From contig JAFLTO010000007.1 in assembly GCA_022510425.1 (NCBI GenBank), positions 62,001-126,000 on the forward strand: a DNA stretch of 64,000 nucleotides. The letters are read 5' to 3'. The translations under genes were made by a program, and so were the position numbers. The notes below the pieces were generated by a model, which saw only the letters and a list, made by a program, of their open reading frames with translations, had not been told where the DNA came from and ran no database searches. Within the stretch, counting starts at the first letter, position 1. Every line of letters begins with the position of its first letter. Of this stretch, positions 1-64,000 are shown piece by piece. This DNA is from Muribaculaceae bacterium (GTDB lineage Bacteria; Bacteroidota; Bacteroidia; Bacteroidales; Muribaculaceae).

Positions 1-263
1 TAATGAACAATAGGCTGAATCAAGGTAAAGACCCTAATTTAAATTTCTATAGGGAAAGAAATGGTAAAGAAGTAGACATTTTGCAATCTACTCCGGAAGG
101 GTTAAAGGCTTATGAGGTGAAATCTTCAATCTCCTTTCATCCGGAATTTCTTAAAAATCTTGATTATCTTAAAACTGTTTTACCCGTGGCACCTGTAAGT
201 TCAACAGTTATTTATGATGGAGAATCTTATCCACCTTTAGCCGAAAATATCAGGAACATTTAG
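1..263 (+). CDS. DUF4143-type ATPase, C-terminal fragment (5' end outside window)
   Basis: The visible part is about 86 residues and the frame is open to the left edge, so the gene starts outside the window. The stretch FYRERNGKEVDIL followed by YEVKSS and a short hydrophobic strand VIYDGE is the pattern of the C-terminal DUF4143 domain, a PD-(D/E)XK-like fold found behind an AAA+ ATPase module in many Bacteroidales. The acidic residue, the E of YEVK and the K correspond to the nuclease-like core of the family. The complete protein would be near 380-400 residues, so only the tail is here. The gene is convergent with the toxin-like gene that ends at 322. Its physiological role is unknown. Confidence 0.7.
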   Translation, partial: MNNRLNQGKDPNLNFYRERNGKEVDILQSTPEGLKAYEVKSSISFHPEFLKNLDYLKTVLPVAPVSSTVIYDGESYPPLAENIRNI

Positions 264-321
264 TTCCTAAATTGCTTTGCGATGAAATCAAATGGCAAGC
301 CGAAGAAATCCTGAAACGATA

Positions 322-1020
322 TCAACCGAAATGATTCTTTATATTTATGGCATTGGCCACTCCACCCCGATGTTTGAATGCGATATGAATTGGCCGGTAT
401 ACTAATCGCATTGTACGGCAGTTAGAGTCTTCATGAGGCACAAGATTCATGGCGTTCCTCCATTCCCAGAAATCTTCCGGATTACCGGTTTCTTTAGCCC
501 ATTTGCTAATTGCTGATTTCAGATTTGGCACCATTCTCATTTGTGCTATTTCCTGAAGACTGCTGGGACTTCCTCCCCTTTTCTGAATATTATCCGAAGA
601 GAGAGAATCGTAAAGATCGGAGATATCCACAATAGATCCGGGAAAGGTAACTTTATTGAAATCCGGGCTACCGTGTTCATCGTAAGTGCATTGAGTAAAA
701 CCTTGTTCAGCACATTCTCTATAATTGGGATGTGATGATTTGAGTCGGCATGTCATTTCTCCTGGTCCAATCCATTCAGCATGACTTTTCGGCACTGGAT
801 TCCAGAGAGTCCATTTATCCTCTAAGGCTTCCCAAGTATTTGGTTTCAAAGCCTTCTCCAGTTCCTCGTATTTAGCCCTGTCTTCCTTATAAAGCCGGTC
901 AAGTTCAATCCTTATCTTTTCAAGAATAGCATATTTATCAGCTACCTTCCCGGGAGCATAAAGTTTCTTCTCCCAATCCAAGATCTTATTTTTCCAGTCA
1001 CTATTTGCAAACCAAAGCAT
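322..1020 (-). CDS. HNH/Endo VII-like toxin-type protein
   Basis: This 232-aa soluble protein has no signal peptide. Its C-terminal half looks like the nuclease domains of bacterial polymorphic toxins. HGSPDF at residues 116-121 matches the G-x-PDF strand that opens many HNH/Endo VII toxin domains. LVPHED at 193-198, then H212 and HRGG at 217-220, match the His-rich zinc-finger nuclease core (PHE, IH, H-x-GG). The N-terminal 110 residues are helical and unrecognised. It starts 2 nt after the stop of the 76-aa protein upstream and is the last gene of its operon, a common place for an effector. No obvious immunity gene follows. Assignment to the HNH superfamily rests on motif reading only; catalytic activity is inference. 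Confidence 0.5.
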   Translation of the reverse strand: MLWFANSDWKNKILDWEKKLYAPGKVADKYAILEKIRIELDRLYKEDRAKYEELEKALKPNTWEALEDKWTLWNPVPKSHAEWIGPGEMTCRLKSSHPNYRECAEQGFTQCTYDEHGSPDFNKVTFPGSIVDISDLYDSLSSDNIQKRGGSPSSLQEIAQMRMVPNLKSAISKWAKETGNPEDFWEWRNAMNLVPHEDSNCRTMRLVYRPIHIAFKHRGGVANAINIKNHFG

Positions 1021-1022
1021 AA

Positions 1023-1253
1023 TCAGTCAAGCGGTCTAAAATCGAAATCAATCGGCATACACCCACATTTCTTATAATCGAAATTATAAATTCTTTTATA
1101 AGTTTCAATTATATCATCAATAGACCCACTATTGAAAGGATTGTTAGTATAATTTTTTGTAGTGACCACTACTCTCATAGCAGGAGAAAGGGACTCACCA
1201 TTTATCTGTCTTACCTTCTTAGGAACAATTTCCCATACTTTATGCATTGCCAT
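1023..1253 (-). CDS. Small conserved protein, copy 1 of a duplicated gene
   Basis: This 76-aa protein is of unknown function. It is nearly identical to the 73-aa product at 4119-4340. The first 32 residues after the MA extension are the same in both, and so is the block from IIETYKR to the end apart from one R/K change. Only about 14 central residues differ. The C-terminus carries a CGC motif followed by an acidic PIDFDF segment. The stop lies 2 nt before the HNH-like gene and the start 4 nt after the DUF4112-like gene, so the three are cotranscribed. A specificity, adaptor or immunity-type role is possible but nothing in the sequence proves one. Confidence 0.7.
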   Translation of the reverse strand: MAMHKVWEIVPKKVRQINGESLSPAMRVVVTTKNYTNNPFNSGSIDDIIETYKRIYNFDYKKCGCMPIDFDFRPLD

Positions 1254-1257
1254 AATG

Positions 1258-1806
1258 TTAAAAAATAGAAGAAAATAATCCGTGAAACCAATTATAAATT
1301 GAAACTAATAAATTGAACAAGGCCCAGATAAGCACACCCAATACAATAAGCATTACAGAACCCCATGCGGCACTTTTGTTTATCTGAGAGATGGTCTCAC
1401 TATCGCCTTCTACATATCCCACAATCCAACGTGCCGCTTTCTTATTGGTTTTATAAAACGCATCCACAATATCTCCCACCCCAGGAATTATACCACATAA
1501 AACGTCCAAGACAGTGATATAAAAAATGGCTAGGGTCAATTTAAAGGATTTTACCTTAAACATTGCCACATAAAGAGCCGGAAGAGCAGCTAAAGATGAT
1601 ATTATATCGCCAACACCCGGAATCACCATACCAACAATAGGATCTAAGAACCAATCGTCATATTTTTTAGCCAAATAAACAAGATTGAAAGCTGAAGATT
1701 CTGTTATATTATCTTGATACTCTTCTTCCTCCTTAAAATATCCTTCCACTACTGAAGCCATATTAGTGAAATTGGATATATCTATTTTTTCTATTACCTT
1801 TCCCAT
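1258..1806 (-). CDS. DUF4112-like membrane protein
   Basis: The 182-aa protein has a soluble N-terminus of about 50 residues and then the internally repeated hydrophobic signature IPGVGDI at about residues 62-68 and again at 107-113. The second copy is followed by DAFYKTNKK. This doubled IPGVGD with a following D-x-x-(F/Y)-K-x-N is the DUF4112 pattern. A further hydrophobic stretch fills the last 35 residues, giving three or four membrane segments. DUF4112 proteins are inner-membrane proteins of unknown function. It is tightly packed between the 185-aa protein (1 nt gap) and the small duplicated protein (4 nt gap), so it belongs to the same transcription unit as the HNH-like toxin candidate. 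Confidence 0.65.
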   Translation of the reverse strand: MGKVIEKIDISNFTNMASVVEGYFKEEEEYQDNITESSAFNLVYLAKKYDDWFLDPIVGMVIPGVGDIISSLAALPALYVAMFKVKSFKLTLAIFYITVLDVLCGIIPGVGDIVDAFYKTNKKAARWIVGYVEGDSETISQINKSAAWGSVMLIVLGVLIWALFNLLVSIYNWFHGLFSSIF

Positions 1807-1807
1807 C

Positions 1808-2365
1808 TTAAATAGCTTTTCTTTTCAAAGTAAGTTTTGATGGCAAATCTTTCTTGCCCCACGTGCCATCATATTCGTAAATTTCATCTTCGATATTTGT
1901 TGAAGCCGGATGAAGGCGCCATATTGACTTAGTTTTATTATTTTCATGGCCGAGTTGAATTACAAGATCACCGGTTGATGCATCTACATTCCCATTCAAA
2001 TCCAGTTTTGTGCCATTTTCATTATGATATCTTCCGGCAACCTGACCTTGTGGAGTCAGGAATAATTCCACCTCCACATTATGATTGCTGATATATCCTC
2101 TACCCTCGTATATTACATTTTCTGCTTCAATTTTTTTCTTATAATTATTCCATTTTTTATCACTTCCAAACTGATATTCGGTAGGTTCATACATAGAATT
2201 ATCTTTAACGGGTAACCCCTTTATGGATTGTGATATCACATCATTAGACTTAGAATTTTCTTTTGCGGCATCCATTCTTTGCCATATTCCAAGAGCTGCC
2301 ACAATTACAATTACAAAGAAGAATTGTAAGTTAGCTCTACGAATCACCTTTAAAGTATTAACCAT
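1808..2365 (-). CDS. Membrane-anchored beta-rich protein, unknown function
   Basis: This 185-aa protein has one N-terminal membrane anchor at about residues 12-28 (FFFVIVIVAALGIW). A polar linker follows, then a beta-rich domain from about residue 85: YEGRGYI, VEVELFLTPQG, VAGRYHNENG, and near the end YDGTWGKK. The alternating strand pattern with WxG-like turns recalls small lipocalin-like barrels that report on a ligand, but I cannot assign a family. It follows the coiled-coil gene by 2 nt and precedes the DUF4112 gene by 1 nt. The soluble domain is expected on the outer face of the inner membrane, assuming the usual N-in topology. Confidence 0.55.
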   Translation of the reverse strand: MVNTLKVIRRANLQFFFVIVIVAALGIWQRMDAAKENSKSNDVISQSIKGLPVKDNSMYEPTEYQFGSDKKWNNYKKKIEAENVIYEGRGYISNHNVEVELFLTPQGQVAGRYHNENGTKLDLNGNVDASTGDLVIQLGHENNKTKSIWRLHPASTNIEDEIYEYDGTWGKKDLPSKLTLKRKAI

Positions 2366-2367
2366 AC

Positions 2368-2823
2368 TTAATATTGTGGAATTAATTTTGCAATCAACGA
2401 ATTCAATGAATTATTTGTGATTTCAATCAGAGACATCATCGCCTCCTGGCGTTGAAGACTATTATCGGAGATATCCGTGCTGATAAGCTCCATACTTTTA
2501 TCCATAAGTTTATCCATACGGTCATGGCATCTTTCAAATTGCTTCTCAAGAATTGGCAAAGATTTTTCGTATATCTGGATATCACGTTGAGCTTTAATCA
2601 TCAATGCATCGATAGCTCGTTCCATACGTGCAGTTTCAAGTTCAACCTGTGCTGAAATTTCCTTAATATGCACTATTGTACCGGTAATATTATCAACAAC
2701 TCCTGACACTTTATTGAGCATGCGTTCCGCACATTCTCCTAATTGTTTGTAATCTTCAATGGTTGCGGGCACACCGGGTCGTTCTATACGTTCCAAAACT
2801 TTTTCGTCTTCAAAATTTTCCAT
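2368..2823 (-). CDS. Helical coiled-coil protein, unknown function
   Basis: The 151-aa protein is almost entirely alpha-helical, with long heptad-like runs between about residues 40 and 125 (for example VELETARMERAIDALM and KQFERCHDRMDKLMDK). It has no signal peptide or membrane segment. It follows the 391-aa membrane protein by 20 nt and runs into the 185-aa gene with a 2-nt gap, so it is part of the 4019-322 operon. The composition suggests a scaffold or oligomerisation partner of the neighbouring membrane proteins; this is inference from helix content and gene order only. Confidence 0.55.
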   Translation of the reverse strand: MENFEDEKVLERIERPGVPATIEDYKQLGECAERMLNKVSGVVDNITGTIVHIKEISAQVELETARMERAIDALMIKAQRDIQIYEKSLPILEKQFERCHDRMDKLMDKSMELISTDISDNSLQRQEAMMSLIEITNNSLNSLIAKLIPQY

Positions 2824-2843
2824 ATTATTGTAGATTTAGATAT

Positions 2844-4019
2844 TTAATTAAAAAATGCTTTAAGGGATGCGGTAAGAGCATCTTTCCGTGTGTAATCAAT
2901 TTCAGGTTGATATACTTTGCCACAATAAGATTCAATTGATTCATCTGTGGCCGAAACTGCCTCTATGGTATTTGTAACATGTGTTATCCTTACCTTCTTT
3001 AAACTACTCTTAGTGATCCTGTAAATGGCTATGGCACCTAAAATTCCTAAATTAAGTCCCCAGATAGGATTTGGCACAAGAAATACACATAATAAAACCA
3101 AAATTCCCACAAAAATCCATGCATTGCGAATTATTTTACGTTCGGGATCGAATAGCAATCTGTCAAGAAGCGGAGTCACCTGATTCAAATAATATGGTAT
3201 ACCGGAATTTTGAGATAGAAGGATTCTTATGGGGAAGTTAGACCTCTCAAAATCAATTTGCACCAAAGTATCTTTTAATGAATAAACGGTAAGTTGGGGA
3301 TCTGAAAGAAGCATTATTTGTGCACCCGATAAAAGGCCATCAGAGTCGGCAGCTTGTTCCAAGGCATTATAATGGTTGTTTTTCCCAAACAAATCATTTA
3401 AAATCATATCATTGACGATATAATAATCAGTACGTGTCTGGCCGGAAGTTTGCCTATTGTTTATCCATGCCGAATATTCTGCTTTCAGGTAACCGCATAA
3501 GTTAAGTATGAATAAATTAGTGCGATAAAGCACAAGATATCTTAAGAGTAAATTAGAGACTCTTTCGATTTTATCTTTCCCTTCAGATCTAAGGTCATAT
3601 TTATTGGCCGCTACTGTCTTAAACAAGTTTTTAACTCGAATAAATGTCTTATCTGATTCGGATAAAGCTTTATCAATTTTAGACATATTGAGTTCGGCAA
3701 TACTCCTTTTAGTTGCCATAAAACGATCGAGCATCTTGTTGTGTTCTCTTACGGCTTTCCACTCTCCAAATGCTTCAAGCGTCCTTGCACCAATCTCTGC
3801 GGCCAAATACATTTTATTGGCAGTAGAATCTTTTACACTTAAAATATCTATTGCAGCCGATATACTCGTCTTCACAACTTTAGCATACCCCTTGTAGATC
3901 TCCGGGATTTCTCTTCCGAGCATTTCCAACTGGGGCATTATTTCAGTTTCAAGGCTTTTTACATTAGCTAAAAGTTGTTCGTATTCCTGCAGATTTCCTA
4001 TATTTTGATTGTATTCCAT
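2844..4019 (-). CDS. Helical protein with C-terminal membrane hairpin, unknown
   Basis: This 391-aa protein has a long soluble helical region (residues 1-290, including a coiled-coil-like start EYEQLLANVKSLETEI). Two membrane segments follow at about 297-316 and 320-338 (WIFVGILVLLCVFLV, then a Gly-rich second segment), and a cytosolic C-terminal tail of about 50 residues. It is the first gene of a six-gene minus-strand unit. Its promoter has a good TATATTTG -7 box at 4037-4044, preceded by a palindromic operator shared with two other genes of the island. I do not recognise the family. The shape of a large cytosolic domain with a terminal hairpin resembles many effector or sensor proteins of defence-type operons, which is only an analogy. 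Confidence 0.6.
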   Translation of the reverse strand: MEYNQNIGNLQEYEQLLANVKSLETEIMPQLEMLGREIPEIYKGYAKVVKTSISAAIDILSVKDSTANKMYLAAEIGARTLEAFGEWKAVREHNKMLDRFMATKRSIAELNMSKIDKALSESDKTFIRVKNLFKTVAANKYDLRSEGKDKIERVSNLLLRYLVLYRTNLFILNLCGYLKAEYSAWINNRQTSGQTRTDYYIVNDMILNDLFGKNNHYNALEQAADSDGLLSGAQIMLLSDPQLTVYSLKDTLVQIDFERSNFPIRILLSQNSGIPYYLNQVTPLLDRLLFDPERKIIRNAWIFVGILVLLCVFLVPNPIWGLNLGILGAIAIYRITKSSLKKVRITHVTNTIEAVSATDESIESYCGKVYQPEIDYTRKDALTASLKAFFN

Positions 4020-4036
4020 TTTTATAAAAATATTGG

Positions 4037-4075
4037 CAAATATAATCTAAAATTATGCCAAATGATGACATAATT
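4037..4075 (-). promoter_or_regulatory. Promoter plus palindromic operator, site 1
   Basis: Read on the minus strand, TGTC-N7-GGCA is followed by TAA, exactly 8 nt, then the -7 box TATATTTG (4044-4037). The dyad extends to a 10-bp palindrome arm, AATTATGCCA against TGACATAATT (4051-4060 and 4066-4075, one mismatch). It sits where the -33 region should be, 14-18 nt upstream of the 2844-4019 start. The same arrangement occurs twice at 9685-9782. Confidence 0.75.
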
Positions 4076-4116
4076 AAAATAAAAATGCTATTAATCTAAA
4101 AATCAGAATTGTCTTT

Positions 4117-4350
4117 TTTCAGTCAAGAGGTTTAAAATCAAAATCAATCGGCATACACCCACATTTCTTATAATCGAAATTATAAATTCTTTTATAAGTT
4201 TCAATAATTTCTTCCGCACCATTATAGAAAGGATTACCAACGAAATTTTTTGTGGTGACCACAACTCTCATAGCGGGAGAAAGGGACTCTCCATTTATCT
4301 GTCTTACCTTCTTGGGAACAATCTCCCAAACTTTATGCATTGCAATAATG
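4117..4350. repeat. Direct repeat of 1021-1260 (duplicated gene)
   Basis: About 230 bp repeat the segment at 1021-1260 in the same orientation, with a fully identical block of more than 60 bp covering the 3' part of the gene (about 1045-1106 and 4141-4202). Similarity ends at CAG just past the stop on one side and near CATTGCMATAATGTTA on the other. The copies are 3.1 kb apart and could recombine, deleting everything between them. Confidence 0.85.
4119..4340 (-). CDS. Small conserved protein, copy 2 of a duplicated gene
   Basis: This 73-aa protein is the near twin of the product at 1023-1253, differing mainly in a short central segment (NFVGNPFYNGAEE here, NYTNNPFNSGSIDD there). It follows the Ntn hydrolase gene by 10 nt, so it closes the 8442-4119 unit. 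No partner gene follows directly; instead there is a 99-nt gap with the operator and promoter of the next unit. Nucleotide identity between the copies stops within a few bases of both gene ends, so the gene itself is the duplicated unit. The CGC motif near the C-terminus is kept. Function unknown. Confidence 0.7.
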   Translation of the reverse strand: MHKVWEIVPKKVRQINGESLSPAMRVVVTTKNFVGNPFYNGAEEIIETYKRIYNFDYKKCGCMPIDFDFKPLD

Positions 4351-5598
4351 TTATGTTAAATTAAAATGTTTAATCCATCTAAAACCAGCTGTTTTAGTTA
4401 TGATTGCCACTTCTATTGGCCCACCAACGGATTCTTCTGAAGAAGAAATATGTCTTTGAAGATTTGTTACAGCAATCAAGTTTTCAGCCATTTTAGCCAT
4501 CTCTTCAAGATTAAAGAAATCTAATGCGGTTACTACTCCGCTTATGAAATTTTCATGAATAAAATTATCGATTCTTTCAATGTATCTTTCATGAATCTTT
4601 TCGTAAGTAAGGTCTTTAATTTTTTTAATGATGTTTGGCGAGACCTTTTCTTTTTCGAGAAGTGCGGTTATATCTCCTATAACTCCCTCTTCCAATTCAA
4701 TGGTTGCGTCTCGATATTCCTGATCTGACTGTGGAGAGACTCCTTTCATCAAGGTTATCATAACGTCAGTCTGGGCAAATGGTCTGATTTCAGCACTTGA
4801 AGTATGTGAAATCTCACTAATATCTTCAATATTATATTTTAATTGTGTCCCCGTCATGCCTAGTACATAAATTCGTTGGGAAGCAGGAAAAATATCTTCT
4901 GACCCAAAACCAACAAAAATCAGTTCGCTTTGTTGTGGACCTGAAAAAGAATTGTTGATCAGATCTCTATGAAAAAAATCCAACAAATTATTCCATTCTT
5001 CCTCTGTTATACGGGGAAATTCCTCTCTCTTACGAGAAAAATACTCTTTGCTTGGCTCATAAACCTCTTTATAAAAATCTTTTATGGAAAAATCTTTAAG
5101 TCTTGGATTTATTTCATAGTCAGAAATTATCTCTTTTAATTCCTTAAAGGATTGCTCGTAACAGATACGAAAAACTTCTTCATTTGTTATTTCCGGATTG
5201 CTTTCTGTTACTTCATCATATTTTTTTTCGAAAATAGATCTGAAACTATCGGCCAATTGCTCAAATTCATTTTGATAGAAGACATTCTTAACCTCCTGAG
5301 TTTGTAACCTTTTTATTGATTTAAGATACTTTATAAAATCTTCCACATATCCCGTAAGTTTTGGAAATGTTTGATTCCCTCTCTCAGCTTTATAAAGTTC
5401 GAAAATTAGAGCCCAAGGAGTTGTAAGGAAGTTCAGATTATTACAGATCATCACACCGATTGGGTTTTTGTCGGAGAGTGGAAAAATCTTCTGTTCATTA
5501 TTATAAATCTTTGAACTTCCATTTCCGAAAACGGTCACAGCACTATCTGCTGCTATAGCAGCACCTCTCTTATTCAATACTCCAACTAAAGCCGTCAT
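4351..5598 (-). CDS. Divergent proteasome-type Ntn hydrolase
   Basis: This 415-aa protein begins MTALVGVLNKRGAAIAADS. Removal of Met would expose Thr1. Asp17 and a Lys at 36 of the mature chain then line up with the T1/D17/K33 triad of HslV and proteasome beta subunits (HslV: T-x-x-V-S-V, IAGDG, K33). KIFPL and GVMICNN continue the fold. From about 90 to 215 there is a helical insert absent from HslV. The core resumes with LIFVGFGSEDIFP, and near the end SVGGPIEVAIITKTAGFRW fits the last strands. No propeptide is needed. It overlaps the upstream membrane-protein gene by 4 nt, so the two are translationally coupled. Threonine-peptidase activity is inferred; substrate unknown. Confidence 0.7.
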   Translation of the reverse strand: MTALVGVLNKRGAAIAADSAVTVFGNGSSKIYNNEQKIFPLSDKNPIGVMICNNLNFLTTPWALIFELYKAERGNQTFPKLTGYVEDFIKYLKSIKRLQTQEVKNVFYQNEFEQLADSFRSIFEKKYDEVTESNPEITNEEVFRICYEQSFKELKEIISDYEINPRLKDFSIKDFYKEVYEPSKEYFSRKREEFPRITEEEWNNLLDFFHRDLINNSFSGPQQSELIFVGFGSEDIFPASQRIYVLGMTGTQLKYNIEDISEISHTSSAEIRPFAQTDVMITLMKGVSPQSDQEYRDATIELEEGVIGDITALLEKEKVSPNIIKKIKDLTYEKIHERYIERIDNFIHENFISGVVTALDFFNLEEMAKMAENLIAVTNLQRHISSSEESVGGPIEVAIITKTAGFRWIKHFNLT

Positions 5599-6338
5599 AA
5601 TTTTCTCATTTTAAAAAATGTAACTATTCCTATAATTAGAGGTACTAAAATGACTATCCATCCGGCAAGATCACCAATAAAATACCAGATTAACATAACT
5701 ACAAAGGAAAGTATTACAGCAAATATAGCACAACCATAATTAGCACCTTTTTCTGCACTATCCTCTATTTCTTTTTCTCTTCCTGATAGCCTATTTTTAA
5801 GATCTTTAATTCTATTTTGTTTTGTAGGATAGTATGACCGATAATTAATATCTTCTACTACTTTTAAAGGTATTTCTATTTCCTTCTTATAAGAATCATA
5901 TTTTTTATCTTCAAAATTATTACTCTCAAGCATTTCAAAGGCTCTATTTAATTTTATATAAGCGAGGGAATAATTATATAGAAAAATAATTTCCTGACTA
6001 TGGGAAAGGCCTGTTTCTTTTATTTCACTACAATAGTCTTTTAAGTTCCCCAATACAACGTTAGCATTAAAATAGTCACGGTTATCCACACACCTTTCAA
6101 TTTCGTTTGAAAGATTCTCACAATCCTTAATCAAAATTGAAGTTTTATGATTCTTTAGACTTGTGATAATACCAACAATACATTCGTTTTTTATATCAAT
6201 TTCTGATTTAATCGGTACAAGGCGTCCTTGAGACCTCTTATTTAAATTGAAAGTCCCGATTTCTTGTGCGGTTATGCCTTTATTTGTTACTTTCTTTTGT
6301 TGTAGTTCTCGTATTCGTATTAATTTCTCTTTATCCAT
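5595..6338 (-). CDS. Helical protein with C-terminal membrane hairpin, unknown
   Basis: This 247-aa protein has about 195 soluble, charged and helical residues. Two membrane segments then fill the C-terminus (about 202-221 and 223-243, ending KMRKL). It has no recognised domain. The last 4 nt overlap the Ntn hydrolase start, which implies coupled translation and probably a physical partnership: a membrane-held partner that could position the peptidase at the inner membrane. A 98-nt gap separates it from the TPR gene upstream; I see no TAnnTTTG box there, so it is likely cotranscribed from further upstream. The architecture resembles the 391-aa protein at 2844-4019 in miniature. Confidence 0.6.
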   Translation of the reverse strand: MDKEKLIRIRELQQKKVTNKGITAQEIGTFNLNKRSQGRLVPIKSEIDIKNECIVGIITSLKNHKTSILIKDCENLSNEIERCVDNRDYFNANVVLGNLKDYCSEIKETGLSHSQEIIFLYNYSLAYIKLNRAFEMLESNNFEDKKYDSYKKEIEIPLKVVEDINYRSYYPTKQNRIKDLKNRLSGREKEIEDSAEKGANYGCAIFAVILSFVVMLIWYFIGDLAGWIVILVPLIIGIVTFFKMRKL

Positions 6339-6436
6339 ATAATATATTCAGAAATAATTAATTATCTCCAACATATTTAATTACAATAAGACCCTAAAAT
6401 AGAGATAAGACTAAACTCTTAACTTATGAACTTCAT

Positions 6437-7864
6437 TTAAATACTATTCAATATCTTTTTTTCTATTTCCTGTGCCCTTTCAGAAGATATGTTTAAAGAT
6501 TTTGCCAGTTTATTCAAAAGTCTTCTCTCGCGTTCAGATATGACTCCGTCTTCTAATACCGCCTTCACTTCTTCAGCATACTCTTCTTCATCTTTGGTAA
6601 GAATATTAGGATTACATTGAGCCTCTAATTCTTGAGCTCTTTGCTCGCTTATACCTAGAGATTTACGTAATCTGTCAAGGATTCTTCTTTCCCTATCGGT
6701 GATAATACCATCTTGATAACATAATTTGAGTTCTTCGATGAATTCTTGTTCGAAGTCATTGGCTTTTCTTGAGGCTTCCCTTTGGTTAGTAGAATCGTTC
6801 TCTTCCTTATCAAATGTAAAATTAACTGATCCGGGAATTGTTTCTAAAGTCTCGTTAAACTCTTTTATTATATCTTCGAATAATTCTATAAGATCCGTGT
6901 CTTCTTCTGTTTTTGACAAAAGAGTCATTTGGTTTAAGATTCTTTTAGCCTCGGCTTGATCTTCATTTCTATTGTTTCCAATTACTGTATTACTCAGTAA
7001 TGCAGCCATTTGATTATTCATCAGATCATTCCAATAGAAGAAATCATAATTTTTATTGGGATCAGTAGCATAATGTTTCTCAATCTCAATTTTGGCTAAT
7101 TGATATTCACCTTTTTCCTTAAAACATTCTTTTCTCCACTCGTATTTCCTATATTCGAAGTCACACTCCTTTTCCTCTAATGACTCTATGTGAGAATCCT
7201 GAGCCAAATGCCTCATTTGATTCAAATCATTCTCTAATACCCCTAGATTCCATGAACTATAATCCGACTTAGCTTTTTCCTTTTCCAGATGAATGTCATA
7301 TAAGTATTTCCAATAATAGAAGTCCTTTTTCCCACTATCATATTTATTATAGAAAGCATTTAAAGCTGAAACTGCTCCTGAAAAATTCCTGTTTTCTGTT
7401 TGTCTTTCTATATTTTCTGTGGCGTTATCCCATGCATCCAGATATCTTTTCAGTTCTTTGGCACTTTCGAGTTCTTCTTTGATTGTGGCGGAATCCTCCG
7501 TACCTATAGGGCATGTGTTATAAGATTGCTGAAGATTATTGATAGCCAAATTTAAATTTTCAGTATCACCCATCTGGCGATATGCGTTACCTAAATAGTA
7601 ATAATAGATATAATCTTTAGTTTCGCCTTTATAACATTCTTTTATAAAATCTATGGCACCCTCATAATCACCTTCATTGATATACTCATTATAACTTTCT
7701 GCCAAAGGATGCGTAGTGTCATTATCATCATCTGAGGAGAAAAATCCTTTCACTCCTCGAGCCAAACTGCCTAAGTCTTCTACGGTGCCTCTTACACCTC
7801 TTTCTTGTACATATCCTTTACCAAATTCTTTGGCAAATTCTCCTGCGATTTTCCAAAAACTCAT
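6437..7864 (-). CDS. TPR protein with two C-terminal TerB-like modules
   Basis: This 475-aa cytosolic protein has three parts. An amphipathic N-terminal helix (FWKIAGEFAKEFGKGYV) is followed by TPR-like helix pairs over about residues 55-330 (for example YEGAIDFIKECY and YYYYLGNAYRQMGD). At the end are two copies of a 45-residue helical module at about 372-420 and 427-475. Each has the pattern DG-I/V-I-x-ER-x-LL-x-x-L-x-SL-x-IS-x-x-RA-x-E-x-E. This module resembles short TerB/DUF533-type helical domains seen in bacterial stress and defence proteins. It lies 11 nt after the membrane gene and upstream of the Ntn hydrolase pair. A scaffold or sensor role is likely; the exact function is not known. 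Confidence 0.6.
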   Translation of the reverse strand: MSFWKIAGEFAKEFGKGYVQERGVRGTVEDLGSLARGVKGFFSSDDDNDTTHPLAESYNEYINEGDYEGAIDFIKECYKGETKDYIYYYYLGNAYRQMGDTENLNLAINNLQQSYNTCPIGTEDSATIKEELESAKELKRYLDAWDNATENIERQTENRNFSGAVSALNAFYNKYDSGKKDFYYWKYLYDIHLEKEKAKSDYSSWNLGVLENDLNQMRHLAQDSHIESLEEKECDFEYRKYEWRKECFKEKGEYQLAKIEIEKHYATDPNKNYDFFYWNDLMNNQMAALLSNTVIGNNRNEDQAEAKRILNQMTLLSKTEEDTDLIELFEDIIKEFNETLETIPGSVNFTFDKEENDSTNQREASRKANDFEQEFIEELKLCYQDGIITDRERRILDRLRKSLGISEQRAQELEAQCNPNILTKDEEEYAEEVKAVLEDGVISERERRLLNKLAKSLNISSERAQEIEKKILNSI

Positions 7865-7875
7865 AATCTATTTTA

Positions 7876-8442
7876 TTATTTCATTAAACAAATCATTGTA
7901 ATAAAACCACTGAAAATCACTATATTGGAATAAACTGCGACTCCCCGGCTATAAGCATAAAACATATTGGCATTATAATCATCAACAATACCCCAAAAAG
8001 TATTTTTAAGGCCATTGTCGAACACAGAATCAACAACATTGTCTAAAGTTATTCCGGATGTGGTGGATTCATCTAAAACATTATTTACCCAATTATAGGT
8101 AATTATTCCGCCAAGTACCCCGATTATGATAGGAATCAAACATATTAGAAAGGAAAAACTTTTACCTTCGCCAACCATTTGACTAATAATCATAATTTCA
8201 GCACCTATTGTTGACATAATGCATGAAATAACCATCCATTTTATTGAGGATGCCGACCATCCTCCAAAAATGAATTTCAGTCCTAATAATATTCCACTTA
8301 AAGTCAGAAAGTTAATAAACCAACTATGATTAGGCATAAATAATTCTTCTGCCAAAATCATTGCAAGTAAGGCCATTAACAGACAAATAGCACTTCCAAT
8401 TTTCATCGCATGTACTATACTATAAAATAAAATGTTTTTCAT
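7876..8442 (-). CDS. Polytopic membrane protein, first gene of the Ntn hydrolase unit
   Basis: I place the start at the ATG ending at 8442 (MKNILFYSIVHAMKIGSAIC), giving 188 residues. The longer frame to 8628 adds 62 residues with a Cys-, Trp- and His-rich composition unlike a protein N-terminus and overlaps repeated sequence. Five hydrophobic segments are visible: about 13-30, 40-55, 66-85, 96-115 and 165-185. A polar loop TTSGITLDNVVDSVF lies between the last two. The family is not recognised. It is followed by the TPR gene after 11 nt, so membrane protein, TPR protein, membrane protein and Ntn hydrolase form one minus-strand unit. Confidence 0.6.
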   Translation of the reverse strand: MKNILFYSIVHAMKIGSAICLLMALLAMILAEELFMPNHSWFINFLTLSGILLGLKFIFGGWSASSIKWMVISCIMSTIGAEIMIISQMVGEGKSFSFLICLIPIIIGVLGGIITYNWVNNVLDESTTSGITLDNVVDSVFDNGLKNTFWGIVDDYNANMFYAYSRGVAVYSNIVIFSGFITMICLMK

Positions 8443-8723
8443 ATTACTATTTAGAGGGTTAACACAATAAGAAAAGTGGGAACTCTTTTCAGTTCTCCAG
8501 GTATGATAGGCATCGCCAAACGCCCGATATGACTGAAAAACAGAAGAAAAATGCCCCCACTGATTTGTATACGATCTTACATGATAGCAAGAATACCATA
8601 CAAACAGGAAGAGCGTCCTGGCTTCCATTCTCTCATATCAAAAATTGGCGATTTTATCATACGAGAAGAAAGCGAAACGCTTTTCTTACCGGCCGGCATT
8701 TCTCTTCCGACTCGGTTCGGTTA

Positions 8724-8731
8724 CAAAGTTA
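8724..8731 (-). promoter_or_regulatory. Candidate -7 box for the 8442-4119 unit
   Basis: The minus strand reads TAACTTTG, a full match to TAnnTTTG. It would give a leader of about 275 nt before the start at 8442. No good TTTG is seen at the expected -33 distance, and the dyad operator of the other island promoters is absent here, so this is only a candidate. Confidence 0.35.
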
Positions 8732-8853
8732 AGAATTATTTTTAATCTTCATAACTTTACCGGGCATTTTTCTTAAATTTATAAACATACATAAATAAAA
8801 AAGCGTGAGCCAAATCTGCTTCTAGTCATATAGTTCCAGGTATCGCCAAACAC

Positions 8854-8988
8854 CTAACAAACAAGACTTGAAGAAATTTGCCCCACGTCGATATCAGCAT
8901 TCAGGTCGAAAACCATGTCTTCCGATACGAGTAAAGGGCATTCTTCCACGAGAGTCCGTTTGTTGTTCTTGTTTTGGCGATTTCGGAA
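8854..8988 (-). pseudogene. Decayed coding fragment
   Basis: A 44-codon open stretch with coding-like composition (VEECPLLVSEDMVFDL) ends at a TAG (8856-8854) and is closed upstream by another TAG. It has no credible start. The residues look like the tail of a lost gene, not random sequence, but no family is recognised. Confidence 0.25.
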
Positions 8989-9076
8989 CTATGGACTATC
9001 GGCAAGATGCCTAAATATTTTACAAATTTAGCATCTTTTAACTGAATTCCTATTATTGAAGGCAAATTTCTTCAAG
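8867..9076. repeat. 16-bp perfect inverted repeat, arms 210 bp apart end to end
   Basis: CTTGAAGAAATTTGCC at 8867-8882 is repeated as its exact complement at 9061-9076. The ends of a small MITE-like element would look like this, but I see no clear target-site duplication. The right arm lies just 14 nt beyond the stop of the 9091-9495 gene. One copy of the TTTGGCGAT motif (8970-8992) lies inside. Confidence 0.6.
9004..9037. terminator. Hairpin, likely terminator
   Basis: AAGATGCCTAAAT pairs with ATTTAGCATCTT (12 bp with one bulge) around a 9-nt loop. On the plus strand it is followed by TTTA. It lies 54 nt past the stop of the minus-strand gene ending at 9091 and can serve to end that transcript. 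Confidence 0.45.
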
Positions 9077-9090
9077 AATCACGTTATTAT

Positions 9091-9495
9091 TTATTCGAGC
9101 TTTTGCATAACTGAATCTCTAACATCATTGAATATATCTCTAAAGGTCAATTCTGGTTGAAGTTGAATATCAGCTTCAATAAGAGCCATCATCCCTAAAT
9201 AAGGATTGTTGGAAGCATCTTTCCTCGAAACAGGACAATAATTATGACCCTCTGCCCAATATTTTTCTTCAATAAGATTTATTCCAAAAAAGTTTTCAAA
9301 TTCTTCAATCAAGGTCCTGAGTTCCCCAGGACTTAACTCAAAAATACAAAGGGGAGTATCCAGGTCTCCTGTATAAACTTCTGGTAACTCTTCATTACCC
9401 TCTCCGTCATCATATATAAAATTATGAGTGAAGATGTCTTGCACTAAATAATTAAAGGCTTTTAGAATAATTTGATTAGCATATTCGGTGTTCAT
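9091..9495 (-). CDS. Acidic hypothetical protein
   Basis: This 134-aa acidic soluble protein is of unknown function (Asp/Glu-rich, for example YDDGEGNEELPEVY), with no signal peptide or membrane segment. It follows the 48-aa zinc-ribbon gene by 31 nt and probably shares the operator-controlled promoter at 9685-9692. The high acidity and small size would fit an antitoxin, an immunity protein or an inhibitor, but there is no motif to decide. I note its membership in the same regulon as the membrane and HNH-like genes at 4019-322. Confidence 0.55.
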   Translation of the reverse strand: MNTEYANQIILKAFNYLVQDIFTHNFIYDDGEGNEELPEVYTGDLDTPLCIFELSPGELRTLIEEFENFFGINLIEEKYWAEGHNYCPVSRKDASNNPYLGMMALIEADIQLQPELTFRDIFNDVRDSVMQKLE

Positions 9496-9526
9496 AATTC
9501 TTTGGAATTAAGATGATAGTTAATAT

Positions 9527-9673
9527 TTATCTTATGAGATTAGTCCTCCAATGATGGCATGAAGGACAAGGAGTAAACACACTGAACGGAGGATCTTTTA
9601 AAATGATTCCACCGGTCCAAGTTACAAACACATGTTTGCATTTGGGGCATTTTCTTTTTACAGGCACTAACAT
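9527..9673 (-). CDS. 48-aa zinc-ribbon protein
   Basis: This short gene starts at the ATG ending at 9673 and ends at the TAA at 9529-9527, giving 48 residues. CPKC at residues 9-12 and CPSC at 36-39 form a classic two-knuckle zinc ribbon. HVFVTWTGG lies between the knuckles, and the tail CHHWRTNLIR is basic. A TATCTTTG -7 box lies at 9685-9692, only 11 nt upstream. A longer frame across the same DNA (9540-9764) has no such pattern and is a shadow. Zinc ribbons of this size act in nucleic-acid or protein binding; the partner is unknown. It is the first gene of the unit continuing into 9495-9091. Confidence 0.7.
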   Translation of the reverse strand: MLVPVKRKCPKCKHVFVTWTGGIILKDPPFSVFTPCPSCHHWRTNLIR

Positions 9674-9684
9674 AATTTTTTAGG

Positions 9685-9782
9685 CAAAGATAAAATGATA
9701 TTATGCCAAATGGCGGCAGAATATGATTCTTCTCAAAAAAATATGTTCTGCCACAAAATGACATAATACGGTTCTAATTTTG
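9685..9782. promoter_or_regulatory. Divergent promoters with two copies of the shared operator
   Basis: Leftward: TGCC-N7-GGCA (9718-9704), then TAA, 8 nt and the -7 box TATCTTTG (9692-9685), driving the zinc-ribbon gene. Rightward: TGCC-N7-GACA (9749-9763), then TAA, 8 nt and TAATTTTG (9775-9782), driving 9787. Both keep exactly the spacing seen at 4037-4075. The two operators face each other as a large imperfect inverted repeat (9698-9724 and 9741-9768). The rightward transcript would be nearly leaderless. Confidence 0.8.
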
Positions 9783-9786
9783 CATT

Positions 9787-10185
9787 ATGGAAAAGATTTT
9801 AAGAATAAAGAATCAGGATAGGCTGAGGAAAAAGGTTATTGCCTTAGAAAGCAAGATGAGAAAGATAATGGAAGAGAAATGGCATGGCTATGTCTGGTGG
9901 CAACTTCCATTTAAAATAGACAAAGTGAAGGACCTTTTGGAAATGAGAGCCGGTTATCTTAATCAAATGTTTAGGGCTACCCCTGAAGAGGTGAAACGTC
10001 TTGAAGATCTCAACAATCTCTTTCTTAAGAAAGCCGATGAGATGAGACAGAGATCCGCCATGCTCTATGTTGCTACCAAGCACCAGACTGGCTCATCACG
10101 TTGCTTCGCTATGCATGAGCTGTCTGACATCCTCTTCAAGCTCACCGCGATTATGCGAAGCATAATTGTATCCCAATCGGCTTAG
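9787..10185 (+). CDS. Helical basic protein, unknown, possibly frameshifted at its end
   Basis: The 132-aa product is rich in Lys, Arg and helix formers, with a central WHGYVWWQLPF segment and a coiled-coil-like region (about residues 60-90). No family is recognised. Its start is 4 nt after the -7 box TAATTTTG, so the mRNA is leaderless or nearly so. From 10128 to 10316 another frame stays open and reads as a hydrophobic segment (GIFILIYGFFWLCMF) with a basic tail. That may be the true C-terminus if a frameshift lies near 10130-10185. As drawn, the protein is soluble; in the alternative it would end in a membrane anchor. It shares the island operator. Confidence 0.5.
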   Translation: MEKILRIKNQDRLRKKVIALESKMRKIMEEKWHGYVWWQLPFKIDKVKDLLEMRAGYLNQMFRATPEEVKRLEDLNNLFLKKADEMRQRSAMLYVATKHQTGSSRCFAMHELSDILFKLTAIMRSIIVSQSA

Positions 10186-10346
10186 GAATCTTTATCTTGA
10201 TATATGGGTTCTTCTGGCTATGCATGTTTTCAGCCAATAAGATTACCAATGCTTTCGCAAAAGTTTATAATGTATCAAAAAGACATAATATATTCTGTTA
10301 TATAAATTTTTTATGAGATAATATTTTATATTCCCGAATTTTATTA

Positions 10347-10354
10347 TATCTTTG
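10347..10354 (+). promoter_or_regulatory. -7 box of the higBA operon
   Basis: TATCTTTG matches TAnnTTTG 19 nt before the higB start. The -33 region is AT-rich without a clear TTTG, as expected for a weak promoter repressed by its own antitoxin. Confidence 0.5.
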
Positions 10355-10373
10355 CATAAGCTTATTTGGGATC

Positions 10374-10673
10374 ATGCATGTTATCTCACATAGAAAACTG
10401 AAAGAATTTTATGAATCGCCCGGAATGGAGGATTCAAAAGTAGCTCTGGAGAGATGGTATGATATAACGGAAAAAGCCATATGGCATAATTTAGCAGAAA
10501 TCAAAGAAGATTTTCCTACTACTGATTATGTTGGAAATCAACACTACGTCTTTAATATTAAAGGAAACCATTATAGACTTATAGTGGTAGTTAAATTTAC
10601 AATCGGAAGAGTTTTTATCCGATTTGTCGGCACACATGCCGATTATGATAAAATAGATGCCTCAACCATTTAA
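10374..10673 (+). CDS. higB: HigB-family toxin (mRNA interferase)
   Basis: The 99-aa protein has the HigB (RelE-fold, PF09907-type) layout. MHVISHRKLKEFYE opens the fold, a helix follows with the W at about residue 37, and then NQHYVFNIKGNHYRLIVVV. It ends RVFIRFVGTHADYDKI, which carries the His-x-x-Tyr pair expected at the active site. Members cleave mRNA at the ribosome. The toxin gene comes first and the antitoxin starts 11 nt after its stop, the characteristic reversed order of higBA. It may stabilise the island. Family assignment is firm; activity is inferred. Confidence 0.85.
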   Translation: MHVISHRKLKEFYESPGMEDSKVALERWYDITEKAIWHNLAEIKEDFPTTDYVGNQHYVFNIKGNHYRLIVVVKFTIGRVFIRFVGTHADYDKIDASTI

Positions 10674-10684
10674 GAATTCATTCA

Positions 10685-11044
10685 ATGGAAATAACTAAGA
10701 GACAATATGAATATGCTCTTGCCAGAATAGAAGATCTCTTACCTTTGGTTACAGATGAAACTCCGGCTACTGATCCGGCTTCTATTGAATTGGAAATAGT
10801 TTCTGATATCGTAGAGACTTATGAGAAGATTCATTTTCCCATCGAGAAGCCAACTATTGGAGAATTAATAAGCCTATCCATAGAAGAAAAGGGAATGACT
10901 CAAAAAGAATTGGCCAAAGAATTAGGTATTTCTCCTTCGAGGGTAAGTGAATATATTAACGGCAAATCAGAACCAACATTAAGAATGGCTCGGGCACTCT
11001 GTACGATTCTTGGAATTGCTCCCGCAGCCATATTAGGTCTTTAA
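10685..11044 (+). CDS. higA: HigA-family antitoxin with XRE helix-turn-helix
   Basis: This 119-aa protein pairs with the HigB toxin. The N-terminal half is helical (QYEYALARIEDLLPLV) and the C-terminal half is an XRE helix-turn-helix: MTQKELAKELGISPSRVSEYI followed by GKSEPTLRMARALC and LGI. The domain order, the length and the 11-nt gap after higB fit HigA. It should neutralise the toxin and repress its own promoter near 10347. It is also the only clear XRE regulator in the window, so it is one candidate for binding the shared dyad operator of the island, although that operator is not found in front of higB. Confidence 0.85.
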   Translation: MEITKRQYEYALARIEDLLPLVTDETPATDPASIELEIVSDIVETYEKIHFPIEKPTIGELISLSIEEKGMTQKELAKELGISPSRVSEYINGKSEPTLRMARALCTILGIAPAAILGL

Positions 11045-11404
11045 AACCTAATGTTACATAGACTTATCAAATTTCGGTTGGAACATTGCCAATTAGTATT
11101 GCGAAATCGAGGAGATTGTTTAGAGGACGTCAGACAGCTTGTGCAAAACGAAATGACGTAACAAGCCAGTCTGGTGCTCGTTGGGAAGCAAAACAATCGA
11201 CTCAATCTGTAAAACCTCAATGGTTTAAAAACACAGAAGTTACCACCTTGGCCAAGAACCTCCGGAACACCCGAGGTTGCCGCAATATAGAAATTGACAC
11301 CAACATCCTTGATAAAATCTAAATCTATCATAATTACCAAATTCTGGTACTAAATTTGGTTACTTCCTCATAAATGATTAACTTTGTGAAAACAAAAAAA
11401 AATC
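11045..11404. other. 360-nt intergenic region with hairpins, no supported gene
   Basis: Between higA and hicA there are weak overlapping frames on both strands, none convincing. The sequence can fold. AATTTCG pairs with CGAAAT around an inner GTTGG/CCAAT stem (about 11067-11107), and AACCTC pairs with GAGGTT (about 11258-11277). Composition is more GC-rich than the neighbours. It could be a structured RNA or the remnant of a mobile piece. Its right end holds the hic promoter and operator. Confidence 0.4.
11336..11386 (+). promoter_or_regulatory. hicAB promoter and operator
   Basis: TTTG (11355-11358), a 20-nt spacer and TAACTTTG (11379-11386) form a complete Bacteroidetes promoter 18 nt before hicA. 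The inverted repeat ACCAAATT (11336-11343) and AATTTGGT (11353-11360) covers the -33 element, so a HicB dimer bound there would block transcription. Confidence 0.7.
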
Positions 11405-11656
11405 ATGAGTAAGAAAGAAAAGTTGATTGCACGATTACTTTCCTTTCCTAAAGATTTTACATATGATGAAATGAAAACTCTTTTAGGATATTTGGGTTTT
11501 GAGGAAGATAATAAGGGTGCTACATCGGGTTCAAGATTACAATTTATTAAAGATGAACATACAATTTTACTTCACAAACCTCATCCCGGCAATCAGCTTA
11601 AACCTTATCAAGTGAAAAATGTTGTAATTGAATTAAGAAACTTAAAACTTATCTGA
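11405..11656 (+). CDS. hicA: HicA-family mRNA interferase toxin
   Basis: The 83-aa protein has the double-stranded-RNA-binding-like HicA fold. FPKDFTYDEMKTLLGYLGF is the first helix-strand unit, then comes TSGSRLQF where most HicA proteins carry the catalytic His (GSH), and then the conserved HKPHPG. The Arg in place of His recurs in this Bacteroidetes branch as far as I recall, so the toxin may still be active through the HKPH histidines. It is followed after 1 nt by hicB, and the pair is tightly coupled. Confidence 0.85.
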   Translation: MSKKEKLIARLLSFPKDFTYDEMKTLLGYLGFEEDNKGATSGSRLQFIKDEHTILLHKPHPGNQLKPYQVKNVVIELRNLKLI

Positions 11657-11657
11657 T

Positions 11658-12002
11658 ATGGGTTACATGAAATATAAAGGTTACAAAGGTTCTGTAGAAT
11701 ATAGTCCTGAAGATAGATGTCTGTTTGGAAAAGTTCAAGGTCTTTTTGGTACTTTGATTTCTTATGAAGGAGAATCTGTAGAAGAAATTAAAAAAGATTT
11801 TGAAGGAGCCATAGATGATTATTTGGAAAGTTGTGAAAGAAGAGGTATAGCACCGGCCAAACCATACAGCGGCAAATTAAATCTACGGATGCCGTCAGAA
11901 CTTCATGCTGCTATAGCCACCGCTGCTTCCACAAGCGGAACCACTATCAATGATTTTATCAATAAATCTATGAGGGAAGTGGTGCATCTAGCTCAACGAT
12001 AA
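11658..12002 (+). CDS. hicB: HicB-family antitoxin
   Basis: This 114-aa protein has the partial RNase-H-like HicB domain (YKGSVEYSPEDRCLFGKVQG, then SVEEIKKDFEGAIDDYL). A C-terminal ribbon-helix-helix segment follows (KLNLRMPSELHAAIATAA, then TTINDFINKSM), which binds DNA. It neutralises HicA and is expected to autorepress through the inverted repeat at 11336-11360. Length and order are standard for the family. Confidence 0.9.
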   Translation: MGYMKYKGYKGSVEYSPEDRCLFGKVQGLFGTLISYEGESVEEIKKDFEGAIDDYLESCERRGIAPAKPYSGKLNLRMPSELHAAIATAASTSGTTINDFINKSMREVVHLAQR

Positions 12003-12017
12003 TCCCGACCAATTTCC

Positions 12018-12206
12018 ATGAAATTTAAATCTCAGATCCGAAGATTAAAAGAATTTCTATCAAGCTGGTTCTCTTATTTTCCAGTTTTATATCGAGCCTA
12101 TGACTTTGATTATACCAGTATTTTAGAGGTTGAACGGCATCAAATCAGCCGGGTAAGAGATTGTATCGCAAAATATCACAGTCATTTAAATTGGGAGAGA
12201 GATTAG
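12018..12206 (+). CDS. Short hypothetical protein
   Basis: This 62-aa protein starts 15 nt after hicB. The segment WFSYFPVLYRAYDFDYTSILEVE followed by a helix ending in ISRVRDCIAKY resembles small accessory proteins of Bacteroides mobile DNA that read PVLWRDxDFDY. Those are usually longer, so this copy may be shortened. It has no signal peptide. It could be cotranscribed with hicAB. Confidence 0.45.
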   Translation: MKFKSQIRRLKEFLSSWFSYFPVLYRAYDFDYTSILEVERHQISRVRDCIAKYHSHLNWERD

Positions 12207-12375
12207 GTATAAAATATCTTTATATAAACAATATAAATCAAAAAGCGAATAATTCCCTGATTATAACACTTTATTAAATAGATCAAATATATTCCAGATA
12301 ATCTCTATTTCTATTATGGCAGTTTTATTGTAGTTTTGGAGATTCAATAATTATTCAATTTTGGGGATATTTTTC

Positions 12376-12383
12376 TAATTTTG
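12376..12383 (+). promoter_or_regulatory. -7 box for the 12426 lipoprotein gene
   Basis: TAATTTTG matches the consensus 43 nt before the ATG at 12426. It overlaps the first codon of the longer frame that starts at 12381, which supports the downstream start. Confidence 0.45.
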
Positions 12384-12425
12384 AAAAAATATCTCTTTTA
12401 CTGTTTCATAAAATTATATTTTGAT

Positions 12426-12959
12426 ATGAAAAGACTTCAATTTTGGGAATTTATAGGAAGCATATTGATAGCTCTTACTTTTACATCTTGCAATGACAAT
12501 GATGATGTGATTTGGGATTATTCTCCGGTTATTTTTGAAGTTCTTGTAGAGAATTCTCAAGATGAAAACCTTCTTGATGAAAACACCGCGGGAAATATAC
12601 TAGGCACAGAGATGTATGTGATCTTTGAAAATGAAAAATTCGACGTTACTTATGGATGGCCAGATGACCCCTATTTCCCTTATCCTTATTCCTCCCGGGC
12701 CTATATGCCTTCATGGTGGGGAGCCTTCATTGCGCCCTATTTTTACGACTATTCCGACCTTCACACACGTGGAAACCGATTATATATAGGTGAATTTTTC
12801 GGAGACTCCTACGGAGAAACAAAATTTGAACTCTACCTTGACGGTCATAGATATGAAATTTCCTATACCAACAAAATTCCCAAACCCGGAAAGGTTGACA
12901 GGCATTTTTTCCTTGACGGAAAAGAAATCCCTTCATCCAATATCACTCTAATTTTATAG
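12426..12959 (+). CDS. Lipoprotein, unknown function
   Basis: With the start at 12426 the protein is 177 residues. A signal peptide MKRLQFWEFIGSILIALTF leads to the lipobox TSC, followed by the acidic NDNDD stretch typical of surface lipoproteins in Bacteroidetes. The mature part is aromatic-rich (YFPYPYSSRAYMPSWWGAF) and beta-like, with EFFGDSYGETKFELYLDG resembling a small sandwich. No family is recognised. It stands alone, with decayed coding sequence immediately downstream. Confidence 0.6.
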   Translation: MKRLQFWEFIGSILIALTFTSCNDNDDVIWDYSPVIFEVLVENSQDENLLDENTAGNILGTEMYVIFENEKFDVTYGWPDDPYFPYPYSSRAYMPSWWGAFIAPYFYDYSDLHTRGNRLYIGEFFGDSYGETKFELYLDGHRYEISYTNKIPKPGKVDRHFFLDGKEIPSSNITLIL

Positions 12960-13150
12960 GGTTACACAGAAATTTCTGGATACTAAAAATCTTAAGAATC
13001 CGTATCCTAAGTTTGAATTTGATTATGAAGAGGAACGTCTGTTCAACACGTTCGAAGAAGCTTTCAATTATATACAATCGAATAAGAATGAAGACGTTTA
13101 TTGCAGTTGGATTACCCAGATTCCTAATGGTGTGATAGGAAGGCTCAATT
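12952..13150 (+). pseudogene. Decayed coding fragment
   Basis: The frame is open without a start codon and reads like real protein (NPYPKFEFDYEEERLFNTF, then FNYIQSNKNEDVYCSWI) up to about 13150. It then runs antisense into the small lipoprotein gene. It overlaps the stop of the 12426 gene in another frame, so it is probably the stump of a gene whose 5' part was lost. Confidence 0.35.
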
Positions 13151-13436
13151 ATTTTCCTTCCTCCTCTTTTTTGTCAAGGTCAGTGGATTTTTCTTTCAAC
13201 TTATGTTGCAATGTCTCTTCATAAGCCTCAATTTCTTTTTCAGCCTTAGTAGGTTCTTCGTCCGGTTTCTTCCTTTTCAATAAATTTGTCAATGCACCGA
13301 AAAATACTCCTCCCAACAACAGGCCCAAGAATACCCAAAATAGCCACCCGGTTTCCATCTGGCCGGTTTGATCATTTGCCACACAACCTTGAAACAAGGG
13401 AATCATTATTAAAAAGTATATAAATTTTCTTTTCAT
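13149..13436 (-). CDS. Small lipoprotein with membrane segment and charged tail
   Basis: This 95-aa protein has a signal MKRKFIYFLIMIPLFQ and a lipobox-like GC. A second hydrophobic segment (WLFWVFLGLLLGGVFFGAL, about residues 31-49) follows, then a highly charged helical tail (EKEIEAYEETLQHKLKEK). If the lipobox is used, it is tethered twice. Alternatively the first segment is a plain anchor. Function unknown; similar one-off proteins occur beside toxin-antitoxin and mobile regions. Confidence 0.5.
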   Translation of the reverse strand: MKRKFIYFLIMIPLFQGCVANDQTGQMETGWLFWVFLGLLLGGVFFGALTNLLKRKKPDEEPTKAEKEIEAYEETLQHKLKEKSTDLDKKEEEGK

Positions 13437-13805
13437 GAGAGAAGTAGATATTGTGACTTTTTATTTGAATAACATAGAAGTCATTGGCATTGTTTAATTA
13501 TGATTCAAAAGACTTGCAACTAATATTTGATGAACCCTTAATCTGAGGCATATCCCTATTATCCGGTTTTTCAAATGATCGATATAACCGTATGGGGAAA
13601 GATTTTCAGCACCTTTGATTTTCCGGGATCAACCGGGGCCGATGGAGATAGTATTAAATATTTACGAAGGAGAAATGCTTTAAGGATTCCGAAATTTAGC
13701 GAAATAGAATTATATTTGCCATAAAATAACAATAACCGGAATTTTCACTAACTACAGTAATAAATTGATTGTGGAAATCAAGATAAAAAAATATAGTTTC
13801 CAATT
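13437..13805. other. Intergenic region upstream of alkaline phosphatase
   Basis: The 369 nt hold no clear gene. A 49-codon frame at 13575-13724 (starting MIDITVWGKIF) is the only open stretch of note; it has no visible homologue and its end overlaps the phosphatase promoter, so I do not call it. The distal part contains the -7 box and an AT-rich leader. Confidence 0.4.
13711..13718 (+). promoter_or_regulatory. -7 box of the alkaline phosphatase gene
   Basis: TATATTTG matches TAnnTTTG and gives a leader of about 80 nt. No clear -33 TTTG is seen; activation by a phosphate-responsive regulator would explain that but no Pho box is recognised. Confidence 0.45.
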
Positions 13806-15206
13806 ATGAAAAAGATAAAGTCAGTAATTATTGCAGGCCTCTTGTTTGCCGGATTTTTAAATCTGAATGCACAGGAATCACCAAAGTATATTTTCTATTT
13901 TATCGGAGATGGAATGGGTTTGGGACATGTGGCTGCTACCCAAGCCTACAATCGTATGATTCTTGGCAATGAGGAACCTCTGCTAATGATGCAGTTCCCG
14001 GTTGCAGGAATGTTGACTACCCATTCAGCCTCTTCACCTGTTACCGATTCAGCAGCTGCAGGCACAGCTCTTGCTACCGGTCATAAGACCAAAAACAGTA
14101 TGCTTGGCATGGATACTGACTCCGTGGCAGTGGAATCAATAGCAGCACAATTATTTTCTAAAGGCTACGGAATTGGTCTTGTGACATCGGTTCCCCCCGA
14201 TGATGCCACACCGGGTGCTTTTTATGCACATGTTCCAAACCGGGGAATGTACTACGATATCACCGTTCAGGCAGCTAAGTCGGGTTATCAATTTCTTGGA
14301 GGTTCGAAGCTGAGGGGCACAACGGATAAAGATGGCAATCCCAACGACCTTATTGATGTGCTAAAGGAGTATAACATGGAATATGTAAAGGGAGCTGATG
14401 CAGCACGCTCATCAACGAGCGAACGTATACTGATGGTGAATCCGGAAGGGATTGATACCTATCAGATCGGCTACACGGTTGATTCCATACCCGGGGCCTT
14501 GACACTTCCGGAAATGACAGATGTATGTCTTTCTCATCTTATGAAATGGTGCCCTGAAAAATTCTTTATGATGGTGGAAGGAGGAAACATTGATTATGCC
14601 GGCCATGCAAATGATGGAGGGGCTGCAATTAAAGAGGTCCTTAACTTTGATCAGTCTCTTCGCCTTGCATATGATTTTTATAATGAACACCCCGAAGAGA
14701 CTCTCATCATAGTGACAGCCGACCATGACACCGGTGGACTTGCAATTGGAAGTATATTCACCGGCTATAACATGCAACCCCAGTATATAGACTATCAGAA
14801 AATTTCAAAAGACCGTTTCAATGAAGAATGCAAGGCCATACTTAAATCTCGCAGAGTATTCACTTGGGACGATATGAAGGATATGCTGAAAGAGAACTTG
14901 GGGTTTTGGGCAGGAGTGCCGATGACTGAAAAACAGACAGCCATGTTAGAGGAAAAATTCACTAAAACGTTTGAAATGCGTAACAGTGAGGATCAGAAAA
15001 CACTTTATCAAAATTTTGATGAGTTTTCAACTGCTGTGTTTAATGTCTTTAATGAGATTTGTGGGATAGGATGGGTTACTTATAATCACACTGGCAACTA
15101 TGTACCTGTATATGCTATTGGAGTAGATGCCGACAAATTTAAAGGACTTCATGACAATACCAACATCCCTATGATTCTCCGTGAAATAACGGGAATCTCT
15201 GAATAA
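13806..15206 (+). CDS. Periplasmic alkaline phosphatase (PhoA superfamily)
   Basis: This 466-aa enzyme has a signal peptide (MKKIKSVIIAGLLFAGFLNLNAQ). Metal and catalytic motifs appear in family order. GDGMG at 34-38 carries the first metal Asp. VTDSAAAGTA holds D81 and the nucleophile S82. DDATPGAF and H of YAHVPNR follow, then EGGNIDYAGHAND and TADHDTGGL for the remaining zinc and magnesium ligands. It hydrolyses phosphate monoesters in the periplasm to supply phosphate. Length is normal for bacterial enzymes. It stands alone, with its own promoter at 13711 and a strong hairpin terminator at 15372. Confidence 0.92.
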   Translation: MKKIKSVIIAGLLFAGFLNLNAQESPKYIFYFIGDGMGLGHVAATQAYNRMILGNEEPLLMMQFPVAGMLTTHSASSPVTDSAAAGTALATGHKTKNSMLGMDTDSVAVESIAAQLFSKGYGIGLVTSVPPDDATPGAFYAHVPNRGMYYDITVQAAKSGYQFLGGSKLRGTTDKDGNPNDLIDVLKEYNMEYVKGADAARSSTSERILMVNPEGIDTYQIGYTVDSIPGALTLPEMTDVCLSHLMKWCPEKFFMMVEGGNIDYAGHANDGGAAIKEVLNFDQSLRLAYDFYNEHPEETLIIVTADHDTGGLAIGSIFTGYNMQPQYIDYQKISKDRFNEECKAILKSRRVFTWDDMKDMLKENLGFWAGVPMTEKQTAMLEEKFTKTFEMRNSEDQKTLYQNFDEFSTAVFNVFNEICGIGWVTYNHTGNYVPVYAIGVDADKFKGLHDNTNIPMILREITGISE

Positions 15207-15371
15207 ATTCCCTATACATAGCTGTTCTGACATTTAAAGAGAAATACTTGAATCAATAATGCCATCCAACCCTGTAGTATATGTATTAAAAAGTCAGGCA
15301 CAAGAAGAATCTCGATGCCGAAGGCAAAATGATAAACTCAAATAATAGAAAACTCTGCATTATCAATAACA

Positions 15372-15410
15372 AAAAGATGTAACTCAAGCAGTTGCATCTT
15401 TTTTGTTTTT
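15372..15410 (+). terminator. Rho-independent terminator after alkaline phosphatase
   Basis: AAAAGATGTAACT pairs with AGTTGCATCTTTT around a short loop and is followed by a T-rich tract (TTTTGTTTTT). It lies 165 nt past the phosphatase stop and insulates the fimbrial operon. Confidence 0.8.
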
Positions 15411-15732
15411 ATATTTTTGGAATTTTTATGCTTGAATATGGAATTTTTAGTGTATATTTGTACCCGTCTTTATTATGGGGAATTTTGGATTTAATTGAAC
15501 ATGTTGATACTTAGGAGGATATTCACTTGAACATTAAAGCTATTTCCCATAAAAGGAGGATATTAAAAAACGAACTTATCCCTTTAACGGTAATCTCAAA
15601 TTACAGTTTTAAAGATTGCTCCGGGAAGGTTTCAAGCTTTTAAAGACTATAAGAAAATGAGTGCTTTTATTTATTAATTTTGCAGATTAAATAGAGTAAG
15701 GATTTGTTGTTAGAAGGAAAAAATCATATCAA
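15411..15732 (+). promoter_or_regulatory. Upstream regulatory region of the fimbrial operon
   Basis: Two candidate promoters are present: TTG-N18-TATATTTG (15432-15460), and a -7 box TAATTTTG (15675-15682) 50 nt before the first gene. Transcripts from the first would carry a leader of about 265 nt. It contains a 10-bp inverted repeat, TTATGGGGAA (15473-15482) and TTTCCCATAA (15543-15552), with one mismatch. It also holds two direct repeats, AGGAGGATATT at 15513 and 15554 and TTGAACAT at 15495 and 15527. This layout suggests an operator or leader-RNA control of fimbriation. Confidence 0.5.
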
Positions 15733-17493
15733 ATGAAAAAAATAATTTTTATACTCCCACTATTGGCTTTATTGGTGAGTGCTTGTTCAAGCGATGGAAA
15801 TGATCCGTCAAACAGGCCTGGTTCAGATGATGTACACCGGAGTTATCTGACTGTTGCCTTATATGCCCCTGTTTCATCTACCAGAGCAGATGATGAAGAT
15901 GAAAAATATATTGACGGCACTCCTTCAGAAAGTAAGGTAAATAATATAAGATTTTTCTTCTTTAAAGAAACCGGAAATGCTTGTATGGTCTTCAAGCAGG
16001 CAGCCTCGGGAACTTATCTATCCTATATAGACTGGACGCCTCTTGATAGTGACGTAGATGATTCTGGAAATCCGGATATTACTGTGGAGAAAATAGCAAC
16101 TGCTACTTTAGGCCTTAACCAACCAGCAAACGAGGAATTGCCATCACTCGTATTAGCCGTTGTAAACCCTACCCCGGATATTTTAGTACTCAATAATCCC
16201 AACTTGGAGGATATAAAAGAACTGGTAAATGATTATTATACCGGGTTGCATGATTCTAATTTCCTAATAACAAATTCTGTGTATGTTGGTAATGTCGGGG
16301 ATGAAATTACTGATATTACAGCCACACCCATAGTAGCCGATGAAAATTTCGGTAATCCTGAAGATGAGGAGAGTATGAAAAAAATGAAACCTCTTAATAT
16401 ATTTGTAGAACGAGTCCTCGCTCGTTTGGATTTTTCCTTGAATCTTAAGGAGGAAAACAATCCCTCCCGTGTGGTTAACGGAAGCACCATTTATCAGGTA
16501 AGCAGCCCGTCAGTAGATGGCAATCCAGCTTCTCCGGTTTATGCAAAATTATTAGGATGGAACCTAACCGCTACTTCCAACTCTTCAAGGGCAATTAAAA
16601 TGATCAATCCCGAATGGAATGATGTGATTTTCGGTGGTGTCAGCAATCCTTGGTCTATTTCCCAATACCATCGTTCATATTGGGCGATAAATCCTCCGGA
16701 GGTAACCTATAGCTACGGTGATTTCAATGATGCCAAAGCAAAAGATTTACCGAAACCTAATGAGACCACGGGTCTGATGGAACCGGTTACAGTTTATCTT
16801 CAGGAAAATGCAGCCGATTATACCTCAAGTTTATCTTATGAGGGTCCGGAATATCCTTCATGTGTCATTATAGGAGCTCAGTTAGTAGATGCCGGCGGTA
16901 ACCCCATGAAGCTTGCTCGTTGGGCTAACAGATATTATACTCAGGATAATTTGCTAATTGAAGTGGCAAAAGTGCTTGACCTTCATCAGAAAACAACCGA
17001 AAACGGGAACGTAACCTTTACACCAATTTCACCTAAATATCTTAAATTTGTATATCTCGATAATGTACCGTTACCTGAGGGAGAAACACATGAAAGTTAC
17101 TATTCATATGTGCAACTTAATGAGGAGGGAGAGAAGATAGAATGGTATAATGGTAATACTCCAGATGCAACTCTTCTATCAATGGAGGAAGTTAATACAT
17201 ATATCCATAACCGTGTGAATTATGTGTTAGTGTGGACAGAAGGATACACTTATTATTACTTTGACATACGGCATTTAGGGTCTGAAGGTAATGCCGGATA
17301 TTATGGAGTAGTAAGAAATCACCTTTATCAAACAAACCTGACTGGCATAGCAGGATTGGGAACCCCGGTGTTTGATCCCAAGGAAAAGATTATTCCCACC
17401 ATACCTTCACAGGGCGATAATATTCTCAACGTTCAAGTTAATGTACTGCAATGGAGAATCGTCTCGCGGGATTATGAACTAACATGGCCCTGA
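15733..17493 (+). CDS. Mfa1-type major fimbrillin lipoprotein
   Basis: This 586-aa protein has a lipoprotein signal (MKKIIFILPLLALLVSAC). It has an Arg in SSTRADD where a gingipain-type protease would cut the propeptide, and the fimbrillin signature DGTPSESKVNNIRFFFF. The ending VNVLQWRIVSRDYELTW is the C-terminal strand that Mfa1-like subunits donate to the next subunit. It is exported, lipidated, cleaved at the surface and polymerised by donor-strand exchange. It is the first gene of the operon and the likely shaft subunit. The anchor-type gene follows after 26 nt. Confidence 0.85.
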   Translation: MKKIIFILPLLALLVSACSSDGNDPSNRPGSDDVHRSYLTVALYAPVSSTRADDEDEKYIDGTPSESKVNNIRFFFFKETGNACMVFKQAASGTYLSYIDWTPLDSDVDDSGNPDITVEKIATATLGLNQPANEELPSLVLAVVNPTPDILVLNNPNLEDIKELVNDYYTGLHDSNFLITNSVYVGNVGDEITDITATPIVADENFGNPEDEESMKKMKPLNIFVERVLARLDFSLNLKEENNPSRVVNGSTIYQVSSPSVDGNPASPVYAKLLGWNLTATSNSSRAIKMINPEWNDVIFGGVSNPWSISQYHRSYWAINPPEVTYSYGDFNDAKAKDLPKPNETTGLMEPVTVYLQENAADYTSSLSYEGPEYPSCVIIGAQLVDAGGNPMKLARWANRYYTQDNLLIEVAKVLDLHQKTTENGNVTFTPISPKYLKFVYLDNVPLPEGETHESYYSYVQLNEEGEKIEWYNGNTPDATLLSMEEVNTYIHNRVNYVLVWTEGYTYYYFDIRHLGSEGNAGYYGVVRNHLYQTNLTGIAGLGTPVFDPKEKIIPTIPSQGDNILNVQVNVLQWRIVSRDYELTWP

Positions 17494-17519
17494 TTATTTG
17501 GGTGACAAAAGGTTTACAT

Positions 17520-18581
17520 ATGATTTTTTTTAACAAAAGACATTTTTGGTTTATCCCTTTTGTATGTGTTATTGCTGTCTTCTCTACTTCATGCGATAAT
17601 CTTATCTATGACTATCCGGAAGATTGCGAGGTGACCCATTCAATTAGGTTTGTGTATGACATGAACCTTAAATGGGCTGATGCATTTCCTTCAGAAGTTA
17701 AATCAGTGAATCTTTATGTCTTCGATAATAACGGTGTGTTTGTTAAAGAATATCAGGGCATGAGTGATGAGCTGTCTGATCCTTCATATTCAATAAAGCT
17801 TGACTTGCCGTTAGATGCCACCTATCAATTCCTCGCTTGGTGTGGCCTTGACAATCCTAATGATGACCCCGAATCATTTTCGGTGATGAGACCTGTTGCC
17901 GGGGTAACAACCATTACAGAGATGAGTTGTAGGCTTAAAACTGCCACTCTAAAAGGGAAAGAAAGTTCCGATCAACGACTTAATTTTCTCTATTACGGAT
18001 ATTTAGTACAAGAATTGAAAGATCCGCAAAAAAAAGCTGATTTTATTTACACAATGTATCTTACAAAGGATACCAATCATGTAAGGGTAATGCTCCAACA
18101 GGTTGACGGAAATATTTCAGCTGAGGAATTCGATATCAGTCTCTCTGCAGATAACGGACTTTTGTCTTGGGATAATCTCCCTTTTGGAAACACTGAGATT
18201 GAATATCTGCCTTGGAATTTGACTACGGATATATTAGGTGTGGGTAATTCCGAGGGAGAAATGGTGGAATACACAGGGGTTGTAGCAGATTTGAGTTCCT
18301 CCCGATTTATGGCCGACCGAACTAAAGATATTTTCCTGACCGTCAGACGTAAAGCCGATGGAGAATTGCTCTTCAAGGTTCCATTGCTTCAGTATGCTCT
18401 TACAGAAAAGTCATATTACGAACTTGCTTACCACCACACAATGACGGATCAAGAATTTCTTGATCGACAGGATGAATATTTTATGACGTTCTTCCTTGGC
18501 AAAAACCTTGACTGGCAATATGTGGTGATAGAAATACTTCAATGGAGGTTAGTGATCCATAATTATGAGGTGGTATCTTAA
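17520..18581 (+). CDS. Mfa2/FimB-type fimbrial anchor lipoprotein
   Basis: I start at 17520 (MIFFNKRHFWFIPFVCVIAVF), giving 353 residues, because the upstream frame start at 17484 overlaps the previous stop and lacks a signal. The lipobox is FSTSC. CEVTHSIRFVYDMNLKWADAF and VKSVNLYVFDNNG, then a Cys in FLAWCGLDN, match the FimB/Mfa2 family (PF08842), which ends the fibre and holds it in the outer membrane. The final strand VVIEILQWRLVIHNYEV resembles the end of the shaft protein. Confidence 0.85.
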   Translation: MIFFNKRHFWFIPFVCVIAVFSTSCDNLIYDYPEDCEVTHSIRFVYDMNLKWADAFPSEVKSVNLYVFDNNGVFVKEYQGMSDELSDPSYSIKLDLPLDATYQFLAWCGLDNPNDDPESFSVMRPVAGVTTITEMSCRLKTATLKGKESSDQRLNFLYYGYLVQELKDPQKKADFIYTMYLTKDTNHVRVMLQQVDGNISAEEFDISLSADNGLLSWDNLPFGNTEIEYLPWNLTTDILGVGNSEGEMVEYTGVVADLSSSRFMADRTKDIFLTVRRKADGELLFKVPLLQYALTEKSYYELAYHHTMTDQEFLDRQDEYFMTFFLGKNLDWQYVVIEILQWRLVIHNYEVVS

Positions 18582-18611
18582 CCGACTTACCAAAAATTCC
18601 ATTTAAAATTA

Positions 18612-19982
18612 ATGAGCATTAAATTCCAAAATTCTTGTTTCTGGTTGGCGGAGCTAATATTAGTATGCTTTGTCATCTCATGCAAGAATGAAGAATATGA
18701 TAAGTCGGAATATAATGAAGATAAACTTTACACAGTGGCTATAAATTTCTCCACCACAGGCACACGTGCCAGTAGTTCACTGGTGTCAGAAAGAATCAAA
18801 TCTTTCCGTATAATTATTACCTCTAAGGTATCCAATTCCCAAGAAGAGGGATCGGATGTGGATGGTACGCCGGAAAGCAGTGAGATTGTGCAACTCAATA
18901 AGTTTGTGACAGAAGAAAATCTGGCTTGTGCTTTCAACTATTATCTACTTTGGCATACCGACGCAGGCACAAAGAATTTTTATCTATTTGCCAATGAAGA
19001 ATCGGTTGGAAATCTTAGCTATGCAAATGGAAGTTCCTCAGAGACAAGTCTATCGACACTATTAAACAGCTATAAGGCAGGAACGAAGGTATCAGATTTA
19101 AAATCAATCCTGACATCGGCTTATTTCACACCGGAATATCATATTGATGACTCCGGAAGTATTTATTTACCTTACACCTCAATTTATGAAGGAATAGAGG
19201 TAACGAAACCCAATGATAGTCTTGAAATGAATCTTGTGCCGGTGGCCACCAAATTCATCTTCAATTTCATTAATTACCGATCTAATTATGTTTATGTTAA
19301 TGAAATCTCAATAAAGTCGACTAATACAGAGAACTATCTATTTGCAAATGTAGGGGAGAAAAATATGCAAATGACTTTATCAGGAGAAACCTTATATTGG
19401 GTAGAATGGTTAGCTAAAATATCAAAATTGTCACACTACAACGATAGTTTCGGTCCAAATCAGAGTTTTAACACATTATATGGCTGGATTTGGGACTATC
19501 AAATACCCACGAACGAGGAGAATAATCCCTATGTATTCTTAGCTTCCGAGAATCAATTATCAATTTCCGGAATTTCTTACCCGGAAGCAGATGAGAATGA
19601 TGATGATAATGAAACAGAAGAAGCTGCAGGAATTCCCGGGAAAAATACTGCAGGCCCATTTTATGTTCCGGAAAGTAAATTAAACCTTTCCCAGGAATAT
19701 GTTTCATCTGATGAATCCGATGAGCCCGTTCTTGTGCGCGAGACTCAAAAATATTATCTAACAATCAGTTTGGAAGAAGATTCTTATAATCTGGATATCC
19801 CTGATTTTACAGAAGTGGAAATAGACAATTTAAAGGCATTGTTCAGAAACACCTCCGTTATAATCAATTTAGTGATGCGGCAAGGAGACATAGAAATTTA
19901 TGGAGAAATAGCACCTTGGAATGAACAAAGTGTCAACGGTTATGTCACAGAGGGTAACGCTCCAGCTAATAATCCTTTCTAA
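18612..19982 (+). CDS. Fimbrillin-family minor subunit lipoprotein
   Basis: This 456-aa lipoprotein (signal ending FVISC) has a propeptide Arg in TTGTRASSS, a fimbrillin strand ERIKSFRIIITSK followed by the DVDGTPESSE motif, and a C-terminal strand GDIEIYGEIAPWN. It belongs to the Mfa-like family. Position third, after shaft and anchor, suggests an accessory or tip subunit. It has a long acidic insert near residues 325-340 (EADENDDDNETEEAAG). Confidence 0.75.
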   Translation: MSIKFQNSCFWLAELILVCFVISCKNEEYDKSEYNEDKLYTVAINFSTTGTRASSSLVSERIKSFRIIITSKVSNSQEEGSDVDGTPESSEIVQLNKFVTEENLACAFNYYLLWHTDAGTKNFYLFANEESVGNLSYANGSSSETSLSTLLNSYKAGTKVSDLKSILTSAYFTPEYHIDDSGSIYLPYTSIYEGIEVTKPNDSLEMNLVPVATKFIFNFINYRSNYVYVNEISIKSTNTENYLFANVGEKNMQMTLSGETLYWVEWLAKISKLSHYNDSFGPNQSFNTLYGWIWDYQIPTNEENNPYVFLASENQLSISGISYPEADENDDDNETEEAAGIPGKNTAGPFYVPESKLNLSQEYVSSDESDEPVLVRETQKYYLTISLEEDSYNLDIPDFTEVEIDNLKALFRNTSVIINLVMRQGDIEIYGEIAPWNEQSVNGYVTEGNAPANNPF

Positions 19983-20002
19983 TAAAAGATTATGGTGGAT
20001 AT

Positions 20003-21220
20003 ATGAATAGGAATTTAATCTATATATTATGTTTACTCTTTCTAATTGGATGCGGTAAGGAATCCAATAATATCCCGGATTCAAGCAATGATTCTATTGA
20101 ATCAATTGCTGCATATTTCGAGCCTTTAAAGAGCGTTGACTTTATAACTACCAGGAATGGTGATGAAATTGATGAGGAGGAGAATGCCAACAATTTTGAA
20201 GTTCCTCCAATTCTCAACGATAAATTTGTAGACAAGAAAAGCATTATCTATATATCTCAATTAGGACCTGATAAGAATCCGCAGTTTACAAATTTTAGTC
20301 CGGAGGCAAATCCATATTGTTGCAAATATATTTATTACGAAAATAATGATGCAACTTGGGACTATGAATATAATTTCAAGGTTGCTGATGACTCTTCCTC
20401 AATTACTTGGACTAAGGTAAAACAGGTAGGTTCATATCAAAACTCCTTTTCATTATTCTCATTATATTTCCCTATAGACAATAAGGTAAAATTTTATGTA
20501 GAGAAAGATCAGAGCGGAGGAGAAGAGTATGACACATCAAATTTTCTCAAATCTGATATTATGGGGGCATATCATGCCACCAGTTCATTATTCACCCGAC
20601 TTCGTTTTCGCTTTTTCCATTTAATGGTTTATTTGAAGATTACCTTATATGTTCCGATTTATAAAGACGAAACCGACGATGAAGAATCAAAGTATTCAGG
20701 ATATGATGAAGGCTCCTTGCTCGGAGGCTATGTTATGAATGCTCATACTAATTTCAATATAGAATGGAGAGCAAACAAGAGTTCAGACACTGAAGCTCTG
20801 GCCACATATGTGACGGATGACAAAGACGATATTGCAATGTACCTTCATCCCTATGATGATAAAGAAGTGAGGAAACTTGAAAACATTAAAGATTTTTATT
20901 CCGACTTCAAGGGAACAGAGAATTACGATGAAGTTAGAGTTTATAACTTCAGCGTTCTCTTTCCGGCTCAGACATTTGGAGATAATTATCTCTGCTTCGG
21001 ACTAAGAGATATAGAAAAAAATAACAGGTATTATTATTTTTCCGGCAGTCAAGTTAATGGCGAATCGGGAAACTTAACCCTGACACCCGGTACACTTCAA
21101 CAATTATATCTTTATCTGCCGAGAAAATCAAACGAAACAATCTTAGTAGCAGCGAAAATCCTCCCTTGGAAGGATTCGGTCACTGATATGACCGTTACCA
21201 AAGATGATCCGAAACCATAG
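20003..21220 (+). CDS. Fimbrillin-family minor subunit lipoprotein
   Basis: This 405-aa lipoprotein (signal ending FLIGC) has an acidic spacer and an Arg in FITTRNGDE for propeptide cleavage. The central part (LRFRFFHLMVYLKITLYVPI) and the ending NETILVAAKILPWKDS fit the second domain and terminal strand of Mfa-like proteins (PF13149 type). It follows the previous gene by 20 nt in the operon. The specific role (tip or adhesin) cannot be told from sequence. Confidence 0.7.
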   Translation: MNRNLIYILCLLFLIGCGKESNNIPDSSNDSIESIAAYFEPLKSVDFITTRNGDEIDEEENANNFEVPPILNDKFVDKKSIIYISQLGPDKNPQFTNFSPEANPYCCKYIYYENNDATWDYEYNFKVADDSSSITWTKVKQVGSYQNSFSLFSLYFPIDNKVKFYVEKDQSGGEEYDTSNFLKSDIMGAYHATSSLFTRLRFRFFHLMVYLKITLYVPIYKDETDDEESKYSGYDEGSLLGGYVMNAHTNFNIEWRANKSSDTEALATYVTDDKDDIAMYLHPYDDKEVRKLENIKDFYSDFKGTENYDEVRVYNFSVLFPAQTFGDNYLCFGLRDIEKNNRYYYFSGSQVNGESGNLTLTPGTLQQLYLYLPRKSNETILVAAKILPWKDSVTDMTVTKDDPKP

Positions 21221-21245
21221 AATAAAATCCATAGAATCATAATTA

Positions 21246-22718
21246 ATGATTAGGATATCAAAAAATAAAATATTTTTTTTATCGGCCATTCTTTCAATAA
21301 TTGGCTCAAGCTTGCTAATATCATGCACTGAAAATTCTATTCATTCCGGTAATATAACTGAGGATGGAGAAGAAATAAAAATAAAGACTGATATAGCAAC
21401 TGAGATAAGAGCAAGAGGTTATGAAGAGGATATCAGTAGCGGAAGAGTTGAAAGCGGAGAATTTTACCTAACTTATCCTCAAGCTTCCAATAATGAGAAC
21501 ATTGTCGCAACCGTCACTTTTGGCAATGACAATGGAGCAACCAATCCTGAATTCGGTCGGGTAAATATACCAACAGGGAAACCTTTCAAATGGTTAGAAA
21601 TAGGAGGAGGTGCTACCCCGACTTTCTTTCTTGACAATGTCAAAGGAAGCGAGACTTCTTACATTAATTCAACAAATATTGAATTTAATAAAGACTATAA
21701 CCCCTATAAGGCAGCATTGTTTGATTCCATCACTGGGAGTAACGATTTGTTATGGAGCACGGATCAGTTCGGAAGGGACAAAACTAATACTCTTCATTTC
21801 AACCTCCATCACAACATGTCGAGAATAAAAATCCAAGTTACTGTCGATAAAACTTATGACTATGAAAATGGAGATCTTGAACTTGCAGGAGCAAAGGTTG
21901 AGCTGACCAATATCAACTTGGCTCCCCTTTCCTATAACAGGCTTGACGGAACTCTCACTCTTGAATCTTCGGAAAATACAGAGGCCCTCGGAGCGTTGAC
22001 TTTCGTTAGTGGAGACGATACTGAAGGCCCCCACTGGATTTGGAATAATGAATTTGAAGAGAGTTCTAAAAATGAAGAAAATAAAATATTCACATACATT
22101 ACTCCCAGTTTTGTTGTTCCGCCTCAGGGACTAATGAGCAATGAAAATCGTCCCCGACTCATCATAACAATGAAAAATGGAATCTCCTATTCCGGTATTC
22201 TTCCCCAGGTTATGGAAATAGAATCTCCTAACCCTACCGACGAGGATTTAGGATTGAGCTATCCTGTAGCTTTATATTTCTTGAAAGAACATATCCTGAC
22301 TATACGAACCGTCATAACTCAGGAGCCTCCTGCTTTGGTATTTATGCCGGTAAAAGTTATTGAATGGGTAGACAAAGGAGAATTTACTGTTGAAGGCCAT
22401 CAATCAGGTATATACCTTCCTGCAGAATTCAATAAACTAATAGAATATTATAATAATAATAATAAATATCAGCTTGTAAGATATGGAGATTATATAACTG
22501 ATGATGGACTTTGGGATTTCAAAATATGGAGTTCCCTCATTCTGAATTATAATGATATAGCCGGAGAAATGATACCGGGGGTGGAAACTGAAAAAGGTGA
22601 GACTCCTCCTTTCCGTTTTTCTTTTAATGGTTATAGTGTCTACATAATTATGAATGACAATACCCTCAATAAAGTTTCTGAAGAAGAATTGCATGATATA
22701 GTTACCCGTGTCCCTTAG
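21246..22718 (+). CDS. Fimbrillin-family lipoprotein with C-terminal extension
   Basis: This 490-aa lipoprotein (LLISC lipobox) has Arg residues in EIRARGYEE for processing. The fimbrillin core includes LHFNLHHNMSRIKIQVTV and the strand FMPVKVIEWVDKG. Unlike the first three subunits it continues for about 100 residues past that strand with EFNKLIEYYN and the sequence QLVRYGDYITDDG. A related tail occurs in the three following subunits. A run of AAT triplets (about 22448-22464) encodes NNNN, a possible slippage site. Confidence 0.7.
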   Translation: MIRISKNKIFFLSAILSIIGSSLLISCTENSIHSGNITEDGEEIKIKTDIATEIRARGYEEDISSGRVESGEFYLTYPQASNNENIVATVTFGNDNGATNPEFGRVNIPTGKPFKWLEIGGGATPTFFLDNVKGSETSYINSTNIEFNKDYNPYKAALFDSITGSNDLLWSTDQFGRDKTNTLHFNLHHNMSRIKIQVTVDKTYDYENGDLELAGAKVELTNINLAPLSYNRLDGTLTLESSENTEALGALTFVSGDDTEGPHWIWNNEFEESSKNEENKIFTYITPSFVVPPQGLMSNENRPRLIITMKNGISYSGILPQVMEIESPNPTDEDLGLSYPVALYFLKEHILTIRTVITQEPPALVFMPVKVIEWVDKGEFTVEGHQSGIYLPAEFNKLIEYYNNNNKYQLVRYGDYITDDGLWDFKIWSSLILNYNDIAGEMIPGVETEKGETPPFRFSFNGYSVYIIMNDNTLNKVSEEELHDIVTRVP

Positions 22719-22742
22719 ACTTTTCCTTGAATTTTCTGATTA

Positions 22743-24596
22743 ATGAAATTTATAAGATATATAAACCTACTTTTATCCAGCCTTTGCATCGGGATCCTGA
22801 TATCCTCATGCGTGACAGACTATTCCATTGACAATCCATCCGGAAATCAAGATGAAAAAGTCTGGCCTTTGGTTGTATATGCCGAAGTGGGAAAGCCGGC
22901 TGCCGCTCAAGGCAGGGCTAATACAAATGGAGAAAAAGATGACCAATGGTCATATGTTTCATTTGCTGATGGAGACAGAATGGGACTTTTCGCGTCAGGA
23001 GGGAATATGACTGAAAATAATGGGTCTGCTCCATTTGTGAATCAGCAACTGGTTTATCAGAATAATCAGTTCAACGACCCAGAAAACAAGGCATTGTTTA
23101 GTCCGGTAAATATGAATGCAAATGAAATTTTAATGTATTTTCCTTATAATTCCGAGATTTCAGAACAAGGCACTAAATTGCGTGTTGAAGATGTAGCGAA
23201 TTCATCCGGACCTCTGAGATGTATTGATTTCCTTTACACTGATTACCTGAGCATTTTTGGTAGTCAAAATGGGAAAGATATGGCTCTTTTCGGAGAGTTT
23301 CACCATGCTTTCAGTGAACTGATCTTAATGCGCGGAGAAGGTTTTGATAATCCTCCGGAAGACACCGATGAAATAACCTATAGCAAGATAACCATAGCTC
23401 TAAATCAGGCGGTCACTCATGTTTCAATTATAAATGATGTTCCGGAAGAGGAAGAGAATGAGGAAGAGAATGAGAATGAAGTCTGGAACTATAAATTGAT
23501 ATTGACCAACGACGGCTCTATGGTTAAAAAAGAGGATGGTCAGCCATCAACTGTTGATGAGGCATATTTTTGGCATCCCTGGAAAGGTGAAAATTATCAA
23601 AAGACTGAGGAAAATCCCGAAGGACAAGAGGCATATTACGTAATTTTACCTACTTTGCCGGGTACCGAACGCCTTATGGTTGATTATATTGAATTATATG
23701 ACAATGAGGGTTATTTGCAAAGAATCACTTCAATTCCATTAAGCGGAGGGAAGTCCAAATATCTTGATCCCAAATGGAGATATCCTCTGGAACTGACAAT
23801 GGAGGAACTGGTGCCCAAAGTTAACCCCTATCCCATTATGCCCTGGGATGATAATACCGATCTGACAGACGAAAGGACCCGGGGAATCAACGATTTGTCT
23901 GAATTTGAAAGTTGGGTAAGCAATTATAATGCCTATCTTGCTGATCCGACTGATGAAAATAAAATGAAAGAGCTTTTAAAATACGGCGATAAAATAATTG
24001 ATGATGAAAATAATATTTCCTGGCATTTCTATGTTCTTGCCGATCTTGATTTATCAAGTTACAAACCCTTAGAATATGAGAATGAAAACGGAGAAATAGT
24101 GTCACCTTCTCAAGACTATATAATCCCAAAACTTAATGATATTCTCGATGGTGTAAGCTCAACTTTGGTTAACAGTAAGTTTATTAATCATTCTATAACC
24201 GGACTTAAAAAAACATTTATAGGAGAAATCGGAACAAATCCTAAGTCTGTTTATTCCGGAACTTTACAGAATTTTGATTTCTTGCAGCCGGAAGTAAGCT
24301 CATCATCTGAAAATGCTGCCGGCATAATTGTTTCAGCAATAAATAATGGAGAAGTTATCAATTGCAATATTGATCGTGGTGAAATAAACAATCCGAATGG
24401 TCCGGCCGGGATGGTTGCCGGAACGATGAATGAAGGCAAAGTAGCAGACTGTGAACTTTCAGGATTCCTTTATGGCTTAAGCACCTCCAACGATCCTTCT
24501 TCGAGATTAATAATAGGAGAAGATCCTATCGGCAGCGTTATTTTTAATAATAATTCAACTACCAATGTAATATCCTCCTTAAATGATATTCCATAA
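22743..24596 (+). CDS. Fimbrillin-family lipoprotein with GLUG-like C-terminus
   Basis: This 617-aa lipoprotein (LISSC lipobox) has YVSFADGDRMGLFA, the classical start of a Mfa-like_1 domain, and LFGEFHHAFSELIL in the middle. After the pilin-like strand IMPWDDNTD a second part begins (DLSEFESWVSNYNAYL, LLKYGDKIIDD). It ends in irregular Gly-Asn repeats (GIIVSAINNGEVINCNIDRG, GMVAGTMNEGKVADC) that look like GLUG modules. GLUG-type repeats occur in surface adhesins, so a tip adhesin is plausible. Confidence 0.7.
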   Translation: MKFIRYINLLLSSLCIGILISSCVTDYSIDNPSGNQDEKVWPLVVYAEVGKPAAAQGRANTNGEKDDQWSYVSFADGDRMGLFASGGNMTENNGSAPFVNQQLVYQNNQFNDPENKALFSPVNMNANEILMYFPYNSEISEQGTKLRVEDVANSSGPLRCIDFLYTDYLSIFGSQNGKDMALFGEFHHAFSELILMRGEGFDNPPEDTDEITYSKITIALNQAVTHVSIINDVPEEEENEEENENEVWNYKLILTNDGSMVKKEDGQPSTVDEAYFWHPWKGENYQKTEENPEGQEAYYVILPTLPGTERLMVDYIELYDNEGYLQRITSIPLSGGKSKYLDPKWRYPLELTMEELVPKVNPYPIMPWDDNTDLTDERTRGINDLSEFESWVSNYNAYLADPTDENKMKELLKYGDKIIDDENNISWHFYVLADLDLSSYKPLEYENENGEIVSPSQDYIIPKLNDILDGVSSTLVNSKFINHSITGLKKTFIGEIGTNPKSVYSGTLQNFDFLQPEVSSSSENAAGIIVSAINNGEVINCNIDRGEINNPNGPAGMVAGTMNEGKVADCELSGFLYGLSTSNDPSSRLIIGEDPIGSVIFNNNSTTNVISSLNDIP

Positions 24597-24605
24597 AGAT
24601 ATTAA

Positions 24606-26978
24606 ATGTTAAGTATTTATAAATATATTATTCTCATCCTCTCTCTTATCGGGCTATCCTCTTGTATGGACTCGCCTTTAACTAACGATGAAAGAATTCC
24701 GGATACCGGCTCTGATGAATTGCCATTAGAGTTCATTATCAATATGCCCCGGGAGTTTGAATCAAGGGCTTACATAGATAGTTATGGGAATGAACGATTC
24801 AGCGAGGATGACATCATTCATATTCTGGGAATATTCAATATGGAATACCGCACTGAGGGTGGCGGAACTATGCAGGGTATAGAATCACGATATGGAGCCT
24901 TGAGATATAACGGAAGATATTGGGAACCGGTAGCCGGCTCCAAGCTCAGATGGCCTGCAGTATCTACATCGGGGACTTTCACTGCATATTATATCAGTGA
25001 AAGCAATGGTATACTCACCGGGACAACCGCAACTGAAACATATTCTTTATCTGACTTAACTGAGACAACAGATCCACTGGGAGCACAATCTAAAGAGAAC
25101 ATTGTTTATGGAGCGGCTGTAGAACTTGATTTTTATCATCTTTGTGCAAGACTGACTCTTACTGATCTTGAACAGATTCCTTCGGATTATTTCTGGTTTA
25201 CCTCTTCCAACCCTAAAAATCCGGAATCATTGGAATCTTTTGAATTTAATAATGCTTTTAAAATTTCTCTTGGGGAGGATGAAGAGAGTCAGCCGACTCT
25301 AAATTTTGAATTCTGCCAGATGAATGACCCGCAGTATGACAAGATTTTTATTACCTCTCCTTATAGCATGAACCAACAGGTCAATCAGGATGGGACGGTC
25401 ACGGAATCAGCTAATGTGACCTATTATTTGCAACCGGGATATTACGATGAATTCGAGCTTATCTATCCGGCAGGAGAAAAAACAACATACTCTTATCTGC
25501 AGTATAATTATAATAACATACCCGATAATATTGAAGGCTCTGAAATAACAAAAACTCCTCCTAACCTATTGGCAAACCATCCATATACTCTTTCAATCAC
25601 CAAATCACCGGGAATTGAGATAAAAAACCCTCCCAAGCCTGATGAATGGGATGAAAGTAATGTTTACTATGATGTGGATGTAGAAGAATTTTTAAAAGCC
25701 ATTTACAATAAAACAGATTATTTTTATGAGGAAACTCAGATTCTCGAAAAAACAGCAACGGGGACCAGACTGCTTCATAATGTAAATTTTAAAAATTTTG
25801 ATTATAGAAATTTTGAGGACAAGGATTTCAGACCCAACAATAATGATGGCTCCGTGTTTGACGGAGGATATCATTATATTAGAGATTTAGGAAGTCCCCT
25901 TTTTAGATATAACTACGGAACAATTCAAAATCTTGGGATAAAGAGTGTAAATGCTACGGGGATATCTTATGAATCAGACAATGAAAACGACGATATGAGC
26001 CGTCATGGATCCCTTTGCATGTGGAACCGGGTTAATGCCACAATTGACAACATTCGAGTCTCAGAAAATGTCATGTTAACCATTTATGTGAAATGTATAA
26101 ATGCCGGAGAAGAAACCCATAATATTGGTGGTGTTGTTGGATCAAACACAGGAACAATGAGCAATGTTTCATTGTCAGGAAATTTCACTATAAATATTTC
26201 CGGTTTGTCAGCCAACACCCCTGATTTTAGTGACGGAAAGAATTATCCTGTCAATGCATCCGTTTTGATAGGAGGATTAGTGGGGCAGAATGCAGCCCAG
26301 GGGAGTATTTCCGAAATCTCTGCCCTAAATGGAGCTCCAGTACTCTCTTTTAACATTATAAATACATGTAAAGGTCCGCTCGGTTCTTATTCATTGGGAG
26401 GGATGTGTGGAGAATCAACAGGATTTATAAATGATATAATATTGTCTAATATAAATATAGATAGTTCACTGAGTAATGGAGTAACCTCTTATATAGGAGG
26501 TATAACGGGACAATTATCGGTTTCTGAGAATACTACAGCCTCCCTATCCTCCTGCTACGTTAATGGTCAAGTAAAAGCCGGAATATCTAATCCTTACGGA
26601 GAAATCAGTTCAGGTTCTTACATAGGAGGGATATCGGGGACACTATTTAATGTGCCGGTGACCAATTGTAATGTCGGGATAAGCGTGGAAGCTACACAGG
26701 AAGCAGGAGTAAACGTTTTATATGCCACAGGAGGTGCATTCGGTCGTATCAGGGCATCTGATCCAACAGTCATAACTGACTTAAACATAGCAGGAAATAG
26801 GTTGATAGCACCCAACAATCCATTAGATCCGGAAATTAAGGTCACTAATTACATAGGTTCATTTGCCGGATTAGTTCCTTTGGGACAATCCTGGAAGGCT
26901 GATTATTCATCCAATGATATCTCTTTGAAATCTTTTTATGGGATAAGCGAAATTGGAGGCAATCTTTCCTCTGAATAA
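24606..26978 (+). CDS. Large fimbrillin-family lipoprotein with GLUG-like repeats
   Basis: At 790 aa this is the largest subunit. A lipoprotein signal (LSSC) precedes a Mfa-like domain with FSEDDIIHILGIF and LRWPAVSTSGTFTAYY. A linker with EEFLKAIYNKTDYFYEE follows. The C-terminal 330 residues are repeats such as IGGVVGSNTGTMSNVSLSG, IGGLVGQNAAQGSISEIS and IGGISGTLFNVPVTNC. These fit the GLUG pattern (about 20-25 residues each) and would form a beta-solenoid. The best candidate for an adhesive tip in this operon. Confidence 0.7.
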   Translation: MLSIYKYIILILSLIGLSSCMDSPLTNDERIPDTGSDELPLEFIINMPREFESRAYIDSYGNERFSEDDIIHILGIFNMEYRTEGGGTMQGIESRYGALRYNGRYWEPVAGSKLRWPAVSTSGTFTAYYISESNGILTGTTATETYSLSDLTETTDPLGAQSKENIVYGAAVELDFYHLCARLTLTDLEQIPSDYFWFTSSNPKNPESLESFEFNNAFKISLGEDEESQPTLNFEFCQMNDPQYDKIFITSPYSMNQQVNQDGTVTESANVTYYLQPGYYDEFELIYPAGEKTTYSYLQYNYNNIPDNIEGSEITKTPPNLLANHPYTLSITKSPGIEIKNPPKPDEWDESNVYYDVDVEEFLKAIYNKTDYFYEETQILEKTATGTRLLHNVNFKNFDYRNFEDKDFRPNNNDGSVFDGGYHYIRDLGSPLFRYNYGTIQNLGIKSVNATGISYESDNENDDMSRHGSLCMWNRVNATIDNIRVSENVMLTIYVKCINAGEETHNIGGVVGSNTGTMSNVSLSGNFTINISGLSANTPDFSDGKNYPVNASVLIGGLVGQNAAQGSISEISALNGAPVLSFNIINTCKGPLGSYSLGGMCGESTGFINDIILSNINIDSSLSNGVTSYIGGITGQLSVSENTTASLSSCYVNGQVKAGISNPYGEISSGSYIGGISGTLFNVPVTNCNVGISVEATQEAGVNVLYATGGAFGRIRASDPTVITDLNIAGNRLIAPNNPLDPEIKVTNYIGSFAGLVPLGQSWKADYSSNDISLKSFYGISEIGGNLSSE

Positions 26979-27016
26979 TAAAGCTGACCAACACCTAAAT
27001 TATATCACAATCCAAT

Positions 27017-28624
27017 ATGTCAATATCAAATAGAAATATATTTATTTTGCTTTCGAAGATTACTTTTATCCTTATTTCAGGGGTTCTTGTCTGCTGCTCT
27101 GACAGGAATGAAAGTCTCAGAGAAAGTGATATGACTGTAAATTTCTCTTTCAACATCAAGGATAATGTTGATGTAAAGACCCGTTTTGACTCGGCTTATA
27201 TAACCACTGATCCATATAATGGGAATTTTTATATTTATATGGAGGTTGAAGGGTATAATAAGCCTCATTTCGGCACCTATATAGTTCCATCAGGATATGA
27301 AGGAAGATTGGGATCGAAAGATACAGGAGACGCATTGATGTGGCAGGATCTCACATCGTCACATACATTCTATTCCTGGACAATTCCTTGGGAGGAAGAT
27401 TATTATAATGGTAAAATTAATATTGATGAGGTCACAGTAAATTTTCATAATTCTTCAGAAAGATCAGGTTATAATCAGCATCAGAATAATAAAATTCTTG
27501 AAAAATTTATAGGTGCAAAAAGCGGGCCTTATAGTTATGCCAACAATGGAAAATATGTTGATCTGACATTTTTCCATCTTGTTTCGAAAATTCATATAAA
27601 TAGTTTTTCCCTAATAGAATCAGACGGTTCAATTCAAAAAGATTTGCAAGCAGATGTCACCTTCATCAATATGCCTACTACTGCAACTCTTAATATTATT
27701 CCTGACAACGGATGGAGACCAAGGGTTACACCGGGAGAAGCGGATCCTAATAACGGAATAACATATTTTATTGACAACCAGGCCACAGACACAGATGAAT
27801 TTTATATTTGTCCGGAAGTGGATTTCAGAACAATTGAATTTCAGGTTAAAATCAATACGTTAGAATATGCAAATTATAAAACTTATTATGGGACATTCGC
27901 TGATGTGAAATTTGAAAGGATTCCGGGAGAAAATCATGATAGCGGAGAAGGAACAGATGACTATATTCTGCATGCCGGGGAAGTGATGCATCTCAACATA
28001 GTGTTAATTCCCGGTGTGGGCCCCGGTATTTCGGTTATTATAGAAAAATGGAGTGATGAAAATCCAAAAGAATCGAAATATTACAGTTATAACGGAGTTT
28101 ACTCCGAGGCTGAGATGCAACAGATAATCGATGCCTTTTTAAATCAGAAAAAGGTAGACGGGAAAGTCACAACAGAAGGGTTAAAGGAACTATTTGATAC
28201 CTACGGACAAGAAATTGACGGAGTTAAATATTTCTTCTTATATGAAGACATACTTTTTGCCGGAAGAGATTATCCTGCAGGTTTTCCGATATGGAAGGAG
28301 TATATCTTAAATGGGCTCGGCCACACACTTGAAATCAACATGAATGCATATTCTCATGTATTTGGATCAGATCATCCCTATTTCAATATAGGTCCGGCAA
28401 GAGACATATATGTGACAGGAACATACAACAATAAATCTTATACCATATATATTGATGAGGATGGTTATGTTTACACCTATAATGCGGAAAAAAATTCTTA
28501 TGTTAATTCAGGGCATCAACTCGAACCATTAGAGGACAACTTTTATAGTTATAACATAGATGCTCAAACCGGAGAGGTTAAACAAGCCACCTATTACAAT
28601 AATCAGCCCGGATTGAATACATAA
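27017..28624 (+). CDS. Fimbrillin-family lipoprotein with C-terminal extension
   Basis: This 535-aa lipoprotein (LVCC lipobox) has an Arg in VKTRFDSAY. The region FGTYIVPSGYEGRLG to MWQDL resembles FGRVNIPTGKPFKWLEIG of the 21246 product, so the two are paralogues. The core ends with ISVIIEKWSDENP. A 170-residue tail follows with MQQIIDAFLN and YGQEIDGVKYFFLYEDILF, again related to the tails of the two preceding genes. Probably another minor subunit. Confidence 0.7.
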   Translation: MSISNRNIFILLSKITFILISGVLVCCSDRNESLRESDMTVNFSFNIKDNVDVKTRFDSAYITTDPYNGNFYIYMEVEGYNKPHFGTYIVPSGYEGRLGSKDTGDALMWQDLTSSHTFYSWTIPWEEDYYNGKINIDEVTVNFHNSSERSGYNQHQNNKILEKFIGAKSGPYSYANNGKYVDLTFFHLVSKIHINSFSLIESDGSIQKDLQADVTFINMPTTATLNIIPDNGWRPRVTPGEADPNNGITYFIDNQATDTDEFYICPEVDFRTIEFQVKINTLEYANYKTYYGTFADVKFERIPGENHDSGEGTDDYILHAGEVMHLNIVLIPGVGPGISVIIEKWSDENPKESKYYSYNGVYSEAEMQQIIDAFLNQKKVDGKVTTEGLKELFDTYGQEIDGVKYFFLYEDILFAGRDYPAGFPIWKEYILNGLGHTLEINMNAYSHVFGSDHPYFNIGPARDIYVTGTYNNKSYTIYIDEDGYVYTYNAEKNSYVNSGHQLEPLEDNFYSYNIDAQTGEVKQATYYNNQPGLNT

Positions 28625-28654
28625 ATTTTTAAGAGTTATTTCAGGCCCCTATCA

Positions 28655-29239
28655 TTGAAAATGATATCATTAACATCAAAAGAAATTTTAAAAAAAGATA
28701 ACGCAAATTCTAATCTCCCGAGGATAGCTAAACCGCTTATTAAATTATTCTTTTGGTTAGGGCTGCTTCTCGTTTCTTCCTGTGTCAATGATAATGAGCC
28801 TGCAGGTGGTAATGTATCCTTATATGATAAATTGCCTCAATTTTCGATTGTCATGAATACCGGAGAAACATTCAATACTCAAAACTTAATGGGTAAAATT
28901 TCTCTGATTATGTTTTTCAATACCAATTGCCCTGATTGTCAAAAGGAACTTCCCGTTATTCAGGAATTATGGGAAATTTATGCAGAAGATGATAATGTGG
29001 TGATTATACCTATCTCACGTGAGGAGGGAGAAGAAGAAATCCTTGAATATTGGACTGAAAACAATTTAAGCTTGCCTTTTTCTCCTCAAGAAAACCGGGA
29101 TATTTATTCTCTATTTGCCAAAAGTATAATTCCCAGAATTTATATTTCCGACCGAAACGGCACAGTGGTATTTATGTCGGGAGACGAAAATATGCCATCC
29201 CTGGGCAAACTGACTGCCACAATAGAATCGCAAAGATGA
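28655..29239 (+). CDS. TlpA-like thioredoxin-fold lipoprotein
   Basis: This 194-aa protein has a longer N-terminus, a membrane segment and an SSC lipobox. DKLPQFSIVMNTGETFN is the typical TlpA/ResA start, and FFNTNCPDCQKELPVI carries the CPDC redox centre. The cis-Pro region is IIPRIYISDRNGTVV. It closes the fimbrial operon, 30 nt after the last subunit. The placement suggests a role in keeping cysteines of the pilins (such as those in the anchor and minor subunits) in the right state, but this is inference. The first ATG (28655 or 28661) is uncertain. Confidence 0.8.
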   Translation: MKMISLTSKEILKKDNANSNLPRIAKPLIKLFFWLGLLLVSSCVNDNEPAGGNVSLYDKLPQFSIVMNTGETFNTQNLMGKISLIMFFNTNCPDCQKELPVIQELWEIYAEDDNVVIIPISREEGEEEILEYWTENNLSLPFSPQENRDIYSLFAKSIIPRIYISDRNGTVVFMSGDENMPSLGKLTATIESQR

Positions 29240-29255
29240 ATTTAGAGTCCTGCAA

Positions 29256-30608
29256 TTAAGCAGTTCCAATAGCTTTTGTATTCTGTTTTTTATCTTTGAA
29301 GATAACGATAAAAAACAAAGCGAGCACAATGGCATAAATAGCAAAAATAAGCCAGGGGAAAAACCAGTCTCCCATAAAAAGACGCATCATACCCTGACCT
29401 GACGGAGATGGCAGCATTTCCCAATGACAAAAATGATTTACAATTGCACCTGCGGCAATCATTCCACCGGTGGCTCCAATTCCATTGCTCATCATCATCA
29501 ATAGGCCTTGTCCGAATCCCCGGGTGGTATGGTCGCTGTTTTGATCCATATATATATGACCCGCTATATTGAAAAAGTTGAAGGCAACGCCATAAATAAC
29601 CATTGATATGATAAGCCAGCCTAATCCGGACCCCGGATTTCCAAGACCTAAAAACAGGAATCTCAGGCACCAGGCTAACAATGCAAAAAAGATTACGAGT
29701 TTAAAACCGAGCCTTTTCATAGCAAGCCCCGTAATTATAATAAACGCAGCCTCTGAAATCTGCGACAAAGAGAAGAGCATGGTGGCATTTCCGGCCGCTA
29801 AAGATCCGAAATATTCTGGGAAACCCATGAAATGATTAATAAACGGGATGGCATAACCATTGGAAATCTGAAGACAAACGCCTGTGAATATTGCAAATAT
29901 TAGAAAAACCCTCACATTTGTGAGTTTGAAAAGATGAAAGGCTTTGAAACCGAAAATCTCAGATATACTTGAACCTTTACCCGGGTTAGGCACAGGAAGG
30001 ATAGGTAATGACAGGGTGTATATTGACGTGGCTAATCCTAAAATTGAACTTGATAAAAGCTGCATGGGGGTATATTGGAATCTATAGGATGCAGCAGGAT
30101 TCAAATCATCAAATGTAAAGCCGAACTTTCCATCAAAAATGTAAGCAGTATTTACAAACCACATTGCAGCCACAAAACCAATAGTGCCCCACACCCTGAT
30201 AATCGGGAATTGATCCACCGGACGAATCCCTCGAGTCTTCAATAAGGCAAATGTGGTGGCATTAGACAAAGCCATTGTTGGCATATAGAAGGCGAGGAAT
30301 CCAAGATAAAGCAAGAAAAAAGGCCAGAATGACCAGGATGAGTGGGAATCGGCATAGAGCCAACTCCCAAACATCATCGCAGATGCTATCAGATGGCAAA
30401 ATCCCAATAACCTCACCGAAGGCACAAAGCTATCGGCAAAATGTCCCATCATGGCAGGAGTGAATAGGGAAACTATTCCTACAGCAGCATAAAACCATTG
30501 GATGTCTCTCCCTAATCCTCCGGCTCCCAATAATTGACCGAAGCAAGAAAGATAGCATCCCCATACTGCAAATTGTAAAAAATATAATATGGAAAGCCTT
30601 CCTTTCAT
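29256..30608 (-). CDS. NupG-type nucleoside:H+ symporter (MFS)
   Basis: This 450-aa protein has twelve hydrophobic segments. The start LSILYFLQFAVWGCYLSCFG matches the NupG/XapB family (nucleoside:H+ symporter, PF03825). FAVWG, the GILxLFTPALxGxxAD-like stretch (IVSLFTPAMMGHFADS) and RVWGTIGF are conserved. It should import purine or pyrimidine nucleosides across the inner membrane. The TonB-dependent receptor gene ends 18 nt upstream, so outer- and inner-membrane transporters are made together. The gene is convergent with the fimbrial operon (16 nt between stops). Confidence 0.85.
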   Translation of the reverse strand: MKGRLSILYFLQFAVWGCYLSCFGQLLGAGGLGRDIQWFYAAVGIVSLFTPAMMGHFADSFVPSVRLLGFCHLIASAMMFGSWLYADSHSSWSFWPFFLLYLGFLAFYMPTMALSNATTFALLKTRGIRPVDQFPIIRVWGTIGFVAAMWFVNTAYIFDGKFGFTFDDLNPAASYRFQYTPMQLLSSSILGLATSIYTLSLPILPVPNPGKGSSISEIFGFKAFHLFKLTNVRVFLIFAIFTGVCLQISNGYAIPFINHFMGFPEYFGSLAAGNATMLFSLSQISEAAFIIITGLAMKRLGFKLVIFFALLAWCLRFLFLGLGNPGSGLGWLIISMVIYGVAFNFFNIAGHIYMDQNSDHTTRGFGQGLLMMMSNGIGATGGMIAAGAIVNHFCHWEMLPSPSGQGMMRLFMGDWFFPWLIFAIYAIVLALFFIVIFKDKKQNTKAIGTA

Positions 30609-30626
30609 TCCTGATGGTTTTGGAAT

Positions 30627-32525
30627 TTAAAATTTCAATTCCACACCTCCCATCACGGTAATGCCCGGCATAGGACAGCCGTAGATCACCTCATATTTTT
30701 TATCAAAGATATTGTCAACCTTTACGAATAAAGTTACCGGGACTTTTACCGGGCAGGTGTAAGCCCCGCGGAAATTTACCAAAGAATAACTCACTCTTCC
30801 ATCAGGGTTGCCGTTATTCAGACTCCAGATATTATTGTTTTCTAAAGAAAAATCGAAATTTGAGGGACTGAAGGCCAAAGAAATGTCTAATTTGTTTTTA
30901 GGAGCATAAAGCAGACTCGATTTATTGGTGTGAAGATAGGCATACCCGGCATAGAGTTGCCATTTAGGAAGGAAATGCCAGGTGGCATCAAGTTCGAATC
31001 CTTTGTTCTTAAACTTCCCTGTGTTCACATTCAAGGGTCGCCCATCCACTTGTTGAGTCTGTATCATGTTTTTCCCGTCGATAAAATATAAGGCTGCGCC
31101 GAAATTCAATTTCCCGTTTGCCACTGTCTGTCGGTAGCTCAACTCGTAATTCAACAGATATTCCGGTTCGAGGTTATGATTGGCAGGTGCATACAGATAG
31201 AGTTCCCTGATATTGGGGGAACGGAAACCTTTTCCGAATGAAAATTTGATTTCAGATTGACTTGCAGGTCTCACAATGAATCCCGCTTGAGGCACCCAGA
31301 TATTCCCATACTGGGAATTATGTTGCAATCTCACTCCCGCATTTAATGAAAGCAGGTTTCTGATAAAACCTTGCTGCATCATTACGTAGCCGGCAATTTC
31401 GTTTTCGTTATACTTGTTTTCAGAACGACTGTAAGCCTTGCCTGTGTTTTCCGGATCAAACACGTTTTCTTTTTCTGTGTTCCAAACATGCCCTCCCCAA
31501 TGTTGGAAATCTATACCTACAGAAAGGTCATTGTTAATCCAAGGATTAATTGTCTCGAATATAGAGAAGCCCATATTGTAATCTCTCAAATGGAATATGT
31601 AATGGTTCTCAGGCTTACCGGGGGTATTGCCGTCATCAAGGTCATGACTCCCCCAATTGATATATGCCTGCACGCCACCGTTCACATTCTTATAACTGTT
31701 TTTGGCATAAATGGCGGCATTACCACGGAAAATCTCGGTCCACATATTTTCCAAAGGAGTCTGGATGGTTCCCGGATTGTTCGCATGACTTTGGGTCATA
31801 TCCACCGTAGTGCCCACATTCCAATGGTTGGAGGCGGAATATTGCAACTGTATATACTCGTCGGCAAGCCAGAAGGCGCTGTTGGGCCGGTTATTGTTGC
31901 TTCGGTCTAACTGTCCCGCAAGAACCGCTGAGAATTTATCCTTTTTATACCCGGTCATCAAATTGAATTTGGAAGTGTAATAGGATCCGAACATTGCTCT
32001 GGCCCTTCCCGAGAAACCCTCTTTCGATTGTTTTTTCGTTATAATATTTACCGAACCGCCCATCGCTCCTGAACCGTAGAGAAGGGAGGAGGGTCCTTTT
32101 ACTATTTCTACCTTTTCAACCCCATTGACTGAATATGTGTCGGGATTTGCATGTCCATAGAAACCGGCCCAGGTAGGCATTCCGTCAATCATAAACAATA
32201 CGCTGTTGCCTCCTCCTACACCTCGTATGTTCACTGTTCCCGCAGAACCCCCGGAAACACCATATCCTTCCATACCCCTTTCGCTCATGAAAAATGATGG
32301 CACATGGTTTTGGATCACCGGCAAGAGAGAGGTTTCAGTGGATTCTTCGATTTCTTTCGAAGTCACGATGGTCACATCGAGCGGAGTCAGGGCAACATTG
32401 GTTTTTACAGGTGCCGTTACTAAAATTTCTTGTAAGGAGGTTGTATCTTTGGGTGCTATAGTTTGCGACATTAATACGTTCCCCGTGGATAAAAGCAAAA
32501 AGGAAATCAAAAATATTTTTCTCAT
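30627..32525 (-). CDS. TonB-dependent outer membrane receptor
   Basis: I start at 32525 (MRKIFLISFLLLSTGNVLMSQ), giving 632 residues. A signal peptide is followed by LQEILVTAP (TonB box region). The plug has NIRGVGGGNSVLFMIDG and VEKVEIVKGPSSLLYGSGAMGGSVNI, and a 22-strand barrel runs to the terminal aromatic (GGVELKF). There is no N-terminal carboxypeptidase-like domain, so it is a BtuB/FepA-type receptor and not SusC. The nucleoside symporter downstream suggests the ligand is a nucleoside or nucleotide-like compound; cobalamin or a siderophore remains possible. No cobalamin riboswitch is seen upstream. Confidence 0.88.
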   Translation of the reverse strand: MRKIFLISFLLLSTGNVLMSQTIAPKDTTSLQEILVTAPVKTNVALTPLDVTIVTSKEIEESTETSLLPVIQNHVPSFFMSERGMEGYGVSGGSAGTVNIRGVGGGNSVLFMIDGMPTWAGFYGHANPDTYSVNGVEKVEIVKGPSSLLYGSGAMGGSVNIITKKQSKEGFSGRARAMFGSYYTSKFNLMTGYKKDKFSAVLAGQLDRSNNNRPNSAFWLADEYIQLQYSASNHWNVGTTVDMTQSHANNPGTIQTPLENMWTEIFRGNAAIYAKNSYKNVNGGVQAYINWGSHDLDDGNTPGKPENHYIFHLRDYNMGFSIFETINPWINNDLSVGIDFQHWGGHVWNTEKENVFDPENTGKAYSRSENKYNENEIAGYVMMQQGFIRNLLSLNAGVRLQHNSQYGNIWVPQAGFIVRPASQSEIKFSFGKGFRSPNIRELYLYAPANHNLEPEYLLNYELSYRQTVANGKLNFGAALYFIDGKNMIQTQQVDGRPLNVNTGKFKNKGFELDATWHFLPKWQLYAGYAYLHTNKSSLLYAPKNKLDISLAFSPSNFDFSLENNNIWSLNNGNPDGRVSYSLVNFRGAYTCPVKVPVTLFVKVDNIFDKKYEVIYGCPMPGITVMGGVELKF

Positions 32526-32547
32526 AATTCTTGTTCTTAAAATCACG

Positions 32548-32595
32548 CAAAATTAATAATATTTGTTATAATTCCAAAAATAATTATTAAATTTG
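32548..32595. promoter_or_regulatory. Divergent promoters of receptor and methyltransferase
   Basis: Leftward: TTTG (32578-32575), 19 nt, TAATTTTG (32555-32548). Rightward: TTTG (32562-32565), 22 nt, TAAATTTG (32588-32595). The two overlap, so the receptor and methyltransferase genes compete for, or share, control. Confidence 0.7.
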
Positions 32596-32623
32596 AAAAA
32601 TTATTACTAATATATAAGTGAAG

Positions 32624-33214
32624 ATGGACGAAAGAAGCTTTTTTGATACACTCTCTGCTACTTGGGATGACAACGAAATACTCTCTACGCCGGAAAAAAT
32701 AAATTTAATCCTCGACGAAATTGGAATAAAGAAAAATGATGATGTTCTGGATTTAGGCACAGGCACCGGGGTATTACTGCCATTTCTGGCCCGGAGAATA
32801 GGACAGGAAGGTAGCATTACGGCTGTAGATTTTTCTCAAGGAATGTTGGAAAAAGCAAAGACGAAATATAGTGATCTCAATCCACTCCCGGTTTTCCTAA
32901 ACCTTGATTTTGAAAATGAAACCATTCCAGGGGAATATGACCACATCCTTCTTTATTCCGTTTATCCCCACCTGCATAACCCCGTGGAAACTTTAAAGTG
33001 GCTGGATAAAGTAAATCTTAAAGAGAATGGAATAATTTCAATAGCCTTTCCATGTGGACCTGACTTCATCAACAAAATACATAGGGAAAGACATTCTGAT
33101 AGCGATTTTTTACCTTCGGCATCTGACTTAGCCAAACTTCTGACGCAAAATGGATTAAATGCAAAAATGATTTTAGACAATGATGACTCTTTTCTTATAA
33201 AAATCTATAAATAA
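32624..33214 (+). CDS. Class I SAM-dependent methyltransferase
   Basis: This 196-aa enzyme starts at the ATG at 32624. LDLGTGTGVLLPFLARRIG is the SAM-binding motif I, AVDFSQGMLEKA motif II, and the later FLNLDFENETIP to HILLYSV fits motifs III and IV. The substrate is not evident. It is divergent from the receptor gene, and both promoters overlap, so it may act on the compound brought in by that receptor. No signal peptide; cytosolic. Confidence 0.8.
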   Translation: MDERSFFDTLSATWDDNEILSTPEKINLILDEIGIKKNDDVLDLGTGTGVLLPFLARRIGQEGSITAVDFSQGMLEKAKTKYSDLNPLPVFLNLDFENETIPGEYDHILLYSVYPHLHNPVETLKWLDKVNLKENGIISIAFPCGPDFINKIHRERHSDSDFLPSASDLAKLLTQNGLNAKMILDNDDSFLIKIYK

Positions 33215-33292
33215 AAGATAGAAAAGACAACCGGAATTCCATTTCTTAAGATGGCAAATTGTATTGCAATATAAAATAAATAGCGACATTAG

Positions 33293-33324
33293 TTTGTCAA
33301 TCTATCATTAATTTTGTATTTTTG
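33293..33324 (+). promoter_or_regulatory. asnA promoter
   Basis: TTTG (33293-33296), a 20-nt spacer and TATTTTTG (33317-33324) match the Bacteroidetes consensus, about 29 nt before the asnA start. A second -7-like TAATTTTG directly precedes it at 33309-33316. Confidence 0.75.
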
Positions 33325-33352
33325 CAAGTAAAATTACAAAATTAATAAAATT

Positions 33353-34387
33353 ATGTCGCTGATTATACCAAAAAACTATCATAAAAAATTATTGCCCGAA
33401 ACCACTGAGGTGGCTATCAAAATGGTGAAAGAGGCTTTCCAGAAAAGACTCGGGGAATCCCTTAACCTTAGGAGAGTCACCGCTCCCCTCTTTGTTCTCA
33501 AGGGCACCGGCATCAATGATGACCTCAACGGCGTGGAAAGGCCAGTGTCTTTCAAGATAAAGGATATGGGTGACCAACAGGCTGAAGTGGTGCATTCTCT
33601 GGCAAAATGGAAAAGGATGAAACTCGCTTCCTACGGGATAGCTCCGGGATACGGGATATATACCGACATGAATGCCATCCGTAGCGATGAGGAGCTTGAC
33701 AATCTCCATTCTCTTTATGTAGACCAATGGGACTGGGAAAAAACCATAAAAGCAGAAGACCGAAATCTGGAATATTTGAAAGACACGGTAAGAAAAATTT
33801 ATGAAGCAATACGCCAGACTGAACACGACGTGTATCAACACTTTCCCCATATCACACCTCGCCTGCCGGAACATATCACCTTTATTCACGCCCAGGAATT
33901 GCTGGAACGTTACCCCGGACTCTCACCTAAGGAACGAGAATTGGAAGCCTTAAAAGAATATGGAGCCATTTTCCTGATTGGTATCGGGTCACCTCTTTCA
34001 AACGGAGAGCCACATGATGGCCGTGCTCCCGACTATGATGACTGGATATCTGAAAATTCCGATGGTTTCAAAGGTCTTAACGGCGATATCCTGGTTTACG
34101 ATTCAATTCTTGACACAGCCTTTGAACTTTCATCAATGGGAATCAGGGTTAGTCCCGAAAGTTTGAATTTACAATTACAGGCCCGAGGCGAAGAAAAAAG
34201 AAAGGAACTGCCGTTTCATCGAATGCTACTTGATGGAGAACTCCCCTATTCTATCGGAGGTGGCATCGGTCAGAGCCGGCTATGCATGTATCTTCTCCAG
34301 AAAGCTCATATCGGCGAGGTGCAGGCCAGCATCTGGCCCCCGGAACAAAGAGAAGAATGTTATAAAGCGGGGATCGACCTTCTCTAA
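33353..34387 (+). CDS. asnA: Asparagine synthetase A (ammonia-dependent)
   Basis: This 344-aa enzyme makes L-asparagine from aspartate, ATP and ammonia. The class II aaRS-like core is visible: LNLRRVTAPLFVLKGTGIND near the start, AEVVHSLAKWKRM, YGIYTDMNAIR, VDQWDWEK, then GDILVYDSILDTAFELSSMGIRV and GGGIGQSRLCMYLL at the end. Length is right for AsnA (about 330-345). It is monocistronic, with its own good promoter; an array of short repeats follows the stop. Confidence 0.97.
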   Translation: MSLIIPKNYHKKLLPETTEVAIKMVKEAFQKRLGESLNLRRVTAPLFVLKGTGINDDLNGVERPVSFKIKDMGDQQAEVVHSLAKWKRMKLASYGIAPGYGIYTDMNAIRSDEELDNLHSLYVDQWDWEKTIKAEDRNLEYLKDTVRKIYEAIRQTEHDVYQHFPHITPRLPEHITFIHAQELLERYPGLSPKERELEALKEYGAIFLIGIGSPLSNGEPHDGRAPDYDDWISENSDGFKGLNGDILVYDSILDTAFELSSMGIRVSPESLNLQLQARGEEKRKELPFHRMLLDGELPYSIGGGIGQSRLCMYLLQKAHIGEVQASIWPPEQREECYKAGIDLL

Positions 34388-34474
34388 TCCCTAATACCTT
34401 ATCCCCCATACCTCTCCCCCATACCTCATCCCTAATACCTCATCCCCAATCCCTCATACCTTATCCCTAATACT
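34387..34474. repeat. Tandem array of a 14-nt C-rich motif
   Basis: About seven copies of TCCCYMATACCTCA fill the gap between asnA and the DUF4919 gene. The complementary strand is therefore G-rich, with seven runs of three to five G spaced 8-12 nt apart. The unit varies from copy to copy. Related but shorter tracts (TAAGGGATTAGGG-like) occur at about 61646-61683 and 62206-62244. Confidence 0.85.
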
Positions 34475-35257
34475 TCACTCCTCCTCCCAGAGTTCGGGAT
34501 GCTTCATGATATATTGAGCGGTGGGAACCCCTACATTGAAATAAAATCCCTGAGCCACCTTGTCTCTTAACCTTCTGGCAGTCTCTTCATCAGGCCTGAC
34601 TGTGAGATAGTCATAACCGGGTTCTATGAAATCTGCATCAGTGGCCTCATATCCCAAGAGTCTCACCAAATCATATTCATGCACGGGATAAATCACAAAC
34701 CAGGCGTTGTCGATATCCTCGCCTGTGCCTGTACTCTTTATGGCGCCTAACAGATGCTCGAGCCTGTATTCCCAGATCTTGGCACTCATATCCTTTCGCT
34801 TTTCCTTAAGGACATGAACCAGAAACGACATCTGTCTTAGGTCGAACGGATTGTCTCTCAATGACAATTCGGCATATTTCCTTATCGTGTCGATTTCCTC
34901 CTTTGTATGGGAAGATTTCAGACGAAGTTCATCCGTCACACCGGAATAGGGGGAGGTACGATATGGATCGTAATCTTCCTGGAACATATAACCTAAATAG
35001 AAATACCGATATTCATCATTGGTCATCACGGTGTCGTTGCGAGTGTACTTGGCCATAAGTTTGGGGAAATAATACGGGCTCTTAGGATCATAAGTCTTTT
35101 GCTTAATTTCGTCGAGATCCGGTTTCTCCACCACAATTTTACGCTTATTCTGCTGAGCCGCTGACTGATTTTCCTCAGCCGACTGAGCGAATGCTCCGAT
35201 GCAATTTAAAGTAACCGCAATGGCACAAAATAAATATTTGATAATATTTTTAGGCAT
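34475..35257 (-). CDS. DUF4919 family protein
   Basis: This 260-aa secreted protein has a signal peptide (MPKNIIKYLFCAIAVTLNCIG). The mature part has EKPDLDEIKQKTYDP and SPYYFPKLMAKY, then YRYFYLGYMFQEDYDPY. This is the pattern of the Bacteroidales DUF4919 family. The rest is helical, ending in VGVPTAQYIMKHPELW. Function unknown. It overlaps the HD-phosphodiesterase gene upstream by 8 nt, so it belongs to the relA operon as its last member. Confidence 0.75.
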   Translation of the reverse strand: MPKNIIKYLFCAIAVTLNCIGAFAQSAEENQSAAQQNKRKIVVEKPDLDEIKQKTYDPKSPYYFPKLMAKYTRNDTVMTNDEYRYFYLGYMFQEDYDPYRTSPYSGVTDELRLKSSHTKEEIDTIRKYAELSLRDNPFDLRQMSFLVHVLKEKRKDMSAKIWEYRLEHLLGAIKSTGTGEDIDNAWFVIYPVHEYDLVRLLGYEATDADFIEPGYDYLTVRPDEETARRLRDKVAQGFYFNVGVPTAQYIMKHPELWEEE

Positions 35258-37352
35258 TTTCTTTCTGATTTAAATTTTGGGCTGTGGCCGTATCCTGCTT
35301 CATTTCGGGATAACGTACACGCGTGTGATAAATTGTAGCAAGACGTTTCTTAAACACGCTCTTGATAATCTCTACATCCTTAAAAGAAATGGGAGATTCT
35401 TTAAACATGCCGTCGGCTATCTGTCCGTTTATGATATTTTCCACCAAACGATCGATCGATTCCGGAGAGTAGTCGGTTAGTGAACGTGAGGCAGCCTCCA
35501 CAGCATCGGCCATCATAAGAATAGAAGTCTCCACGCTTTTTGGATTGGGTCCCGGATAAGAGAAATCTTCTTTATCGATAACTTTGTCGGGATTATTGTT
35601 GACTGCCGTGGTATAAAAATATTTAGCCATACCTTTTCCATGGTGCTCCATAATGAACGACTTCACCAAAGCTGGCAATTTATGCTTATTGGCCAAGGCC
35701 GCTCCCTCAGTGACATGTGATACTATCTTCTTTGCACTTGTCACCGGATCAAGACCTTGATGAGGATTTATGCCATGTTGATTTTCGGTAAAGAAAATAG
35801 GGCTGGAAAGTTTTCCGATATCATGGTAAAGCGCACCTGTTCTCACCAGAGTAGTATTGGCTCCCACGGCCCTTGCTGCTTCAGCTGCGATGGTCGACAC
35901 CTGTATGGAGTGCTGGAAGGTGCCCGGAGCCTCCTCGGCAAGCCTTCGAAGCAAAGGACTGTTGATGTCGCTTAATTCCACCAACGTCACAGCCGATGTG
36001 AAGCCGAATATTTTTTCTATCACAAGAATCAGCACATAGGCGAAAGAGAGTATCACCGAGTTAATCAGAAACATCACCAGAAGTCTCCATGAGAACTGGG
36101 AGAAATTACCCTCCATGATGAGTAACATCACAAAATATGTGAACACATATGTGATTAGTGACAACACTGCCGTGCGAAGCAGTTGGGAACGACGGTCGAG
36201 CTGCCATATACTGAAGGTTGACACCAAACCCACCGTCAGTTCCATAAAAAGAAACTGGAGGGGATAGGTGGAAACCAGTGCTGCCAGGAACACCACAGTG
36301 ATAAGTGAGAAAATTGCGGTACGCGAGTCAAAAAACACAAGTACTATCACAGGCACTGCAGCAAATGGCACGACGAACAGACCTTGTATCACATTCTCAA
36401 ACATCAGGATGGCAAATAGTGTGAAGAGAGTGATAAAGGTCACCAGGAATGTCATCTTCCTGATATCCGCAAAGAACCGTGGACGATATATTCGGAGGAA
36501 AATATAAAGTATGGAAAGAATTACGGCAATATACAAACCTTGCCCGATGATGAAATAAGTATGGTCATGCCTGTCGGATTGCCTTGTCTCCAACATTTCC
36601 TGATAGGTATTCAGGTTGGTGTAGATCTGAGGGGTAATGATTTCACCCCGGTCAACAATTCTTTGACCGGTCTTTATAACACCGAGAGCTCCGTTTACAG
36701 TAAGATATTCCTGGTCGCGATATTTGGCGTCGGTGACTGAATCAAGCACGATATTGGCGTTGAGACTTAAATTAAGAGCCTTTATGATATCCTGCGAAAG
36801 ATCCGGCATGGATTTAGTCTTCACCGCTTCATATACAGAATCTATATACACATATGCCTTTCTTGCAGAGTACATCGACTTTGCATCCAAGACTACAATT
36901 TCCTTGGCCTGTCCATTCTCGTCCTTAACAAGCCGAAGAGTGTTTTTATGATTTTTTTGAAGCTCTTCCAGAAGGTCGTTGTCAAGGATACCGGCCTCAT
37001 ATGTTTGATTCAACAAAGAACTCAGTATTCGTGCCTGATCGGCAGAAGCCGTAGATGATATCAATGCGGCGAACCTTTCTGTATTCTCTCGTTGAGCTTC
37101 TCGGTCTCTTTTAACGAAAGGTATGAAAGTTCGGTCGATACTGTCGCGCATCACCCTTATGGAGGTAGAGTCCCTCAGTATTGGAATATCAAAATCTGCC
37201 GTGAGCAAAGGGTATTTCCAGGGCTGGTTCTGTTCATAGGATAGGCCCTGATGATCGGCATGAGGAAGCACCAGTAATATGATAGCCACCGCAGAGGCTG
37301 CCAATCCGAATCGAAGGAGATTTATTTGGGAAAATATTTTTGATAACATCAT
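35250..37352 (-). CDS. PgpH-like membrane HD phosphodiesterase
   Basis: At 700 aa this protein has the 7TMR-HD architecture. An N-terminal membrane segment comes first, then an extracytoplasmic 7TMR-HDED-type domain (about 50-270) and seven transmembrane helices (about 275-470). A C-terminal HD domain follows with FQHSIQVSTIAAEAA and LYHDIGK, plus EHHGKGMAKYF. Relatives (PgpH, YqfF) degrade c-di-AMP. It overlaps the relA/spoT stop by 4 nt, so hydrolases of two nucleotide messengers are coupled in one mRNA. c-di-AMP specificity is from family knowledge. Confidence 0.85.
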   Translation of the reverse strand: MMLSKIFSQINLLRFGLAASAVAIILLVLPHADHQGLSYEQNQPWKYPLLTADFDIPILRDSTSIRVMRDSIDRTFIPFVKRDREAQRENTERFAALISSTASADQARILSSLLNQTYEAGILDNDLLEELQKNHKNTLRLVKDENGQAKEIVVLDAKSMYSARKAYVYIDSVYEAVKTKSMPDLSQDIIKALNLSLNANIVLDSVTDAKYRDQEYLTVNGALGVIKTGQRIVDRGEIITPQIYTNLNTYQEMLETRQSDRHDHTYFIIGQGLYIAVILSILYIFLRIYRPRFFADIRKMTFLVTFITLFTLFAILMFENVIQGLFVVPFAAVPVIVLVFFDSRTAIFSLITVVFLAALVSTYPLQFLFMELTVGLVSTFSIWQLDRRSQLLRTAVLSLITYVFTYFVMLLIMEGNFSQFSWRLLVMFLINSVILSFAYVLILVIEKIFGFTSAVTLVELSDINSPLLRRLAEEAPGTFQHSIQVSTIAAEAARAVGANTTLVRTGALYHDIGKLSSPIFFTENQHGINPHQGLDPVTSAKKIVSHVTEGAALANKHKLPALVKSFIMEHHGKGMAKYFYTTAVNNNPDKVIDKEDFSYPGPNPKSVETSILMMADAVEAASRSLTDYSPESIDRLVENIINGQIADGMFKESPISFKDVEIIKSVFKKRLATIYHTRVRYPEMKQDTATAQNLNQKENA

Positions 37353-39463
37353 GAAATTCGTTTTGCGAATTTTACACCTTTGATGTGTAGCAGGCTTTCA
37401 CAAAGATTGTTGACTGTATCCGCATTGTCCACGCAAAAAGTCATGTCGCAATGGAAAACTTCTTTACTGGTGGAAATGTTGAGACTTCTGATATTGATTT
37501 CGAATTTTTTAGAAACCAGGTCAATAAGCTCGTCTAAAATACCCATACGGTCAATACCGTCCACTTCCACTGCTGCCTCAAATGTAGATGAACTTCCGCC
37601 CCAATGGGTCACTACAAGACGGGATCCATATATACTTTTAAGCCTCATTGCAATTGGACAGTTCACTTTGTGGAGCACCACTTCCTCATCTTCATTAACA
37701 AACCCCAAGACATCGTCGCCGGGCAACGGTGAACAACAAGACTCTATGTGATAGTTAGGTTCCTTGTCATCAGGATATAAAGTGAAAACCTTTTTACGGT
37801 CGATTGCCACTCTTGCCCTATGGTCTCCTTTCTTCTTTTTTGATTTAAAGGGATAGAGCAACAGTTTCTTCACCAACGACCGTTTTTCTTCCTGCGATCC
37901 CGAGGGCGTCTGAATTTTATCAAGTTCTTCCGGAGAGAGTTTGTCAGCTGTCTCTGCCTTCTTGAGGTAAGTGCGGATACGGTTTTTAGCCTTAGCCGTA
38001 TGGCAGAAATCCATCCATTCGGGTGTGGGCGACTGCGACTTTGATGTTATTATTTCCACTTGGTCACCACTTTGAAGCACATGCGACCTCGGCACAAGTT
38101 TATGGCTTATCTTGCCGGCCATACATTCCAGACCGAGTTGGGAGTGAATTGCAAAAGCCATATCCAGCACGGTGGCTCCCGTGGGCAAAGTCAGAAGATC
38201 TCCTTTGGGTGTGAAAACATATATCTCAGAGGAAAAAAGATTCAGCTTGATCGTGTCAAGGAAATCCATTGCATTGGGTTCCGGATGCGCTAAAATATCC
38301 TTGATGGTATTCATCCAGGTGTCGAGCTCCGTTTCGTCTTCGTTCACCCCGTCTTTATATTTCCAATGAGCGGCATAGCCGAGTTCGGCAATTTCATCCA
38401 TCTTTCTCGAACGGATCTGCACTTCTATCCATTTTCCCTCAGGGCCCATGGCTGTTAAGTGCAAAGCCCTGTAACCGTTGGCTTTGGGAATGCTTATCCA
38501 ATCGCGAAGCCGTTCGGGATGAATCTTATATTTTTCTGTAAAGAAGGTGTAGATCTGCCAACATCTGATTTTCTCAAGCGCTTCATCCTCATTTTCAAAA
38601 ATCACACGCACTGCATATACGTCATATATTTCTTCAAAGGGGATTTTTTTTGTTTCCATCTTGTTATAGATGGAATAAGCACTTTTCACACGAGCCTTTA
38701 TTTCATATTTGAAACCCGCATTATCAAGCATCTGTTTTATCGGAGCCACAAATTCTTCAGTGATGGCAAGACGATGCTCCTCAGTTTCATTTACCTTCTC
38801 GATTATCTCACGGTATTTTTGCGGGTGCTCATACTTGAAGGCCAGATCTTCGAGTTCATATTTTATCTTGCTAAGTCCGAGCCGGTGAGCCAAAGGAGCA
38901 TAGACGTAAAGGGTTTCTCCGGCGATCTTGTATTGTTTCTCAGGCCTCATGGAACCAAGGGTACGCATATTGTGAAGCCTGTCGGCCATCTTTACAAGGA
39001 TCACCCTGATATCGGTGCTCATTGATAGCAGCAATTTTCGGAAATTCTCAGCCTGTATAGAAGACTGCGCACCAAAAATTCCTCCGGAAATTTTAGTTAC
39101 CCCCTCCACGATATCAGCAATCTTGGCACCGAAAGCTGTTTTTATGTCCTCGTGTGTATAGTCGGTATCCTCGACCACATCATGAAGCAGAGCCGCACAG
39201 ATTGAAGTAGAACCCAATCCCAGTTCCTCCACCACAATTCTTGCCACAGCGATGGGGTGAAGAATATAGGGTTCACCACTACGTCTGCGTGCACCCTTAT
39301 GAGCCTCTTTAGCAAAGCGGAATGCCCTTTCGATTATTTCCACCTTCTTGCGGTGGTTGCTTTCCACATAGCAGTTCAAGAGCTCGCGAAAGGCGGCATC
39401 TATTATTTTATCTTCCTGGGAAGCCGGGGTTGGAGTTAGGAATAAAGGATAGGTTTCTTGCAT
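37349..39463 (-). CDS. relA: RelA/SpoT bifunctional (p)ppGpp synthetase/hydrolase
   Basis: This 704-aa enzyme has the full RSH order. The hydrolase HD domain has H69 in ILHP, HD94-95 and EDT at 98-100, then RLHNMRT. The synthetase domain has YDVYAVRVIF, RDWISIPKANGYRALHLT and EVQIRSRKMDEIAELGYAAH. A TGS domain (IYVFTPKGDLLTLPTGATV), a CC/zinc-finger-like segment with CCSPLPGDDV, and a C-terminal ACT domain (GIDRMGILDELI) follow. It governs the stringent response. Intact hydrolase and synthetase residues suggest both activities. The promoter at 39514-39545 reaches into ribH. Confidence 0.95.
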   Translation of the reverse strand: MQETYPLFLTPTPASQEDKIIDAAFRELLNCYVESNHRKKVEIIERAFRFAKEAHKGARRRSGEPYILHPIAVARIVVEELGLGSTSICAALLHDVVEDTDYTHEDIKTAFGAKIADIVEGVTKISGGIFGAQSSIQAENFRKLLLSMSTDIRVILVKMADRLHNMRTLGSMRPEKQYKIAGETLYVYAPLAHRLGLSKIKYELEDLAFKYEHPQKYREIIEKVNETEEHRLAITEEFVAPIKQMLDNAGFKYEIKARVKSAYSIYNKMETKKIPFEEIYDVYAVRVIFENEDEALEKIRCWQIYTFFTEKYKIHPERLRDWISIPKANGYRALHLTAMGPEGKWIEVQIRSRKMDEIAELGYAAHWKYKDGVNEDETELDTWMNTIKDILAHPEPNAMDFLDTIKLNLFSSEIYVFTPKGDLLTLPTGATVLDMAFAIHSQLGLECMAGKISHKLVPRSHVLQSGDQVEIITSKSQSPTPEWMDFCHTAKAKNRIRTYLKKAETADKLSPEELDKIQTPSGSQEEKRSLVKKLLLYPFKSKKKKGDHRARVAIDRKKVFTLYPDDKEPNYHIESCCSPLPGDDVLGFVNEDEEVVLHKVNCPIAMRLKSIYGSRLVVTHWGGSSSTFEAAVEVDGIDRMGILDELIDLVSKKFEINIRSLNISTSKEVFHCDMTFCVDNADTVNNLCESLLHIKGVKFAKRIS

Positions 39464-39513
39464 CTGTTATATCAGCCGCACTTGCTTTTTAATTGAGCGA
39501 GCTGGGGCAGATA

Positions 39514-39545
39514 CAAAGTTAGTGATAATGACTCTTAAAACCAAA
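39514..39545 (-). promoter_or_regulatory. relA/spoT operon promoter
   Basis: On the minus strand TTTG (39545-39542), 20 nt and TAACTTTG (39521-39514) form a complete promoter. The -33 element is inside the last codons of ribH, so the two units are packed without spacer. Confidence 0.7.
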
Positions 39546-40032
39546 AGGAAACGTGAAGATTTGCCATAGTAATTGCGGCTGTGGCTGCTTCAGCCCCTTT
39601 ATTACCGAGAATTCCTCCGGCTCTCTCTTGAGCCTGACTTAGGTTGTCTACGGTCAGCACTCCGAATATCACCGGTGTTTTTCCATGGCTATTGAGAGTG
39701 GCCACTCCCTGAGCCGCTATTTGGCATACATAGTCAAAATGTGGTGTGTCTCCTCTTATCACGCAGCCTATCACTATCACAGCTGCTGCATCACCGCCAT
39801 GCACCATCATTCCGGCCGCATTTACGAGTTCAACAGTGCCGGGTACAGTCACGCTTTTTATGTTTCTTTCTTCCACTCCGGCTTTTCGAAGCACGTCTAT
39901 GGCTCCATCCCGCAGAGCATAGGTTATTTCGGAGTTCCAGTCGGCTGTCACAACGTAGAATTTACCGGTCACTTTTTTATTTAGTAAAGGAATCTCCAAT
40001 TGAGCTCCGTTGGTATTCAATATTGTTGACAT
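39535..40032 (-). CDS. ribH: 6,7-dimethyl-8-ribityllumazine synthase
   Basis: This 165-aa enzyme condenses the two precursors of the riboflavin pathway. Family motifs appear in order: FYVVTADWN near the start with the aromatic W, SVTVPGTVELVNAA, VIGCVIRGDTPHFDYVC (catalytic His), and PVIFGVLTVDNLSQA. GGILGNKGAEAATAAITMANL closes the fold. It normally forms a large icosahedral or pentameric assembly. It lies 21 nt after the TPR gene and may be cotranscribed with it. Confidence 0.96.
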   Translation of the reverse strand: MSTILNTNGAQLEIPLLNKKVTGKFYVVTADWNSEITYALRDGAIDVLRKAGVEERNIKSVTVPGTVELVNAAGMMVHGGDAAAVIVIGCVIRGDTPHFDYVCQIAAQGVATLNSHGKTPVIFGVLTVDNLSQAQERAGGILGNKGAEAATAAITMANLHVSFWF

Positions 40033-40053
40033 TTTATTAGGAATTAAGGATAA

Positions 40054-40911
40054 TTACTTGGTGGTTGTGAATTTAGACTTGGCTCCTGCAATAACCTTAT
40101 GTAGGAATACACGCCACTTTGTCTCCGGTTCTTCATTATTGTCTATAACCTCTATCAGTGATATTATATCCTGTTCGAGTTCCACAGCCTTCAGGCTTAC
40201 GGCATGAGGAAGGATAGCCTCCAATAAACGTTTAGCTCTCGGAAGCATGGAACGGAGACGTATCATCACTTCAGCCATATCGATAGTGATCTTTATCTCT
40301 TTTTTTGTAACTCTTCCGGCTCGTTTCTTGGATATTTTCAATGCTTCCGCATAAAATTTCAAAGACTCCCTTATATCTCCTGTGGCTGAAAGCAGCTGTG
40401 CGGTGATACACAGAGAATCCACCAATTTTTCTGCCGCAGCACTGACACCGGAATTCACTTTGTCATAAAGTGATCCTGTGGCTATCTGCTGTTTAACCAA
40501 CAAATCCATCGCTTTCTTACGCGATCTAAGTATACGGGTAGAGAGTTCCATGGCCAGGATATGATACTGACTGAATCTTTCCTCGTCTTGTTTCACAAGA
40601 TTGTCAAGAACCTTAAAAAGGGTTTCAACCTCCTTTTCACTTTGTTTATAGTTCTTCAAACAATAATGTATCTCTGCCAAATCGAAAAGGAGGGCCACAA
40701 ACAATGAGCGAAATTCAGGATTCTGATAATCCGGGAAATTCCTCATAAGTTTTAGAGCGGCCACAGTTCGCTCCATAGCCTCAAGATACTGTTCTTTCGA
40801 GATATAGTTGCCGGCCTCCTCACGTATACGAACCGCCTCTTGCAGAATTTCTTTATCTGCGGGTGTGAGTCCCGACGTTTCTAAATTTAATTTAAGTTCT
40901 ATCTGTGTCAT
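40054..40911 (-). CDS. TPR-like helical protein
   Basis: This 285-aa cytosolic protein is made of repeated helix pairs (YLEAMERTVAALKLMRNF, LFDLAEIHYCLKNYKQSEKE, YAEALKISKKRAGR). It has no catalytic motif. The N-terminal 30 residues, ELKLNLETSGLTPADKEI, look like a short helix-strand cap. Between a thioesterase gene (12 nt upstream) and ribH it keeps a conserved Bacteroidales neighbourhood. A role as scaffold is likely; no partner is proven. Confidence 0.65.
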   Translation of the reverse strand: MTQIELKLNLETSGLTPADKEILQEAVRIREEAGNYISKEQYLEAMERTVAALKLMRNFPDYQNPEFRSLFVALLFDLAEIHYCLKNYKQSEKEVETLFKVLDNLVKQDEERFSQYHILAMELSTRILRSRKKAMDLLVKQQIATGSLYDKVNSGVSAAAEKLVDSLCITAQLLSATGDIRESLKFYAEALKISKKRAGRVTKKEIKITIDMAEVMIRLRSMLPRAKRLLEAILPHAVSLKAVELEQDIISLIEVIDNNEEPETKWRVFLHKVIAGAKSKFTTTK

Positions 40912-40923
40912 GTCCTCTTTCTA

Positions 40924-41376
40924 CTATTTTTTCACAGGTTTATTATTCACACAGGCTGTGAGTTTTTCACGCCATTCCTCACTCAAAGGTGCAGCTTTCT
41001 GAGTGTCGGGGTCAAACGACACCATCACAGACTCGCAAAGCGATTTCACTTCTCCGGTTTCTGTATTCCTGAGCATTTGAAGAAGCTTGAAGCTTTTATC
41101 ATGGATAAATGTGCACGTGGTAAGCACCTCTATTTTTTCTCCCCAGAATATGGGTGCTATGAAGGCACAATCTATATTGGCCACAACCGTATCCACCTCC
41201 TGCCAGGAAATGGATCTGCCCAACAGCTCAGTCATAAAGGTGGCTTTCCCGGTGTCATAATACTGCAAATAGACAATATTGTTGACATGACCAACCACAT
41301 CCACATCACTGAAGCGGATCTGGATGGGGAGACGATTTTTGAATATTTCCAAAGAAGGAATTTCGTGGGGATTCAT
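40924..41376 (-). CDS. YbgC/FadM-like acyl-CoA thioesterase
   Basis: This 150-aa hotdog-fold protein has the signature RFSDVDVVGHVNNIVYLQYYD with the catalytic Asp and the GHVNN turn. The hydrophobic strands VDTVVANIDCAFIAPIF and FIHDKSFKLLQML follow. Such enzymes hydrolyse acyl-CoA or aryl-CoA thioesters. It overlaps the DUF721 gene by 4 nt upstream. Confidence 0.88.
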   Translation of the reverse strand: MNPHEIPSLEIFKNRLPIQIRFSDVDVVGHVNNIVYLQYYDTGKATFMTELLGRSISWQEVDTVVANIDCAFIAPIFWGEKIEVLTTCTFIHDKSFKLLQMLRNTETGEVKSLCESVMVSFDPDTQKAAPLSEEWREKLTACVNNKPVKK

Positions 41377-41666
41377 GTAGTGAATTTTATTTCTGTGATA
41401 ATTTCTTTACCGATATTTTGATTTATTATCTCACGCAATCTTGTACGGTTCATATGCAATTCATTTCGCAGGGACGCATTTGGAACACCGATATACATGA
41501 CTCCGTTTTTCACATTTGGTTTTCCTGTTAGATTTGCAATGGCATTGCCTGCGACTCTTTTCCACATATCCGCGGCTTTGAGTTCATCCATCCTGTTTTG
41601 AAGCGAGGTCTGTTCAAGCAAGTCACGAAGCACATCGCCAACACTTTGAGGGGTGTATCTTTGCAT
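41373..41666 (-). CDS. DUF721 (DciA-like) protein
   Basis: At 97 aa this is a compact DUF721 protein. SVGDVLRDLLEQTSL leads to DMWKRVAGNAIANLTGKP and ends with GVMYIGVPNASLRNEL and the helix NRTRLREIINQNIG. DciA-family members assist loading of the replicative helicase in many bacteria. It lies 1 nt after recF, the usual order around recF in this phylum. Confidence 0.85.
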   Translation of the reverse strand: MQRYTPQSVGDVLRDLLEQTSLQNRMDELKAADMWKRVAGNAIANLTGKPNVKNGVMYIGVPNASLRNELHMNRTRLREIINQNIGKEIITEIKFTT

Positions 41667-41667
41667 A

Positions 41668-42774
41668 TCATTCCAGAGTTATCGGGGTGAATTCTCCTTG
41701 CGAAACATGGATTAAGGTCTTGGGACCATTTATACCCGACAAAATATCATCCAAGTGTTTACGATTGGTGTCGGTAATGAAAATTTGACCGAATTCCTCT
41801 GTATTGGTCACCTCCTTCATTATGTTTTCCACTCTTGAAGCATCCAGCTTATCGAAAATATCGTCAAGCAATAGCAGAGGAGTAACACCTTTCTGCCGTT
41901 TAAGATAACGATAAATAGCCAATCTGAGAGCCACTGCGAAGGTTTTTAACTGACCCTGGCTACCCAAAGCACGAAGACTGTAGCCGTCAAGACTTGATTC
42001 AAGGTCATCGCGATGTACTCCGGCCGAAGTAAATCCCAACACTTGATCTTTTGCCCTATTGGCCTCAAGCACCTCTTTCATGGTGGAGTCATTTAACTTG
42101 CTCTTATACTTTATGTCGGTTTTTTCGTTTCCTCCGGATATCCTTTCATAAATTTCAGCTATTATCGGCCCTATGGCTTCAACCCAATCTTTTCTTGCAT
42201 TATGTATAACAGTTCCGGTTTCTTCCATAGTGTTTTCTATGGATTCATAAAGAATCGGGTCTTTAACACCGGCTCTCAACATTTTATTTCGATTCTCAAG
42301 TGCCCTATTATATTTTATCAAAGAGGCAAGATATGTAGGATCAGCCTGAGAAATCACCATATCCATAAGTTTACGGCGTTCCTCTCCACTTCCTGATACA
42401 ATTCTGGAATCATCGGGAGTTGAAATCACGATAGGGTAATTTCCTATATGTTCCGAAAATTTAGAGTATTCTTTTCCGTTTCTTTTCAAACTTTTACGCT
42501 TACCTTTGGCGAGCCCGCAAGAAATCGTGTCTTTAGCATCAGCATCCGTATGAAACTCCCCTTTCACAAGCATTAGTTCTTCACCATGTTTCAGCAAGGA
42601 AGAATCGGGCAAAGAAGTCATAGGCCTGGCCATGCTCAGAAGATGTATGGCATCAAGAAGGTTGCTTTTCCCCATGCCGTTCATTCCCAAAAGACAATTC
42701 ACACCGGGAGAGAATTCCAACTTTGCGTTAGGAATATTCTTGAAGTTCAGTATCTCTATATTGTCAAGAGTCAT
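41668..42774 (-). CDS. recF: DNA replication and repair protein RecF
   Basis: This 368-aa SMC-like ATPase recognises gapped DNA and helps load RecA. The Walker A motif GMNGMGKS lies at 30-37. The D-loop/signature SQGQLKTFAVALRLA comes near 275, and Walker B is LLLLDDIFDKLD. Size and order are standard. It overlaps upp by 4 nt. Confidence 0.95.
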   Translation of the reverse strand: MTLDNIEILNFKNIPNAKLEFSPGVNCLLGMNGMGKSNLLDAIHLLSMARPMTSLPDSSLLKHGEELMLVKGEFHTDADAKDTISCGLAKGKRKSLKRNGKEYSKFSEHIGNYPIVISTPDDSRIVSGSGEERRKLMDMVISQADPTYLASLIKYNRALENRNKMLRAGVKDPILYESIENTMEETGTVIHNARKDWVEAIGPIIAEIYERISGGNEKTDIKYKSKLNDSTMKEVLEANRAKDQVLGFTSAGVHRDDLESSLDGYSLRALGSQGQLKTFAVALRLAIYRYLKRQKGVTPLLLLDDIFDKLDASRVENIMKEVTNTEEFGQIFITDTNRKHLDDILSGINGPKTLIHVSQGEFTPITLE

Positions 42775-43430
42775 AGTTTCACACCGTAAGCAAGATCTCC
42801 TGCATCACCCAGTCCCGGCACAATATAGCTATGACTGTTGATTTCAGGATCAATGGCTGCCGTCCATATTGTGGTTTTGTCTTCAGGCATCACCTTTACA
42901 ATATAATCCATTGCCTGTTGAGAGGCTATCACGGAGGCTACATGTATTTTTGCAGGTGTTCCATTATTTAAGAGAGCCCTGTAGCCCAATTCCATGGAAC
43001 TTCCTGTGGCAAGCATCGGGTCAACTATAATGAGTGTTTTCCCCTCAATATCCGGAGAAGCAAGGTATTCTACCAACACGTCGAATTTGTCTCCTTTCTC
43101 TTTATATTTTCTGTAGGCACTGACAAATGCATTTTCCGCATGATCGAAATAATTTAGGAAACCATTGTGGAAAGGAAGGCCTGCCCTCAATATAGTTGCC
43201 AATACTATCTTTTCAGAAGTTTCTTTGATATTTACTTTTGACAATGGAGTGATGATCTCTTCATTATGATAATCAAGCCGTTTTGAAATTTCATATGCCA
43301 TTATTTCACCAATCCTTTCAAGATTGCGTCGAAATCGAAGAGGATCAGTTTGAATGGAGGTATCACGCAGCTCTCTCATGAATCTATTTACGAGTGAGGG
43401 AGTATTGTCAAGGTTAATTATTTCAATCAT
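42771..43430 (-). CDS. upp: Uracil phosphoribosyltransferase
   Basis: This 219-aa enzyme salvages uracil to UMP with PRPP. The 13-residue PRPP loop reads LIIVDPMLATGSS. Upstream VLATILRAGLPFHNGF and the C-terminal IVPGLGDAGDLAYG are diagnostic. It is first in the recF operon; a -7 box TAAATTTG lies at 43445-43452, only 15 nt before the start. Confidence 0.95.
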   Translation of the reverse strand: MIEIINLDNTPSLVNRFMRELRDTSIQTDPLRFRRNLERIGEIMAYEISKRLDYHNEEIITPLSKVNIKETSEKIVLATILRAGLPFHNGFLNYFDHAENAFVSAYRKYKEKGDKFDVLVEYLASPDIEGKTLIIVDPMLATGSSMELGYRALLNNGTPAKIHVASVIASQQAMDYIVKVMPEDKTTIWTAAIDPEINSHSYIVPGLGDAGDLAYGVKL

Positions 43431-43444
43431 AACATGAGTTTTTG

Positions 43445-43452
43445 CAAATTTA
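43445..43452 (-). promoter_or_regulatory. -7 box of upp
   Basis: The minus strand reads TAAATTTG, a match to TAnnTTTG, 15 nt before the ATG. A -33 element is not obvious. The tRNA-Tyr promoter lies on the opposite strand about 10 nt away. Confidence 0.5.
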
Positions 43453-43461
43453 TCAAATTTC

Positions 43462-43492
43462 TTGCATAAATTGGAGAATATATTTAAATTTG
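43462..43492 (+). promoter_or_regulatory. tRNA-Tyr promoter
   Basis: TTG (43462-43464), a 20-nt spacer and TAAATTTG (43485-43492) lie 32 nt before the mature tRNA 5' end. Confidence 0.7.
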
Positions 43493-43524
43493 CATCGAAA
43501 TAAACGGGTAGACCGTTGTTTCAA

Positions 43525-43607
43525 GGGTGGATACCAGAGTGGCCAAATGGGGCAGACTGTAAATCTGCTGGCTTACGCCTTCGGTGGTTCGAATCCATCT
43601 CCACCCA
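43525..43607 (+). tRNA. tRNA-Tyr (anticodon GTA)
   Basis: The 83-nt gene folds as a class II tRNA. The acceptor GGGTGGA pairs with TCCACCC. The D-arm region is CCAGAGTGGCC. The anticodon stem GCAGA/TCTGC (43552-43556, 43564-43568) has GTA at 43559-43561 in the loop CTGTAAA. A long variable arm follows, then the T-arm with TTCGAAT. The 3' CCA is not encoded; the bases after the discriminator A are CA. Confidence 0.96.
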
Positions 43608-43615
43608 CAAAAAAG

Positions 43616-43643
43616 GATGTGTTATAACAACACATCTTTTTTT
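43616..43643 (+). terminator. tRNA-Tyr terminator
   Basis: GATGTGTT and AACACATC form an 8-bp stem with a 5-nt loop and are followed by seven T. It lies 8 nt past the tRNA. Confidence 0.85.
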
Positions 43644-43674
43644 ATTATCCGTTTTCAAACTTTACTACAACAAA

Positions 43675-43698
43675 AAGGGACGCTCTGAAGCGTCCCTT
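43675..43698 (-). terminator. Terminator of the five-repeat protein gene
   Basis: AAGGGACGCT and AGCGTCCCTT form a perfect 10-bp stem with a 4-nt loop. Read on the minus strand it ends in TTTTTG, 24 nt beyond the stop at 43722. Confidence 0.85.
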
Positions 43699-43721
43699 AA
43701 TTTGTATTATAAAGCGGTTTA

Positions 43722-45773
43722 TTATTTAATAACTACTTTGTGACCATTGATTACATAGATACCTTTACCAAGAGCTTTAAGAGCATCTACGCTACCGTTC
43801 TTAACAACTTGAGTACCGTTTACTGAGTATACATTGTAAACGCCTTCCGGAGAAGTGAGGTCAACAACCTTTGAAGTGTCACCTTCACCAGGTTCGCCGT
43901 CTACATAGTAAACTGCGTTGATAACGGGGAGATCTTCATAATCATATTCTCCTGTAGCTTCATCCAAAGTTTCAAGAGCAAGACTTCTGATTGTGAGATA
44001 CCACATGCCGGGAACGTTGATTGAAACAAGTTCATCGTTTTCATTAGTGAATACTAAGTCATATACTCTACCCTCTGATTCAGCGCGTGGATCCATTGTA
44101 GGTTCTTGGCATACGTATGCAACTTCATAATCACCTTCTTGGCCGTTAGTAATAACAGCTGCTGAGATATTACCTGTCAAGAATACAACGTTTTTGTTGT
44201 TGTAGAAGTCAATTGTTACCTTAGAAATTTCGCCTACAGTTGCACCGTTAGCAGGATCGAGAAGATATTCAACCGGATAAACTACAACGTATTTAGCTAC
44301 GATAGCAGGAAGATCAGTCGGGTCTTCTTCATCACCTGTCCACATACCTTTGATAGTAAGAGTGTATTCACCCGGAACGTTAATGTATGCAGCTTCATCA
44401 TCTTCATCAAGGAATACTAAGTTATAAGAAGCAGCAGCTTCAGCCTTAGTGTTGCGGTCAGCCTCGTAGCAATTGTATTCTACACCTGTTGTATTGTTAA
44501 CCAATGTAGCAATCGGCATTTTGTTATTTTCATAGAAACCTACGAATTCATCCGGGAATGAAAGAACTATAGTCTGATAGTTACCTTCAGAAATATTCTG
44601 GAGACATTCAACTGAAGAACCGGCTACCGGAGAAAGTTCATAAGCTACCGGGTATTCGATAACATAATCAGCTGTTATAACAGGAAGATCTTCGTTTTCA
44701 CCTACATATAAAGCGCTTACTGTAAGTTTGTAGTTACCGGGAACGTTGATAGCTTCGAGATCGTCACCTTCTTCATAATCTTCACTTACGAAATAAAGAA
44801 CGAATTCAGTTCCTGCAGTTGTAAAGGTGTTGCGGTCAGCTTCAAAGCAGCTGTAAACAGCACCTGTAGTTGTGTTTTCAAGAACAGCAACCGGCATTTT
44901 GTTGTTTTCGTAGAAAGCAACGCCTGTAGCTTCGAATGAAAGAATGATGCCCTGAAGGTCAGTAGCAACACCTGGTTCCGGAGCAAGAGTATAAGCGCAA
45001 GGATATTCAACTGTGTAGTTAGCTGTGATTACCGGAAGACCAACTTCTTCACCAATTTCACCAACATACATTCCTTTCACTGTAAGAAGATACTCGCCGG
45101 GTTCGTTGATTGCAACAGGAGCTTCTTCATCATCTTCGCCTAAGAAAACGAGTGTGTAAGCAGCGCCATCTGTTTCAGCTTTAGCGTTGCGATCAGCATC
45201 TGCACAGTTGTAAACTTTACCTGTAGTAAGGTTCTCAAGAGTAGCAACAGGCATACGGTTGTTTTCATAGAAACCAACCTTGTCAGCTGTAAATGTGAGA
45301 ACGATACCCTGAAGGTCTGTTGCAACACCGGCAGCGGGGCTGAGAGTGTAAGGAGCAGGATAATTGATTGTGTAATTTTCTGTTATAACATCTAAATCAA
45401 CTGCGTCTTCAAGTTCTCCTGTGTAAAGACCACGGATGGTGAGCACATAGTTACCCGGTTGTGAGATTTCTGCCTCAGCTTCATCACTGCTTTCTTCAAT
45501 GAACACTAATGTGTACTCGCTACCATCTACCATTGCTCTGTCATTGAGGTCTGGATCCTGGCAGTAGTAAACAGCACCTGTAGTAGTATTTTCCAATACT
45601 GCTATAGGGAAACGGCTGTTTTCATAGTAACCAACTTTTTCTGTTGGGAAAGTAAGCACGATACCTTGAAGGTCAGTAGCCACGCCAGGCGCCGGGTTCA
45701 AAGTATAATTTTGTGCCATTGCTGCGCTTGCTGTCATCGCTGCAACGGCCAATGCTAAAGTAAATTTTCTCAT
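43722..45773 (-). CDS. Secreted protein with five beta-rich repeats and sorting tail
   Basis: I start at 45773 (MRKFTLALAVAAMTASAAMAQ), giving 683 residues. After the signal come five repeats of about 115-125 residues. Each begins YTLxPAxGVATDLQGIVL, continues with FYENNxMPVAxLENTTTGxVYxC, and ends in an Ig-like strand set (INVPGxYxLTIxGMYxG, then LPVITAxY). Repeats 4 and 5 are more diverged. The C-terminus (VYNVYSVNGTQVV, GKGIYVINGHKVVIK) is a type IX-like sorting tail. Own promoter at 45812-45842. Probably surface-exposed; function unknown. Confidence 0.75.
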   Translation of the reverse strand: MRKFTLALAVAAMTASAAMAQNYTLNPAPGVATDLQGIVLTFPTEKVGYYENSRFPIAVLENTTTGAVYYCQDPDLNDRAMVDGSEYTLVFIEESSDEAEAEISQPGNYVLTIRGLYTGELEDAVDLDVITENYTINYPAPYTLSPAAGVATDLQGIVLTFTADKVGFYENNRMPVATLENLTTGKVYNCADADRNAKAETDGAAYTLVFLGEDDEEAPVAINEPGEYLLTVKGMYVGEIGEEVGLPVITANYTVEYPCAYTLAPEPGVATDLQGIILSFEATGVAFYENNKMPVAVLENTTTGAVYSCFEADRNTFTTAGTEFVLYFVSEDYEEGDDLEAINVPGNYKLTVSALYVGENEDLPVITADYVIEYPVAYELSPVAGSSVECLQNISEGNYQTIVLSFPDEFVGFYENNKMPIATLVNNTTGVEYNCYEADRNTKAEAAASYNLVFLDEDDEAAYINVPGEYTLTIKGMWTGDEEDPTDLPAIVAKYVVVYPVEYLLDPANGATVGEISKVTIDFYNNKNVVFLTGNISAAVITNGQEGDYEVAYVCQEPTMDPRAESEGRVYDLVFTNENDELVSINVPGMWYLTIRSLALETLDEATGEYDYEDLPVINAVYYVDGEPGEGDTSKVVDLTSPEGVYNVYSVNGTQVVKNGSVDALKALGKGIYVINGHKVVIK

Positions 45774-45811
45774 AAAAATCACTTGTTTGTTAATACTAAA
45801 ATTTAGTTAAG

Positions 45812-45842
45812 CAAAATTACTTAAAAATCCGTTAATATCAAA
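45812..45842 (-). promoter_or_regulatory. Promoter of the five-repeat protein gene
   Basis: Minus-strand TTTG (45842-45839), 19 nt and TAATTTTG (45819-45812), 39 nt before the start at 45773. It lies directly behind the terminator of the previous gene, so this gene can be expressed apart from the cluster. Confidence 0.75.
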
Positions 45843-45850
45843 ATAAATAA

Positions 45851-45887
45851 AGAGATAATGGGATGTTTTTTACATCACATTATCTCT
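45851..45887 (-). terminator. Terminator of the upstream secretion cluster
   Basis: AGAGATAATG pairs with CATTATCTCT, with an inner GATGT/ACATC extension around a T-rich loop. It lies 57 nt beyond the stop at 45944. Confidence 0.75.
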
Positions 45888-45943
45888 TACGAGAAGTCTA
45901 CAGTTAAAAGTTTGAACGAAATGGTTTTATTTAACTTTAAACT

Positions 45944-47593
45944 TTATTTCACTATCACTTTTTTGCCATTAATGATATAAACACCTTTTGAAAGATTATT
46001 GATATTGTTATCAACTTTTACTCCATTGAGGTTATATATTGAATTTGATTCTTTTTCCTTTTCAAGAGTGCTTACAGAAGACGGGCCTTCCGGTGCCGGA
46101 GAATTCTGGTATGATATATTTTGAGCGATACCGGGGTTTTGATCTATAAACTTCTGGCCATCGGCTCCAACAATGTTACCAATGAATACTGTAATATTAT
46201 TGTAAACTTTACTTCCGGAGTTATAGAGGGCACCGAAATTGATACCGCTGAAGTCTACTGTGATTGTAGCACCGTCAACACTGCAAGGAAGATCCATTCC
46301 CGGGTCAGGATTGTCACCTGAGGAACCGGCTCCCCAATACTGAGTTCCGAATACCATGCTTGCACTTGGCTTGGAAACAACATCCTCATTGAAGGTGATG
46401 GTGGCTATCATAGAAGAATCACCCGCCGGAGATGAACTATATATCATTGTAGGCCAAGATTGTTCTACTATCGCCATATCAACTGCGGGACGTACCCAAG
46501 TGATAGACACATTTCCGTCTTCTACAACCACTGCATCATTGTCGAGTGTAGATTCTGTGATTTGAATTCCATTATAGTTAACATTAGTGAGTGTGAGCGT
46601 CAAGTCAGTGCCTTTAGCTGCCCTCGCAAAATAAAGAGAAACTGCCTGGAATTTCCAATAACCTTCTGTATATTCATATTGACCATTTTCCCCTATCTGA
46701 CCGTCAACGTTGATTAATTCTTCAGTTACTTCAGATTCGGTACCTGCAGGAGTATAAGTGATATATGCATGATCGAATTCTACACTTTTCGGATCAAATG
46801 ATAACAATACACCTGCGCCATAATCACCCGCGTAGTCGAATGACATACCCGGAGTCGGAGTTACTTCCACTATAGCTACTCCTGTAAGTTCTGCCAATGT
46901 GAAAGTGAATTCACAATTTGAAACCAAGCTATTATAGAAATAATAAGTTGTGCCTCCGATAACAGGTGTGGAATAATGAGTAGGAGGTGTATCCATATCT
47001 TGTTCGCTGCCTACATATTGAAGGTCGACTTTTTGATTCAGGCCCAAGTCACTGAATAAAAGGCCTGTGCCTGCCGGGGATGCCCAGTTGAATTGATAAT
47101 AAGTTGAGGCTTCTATAGTTAATATACCATCAATGGCCGGCGTATATTCCATCACAGTTTCGTATGCCTTAAATGGCACGTTTTCTGTAATAACCGCCAA
47201 TCCCTGTTCATTTGCTTCCCATGTGAATTCTACAGATGTGAGAGTGTCATAATTTCCCGACGGACCATAAAAATAAACAGTCTGGCCTTTTGATAAAACA
47301 TAAGGCAAAGTATACACATTTAACTTTTGTGTGTAGCCGTCGCTGACAATCCAGTTTGATTCTGTGTAGTTATCGGCCGACTTGAAGAGATGTGAGTCAT
47401 AAGAACCGGTCTGAGCTACATAAAGTGTACCATTCGCATCAGCTGTGAAACTTCCTTCCAAAGGATTGGCAGCGCTTAATCCTGTATAAGCCTCTCCCAT
47501 CACCAATGTGTTTTCTGCAGATGCCGTTGCTACGCCGGCTCCCAAAATCAAGAGTCCCATTGCGAGCTTTGCAAGTGTAAAGGTTTTTCTCAT
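45944..47593 (-). CDS. Secreted beta-rich protein with sorting tail, paralogue A
   Basis: This 549-aa protein has a signal peptide (MRKTFTLAKLAMGLLILGAGVATASA). All the rest is beta-rich, with a first domain that includes GSFTADANGTLYVAQTG, and middle domains with SFDPKSVEFDHAYITYTP. The tail SIYNLNGVKVDNN and SKGVYIINGKKVIVK matches the sorting tail of its neighbours. It resembles the 47643 product in domain order (a bacterial pre-peptidase-like first domain, then Ig-like modules), so they are probably an old tandem duplication. Function unknown. Confidence 0.7.
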   Translation of the reverse strand: MRKTFTLAKLAMGLLILGAGVATASAENTLVMGEAYTGLSAANPLEGSFTADANGTLYVAQTGSYDSHLFKSADNYTESNWIVSDGYTQKLNVYTLPYVLSKGQTVYFYGPSGNYDTLTSVEFTWEANEQGLAVITENVPFKAYETVMEYTPAIDGILTIEASTYYQFNWASPAGTGLLFSDLGLNQKVDLQYVGSEQDMDTPPTHYSTPVIGGTTYYFYNSLVSNCEFTFTLAELTGVAIVEVTPTPGMSFDYAGDYGAGVLLSFDPKSVEFDHAYITYTPAGTESEVTEELINVDGQIGENGQYEYTEGYWKFQAVSLYFARAAKGTDLTLTLTNVNYNGIQITESTLDNDAVVVEDGNVSITWVRPAVDMAIVEQSWPTMIYSSSPAGDSSMIATITFNEDVVSKPSASMVFGTQYWGAGSSGDNPDPGMDLPCSVDGATITVDFSGINFGALYNSGSKVYNNITVFIGNIVGADGQKFIDQNPGIAQNISYQNSPAPEGPSSVSTLEKEKESNSIYNLNGVKVDNNINNLSKGVYIINGKKVIVK

Positions 47594-47642
47594 AATCTTA
47601 ACTTTTTGGTTTTATTTTATTTACGAAAAACTAATCTAATTA

Positions 47643-49373
47643 TTATTTTAAAAGAACTTTTTTACCATTTATGATATATATTCCACGAAGGGAATCTGAA
47701 GGACTCACCTTCTCCCCCCTAATGGTATATATTTCTATACATTCTTCCTTCTCAGATCCAATAGTGTCAACTCCGCTACTATCGGATACTGAAAGTGTGT
47801 ATGCTAACATTAAGGGTGCGTTTACAAGCCCTTCGGAATTTTTAATTATACCACCCGGTATAGTTATCTCGCACTGGCCTGAGAATGAATTTCCAGGTAA
47901 TTTAATTTCAGAAAGCGCAACGAATAAGGAACCATTATTCACATATAACGGCACCTGTACAGGAGCATTAATGTCGAGAACCACTTCTGCCTCTGGTATC
48001 AAACCGGCTACTAATTCTACCGGTTGGCTCCAGGTCAGTTCCAGGTCTACAAGTTCTCTTAATAAGGAATAGTTTCTTGGTGTAATGGTTGGAGTCTCCG
48101 TTATGTTCCCGGGTATCTCAACTCCTTCAAATGGTGAATTAACATATTTGGGGAAAAATTCGATGGCACCTATGCCATTGTCCAAGTCAGCTAAAAGACC
48201 ATTTTCTCCTTTGATTCCTGTGATGATAACAGTGGCCATACTATAATTTTTTTCCAGGTATTTTCCGTAATCGATACCTGTGAAATTGAGAGTAAGAACA
48301 GTATTATCTTCATTTAAAGAATAATTTATATCCCAACTTGGATCTAATTCATCACCTCCTTCCGTACCCATCGGATGATTACCCATAATCATAATAAGAC
48401 GAGCTCCACTTGCAATGACCGGGCCGTCAAATTCAAATGTGGCCATACCTTCGGGCGTACCGGGGGCGAAATAAGAATATAGTGTGGATGGCATATTGTA
48501 TTTAATCAATTTCACAGCATCCATGAATTGATATTCAATTCTGATATCACCATCGGAATTACATTCTACAAAATCTTTTCCTTCTCTTATATTAGTGGAT
48601 GTAACAGGACCTCCGGTGCATTGCACTTTATTGAAACTCAAATAAAACGGATAATCATAGTCAGCGTCTTCTTTAGCCGCTTTAAATATACCATTTGCAT
48701 AACCAAATCGAGCTATCAATTGATTCGTGCTATATTCGGGGCCTCCTGTATAATTATTATTTAACGGAACACTTACAGATTTTCCTTCTTTGTTGGTATA
48801 ATCCATTGTAACTCCTTCCACCGAAACAAGATTCTGGTCAAACTCAAGTGTAACATCATTAATGCCCATGCCGGTGTCGAAGGTAGTTCCCGGTGTTGGA
48901 TAACAATATGTCAATACTGCGGGTATTTCTTCTGCATCTATGTCAAGTATCTCGAAGTCAAGAGGAGTTCGAAGATTATCACCATATCCGAAGATATATT
49001 TTTCTCCGGCTTTCACATTAAATAAGAATCTGTATCCCCCATCCACTATTTCAGCCATAGATGGAGATGTGACAAAAGCATAAACTCCGGGGCCTGCCGC
49101 CCAGGAAAGGTCATATAGGAAAAAATAACACTGGTCCTGATATCCGATAAGATTGTAATTACCGTCAAAATTGGTCTGTACGGTTATCAATCCTGATTCT
49201 TCTGGTGTATAATAATAGTAATCACCTTTTTTAGAAAGTGAGTAAGTCTGACCCACACTCACCGTTCCTAAATCATTTCTCAGATCTACTCCAATCTCTT
49301 CGCCTTTGGCATATCCGGCACTTAAGGCTAAACAAAGTGCCGGAATAAATGTCTTGGTAAAGATTTTCATCAT
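47643..49373 (-). CDS. Secreted beta-rich protein with sorting tail, paralogue B
   Basis: This 576-aa protein has a signal (MKIFTKTFIPALCLALSAGYA). The N-terminal domain has VGQTYSLSKKGDYYYYTPEESGL and a following FDTGMGINDVTLEFDQNLVSVEG. Similar FDYAGDYGAGVLLSFDPKSV occurs in the 45944 product. The tail SLRGIYIINGKKVLLK is the shared sorting signal. It overlaps the stop of the upstream gene (ATGA-type overlap at 49370), so it is translated with it. Either ATG of MMK may be used. Function unknown. Confidence 0.7.
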   Translation of the reverse strand: MMKIFTKTFIPALCLALSAGYAKGEEIGVDLRNDLGTVSVGQTYSLSKKGDYYYYTPEESGLITVQTNFDGNYNLIGYQDQCYFFLYDLSWAAGPGVYAFVTSPSMAEIVDGGYRFLFNVKAGEKYIFGYGDNLRTPLDFEILDIDAEEIPAVLTYCYPTPGTTFDTGMGINDVTLEFDQNLVSVEGVTMDYTNKEGKSVSVPLNNNYTGGPEYSTNQLIARFGYANGIFKAAKEDADYDYPFYLSFNKVQCTGGPVTSTNIREGKDFVECNSDGDIRIEYQFMDAVKLIKYNMPSTLYSYFAPGTPEGMATFEFDGPVIASGARLIMIMGNHPMGTEGGDELDPSWDINYSLNEDNTVLTLNFTGIDYGKYLEKNYSMATVIITGIKGENGLLADLDNGIGAIEFFPKYVNSPFEGVEIPGNITETPTITPRNYSLLRELVDLELTWSQPVELVAGLIPEAEVVLDINAPVQVPLYVNNGSLFVALSEIKLPGNSFSGQCEITIPGGIIKNSEGLVNAPLMLAYTLSVSDSSGVDTIGSEKEECIEIYTIRGEKVSPSDSLRGIYIINGKKVLLK

Positions 49374-50953
49374 TGTTTAAATATTTTCTTTCCGTTTATA
49401 ATATATATGCCTTTAGGCAAATTATTCACCACAGAAGCATCTTTTGTTTCCATCACTTTCACGCCGGTAAGATCATATACCTTATATACTCCATCTGTTC
49501 CGTTGTCCACTATTGATTCCACTCCGGCATTGCCTAAGAGTATGAAATAGGTATTGTAATAATAGCCGCCTGTAGCATAATCTGAGTCAGCTAACTGGTC
49601 GGGTACCAATGCTCCGGTTATAACTGTCTTGTCATCATTCATACTAACTACTCCTGTACCTCCCGGAACCTCGGCATCCAACCATTCAGCAATCTCGGGA
49701 TATTCAGGATCAAAGTATTCCTGCAAAGTAATGAATTCATTTGAATCCGGAAGCATTATATAGGAATTGGGAACGTACGCAAGCCCTTTAGTAATAATCA
49801 AGGTGCCGTCAGGAAGAATCATCCAAGGATAATATTCTTTTGTAGGTGTTTCAATTTCCTGAATTTCATCAGTAGTAATTCCGAATTTATAAATCTTACT
49901 TACCATTTCAAAATTATCATCTGTCAAGCCTCCTCTTACCATAAGATATTGACCTGAAGGTTCAATAGTAAGTTCATTACCACTAAAAGTAGGACTGGTT
50001 TTAAGGATTGCGTTATAAATCGTTATATAATCAGCGATGGCTTGACTTTGTCCATAAAACCATTCATTATAACTTTGAATTGCATCAGCATACTCTTCTA
50101 ACTGTGAATCTGTCATATAATCCTCAGGAACAGGCATCACAGCAGTGTTTCCCGATACATATTCCTGATAAGCTTCCAAATATGCCGCCTTTCTCTGTCC
50201 ACTCATGAAATCTTCCGGATTTGGGAAAGGAGGTTGGTCGGCCCATGGATTTTTTGGTATTTCAATTCCTGTGGGATTGAATAAAGACTCCGACGGAAGA
50301 CCATAACTCCAATCACCCTTCTCATCTTCTATGAAATAAATAGGATAGGCGTACTGACCTCTTCCGTCTAATACTTCACCGATAACGGTTTTTCCGTCAC
50401 GACTCATCCATACGGCTGTGATATATTCGGGAGCAACTCCGAAAAAGTCAAGTTCAGGATAAGGTAATATTATTGGTTCGCCCACATTTCCGTCAGCATC
50501 AATATCTGCTACAAAGGGCACGTACATCGTATAATATTCGTCCTTACTTTCTGAACCCTGACTTACAAGTGGGTTGTTCAGAATTCCACATATACGCGTT
50601 GCATCCGGAGTGATGGAATTAAGTCCACAAAACCAATAATTATCTACCAAAGAAGATGGGAAAATGGTCTGTTTATTATATAATATCGCTGCAACATCAT
50701 TCATATCTCCCACAGCCATTCCGTTATCGGCTACCGCATTACCAAGGCCTAAAAAGATACCGTTGTAATAATTATTATCTCCGGTTTCTGTATTATAAAT
50801 ACTGGCATCGCCTGCCATACTTCCAACCCATTTTCCGTTGGGAGAAATCTTTAATGCATAAACTCCGGGAACTAATTCAGGCTCTACACTTTCTTGTGAG
50901 AAGCATGTAAGAGAAGCCATAAAGAAGGCCATCAATAAAAAGCTTTTTCTCAT
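49370..50953 (-). CDS. Secreted beta-propeller-like protein with sorting tail, paralogue C
   Basis: This 527-aa protein has a signal (MRKSFLLMAFFMASLTCFS), then blade-like repeats: VYALKISPNGKWVGSMAGDASIYNTETG, GLGNAVADNGMAVGDMNDVAAILY, AVWMSRDGKTVIGEVLDGRGQYAYPI. These WxxSxDGKxVxG units recall the repeats of propellers that read SxDGxxIxG. The tail PKGIYIINGKKIFKQ is the sorting signal. It is a close paralogue of the next gene upstream (50950-52518), sharing almost all of the domain. The two overlap by 4 nt. Ligand unknown. Confidence 0.72.
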   Translation of the reverse strand: MRKSFLLMAFFMASLTCFSQESVEPELVPGVYALKISPNGKWVGSMAGDASIYNTETGDNNYYNGIFLGLGNAVADNGMAVGDMNDVAAILYNKQTIFPSSLVDNYWFCGLNSITPDATRICGILNNPLVSQGSESKDEYYTMYVPFVADIDADGNVGEPIILPYPELDFFGVAPEYITAVWMSRDGKTVIGEVLDGRGQYAYPIYFIEDEKGDWSYGLPSESLFNPTGIEIPKNPWADQPPFPNPEDFMSGQRKAAYLEAYQEYVSGNTAVMPVPEDYMTDSQLEEYADAIQSYNEWFYGQSQAIADYITIYNAILKTSPTFSGNELTIEPSGQYLMVRGGLTDDNFEMVSKIYKFGITTDEIQEIETPTKEYYPWMILPDGTLIITKGLAYVPNSYIMLPDSNEFITLQEYFDPEYPEIAEWLDAEVPGGTGVVSMNDDKTVITGALVPDQLADSDYATGGYYYNTYFILLGNAGVESIVDNGTDGVYKVYDLTGVKVMETKDASVVNNLPKGIYIINGKKIFKQ

Positions 50954-52518
50954 TTCTTTATGATTTTATTTCCATTAACAATATATAATCCTTTTCCGAG
51001 ATTCTCAAGGTCACCCACTTCAGTGGTTTCAAGCACTTTCACTCCTTGAATGTCATACACTATATATTTTCCATTCTTAGGTTCCTCAACCAAAGATTCC
51101 ACTCCCCCCATGGGATTCAGGTCGATGAAATAGTTGCTGTAATAAAAATCACTGAAATCCCAGTCATAATCCGCCAATTGTTCCGGTGTCAAAGCTCCTG
51201 AGAAAATGGTCATGTCATCATTCACAAGCACAACTCCGGTACCTCCCGGAACTGTGTCGTCGAGCCATTCGGAAATTTCCGGATAACTGTCTGCAAAATA
51301 TTCCTGCAGTGTGATGAATTCGTCAGCACCCGGTAACAATATATAGGTGGTGGGCACAGATTCAATACCTTTTGTTATCAATATTGTCCCATTGTTTAAC
51401 ACTTGGTTGGGGAAGAATCCTCCTTGCGGACATTTTATAGTTTCATAGCTATCGTCGAGGGTACTGAATTTATAAATTGCGCTGACCATATCTCCGTTTT
51501 CATCTTCCACTCCTCCACGCATCAGGAAATAATCTCCTGAAGGATGCATGGCCATATCATTCGCAGCGAAAGATGGGGTGGTACGGAGAACTTCACCATA
51601 AATTCTGATATAATCTCTTATTGCCTCAACTTGTCCATAATACCATTCGTTGTAAGAAGTAACAGCTGCCGCATAGGCATCATACTCATCATCAAGCATA
51701 TAGTCTGCAGGATTAGGATAAGGCCCCATGCCGGTGGAATAAGCCTCGAAGGCAGTTAAATAAGCATCCTTTCTAAGGCCGCTCATGAAATTTTCAGGAT
51801 CCGGGAAGGCAGGTTCGTTTAGCCACGGATTCACGGGTATATCTATTCCGGTAGGATTAAAACTTGATTCTGTCGGCAAGCCATAAGCCCATTCCCCTGA
51901 GTCATCCTGCTTAAAATATATAGGATATGAGAACATTCCCCGCCAGTCCTGAACCTGACCCACCACTGTCTTGGCATCATCACTCATCCATACAGCTGTG
52001 ACGAATTGCGGTGCAGCACCGAAAAAATCTTCTTTAGGATAAGGTAGTATAGTGGGTTCTCCTACATTTCCACTCTCATCCACAGTAGCTATGAAGGGTA
52101 CATAACTCACGCCATCTCGTTTTGTATTATTGAGAATACCCGCTATATAAGTACCATCCTTGGTGATAGCATTTATGTCACAGAACCAATAATTATCACC
52201 TCCTATAGCTTCAGGGAAATAAGTCTTTCCCTTATAGAATAAAGCACCTACATCATTGGCATCTCCTACTGCCATTCCATTATTGGCGACTGCATTGCCA
52301 AGTCCGAGAACACATGGACTATGGTAAATATTTTCTCCCGTTTCATAATTATACATACTTGCATCTCCGGCTCGGCTACCCATCCATTTTCCATTAGGTG
52401 ACATCTTGAGAACATACACCCCGGTTTCATACTTTGGTTCTACCAATTCTCGGGCACTTCCGATAAAGGGTATCAATAACCCTGTTGCAATCAATAATGT
52501 CCTTTTCATTTTCATCAT
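50950..52518 (-). CDS. Secreted beta-propeller-like protein with sorting tail, paralogue D
   Basis: At 522 aa this is the twin of the downstream gene: VYVLKMSPNGKWMGSRAGDASMYNYETG, GLGNAVANNGMAVGDANDVGALFY, AVWMSDDAKTVVGQVQDWRGMFSYPI. Signal MKRTLLIATGLLIPFIGSA precedes. The tail GKGLYIVNGNKIIKK is diverged but recognisable. The pair results from a tandem duplication. Start chosen at the first ATG of MMKMK; the third is equally possible. Confidence 0.72.
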   Translation of the reverse strand: MMKMKRTLLIATGLLIPFIGSARELVEPKYETGVYVLKMSPNGKWMGSRAGDASMYNYETGENIYHSPCVLGLGNAVANNGMAVGDANDVGALFYKGKTYFPEAIGGDNYWFCDINAITKDGTYIAGILNNTKRDGVSYVPFIATVDESGNVGEPTILPYPKEDFFGAAPQFVTAVWMSDDAKTVVGQVQDWRGMFSYPIYFKQDDSGEWAYGLPTESSFNPTGIDIPVNPWLNEPAFPDPENFMSGLRKDAYLTAFEAYSTGMGPYPNPADYMLDDEYDAYAAAVTSYNEWYYGQVEAIRDYIRIYGEVLRTTPSFAANDMAMHPSGDYFLMRGGVEDENGDMVSAIYKFSTLDDSYETIKCPQGGFFPNQVLNNGTILITKGIESVPTTYILLPGADEFITLQEYFADSYPEISEWLDDTVPGGTGVVLVNDDMTIFSGALTPEQLADYDWDFSDFYYSNYFIDLNPMGGVESLVEEPKNGKYIVYDIQGVKVLETTEVGDLENLGKGLYIVNGNKIIKK

Positions 52519-52569
52519 AATTTTTATTGTGCTGTCTATTGATCAGATTATAAATGGTGAAGCCAATTT

Positions 52570-54357
52570 TTATAAAATCACTTTCTTCCCGTTTATGATG
52601 TAAATACCTTTTCTGAGATTTCTTATTTGGGTGGCATCATCTGTTTCCAACACCTTCAAGCCCTGCAGACTGTAAACTACAGCTTTACCATCTTCTTTCT
52701 CAATGGCACCCACTCCTGCATTTGTATTGGAAATACTTGTCTTGGCTGAATTAACCACTTCTCCCGTGTTTTTGTCAAGCAACAACGCTATGATCTCACA
52801 TTCGGAAATATTTTCCACATATTCACAACTCAGACTTCTTTGATAATTATATTCCGTTCCTGCTTTTATTTCTGAAGGAACGCTTCCATTTATACCATAG
52901 GTGGTTTCTATCAAACGTCCCACTTCATTATAATAGGTATCCGGAACTTTTGAAGGCTTATCGCTCCATCCATCAAGTTGTTCCTGTCCTCCGGAAAAAT
53001 AATTTGTCTGAGTGTAAGGTCCCACATTATCCTCCACTATCACATATGCAACTGCATACCTTGCATTTTGTTCATCAAAAGAAAATTCCACAGTTGAAGA
53101 AACTGCGATTTCGCCCGGGTTTCCGTCGTTTCCATTAATATATGTAGCACTTAAGTCTGTGAATCCGGCATAGGTTGGAAACTTAGTCAATTCTCCGAAA
53201 TAATAGGAAAGAGTTTCTATTGATGGTTCAAGGATATAAATAGATCGATTTATAAGAGCGCTTGGATATTGACCTTCACTAAAGGTGGTAGCGAAACTGG
53301 AATATGAAGGAACTTGCATTTCATCTCCATTATGGACGGCGATCCCATTGAAACCTTCATTGCCGTAATTCTCTTTCATATAGGCCATGCCAACAAGTCC
53401 AATTGGGCACCATCCGCACCATGTGCCGGTGAATTCTTCCACCACCATTTGTTGTCTGAAAGATTTGTCGGCGCTATTGACTGTTCCGGATACCTTATTG
53501 TCGAAATATGATTCTTCAACCTGAGAATTAACACATGTCACTTCTATAACCACCGGCTGGTTCTTCCCTCCAATGTCACTTTTTAAACCTGAAACTCTCA
53601 CTTTGCCGATTTCTCCCGAAGTGATTGGACCATTTTCTATGCTCACTTCCGTATTTTCAATTGATACTCCATTTACAGTGCAATTCAGGGCTACCTCCTT
53701 CACTGTTTTTACACCGTCGTTATAAATAGTGAACTCAGCATAGAAGGGTTGACCTACTTCCACCAATTCCGGCAATTTCAAATCCGAAACCTCTACTGAA
53801 TTTTGAGGAAGGTTATCACCCACCATAGCAATCTTAATACAAACGCTTCCATAAAATTTACCCACTTCTTCCCACTCATCGTAAGTATTGACAAAACTAC
53901 TATACGGATTTGAGGTCTTTATGTTGTCCATCCCTATCGGTTTATCAGAAGGGGAATTCACTTTGGCGCTATATCCCACAAAAAAGCCTTTTTCGGGTAT
54001 TGTGTAGGGGGAATCAAGGGTCACTATATTCCAACCGCCTTCTACTTCCATCGTAGCTGTTTGAGTGTAGAAAGGCTCTGAATCTAAAGATTCTGCAAGA
54101 AAAACCGTTATCTCATCAACCGAAGATTGTCCATAGCCTATGTTCACCTTGGTTAACAAGGCTCCGGCCCAGGTTTTTGCCAAATCTTCTGGAATTTCTA
54201 TGGCTGCCTTTTCTTCAGTAATTTTTGCATCAGTTGATCCCAACGATGATGAATAGGCGCCACAATAGCCGAACACTAAGGCTTCTTCATCAGCTTGAGC
54301 ATAGACACTTATTGCTGATAAGGCCAAAATAGATAGACTTATTATTTTTTTCTTCAT
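52570..54357 (-). CDS. Secreted Omp28-like thioredoxin-fold protein with sorting tail
   Basis: This 595-aa protein has a signal (MKKKIISLSILALSAISVYA). A beta-sandwich front part comes first, then an Omp28-type thioredoxin fold: MVVEEFTGTWCGWCPIGLVG with a CGWC centre near residue 314, and IAVHNGDEM. The tail RKGIYIINGKKVIL is the sorting signal. It is clearly homologous to the 54446 product. The CGWCP motif may act in thiol chemistry or merely bind. Location is probably the cell surface. Confidence 0.78.
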   Translation of the reverse strand: MKKKIISLSILALSAISVYAQADEEALVFGYCGAYSSSLGSTDAKITEEKAAIEIPEDLAKTWAGALLTKVNIGYGQSSVDEITVFLAESLDSEPFYTQTATMEVEGGWNIVTLDSPYTIPEKGFFVGYSAKVNSPSDKPIGMDNIKTSNPYSSFVNTYDEWEEVGKFYGSVCIKIAMVGDNLPQNSVEVSDLKLPELVEVGQPFYAEFTIYNDGVKTVKEVALNCTVNGVSIENTEVSIENGPITSGEIGKVRVSGLKSDIGGKNQPVVIEVTCVNSQVEESYFDNKVSGTVNSADKSFRQQMVVEEFTGTWCGWCPIGLVGMAYMKENYGNEGFNGIAVHNGDEMQVPSYSSFATTFSEGQYPSALINRSIYILEPSIETLSYYFGELTKFPTYAGFTDLSATYINGNDGNPGEIAVSSTVEFSFDEQNARYAVAYVIVEDNVGPYTQTNYFSGGQEQLDGWSDKPSKVPDTYYNEVGRLIETTYGINGSVPSEIKAGTEYNYQRSLSCEYVENISECEIIALLLDKNTGEVVNSAKTSISNTNAGVGAIEKEDGKAVVYSLQGLKVLETDDATQIRNLRKGIYIINGKKVIL

Positions 54358-54391
54358 GACAGTTGGTTAGACAGATAATGGTTGGTGGAAA

Positions 54392-54432
54392 TTTAGGGTT
54401 GAATGACCCTTTTGTGTACATCCAACCCTAAA
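54392..54432. terminator. Hairpin between the two Omp28-like genes
   Basis: TTTAGGGTTG pairs with CAACCCTAAA around a 21-nt loop. There is no T-run on the minus strand, so it may attenuate or stabilise the mRNA and not terminate it. Confidence 0.45.
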
Positions 54433-54445
54433 ATATGGTTAATTC

Positions 54446-56428
54446 TTAAAATACTACCTTCTTGCCGTTGATAATGTAAATACCTTTAGGTAGTGAGTTT
54501 ACAAGTGTTGCATCTTTTGTCTCAAGCACTTTAATTCCTTGTGGATTATACACGCGGTAGAGGCCGTTAACAGGTTCTGCCATAATACCTTCGACACCGG
54601 CCTGGCCCTCTAAGCTAACTTGGGCCGCATTCATGATTACTCCGGTTTGAGTATTGAGCAACATTGCCACAACATAACAGTTATTTATATCTATTTCCAC
54701 ATCTGTGTCATTGATATTATTGACAATAGTTTCCACAGGGATTGTCACTGAATATTCATAATCCTTTCCTCCTTCAATATAAGAAGGCATGCTGTTGTTT
54801 ATTCCAAATCCCGAATCAATATATCGTGCCACTAAATCATAAGTTGTGGAAACCTTTGATCCTCGATCGCTCCAGCCCGGCATTTCTCCGTTGGCACCTC
54901 CAGCAAAATAATTGGTCTGAGTATAAGGACCCACTTTGTTTTCTTTCACCACAAACGCAAATGCATAACTGGCATCTGTTTGTTCTGCCGCCAATGTAGC
55001 TGTAGCGGTTGCTGTGATTTCATTGGACTCTTCATTATAAAGTGCCTTTATACCAACTTTAACATAAGTCGGTAATTCTTTATATGCCGCGAAAAGCTGT
55101 TCCAAGCTTTCAACACTGGGATCAAAATATTCCGACCTGTCCATAACTGCACTCGGGAAAGAACCTCCGGAAAAAACTTCTACCATATCTACATAGGAGG
55201 AGGCTTCCATTTGGTCATTGTAGTGCACTGCTATTCCAATGAATCCCTGGTCGGAATAATTTTCATCCATATATTCCATACCAACCATTCCTCTTGGACA
55301 CCATCCGCACCATGTGCCGGTGAATTCTTCAGCCACTACATTCCTTGGATAAGTTTCCGGAACAATTGACATTTGTGACAGCAACATTTCACCGAAGTCT
55401 ACTTCTTCGTCATCATATATCAATTTATTGATGGTAAATACCACAGGCAGATTGACTCCCAAAACATCCTCAGGAGCTTTGCCACTCACTTCAACATAAC
55501 CTAATTTACCGAATTCTACTCCGCCATTTCCCTGTCCATATAAATCTACCTTAACATCAGTAGCTTCTTCTCCTCCAATGGTATAGGTCACATCCATGTC
55601 AGTTATCATCTGCTGACCTATGTTCAGTAAAGTGAATCCGGCAGAAAATTCTTCTCCTTGAAGCACCATATCATCCGGGAACAGCACTCCGGGCAATGCA
55701 TCAGTCTGAGCGGTCATTTCTCCTTGCATCTCAAATCTGATACAAAGGTTACCATATAGCTCTCCAATGTGCATATAACTCATTTCACCATTAGCCCCAA
55801 TTGAAAGTCCTACATAGTCTCCAAGATTCCAGTCGGAATACATATAGTCTGTACAGATAGGATAGCTTGAACCGGAAGTCAATTGGGTCTGGAATCCTAC
55901 ATAAAATGGATTACCGTCTATAGTGTAAGGTTCGTCCAATTCCACTTCGTTCCAGATCTGTTCGATAACGCCTTGACCTGATGAGTCAAAACTGATGGCA
56001 TCGTATTTAAGGGTAGCCGGTTGCAACATCTCCGCCTCACCATTCAAGTCTTTGGTAATATACAAATTGACTTTCTTATTGCTTGTATAACCTAAAGCTA
56101 TAAACATTTTCGTGATTTTCATTCCTTCCCATCCTTTTGACATATAGGTTGGAATTTCTATGGCTTCTTCTTGCACATAACCGGCATAAGCTTCTCCAAA
56201 CCCAAAGGCCTGTCCGATGCCTGCACAATAACCGAATTCATAGGTATCTTCTCCGGTGCGAGTCAATATGCCCTGTTGGTTCCTGCCACCGATTATTCTT
56301 TTGATATCATTTTTTCCGGAAAATTCTTTTCCCGGTAGAGCTCTTTCAAGCTGCATCGGAATCATATCCTCTGCCGCAACACTCAAGAATGCTCCTAAAC
56401 CCAATATGGTGAAGAGAAGTTTTTTCAT
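54446..56428 (-). CDS. Secreted Omp28-like thioredoxin-fold protein with sorting tail
   Basis: This 660-aa protein has a signal (MKKLLFTILGLGAFLSVAA). The front part has FGYCAGIGQAFGFGEAY and a sandwich as in its neighbour (YCGAYSSSLG there). The Omp28-like fold carries VVAEEFTGTWCGWCPRGMVG and IAVHYNDQM. The tail is PKGIYIINGKKVVF. The paralogues at 52570 and here, plus the 57204 lipoprotein, form a set of Omp28-like proteins in one operon. Role unknown. Confidence 0.78.
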   Translation of the reverse strand: MKKLLFTILGLGAFLSVAAEDMIPMQLERALPGKEFSGKNDIKRIIGGRNQQGILTRTGEDTYEFGYCAGIGQAFGFGEAYAGYVQEEAIEIPTYMSKGWEGMKITKMFIALGYTSNKKVNLYITKDLNGEAEMLQPATLKYDAISFDSSGQGVIEQIWNEVELDEPYTIDGNPFYVGFQTQLTSGSSYPICTDYMYSDWNLGDYVGLSIGANGEMSYMHIGELYGNLCIRFEMQGEMTAQTDALPGVLFPDDMVLQGEEFSAGFTLLNIGQQMITDMDVTYTIGGEEATDVKVDLYGQGNGGVEFGKLGYVEVSGKAPEDVLGVNLPVVFTINKLIYDDEEVDFGEMLLSQMSIVPETYPRNVVAEEFTGTWCGWCPRGMVGMEYMDENYSDQGFIGIAVHYNDQMEASSYVDMVEVFSGGSFPSAVMDRSEYFDPSVESLEQLFAAYKELPTYVKVGIKALYNEESNEITATATATLAAEQTDASYAFAFVVKENKVGPYTQTNYFAGGANGEMPGWSDRGSKVSTTYDLVARYIDSGFGINNSMPSYIEGGKDYEYSVTIPVETIVNNINDTDVEIDINNCYVVAMLLNTQTGVIMNAAQVSLEGQAGVEGIMAEPVNGLYRVYNPQGIKVLETKDATLVNSLPKGIYIINGKKVVF

Positions 56429-56438
56429 TGTCCCGTGT

Positions 56439-57155
56439 TTACTTAATGATAATTTTTGAAGATTTCACTGCCTGACCTTTATTGTTGGTCAAACGATAGA
56501 GATAGATACCCTTTGAAAGACTTTCCAAACCTACAGAGCCATTACCGGCAACTGCTTGGTTCAAAACTGTCTTTCCGCTCAAACTGTAGACACTCAGAAG
56601 TGAATTGCCGGTAACATCATAGGTAAGTGAATGGCCATTGAATACTACTGAATTTTTGTCAGCTTCAAATGAATCCACTCCGGCATTAACGTCACCCATT
56701 TTTACGGTCATAGTCACAACAGAAGATGTATCTCCTGTAACCCACGCTGTCAATACGGTCTCGATGGCCGGCAATTGATAAGAATCCAACTCATCATTGG
56801 CCACTACTTCTGTATAGTCAAAATTCAAATTCAAAGGCACTCCGGCTTTCAGTGTAACGTTCTCTTTTATAGGAGTAAAGCCTGTTTCACATGTACCTCC
56901 GGCACACAGGTTGATCTGTACGTTTGAGGCAGCCTGGATGTTTACAACAACATCAGTTTCTGAATAAATATATATATGGGGATCTATGAATATCTCTGTC
57001 TTGGATTTGCCCTGCGGATTTTCTTCATATCCCTCGAATACGTAAGTGGTCCCGGTCAGGTTATCTCCCCCGCGGGTTTGGAACTGAATACCTTGCGCTG
57101 CCATAGGTACCAAGGTGCCGGCGCAAACAAGTGTAGCAAGTAAAAGTTTCTTCAT
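56439..57155 (-). CDS. Small secreted protein with canonical type IX sorting domain
   Basis: This 238-aa protein has a signal (MKKLLLATLVCAGTLVPMAAQ). The middle holds CAGGTCETG, a close Cys pair, in a beta domain. The C-terminal 75 residues are a full type A sorting domain: LLSVYSLSGKTVLNQAVAG, LESLSKGIYLYRLTNNKGQ, ending in SSKIIIK. This differs from the short KGIYIINGKK tail of the others and is the best direct evidence that the cluster uses type IX secretion. It lies 10 nt before the next gene. Confidence 0.75.
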   Translation of the reverse strand: MKKLLLATLVCAGTLVPMAAQGIQFQTRGGDNLTGTTYVFEGYEENPQGKSKTEIFIDPHIYIYSETDVVVNIQAASNVQINLCAGGTCETGFTPIKENVTLKAGVPLNLNFDYTEVVANDELDSYQLPAIETVLTAWVTGDTSSVVTMTVKMGDVNAGVDSFEADKNSVVFNGHSLTYDVTGNSLLSVYSLSGKTVLNQAVAGNGSVGLESLSKGIYLYRLTNNKGQAVKSSKIIIK

Positions 57156-57203
57156 AGCTTATAGTGTTTTATTGATTCAAATTTATTTATAATTGATTAA
57201 AAA

Positions 57204-57989
57204 TCATTCAACTTTACATTTGTTAACAACAATAACTCCTGAATCATTATAGACAAAACCTACAATGTAAAGATTATTAACATTCCAGTCGTTGATTTCT
57301 TCTTCTTGATTGGCAAGAACTTCAATACTGTTGTAAAAATGTTCCGTATCCCCGTTAACCATATCAATTTCTTGGCCCCATTCTCCATTTACACAAGCTC
57401 TGAACACATTGTTGTGTACATAGTCGTATATTCTATCGCTTCCGTCTCGTTGATAGCCGATAATACCATTTTCAACGACCCATAATTGCAATGCCCCTTT
57501 ATTACTTCCCTCTGAAACCAAATCGGTTGTGATATTGATTGTCTTCCCGTCGGCAGAAAGTTCGGCACTTAGGTCCAAATCCATATTAGCCGGATACAAG
57601 CCGTCTTTACGGATCGCAGTGCTCCATGAGTCATAATTCAAAACTCCGCTGTTTCTGTCTATCACTCCACAAGGATAGGCAGTGATTTTCCAGTGGTCGG
57701 CATAAATGTCGCCTTCTTCCTGCATCAAGCCTCCGTCTTCTGCCGGAATCCCAAATGATCCCGCATGTATGCTCACTACTACTAAATTCTCCCCGAACTG
57801 GTCCTGAAGTTTCTCTATAACGGCATGAGCATCGGGACAGTTAACGCAGTTTTGACCGGTAAATTCCTCCAACAACACTTTTCTTTCAAGCGGTCGGTTT
57901 TCTACCGGGATATATCTTTCATCTTCTTTTATATTGTCACAGGCTATCAGGAACGGTAATGTTGCTATTAGTAAGAATAACTTTTTCAT
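57204..57989 (-). CDS. Omp28-like lipoprotein
   Basis: I start at 57989 (MKKLFLLIATLPFLIACDN), giving 261 residues with a clear lipobox. The longer frame overlaps the upstream gene and adds no signal. RKVLLEEFTGQNCVNCPDAHAV gives a CVNC centre in a thioredoxin-like fold. VVSIHAGSFGIP and YPCGVIDRN follow. It matches the Omp28 family (PF11551). No sorting tail. It is 19 nt after the DUF6029 gene, a standard Bacteroidales neighbourhood. Confidence 0.85.
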   Translation of the reverse strand: MKKLFLLIATLPFLIACDNIKEDERYIPVENRPLERKVLLEEFTGQNCVNCPDAHAVIEKLQDQFGENLVVVSIHAGSFGIPAEDGGLMQEEGDIYADHWKITAYPCGVIDRNSGVLNYDSWSTAIRKDGLYPANMDLDLSAELSADGKTINITTDLVSEGSNKGALQLWVVENGIIGYQRDGSDRIYDYVHNNVFRACVNGEWGQEIDMVNGDTEHFYNSIEVLANQEEEINDWNVNNLYIVGFVYNDSGVIVVNKCKVE

Positions 57990-58008
57990 CTTTTGCTTTT
58001 GATTAGGA

Positions 58009-59760
58009 TTAGAAATTATAATTATAGGAAATCTGGACACCTCTGAATGCCGGCACATATCTGCAGACACCGCCGGCGCAATTGTATCCGGCTCTTGTCC
58101 TTCCATAACCAATCATCAGACGATTGGATTTATAATTGGCTGTCACGGCTGCCATGTAATAATGAGTACCCGTGCCGCCACAATTCCACATATCGCTCAA
58201 GGAGAACATCAGATAGGGCAACACTGACACCTCTGCCAGGCCATATGCCCAGTCCTTGTCATCCTGCTTGGTGGAAAGATATTGCAATTCCCATCTTGCA
58301 GTCACTTTCTTTGACATGGTCCACTTTCCTTCCAAAATGAAAATATTTGAATGGATGTTTCCTCCATGCCCTTCCACTACTGTTTGATTATACAACTGAT
58401 TGACGTAGGTGAAATCCAAAATAAGATCTCTCACTACTCTTTTTTCAATCTGCACATTGATATCTCTGTAGTAGGTCTCTCCCATCTTGAAAAATGAAGT
58501 GTGACCGCCGTTGGTGCCATATTGTGACCCCTCGAAAAGATCGGTGCCATATCTTCTGAGCCCTTTAATCAACGCGGCGTTGATTTTTATCATTGTTCCA
58601 TATTTCCCTCCCAACGCTGTCTTGCGGGGGAAACGGTAATTAAATTGTGCCTGAAAGGCCCATTCTCCCGGAGCATCCTGGGTGGCATATGGATAAAGAG
58701 ATGCCAGGGCATAAGTACTCTGATAGGCGAAGGGTGGAAGGTTGTTGATATAGGTGGCTGCCTCGCTTTCCGACCTTCTTGACCTGAACGACATGTTTTC
58801 ACTACGTTTCACCTGTAACAGTGCCCCAAGTCCGCTCCTGGAATAAGAACCCGACAACATTATGGCATCACCATGAGGATAGGTGTATTTGTTGAAATAT
58901 GAAGGGTCTTGACTTTTCCATGCATATTCTGCCAATACGTTCCATCCGTTCTTACCAAACATGCTCCTGACGTCAAAGGCACTTACATGGGTTGGTAATT
59001 TCAATTTGTAGTCAACTCCCGGTACGTATATGTCCTCGTCTTTTTCATATTTCAATACGTAGGAGGCTCCGACTGTCCAACTCACTGCCTGGTCTGTAAG
59101 CTTCTGACTCAACTGGTCGATGTAAATTTCTGCATCGGCACCATATATCTGACTCTTAAGACTCCATTCCCAGAACCTTCTCTGCACGCCTCCAAGCACC
59201 GTGAATCTCATGCCGCGGAGATTCTTTGTGCTGAATCTTCCGCCTCGTATAGAGTTATCTATCCCTAAGCTACGGTCTTCATAGGTTCTAAGAATAAATC
59301 CGCTTCCGAACTGTTCATAGAAATCACCCACTGTAAGCTCGAAGTTCTTGATCTTACCCTTCACATAAATATTGGGCACTCCCCATCCTTTGAAATCCGG
59401 CTCGTATCCCGGTAAAGGATGCTCAAGATATTCCACCCTTAAGCCTGCATCTATATATTTGCTGTATAATGCAACATCCCCGTAGAGATTGCCGAGAATC
59501 TTTTCCTTATAGGTCTCTGTTCCGATTTCAACGTCTGTCTCGGGGAACAGCACATCGGCCTGGACACTACCGTGAACTGTTACAGTCTGCACTTTTTTCT
59601 TGGGGCCGACATATTCATACACGTCACTGTTCCTTGGTTCTTCTCCTGGAATGTAGGTATATTCTTCACCATTGGACACCGGTGTCTCACTTGGCTCTGC
59701 ATAACCGCATAATCCGCCTGAAAGTATCAGCGATAAGATAAGGGGCTTTAGAGGTTTCAC
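58009..59760 (-). CDS. DUF6029 outer-membrane barrel protein
   Basis: This 583-aa protein has a signal peptide (MKPLKPLILSLILSGGLCGYA). HGSVQADVLFPETD, YIDAGLRVEYLEHPLPGYEP and FYEQFGSGFILRTYEDRSLGID match the DUF6029 family of predicted barrel proteins. Many amphipathic strands follow, and it ends in an aromatic residue (NYNF), as outer-membrane barrels do. It sits between the TlpA-like redoxin and the Omp28 lipoprotein, a conserved trio. It may export or bind the products of the cluster. Role unknown. Confidence 0.78.
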   Translation of the reverse strand: MKPLKPLILSLILSGGLCGYAEPSETPVSNGEEYTYIPGEEPRNSDVYEYVGPKKKVQTVTVHGSVQADVLFPETDVEIGTETYKEKILGNLYGDVALYSKYIDAGLRVEYLEHPLPGYEPDFKGWGVPNIYVKGKIKNFELTVGDFYEQFGSGFILRTYEDRSLGIDNSIRGGRFSTKNLRGMRFTVLGGVQRRFWEWSLKSQIYGADAEIYIDQLSQKLTDQAVSWTVGASYVLKYEKDEDIYVPGVDYKLKLPTHVSAFDVRSMFGKNGWNVLAEYAWKSQDPSYFNKYTYPHGDAIMLSGSYSRSGLGALLQVKRSENMSFRSRRSESEAATYINNLPPFAYQSTYALASLYPYATQDAPGEWAFQAQFNYRFPRKTALGGKYGTMIKINAALIKGLRRYGTDLFEGSQYGTNGGHTSFFKMGETYYRDINVQIEKRVVRDLILDFTYVNQLYNQTVVEGHGGNIHSNIFILEGKWTMSKKVTARWELQYLSTKQDDKDWAYGLAEVSVLPYLMFSLSDMWNCGGTGTHYYMAAVTANYKSNRLMIGYGRTRAGYNCAGGVCRYVPAFRGVQISYNYNF

Positions 59761-59823
59761 CTTTTTCTTGATGTGGGTTAGTTTGTTCTTTGAGTGTTGA
59801 ATGGTTCCGTGGGTTAATCAGTT

Positions 59824-60309
59824 TTAGTCGAGCACTAACTCCCGGATTTTCTCAATGATATGGTTCTCACTTCCGTCGGTATATCCATTGCGGGTTTCCA
59901 CTATGTTGCCATCACCGTCTATTATCATTACATACGGAATCATCTGGATACCCAATGCCCTCTGGAGATCTTGGTTGGAATCAAGCAACACATCATATTC
60001 AAAACCTTCGCTGTCTACCAGCGGTTTCACCTTATGAACATTCTGCGCCTCATCTGTGGAAATTGCTATCAGTTTCATACCTGTTTCATCCTGCCAGTCT
60101 GCATAATATTCATTTATGGCACGAAGTTCCCTGAGACAAGGTTTACACCATGTTGCGAAAAAACTGATTACAAAAGGCTTACCATCGTTGCTTAAAGTTG
60201 CGGTATCAATAGTCTTGCCGTTTACGTCTTTCAGTTGCACCGAAGGCAACTGTGCTGATGCATATTGCACTCCTATGAGCAATAATGCTAATAATAATAA
60301 CTTTTTCAT
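59824..60309 (-). CDS. TlpA-family periplasmic redoxin
   Basis: I start at 60309 (MKKLLLLALLLIGVQYASA), giving 161 residues. VQLKDVNGKTIDTATLSND leads to FFATWCKPCLRELRAI with the CKPC centre. IPYVMIIDGDGNIVETRNGY holds the cis-Pro loop. It is a periplasmic thiol-disulfide protein and the first gene of the export cluster. Neighbours with CxxC motifs are possible clients. Confidence 0.9.
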   Translation of the reverse strand: MKKLLLLALLLIGVQYASAQLPSVQLKDVNGKTIDTATLSNDGKPFVISFFATWCKPCLRELRAINEYYADWQDETGMKLIAISTDEAQNVHKVKPLVDSEGFEYDVLLDSNQDLQRALGIQMIPYVMIIDGDGNIVETRNGYTDGSENHIIEKIRELVLD

Positions 60310-60604
60310 ATCGAGTCTCAATCTTTTTAGTTTAGTCTTACTTTGGGTTTAAGGTTAAAATAATTTTATGGCTTCAGCTCGGTTTTACGCTTTAGCCTCC
60401 GGACACGTCCGGTGTGTGTTCATGGTATATTTATAAGACTTCCTTTTCGAAATATAGTTTATTCGCTATCAAAGTTTCTTAACTTTCGAAAAAGCAAGTT
60501 GGACTCCCAAATATTGCAAATACTTTTATTCCTATTTACAAAGGTATACAAACATTTTCAATTATACAAATTCATTTTTGGAGGCGTTAAATATCTGTGT
60601 ATAC
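60310..60604. other. Regulatory region upstream of the TlpA gene
   Basis: The 295 nt hold no gene. There is no exact TAnnTTTG on the minus strand. A perfect dyad CCGGAC-AC-GTCCGG is centred at 60405, and an AT-rich stretch with CAAAGTTT near 60468 could be an imperfect -7 box. The far end joins the secG terminator. Confidence 0.4.
60399..60412. promoter_or_regulatory. CCGGAC-AC-GTCCGG dyad
   Basis: A perfect 6-bp inverted repeat with a 2-nt centre, GC-rich in an AT-rich surround, 90 nt upstream of the first gene of the export cluster. It could be an operator; the loop is too short for a hairpin terminator. Confidence 0.4.
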
Positions 60605-60630
60605 AAAAAGCTCCCGAATGGGAGCTTTTT
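60605..60630. terminator. Terminator of the secG operon
   Basis: AAAAAGCTCCC and GGGAGCTTTTT form a perfect 11-bp stem with the loop GAAT. It is symmetric, so it can act on both strands. It lies 80 nt past the secG stop. Confidence 0.88.
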
Positions 60631-60709
60631 AAGAATTTATCACACCTATTTTTCTATTAAATAGGTATAAAAAAGCTATTTCTTAATTTTATTAAAAATT
60701 AATTAAAAC

Positions 60710-61015
60710 TTATTCAGCCGGAGTGCTAACAGGGGCTGCCGCAGGCATAGTGGTCTCTACAGGATTTACACTGATAGCAGATTTTGATGCCGGTTTGCTG
60801 ATGGTGAATGATGCAAGTATGCTGATCACGCAGATAAATACTGCCAAACTCCAAGTGGCTTTTTCTATAAAATCTGTGGTCTTCCTGTAACCTAAATACT
60901 GGTTGCCTTGTGAATAATCGGATGCCAAACCGCCTCCCTTGGATTTCTGTATGAGCACTGCTCCTATTAAAAGCACACATGCCAATACAATTAAAATACT
61001 AAGAAAAATATACAT
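60710..61015 (-). CDS. secG: SecG protein translocase subunit
   Basis: This 101-aa protein has the SecG layout. The first membrane helix is LSILIVLACVLLIGAVLIQ, followed by the conserved KSKGGGLAS loop, then a second helix ATWSLAVFICVISILASF. The Pro/Ala-rich tail is typical of Bacteroidetes. It assists the SecYEG channel. It is last in a unit with lptE and the sigma-54 activator. Confidence 0.92.
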   Translation of the reverse strand: MYIFLSILIVLACVLLIGAVLIQKSKGGGLASDYSQGNQYLGYRKTTDFIEKATWSLAVFICVISILASFTISKPASKSAISVNPVETTMPAAAPVSTPAE

Positions 61016-61058
61016 CTTTTATCGTTTTATTTATTTTTTATTCCTTTTTTTCTTATAC

Positions 61059-61637
61059 TTATCTCTCATCATTTACCCGTTTCCATCTCTCCATAGCTAT
61101 TAATTTCTTGAGAAAACGGATTTGGTGTGCAAAATAAATACTTTTTTCCGGATTATTCAAATTTTGGTTCTCAATAAATTGAATGGCTGTTTCATAACGC
61201 TTTCCCTTTATAAGATTTGACAGCGTGTCTTGACTCCCCTCGACATCCTCTTCATTGACTATTTCGGTTTTATCTTCAAGAAGATTATATTCATCCTGAT
61301 TTTCAAATTTATCCGTCTCTTCTCTTTCGGGTTCTTCCTCCAAAACGTATCCCGACAATCCGGTTCCCAATGTCAGGTTATCAGGCAAATCTCCTCCGAA
61401 TTTATCAAGAAAGGTGTCGATTGTATCCATCGTGCTTGGAGTGGTTGTTTCCATATCCGGATAAAACTTCGCAAATTCAGGAGGATCTATACCCAAAATC
61501 AAACGCAAAGAGGCATAATCCCCAACATTTGCTGCTATTATTCTCCCCAGTTTCCTGGCTTCCTCTGAATTCGGATCCAGGCAACGGTATTCCTCTACCT
61601 CCGGAACTATATAATATGGATATTTCAAATCTCTCAC
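61059..61637 (-). CDS. Hypothetical protein between lptE and secG
   Basis: This 192-aa protein has no signal. A folded N-terminal part reads YPYYIVPEVEEYRCLDP and GRIIAANVGDYASLRLILG. An acidic linker (about 100-135) follows, and a helical C-terminus (YETAIQFIENQNLNNPEKSI) looks like one TPR-type unit. It keeps the lptE-hypothetical-secG order seen in this phylum. Function unknown. Confidence 0.6.
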   Translation of the reverse strand: MRDLKYPYYIVPEVEEYRCLDPNSEEARKLGRIIAANVGDYASLRLILGIDPPEFAKFYPDMETTTPSTMDTIDTFLDKFGGDLPDNLTLGTGLSGYVLEEEPEREETDKFENQDEYNLLEDKTEIVNEEDVEGSQDTLSNLIKGKRYETAIQFIENQNLNNPEKSIYFAHQIRFLKKLIAMERWKRVNDER

Positions 61638-61645
61638 CTATTCTT

Positions 61646-61683
61646 TCTTTTTATCCCTTGTATCTTATCCCTAACACTTAATC
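61646..61683. repeat. Short degenerate C-rich repeat tract
   Basis: TTATCCCTTGT, CTTATCCCTAACACT and TTAATCC follow each other in the gap before lptE ends. The tract resembles a short version of the array at 34387-34474. Confidence 0.5.
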
Positions 61684-62205
61684 CTACCAATTTCCCAATG
61701 TGGCATTGAATATCAGATTCACCAATTCATCGCATATTTCATTACATAGATCATCTTGCACATCGGTCAGCATTAATGTACTTGAAAACTGCCTGTAGGC
61801 TGAGAAAGATTGGTCAATGTCATTACTGGGATTTTTAGTATCCGTGTATTTCACCCTCACGGTTATCGTGAGACGCGTTTCAGTGGCATAGGCATCCTCT
61901 CCCACTGACTGAGGTGACAATGAATAGCCCGTAATTTCTCCCGTCATCTCTAAATCTGCATTGCCGTCTATCTCTTGAAGACGTGTCTGACGAGTCACGG
62001 TGTCCAAAAGCTTGTTCTCGAAAGTCTGTTGCAAGGGTGGATACACCAAGGCAGCTCGAATAGGAAATTCGGTAATATCTATGGTCTTGTAGATGTCGTA
62101 GTTTAGAGCAGAACCATTGAATTTATATGATGGTATACAGCCCTGCAACACCACTAAAAGTGGCAGCATCCATGCCCATTTCAACATCGTTTTCATTTTT
62201 TTCAT
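61684..62205 (-). CDS. lptE: LptE-family lipopolysaccharide assembly lipoprotein
   Basis: This 173-aa lipoprotein has a signal ending LVVLQGC and then IPSYKFNGSALNYDIYKTI, the standard Bacteroidetes LptE opening. FPIRAALVYPPLQQTFEN and the C-terminal LVNLIFNATLGNW complete it. With LptD it inserts lipopolysaccharide at the outer membrane. It follows the sigma-54 activator by 29 nt. Confidence 0.85.
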   Translation of the reverse strand: MKKMKTMLKWAWMLPLLVVLQGCIPSYKFNGSALNYDIYKTIDITEFPIRAALVYPPLQQTFENKLLDTVTRQTRLQEIDGNADLEMTGEITGYSLSPQSVGEDAYATETRLTITVRVKYTDTKNPSNDIDQSFSAYRQFSSTLMLTDVQDDLCNEICDELVNLIFNATLGNW

Positions 62206-62244
62206 ACCTTCATCCTTACCCTAATCCCTTATCCTTAATCCTTA
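62206..62244. repeat. Short degenerate C-rich repeat tract
   Basis: CATCCTTACCC, TAATCCCTTATCC, TTAATCC and TTAATGCC run in series between lptE and the activator gene and into the activator's last codons. It is another member of the tract family described at 34387. Confidence 0.5.
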
Positions 62245-63434
62245 ATGCCGAATTCCTGAATCTTTCTATATAGAGTGCGTTGACTTATATTCAATTCTTC
62301 GGCAGTGGATTTTTTGTTGCCGTTGTTACGCTTCAGGGCTTCAACAATGGCTTTCCTTTCAGCCTGCTCCAACGGAGAGACCGTAACATCTTCTCTCTCT
62401 TCTTTGGGAGGTTCATACTTTATCAGTGACTGCACCGGCTCTGCCTTTAATATTGGGTTCTTTTCTCCCTGCAATTCTGTCACCTTTCTATTAAGCTCGG
62501 TTATCTCATTCCTAAGGCCGTAAATAAGTTGCCACAACATCTCTCGTTCTGCCTCATATTTATGTTCTGCACCTGAGGGCACCAAAGAGGCGTTCCCGGA
62601 ATAATCCATGGGTAATAAATGGAGCAAGGTGTGACGGTCTATTTCCTCCCCTGCATTAAACAACGCAAGTTGCTCCACTATATTCTTCAATTGTCTCACA
62701 TTTCCTGGCCATCTATACAGAAGCATGGCTCTCTTGGCGTCTTCGCTGAAGCTGATGCCGGGCATGACGTATTTTTCGGCAAAATCTGCTGCAAATTTCC
62801 TTGCCAACAGTATAACGTCATCACCACGGTCATGTAAAGGCGGCACATTGATCACCACTGTGGACAGACGGTAATATAGGTCTTCTCGGAATTTCCCTTT
62901 TTCCACCGCTTTCAATAAATCCACATTGGTGGCGGCAACAATTCTTATATCTGTCTTTTGAACTACTGAAGAACCCACTTTCAGAAATTCACCGGTCTCC
63001 AGAACCCTAAGCAATCTGGCCTGTGTGGTCAAAGGCAGTTCTGCCACCTCGTCTAAGAATATGGTTCCTCCGTCAGCCTCCTCAAAGTAACCTTTACGGG
63101 TGCTTATAGCTCCGGTGAACGAACCTTTTTCATGACCGAAAAGCTCTGAATCTATTGTGCCCTCCGGAATGGCACCACAGTTCACGGCTATATATTTCTT
63201 GTGTTTTCTTGCTCCATAGGCATGGATTATTTTCGGAAAGAACTCCTTACCACTGCCGCTTTCGCCGGTCACCAATACCGAGAGGTCTATCGGGGCCACT
63301 TTCACGGCTCTTCCTATTGCCTCCAATAATGCCGGGGAATTGCCTATTATTGAAAACCTCTGCTTTACTTTATCTATCTCATCCATTTCATTATGTATAT
63401 AGCCGGTTATGGGTATTGCCTTCCTGGCTGTCAT
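62235..63434 (-). CDS. Sigma-54-interacting transcriptional activator without receiver domain
   Basis: This 399-aa protein is an AAA+ activator. Walker A is VLVTGESGSGKE. The sigma-54 contact loop is EKGSFTGAI, Walker B is GGTIFLDEV, and the arginine finger region is REDLYYRLS. A Fis-type helix-turn-helix ends it (NNGNKKSTAEELNISQRTL). There is no N-terminal receiver or GAF domain; only about 25 residues precede the AAA+ core, so control must come from expression or a partner. In Bacteroidetes this gene often sits beside lptE and secG. Start may be Met17. Targets unknown. Confidence 0.88.
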   Translation of the reverse strand: MTARKAIPITGYIHNEMDEIDKVKQRFSIIGNSPALLEAIGRAVKVAPIDLSVLVTGESGSGKEFFPKIIHAYGARKHKKYIAVNCGAIPEGTIDSELFGHEKGSFTGAISTRKGYFEEADGGTIFLDEVAELPLTTQARLLRVLETGEFLKVGSSVVQKTDIRIVAATNVDLLKAVEKGKFREDLYYRLSTVVINVPPLHDRGDDVILLARKFAADFAEKYVMPGISFSEDAKRAMLLYRWPGNVRQLKNIVEQLALFNAGEEIDRHTLLHLLPMDYSGNASLVPSGAEHKYEAEREMLWQLIYGLRNEITELNRKVTELQGEKNPILKAEPVQSLIKYEPPKEEREDVTVSPLEQAERKAIVEALKRNNGNKKSTAEELNISQRTLYRKIQEFGIKD

Positions 63435-63444
63435 CCCTTATTCC

Positions 63445-64000
63445 CTATTTTTTATCCTTGTATTTCTTCCCCAAATCATATGTCTTAGCCCTCAAAAAAT
63501 CTCCCAACTCCTGCAAGGTGCCACATTTGTTTTGATCCTCTACACTTATCGGATCTCCAAATGACACCCTCACTGTCTTATAATAGGAGGCGAATAGCTC
63601 TCGCGGCAAGCGCATGGTGCGCAGACGCCAGTCTATCCGGCCCAATATATTGCAGAAAGTGGAATTCTTACAATGAAAATAAATAGGTATGACGGGCACC
63701 TGCAATTGTCTGATCAACCTGATGATCACCTCCTGCCAAGGACGGTCGGAAATATCCAATTTCCAGTCTACATTGGATATGGCTCCTGCCGGGAAAAAAC
63801 CTAATGGATGACCATCTTTCACATGTTTTATTGCTTCTCTCATACCGTGAAGTGTCACTTTCCTCTTTTCCGGATCATCGCTCTTCTGTGGGTCGACTGC
63901 GATAAACCCGGGACGCATTGCCTGAAGACGGTTGAGGATAAGATTCACCATTACCTTGTAATCACTTCTCACTTTTCCTACCAAATGAAGCAATATTATT
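63445..64000 (-). CDS. Lysophospholipid acyltransferase-like protein, N-terminus outside window
   Basis: The reading frame is open to the right edge, so only the C-terminal 185 residues are seen. LLHLVGKVRSDYKVMVNLIL, then FIAVDP, GMREAIKHVKDGHPLGFFPAGAIS and PVIPIYFHC match the PlsC-like fold (motifs II to IV), with FPAG in place of the usual FPEG. Related proteins acylate lysophosphatidic acid or lipid precursors. The HxxxxD catalytic motif lies outside the window. It is 10 nt upstream of the activator gene. Confidence 0.72.
   Translation of the reverse strand, partial: IILLHLVGKVRSDYKVMVNLILNRLQAMRPGFIAVDPQKSDDPEKRKVTLHGMREAIKHVKDGHPLGFFPAGAISNVDWKLDISDRPWQEVIIRLIRQLQVPVIPIYFHCKNSTFCNILGRIDWRLRTMRLPRELFASYYKTVRVSFGDPISVEDQNKCGTLQELGDFLRAKTYDLGKKYKDKK

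Follow-up and report, generated by a model that had tools for sequence, protein, structure and literature searches.

Gene content of the island

The left part of the analysed stretch of Muribaculaceae DNA (64,000 nucleotides in all, hereafter the window) carries an accessory island in which three promoter-like sites, each a short dyad followed by a -7 box, stand before three units of genes (Table 1). The intact gene of a WYL-domain regulator, preceded by a fourth site, lies just outside the window, and a remnant of the 3' end of such a gene overlaps the end of the 232-aa nuclease-like gene that closes the unit behind site 1.

Table 1. Sites, genes and folded RNA-like blocks of the island (window coordinates, or host genome and contig where indicated)
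Feature	Coordinates	Strand	Remarks
Fourth site	G000:C64:60723-60756		about 1.25 kb left of window, 14 nt ahead of WYL-domain regulator gene
WYL regulator gene, intact, 306 aa	G000:C64:60765-61682		just left of window
Remnant of WYL regulator gene 3' end	272..334	+	KLLCDEIKWQAEEILKRYQPK stop; from reading frame and DNA comparison
232-aa WHH/HNH-type nuclease-like protein	322..1020	-	last gene of site-1 unit; Pfam WHH match below cut-off, core residues
76-aa DUF6140 protein	1023..1253	-	28.1 bits, cut-off 27
182-aa DUF4112 protein	1258..1806	-	E 2.4e-13
185-aa protein	1808..2365	-	no Pfam family
151-aa protein	2368..2823	-	weak coiled-coil-type Pfam matches only
391-aa protein	2844..4019	-	first gene after site 1
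Site 1	4037..4070	-	dyad 4070-4056, N11, -7 box TATATTTG 4044-4037; 391-aa gene 17 nt downstream
73-aa DUF6140 protein	4119..4340	-	27.8 bits, cut-off 27; possible last gene of site-2 unit
415-aa protein	4351..5598	-	distant relatives on 10 plasmid records
247-aa protein	5595..6338	-	no confident family
475-aa protein	6437..7864	-	weak TPR/TerB/ENT matches
Protein starting MKNILF	7876..8442	-	
RNA1, folded RNA-like block	8460..8760	-	z -6.0
RNA2, folded RNA-like block	8815..9060	-	z -6.1
134-aa protein	9091..9495	-	no Pfam family
48-aa zinc-ribbon-like protein	9527..9673	-	first gene after site 2
Site 2	9685..9718	-	dyad 9718-9704, N11, -7 box TATCTTTG 9692-9685; zinc-ribbon gene 11 nt downstream
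Site 3	9749..9782	+	dyad 9749-9763, N11, -7 box TAATTTTG 9775-9782; 132-aa gene 4 nt downstream
132-aa protein	9787..10185	+	after site 3
HigA-type antitoxin	10685-11044		0.9 kb from site 3

The first-pass annotation assigned two small genes to site 2, the zinc-ribbon orthologue of which is also preceded by a site in genomes G167 and G189. This unit may be longer, as the same strand adds two folded RNAs and five genes down to position 4119; no further site of this motif type was found on that strand between site 2 and 4119, and a single transcription unit may cover the whole distance. The gene of the protein starting MKNILF can also be read as a longer ORF (250 aa, to position 8628) that runs into RNA1 and whose start is probably not genuine. 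The C-terminus of the 475-aa protein matched the candidate phage-defence model PDC-S48 (E 4.6e-10). The start of the 415-aa protein may resemble that of Ntn hydrolases, and a search for its relatives among solved structures returned nothing meaningful. Behind site 3, the 132-aa protein has longer relatives (261 and 279 aa) that likewise lie behind sites, at loci L084 and L101. General scans were uninformative both for sigma-70 promoters (43 promoter-like sequences vs 41.9 expected) and for terminators (9 terminator-like sequences vs 5.9 expected).

Promoter motif and its spacing

The three sites in the window fitted the pattern TGYC-N7-GRCA-TAA-N8-TAnnTTTG exactly at the positions and on the strands first reported, against a mean chance expectation of 0.00 in 100 dinucleotide-preserving shuffles of the window. 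A scan of the whole host genome (G000; 2,925,726 bases in 66 contigs, i.e. about 2.93 Mb) gave these three exact matches, all confined to the island, and none for the reversed control. The best near match genome-wide, and the sole one with a single mismatch (within the TAA), was the fourth site, which we do not regard as noise because it is placed before the WYL regulator gene. With up to three mismatches there were 28 matches vs 15 for the reversed control, so that the remote near-matches are mostly noise; on the same grounds, and because their dyad or box is broken, the two-mismatch matches at C12:136692, C23:33118 and C66:1821 were not accepted.

With the TAA left out, the motif was counted 44 times in the 385,705 bases that surround 23 orthologues of the WYL regulator, at 21 of the 23 loci (L099 and L100 had no site anywhere), vs 0.0 sites expected from block shuffles of these loci. 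The single operator-promoter architecture originally proposed is borne out, far above chance. The TAA itself drops out of the definition, being present in only 6 of the 44 sites at regulator-bearing loci; the constant signal is the dyad, exactly 11 nt and TAnnTTTG. When spacings of 4–20 nt were scanned, dyad and box were 11 nt apart in 44 pairs, 9 nt apart in one and never at another distance, while the sequence of the 11-nt spacer was near random and freely variable across the 44 sites. All 44 34-mers differed from each other, and 22 were left after dropping those with eight or fewer differences.

In the -7/-33 promoter register of PMC9723704, with the -7 box set at -12 to -5, the 15-bp dyad spans -38 to -24 with its centre near -31, i.e. 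over the -33 element, and the downstream half-site TGRCA is centred at -26. A TTG at -33 was seen at none of the 44 motif sites vs 99 of 423 boxes, an absence partly forced by the motif.

The WYL regulator and its proposed mode of action

The regulator encoded left of the window contains a WYL domain (PF13280; E 4.2e-14, 52.7 bits, cut-off 21.8) and a WCX C-terminal extension (PF25583; E 1.6e-07, 32 bits, cut-off 23.9), and its residues 1–120 gave no Pfam match to an N-terminal helix-turn-helix. Twenty of its orthologues have an intact start; no more than 105 nt from that ATG, 12 of them carry an exact site and three more a site with one or two mismatches; L087 and L089 had only a site about 300 nt upstream of the WYL start, and an adjacent site was absent in L090, L097 and L102. 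A strict version of the dyad was found in 15 of the 23 orthologue genomes (13 of these dyads already belonging to the motif-defining set) vs 6 of 57 other genomes, and was followed by N11-TAnnTTTG in 14 of the 15 vs 0 of the 6; the two new dyads were one with a box (G271) and one without (G058). Exact sites including the TAA were found in eight genomes, four of which have no close WYL orthologue, and other WYL proteins must therefore read similar sites. Before 40 more distant WYL genes, 15-bp palindromes (at least five of seven pairs) with different half-sites also precede -7 boxes, at a spacing of 11 in 8 of 42 cases and with 0–3 cases at other spacings.

This association of motif and WYL orthologues supports the earlier claim of one regulator for the three units. 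Judged from sequence, the WYL protein very probably fills this role, and not HigA, the candidate previously suggested for binding. Control of the sites by HigA would have in its favour that no other clear helix-turn-helix DNA-binding protein occurs in the examined part of the window and that HigA is encoded close to site 3; such control is extremely unlikely, with HigB/HigA-type clusters at only 2 of the 23 motif loci, no site directly before the higBA genes (at 10374) and a motif that accompanies WYL orthologues instead. We also consider it very unlikely that the dyad is a promoter element for an alternative sigma factor that acts with no separate regulator. Bipartite promoters do typically keep a constant distance to the -7 box, but the box here is an ordinary TAnnTTTG, and what lies upstream of it is a dyad of twofold symmetry whose variants differ between WYL subgroups and which accompanies WYL genes.

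The sites are probably bound by the WYL protein as a homodimeric activator that induces its own gene and the island in response to a nucleic-acid ligand, a homodimer being likely because the symmetric dyad is conserved. Such a dimer would occupy the dyads at four promoters, its WYL domains would take up the ligand, which is probably single-stranded DNA released by damage or by an attacking phage, and the ligand-bound form would keep RNA polymerase at the dyad-N11-(-7) promoters. The regulator gene would be switched on via the fourth site, and the output of the island would consist of DUF6140 proteins, membrane/TPR/TerB-like proteins, structured RNAs and the WHH-type nuclease.

The same protein might, however, be a repressor that lies over -33 and keeps polymerase out for as long as no ligand releases it. 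The reports on BrxR and CapW (PMC9122601, PMC9122588) describe WYL regulators at defence loci that repress defence operons by binding inverted repeats in promoters; in addition, the site that the regulator has ahead of its gene would suit negative autoregulation, and an island bearing a nuclease would require silencing. Yet a repressor needs no fixed distance to the -7 box, whereas 44 of 45 dyad-box pairs share the same spacing around a free spacer sequence. According to the same sources, CapW sites overlap the -10 element and the BrxR site lies downstream of it, whereas the island dyads lie over -33, and in all 44 sites 11 nt separate them from the -7 box downstream. A profile search against solved structures placed PafBC closest, then DriD, and BrxR and CapW after these, although this order carries little weight, since PafBC has two WYL domains. 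Repression is an unlikely reading.

A constant distance to the -10/-7 box, with a position over -35/-33 or at -26, is the feature that the island sites share with DriD and PafBC. DriD from Caulobacter, a homodimeric WYL activator described in a preprint (PMC12340889), resembles the island regulator in its WYL and WCX domains and in sites at a single distance from -10, overlapping the -35 element of promoters with a poor -35; it differs in phylum and promoter type, the island regulator using the -7 type and having a local-island regulon. The mycobacterial PafBC and SiwR act at -26 (PMC11804915, PMC10693628), the centre of the downstream half-site of the island, but PafBC is a heterodimer that binds its promoter only with polymerase, whereas the conserved symmetric dyad of the island makes a homodimer likely. 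Rigid spacing over -33 is closer to DriD, PafBC and SiwR than to BrxR and CapW, and this analogy favours activation over repression; what had been termed an operator, a word that implies a repressor, looks in spacing and position like an activator site. In place of a vague shared operator there is now a named regulator with a defined site and a rule for its spacing, and dyad-N11-TAnnTTTG offers a DNA signature for finding WYL-controlled islands in Bacteroidota, a phylum for which we found no described WYL regulon in the literature.

Folded RNAs and nuclease-like proteins

The islands at the motif loci are modular, with varied membrane, GTPase or TerB-like proteins, DUF6140 proteins, WHH/HNH-type nucleases and long folded RNAs. 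Long folded RNA and nuclease occurred together at 10 of the 23 loci, RNA alone at one and nuclease alone at one. RNA1 recurs at 86–91% nucleotide identity in G167, G189 and G308, and RNA2 in 6 of the 23 orthologue genomes vs 0 of 57 others; compared with RNA2, G308 gave a 38-nt match only. An RNA2 copy on contig 93 of G058 has no site with one mismatch or fewer in its available flanks, and the link between RNA and site is therefore not universal. A third family, RNA3, reached z-scores of -5.8 and -8.5 (best of several windows, 30 shuffles each). Covariation is weak and no proof of the folds, with 6 of 70 pairs changed on both sides among five RNA2 sequences (term +1.64, unfavourable) and 4 of 98 among four RNA1 sequences (term -1.06). 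Rfam 15 gave no credible match in positions 1–14000 of the window and, except for two tRNAs, none in L084, L089, L092, L093 and L095.

The first-pass annotation called the 232-aa protein an HNH-like toxin. This name has partial support, through the C-terminal HED-x(n)-H-x4-H-x-G that the protein has in common with WHH/HNH nucleases (PF14414) and with nuclease-like proteins at the equivalent place in other islands, but its own Pfam WHH score (E 8.4e-5, 22.7 bits) is below the cut-off of 25.1. The core (H196, E197, D198, H212, H217 and G219) is invariant in six proteins of three types, of which c10 scored above that cut-off (31.5) and c2 had no Pfam match; the relative in G308 fell below it.

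It is conceivable, if somewhat unlikely, that the Muribaculaceae islands are a new modular kind of conflict or defence locus, in which a WYL activator sensing nucleic acid drives, via dyad-N11-(-7) promoters, an invariant pair of a long rod-shaped RNA (RNA1, RNA2 or RNA3) and a WHH nuclease whose type matches that RNA. The sensor or membrane proteins between the two would be interchangeable, and the RNA would restrain, guide or trigger the nuclease. Were RNA and nuclease one system, common gut bacteria would harbour an RNA-containing kind of conflict system that has not been described before; the analysis in any case uncovered three folded-RNA families that lack an Rfam match and travel with WHH-type nucleases. 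PADLOC matches at the motif loci were all candidate or partial, namely PDC-S48 (the 475-aa protein and L086), PDC-S29 and LeoBC (L089) and PDC-S30 (L095, E 6.8e-70).

Promoter sites and a probable WYL regulator

One promoter architecture (TGYC-N7-GRCA-TAA-N8-TAnnTTTG; full motif) had been reported three times by the first-pass annotation, and all three positions and strands were confirmed exactly (sites 1–3 in the table). Shuffled windows gave 0.00 matches per shuffle, and a search of the whole genome (2.93 Mb) returned these three sites only (reversed control, 0). With up to three mismatches, 28 matches were found versus 15 in the reversed control; this listing is complete and so includes every match in which TAA is left unspecified, and dyad (TGYC-N7-GRCA) and −7 box (TAnnTTTG) were both intact at four genomic sites only. 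The next-best match (one mismatch) lies ~1.25 kb left of the window, its box ending 14 nt 5′ of the ATG of a 306-aa WYL + WCX protein. The original observation holds and exceeds what was claimed.

Coordinates of the features (G, genome; C, contig; L, fetched locus)
Feature	Position	Strand	Remarks
Site 1	window 4070-4037	minus	exact match; genes of 391, 151, 185, 182 (DUF4112), 76 (DUF6140) and 232 aa (WHH-type) behind
Site 2	window 9718-9685	minus	exact match; followed by 48-aa zinc ribbon, 134-aa gene, RNA2, RNA1 and five more genes as far as 4119, the final one another DUF6140
Site 3	window 9749-9782	plus	exact match; 132-aa gene behind
One-mismatch site	G000:C64:60723-60756		before WYL gene
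WYL gene	G000:C64:60765-61682		306 aa
Fragment parting WYL and nuclease genes	window 3-263		
WYL 3′ end reading	window 272-334	plus	
Inserted fragment of another protein beside duplicated WYL 3′ end	window 3-334	plus	
415-aa protein	window 4351-5598	minus	start MTALVGVLNKRGAAIAADSAVT
RNA1	window 8460-8760	minus	z −6.0
RNA2	window 8815-9060	minus	z −6.1; tandem with RNA1
RNA3	L092:12830-13190	minus	best-window z −5.8
RNA3	L101:10711-11060	plus	best-window z −8.5
RNA3	L095:10624-10974	plus	
RNA3	L039:7840-8194	minus	
HigB/HigA pair	window 10374-11044	plus	adjoins island
HicA/HicB pair	window 11405-12002	plus	adjoins island
L159 site	G271 contig 26:10326-10340		N11 box

Close orthologues of the WYL regulator (≥47% identity; in G199 and G216 the match was partial in length) are encoded in 23 of 397 family genomes, this one included, and stand well apart from many other WYL proteins among the matches listed, any WYL match being found in at least 389 genomes. 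Named relatives came mostly from Muribaculaceae metagenome assemblies. Regions of up to ~20 kb surrounding the orthologues, 385,705 bases altogether, contained TGYC-N7-GRCA-N11-TAnnTTTG (relaxed motif) 44 times, at 21 of the 23 loci (all but L099 and L100; block shuffles, 0.0), as 44 different 34-mers (22 after thinning). When the dyad–box spacing was scanned from 4 to 20 nt, 11 nt occurred 44 times, 9 nt once and others never. The spacer showed no strong base preference, and TAA, formerly read as part of the signal, directly follows the dyad in only six of the 44 sites. Among the 20 orthologues with intact starts, 12 have an exact site 8–105 nt 5′ of the ATG, three (L086, L088, L094) an imperfect site (one or two mismatches) 16–27 nt away, two (L087, L089) their nearest site at ~300 nt, and three (L090, L097, L102) none before them. 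The HigA-type regulator proposed earlier was misassigned, as the motif accompanies the WYL orthologues; judged by sequence, the WYL protein very probably acts on these sites.

Distribution of the motif in related genomes

A strict ungapped dyad, searched in 80 genomes, was present in 15 of 23 with an orthologue versus six of 57 without (p 1.9e-6), a test only partly independent because 13 of the 15 were already in the motif-defining set; the reversed control matched three genomes, all among the 57. The box followed 11 nt later in 14/15 and 0/6, respectively. In the two genomes outside that set, the box follows the dyad on G271 contig 26 but is missing on G058 contig 25. The exact TAA-type motif, for which a search of related genomes had been proposed, gave 10 sites in eight of 397 genomes (control, 0), four of them with a close orthologue (p 5e-4). 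In the other four (G082, G098, G193, G295) the sites precede two relatives of a single protein (493 and 318 aa), an ORF of unclear nature, and a presumably exonuclease-like protein of 163 aa. The L159 site is well removed from the WYL locus and precedes an ATPase of 464 aa, presumably MoxR/RavA-like.

Forty more distant WYL genes displayed the same geometry with other half-sites: 8 of 42 boxes had a palindrome with at least 5/7 pairs at spacing 11, against 0 to 3 at other spacings from 5 to 18. This suggests that WYL regulators across the family generally follow a dyad-N11-box rule, though most of the distant genes were without a clear dyad. Half-sites TATCAYGAAATGATA, TGCCATGTTTTGGCA and TCCCAYGAAATGGGA occur with this geometry in other WYL subgroups (L105, L123, L108, L116, L120, L111, L127, L129, L132; L081, L082), possibly constituting a half-site code.

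Activation or repression

The Flavobacterium TAnnTTTG box is reported to span −12 to −5 (PMC9723704); in that register the dyad would cover −38 to −24 (centre ~−31), over the −33 element, with the downstream half-site TGRCA centred at −26. DriD is reported to bind at a constant distance from the −10, overlapping −35, at promoters with poor −35 elements (preprint PMC12340889), while PafBC engages a −26 motif via sigma adaptation and SiwR likewise acts at −26 (PMC11804915, PMC10693628), all placements resembling those in the window. The repressors BrxR, 3′ of the −10, and CapW, on it (PMC9122601, PMC9122588), differ from the window dyads in position. A profile of 16 orthologues matched the solved structures of PafBC (4.5e-13) and DriD (8tp8, 1.1e-5) better than BrxR (7qfz, 5e-4) and CapW (4.5e-3). 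Both site position and profile order favour the WYL protein as a probable activator by analogy, repression being less likely. A −33 TTG at 17–23 nt accompanied 0 of 44 sites versus 99 of 423 boxes across the same loci, a difference partly imposed by the motif itself.

Island border, folded RNAs and nuclease-like proteins

In G167, G189 and G308 the WYL gene end overlaps the convergent nuclease gene end by ~12 nt, whereas here a fragment parts them and a WYL 3′ remnant persists. From this overlap and remnant, the regulator belongs to the island, a later insertion having pushed its gene out of the window. The inserted fragment, presumably ATPase-like, and the duplicated 3′ end attest to recombination where the island begins. 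Six genes lie behind site 1, and the supposed HNH-like toxin among them has an HED, H, H-x-G core, although its type (c4) scores below the Pfam WHH cut-off; the two small genes assigned to site 2 (48 and 134 aa) were recovered, but that unit may extend through both RNAs and five further genes.

The nuclease-like effector is of type c4 here and in G167, G189 and G308, c2 in L086, L089, L093 and L097, and c10 in L092, L095 and L101; the core is common to 6/6 aligned representatives, with c10 above the WHH cut-off and c2 without a Pfam WHH match. RNA1 and RNA2 pair with c4, RNA2 also with c2, and RNA3 with c10. These folded RNA-like blocks are conserved at 74–91% identity (RNA3 copies, 85–89% to that of L092), with one-base indels that disrupt any reading frame, although simple ORF callers misread RNA3 as protein; an Rfam search of all three gave no match, and covariation in RNA1 and RNA2 was weak. 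Six of the 23 genomes with an orthologue carried RNA2, versus 0 of 57 others (p 3.4e-4, leaving aside a 38-nt G308 match). RNA and nuclease co-occur at 10 of the 23 loci and are both missing at 11 (p 1e-4, flattered because the loci are related), L039 having RNA without nuclease (sequence partly masked) and L097 the reverse. At RNA-bearing loci the RNA lies downstream of a site on the same strand; an RNA2 copy on G058 contig 93 has no site nearby.

The sites and island very probably represent a WYL regulon; a bolder possibility is that RNA and nuclease together form a conflict system which the WYL protein controls. In the literature covered (PubMed Central), no paper contained DUF6140 or 'WYL domain' along with 'Muribaculaceae', and none of the papers listed for WYL paired with structured RNA, TerB, defence or Bacteroid-, or for WHH nucleases paired with structured RNA, described such a system. 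Candidate phage-defence models matched a 475-aa protein of this genome and a 654-aa protein of L086 (PDC-S48, 4.6e-10 and 1.1e-4) and an L095 regulon protein (PDC-S30, 6.8e-70); an L089 GTPase matched PDC-S29 and LeoBC. The start of the 415-aa protein resembles, we believe, proteasome-type Ntn hydrolases, and near-full-length relatives (25–29% identity) are plasmid-borne in Rhizobium, Pantoea, Enterococcus, Mesorhizobium and Ruegeria. HicAB-like genes also lie close to the WYL locus in L088.
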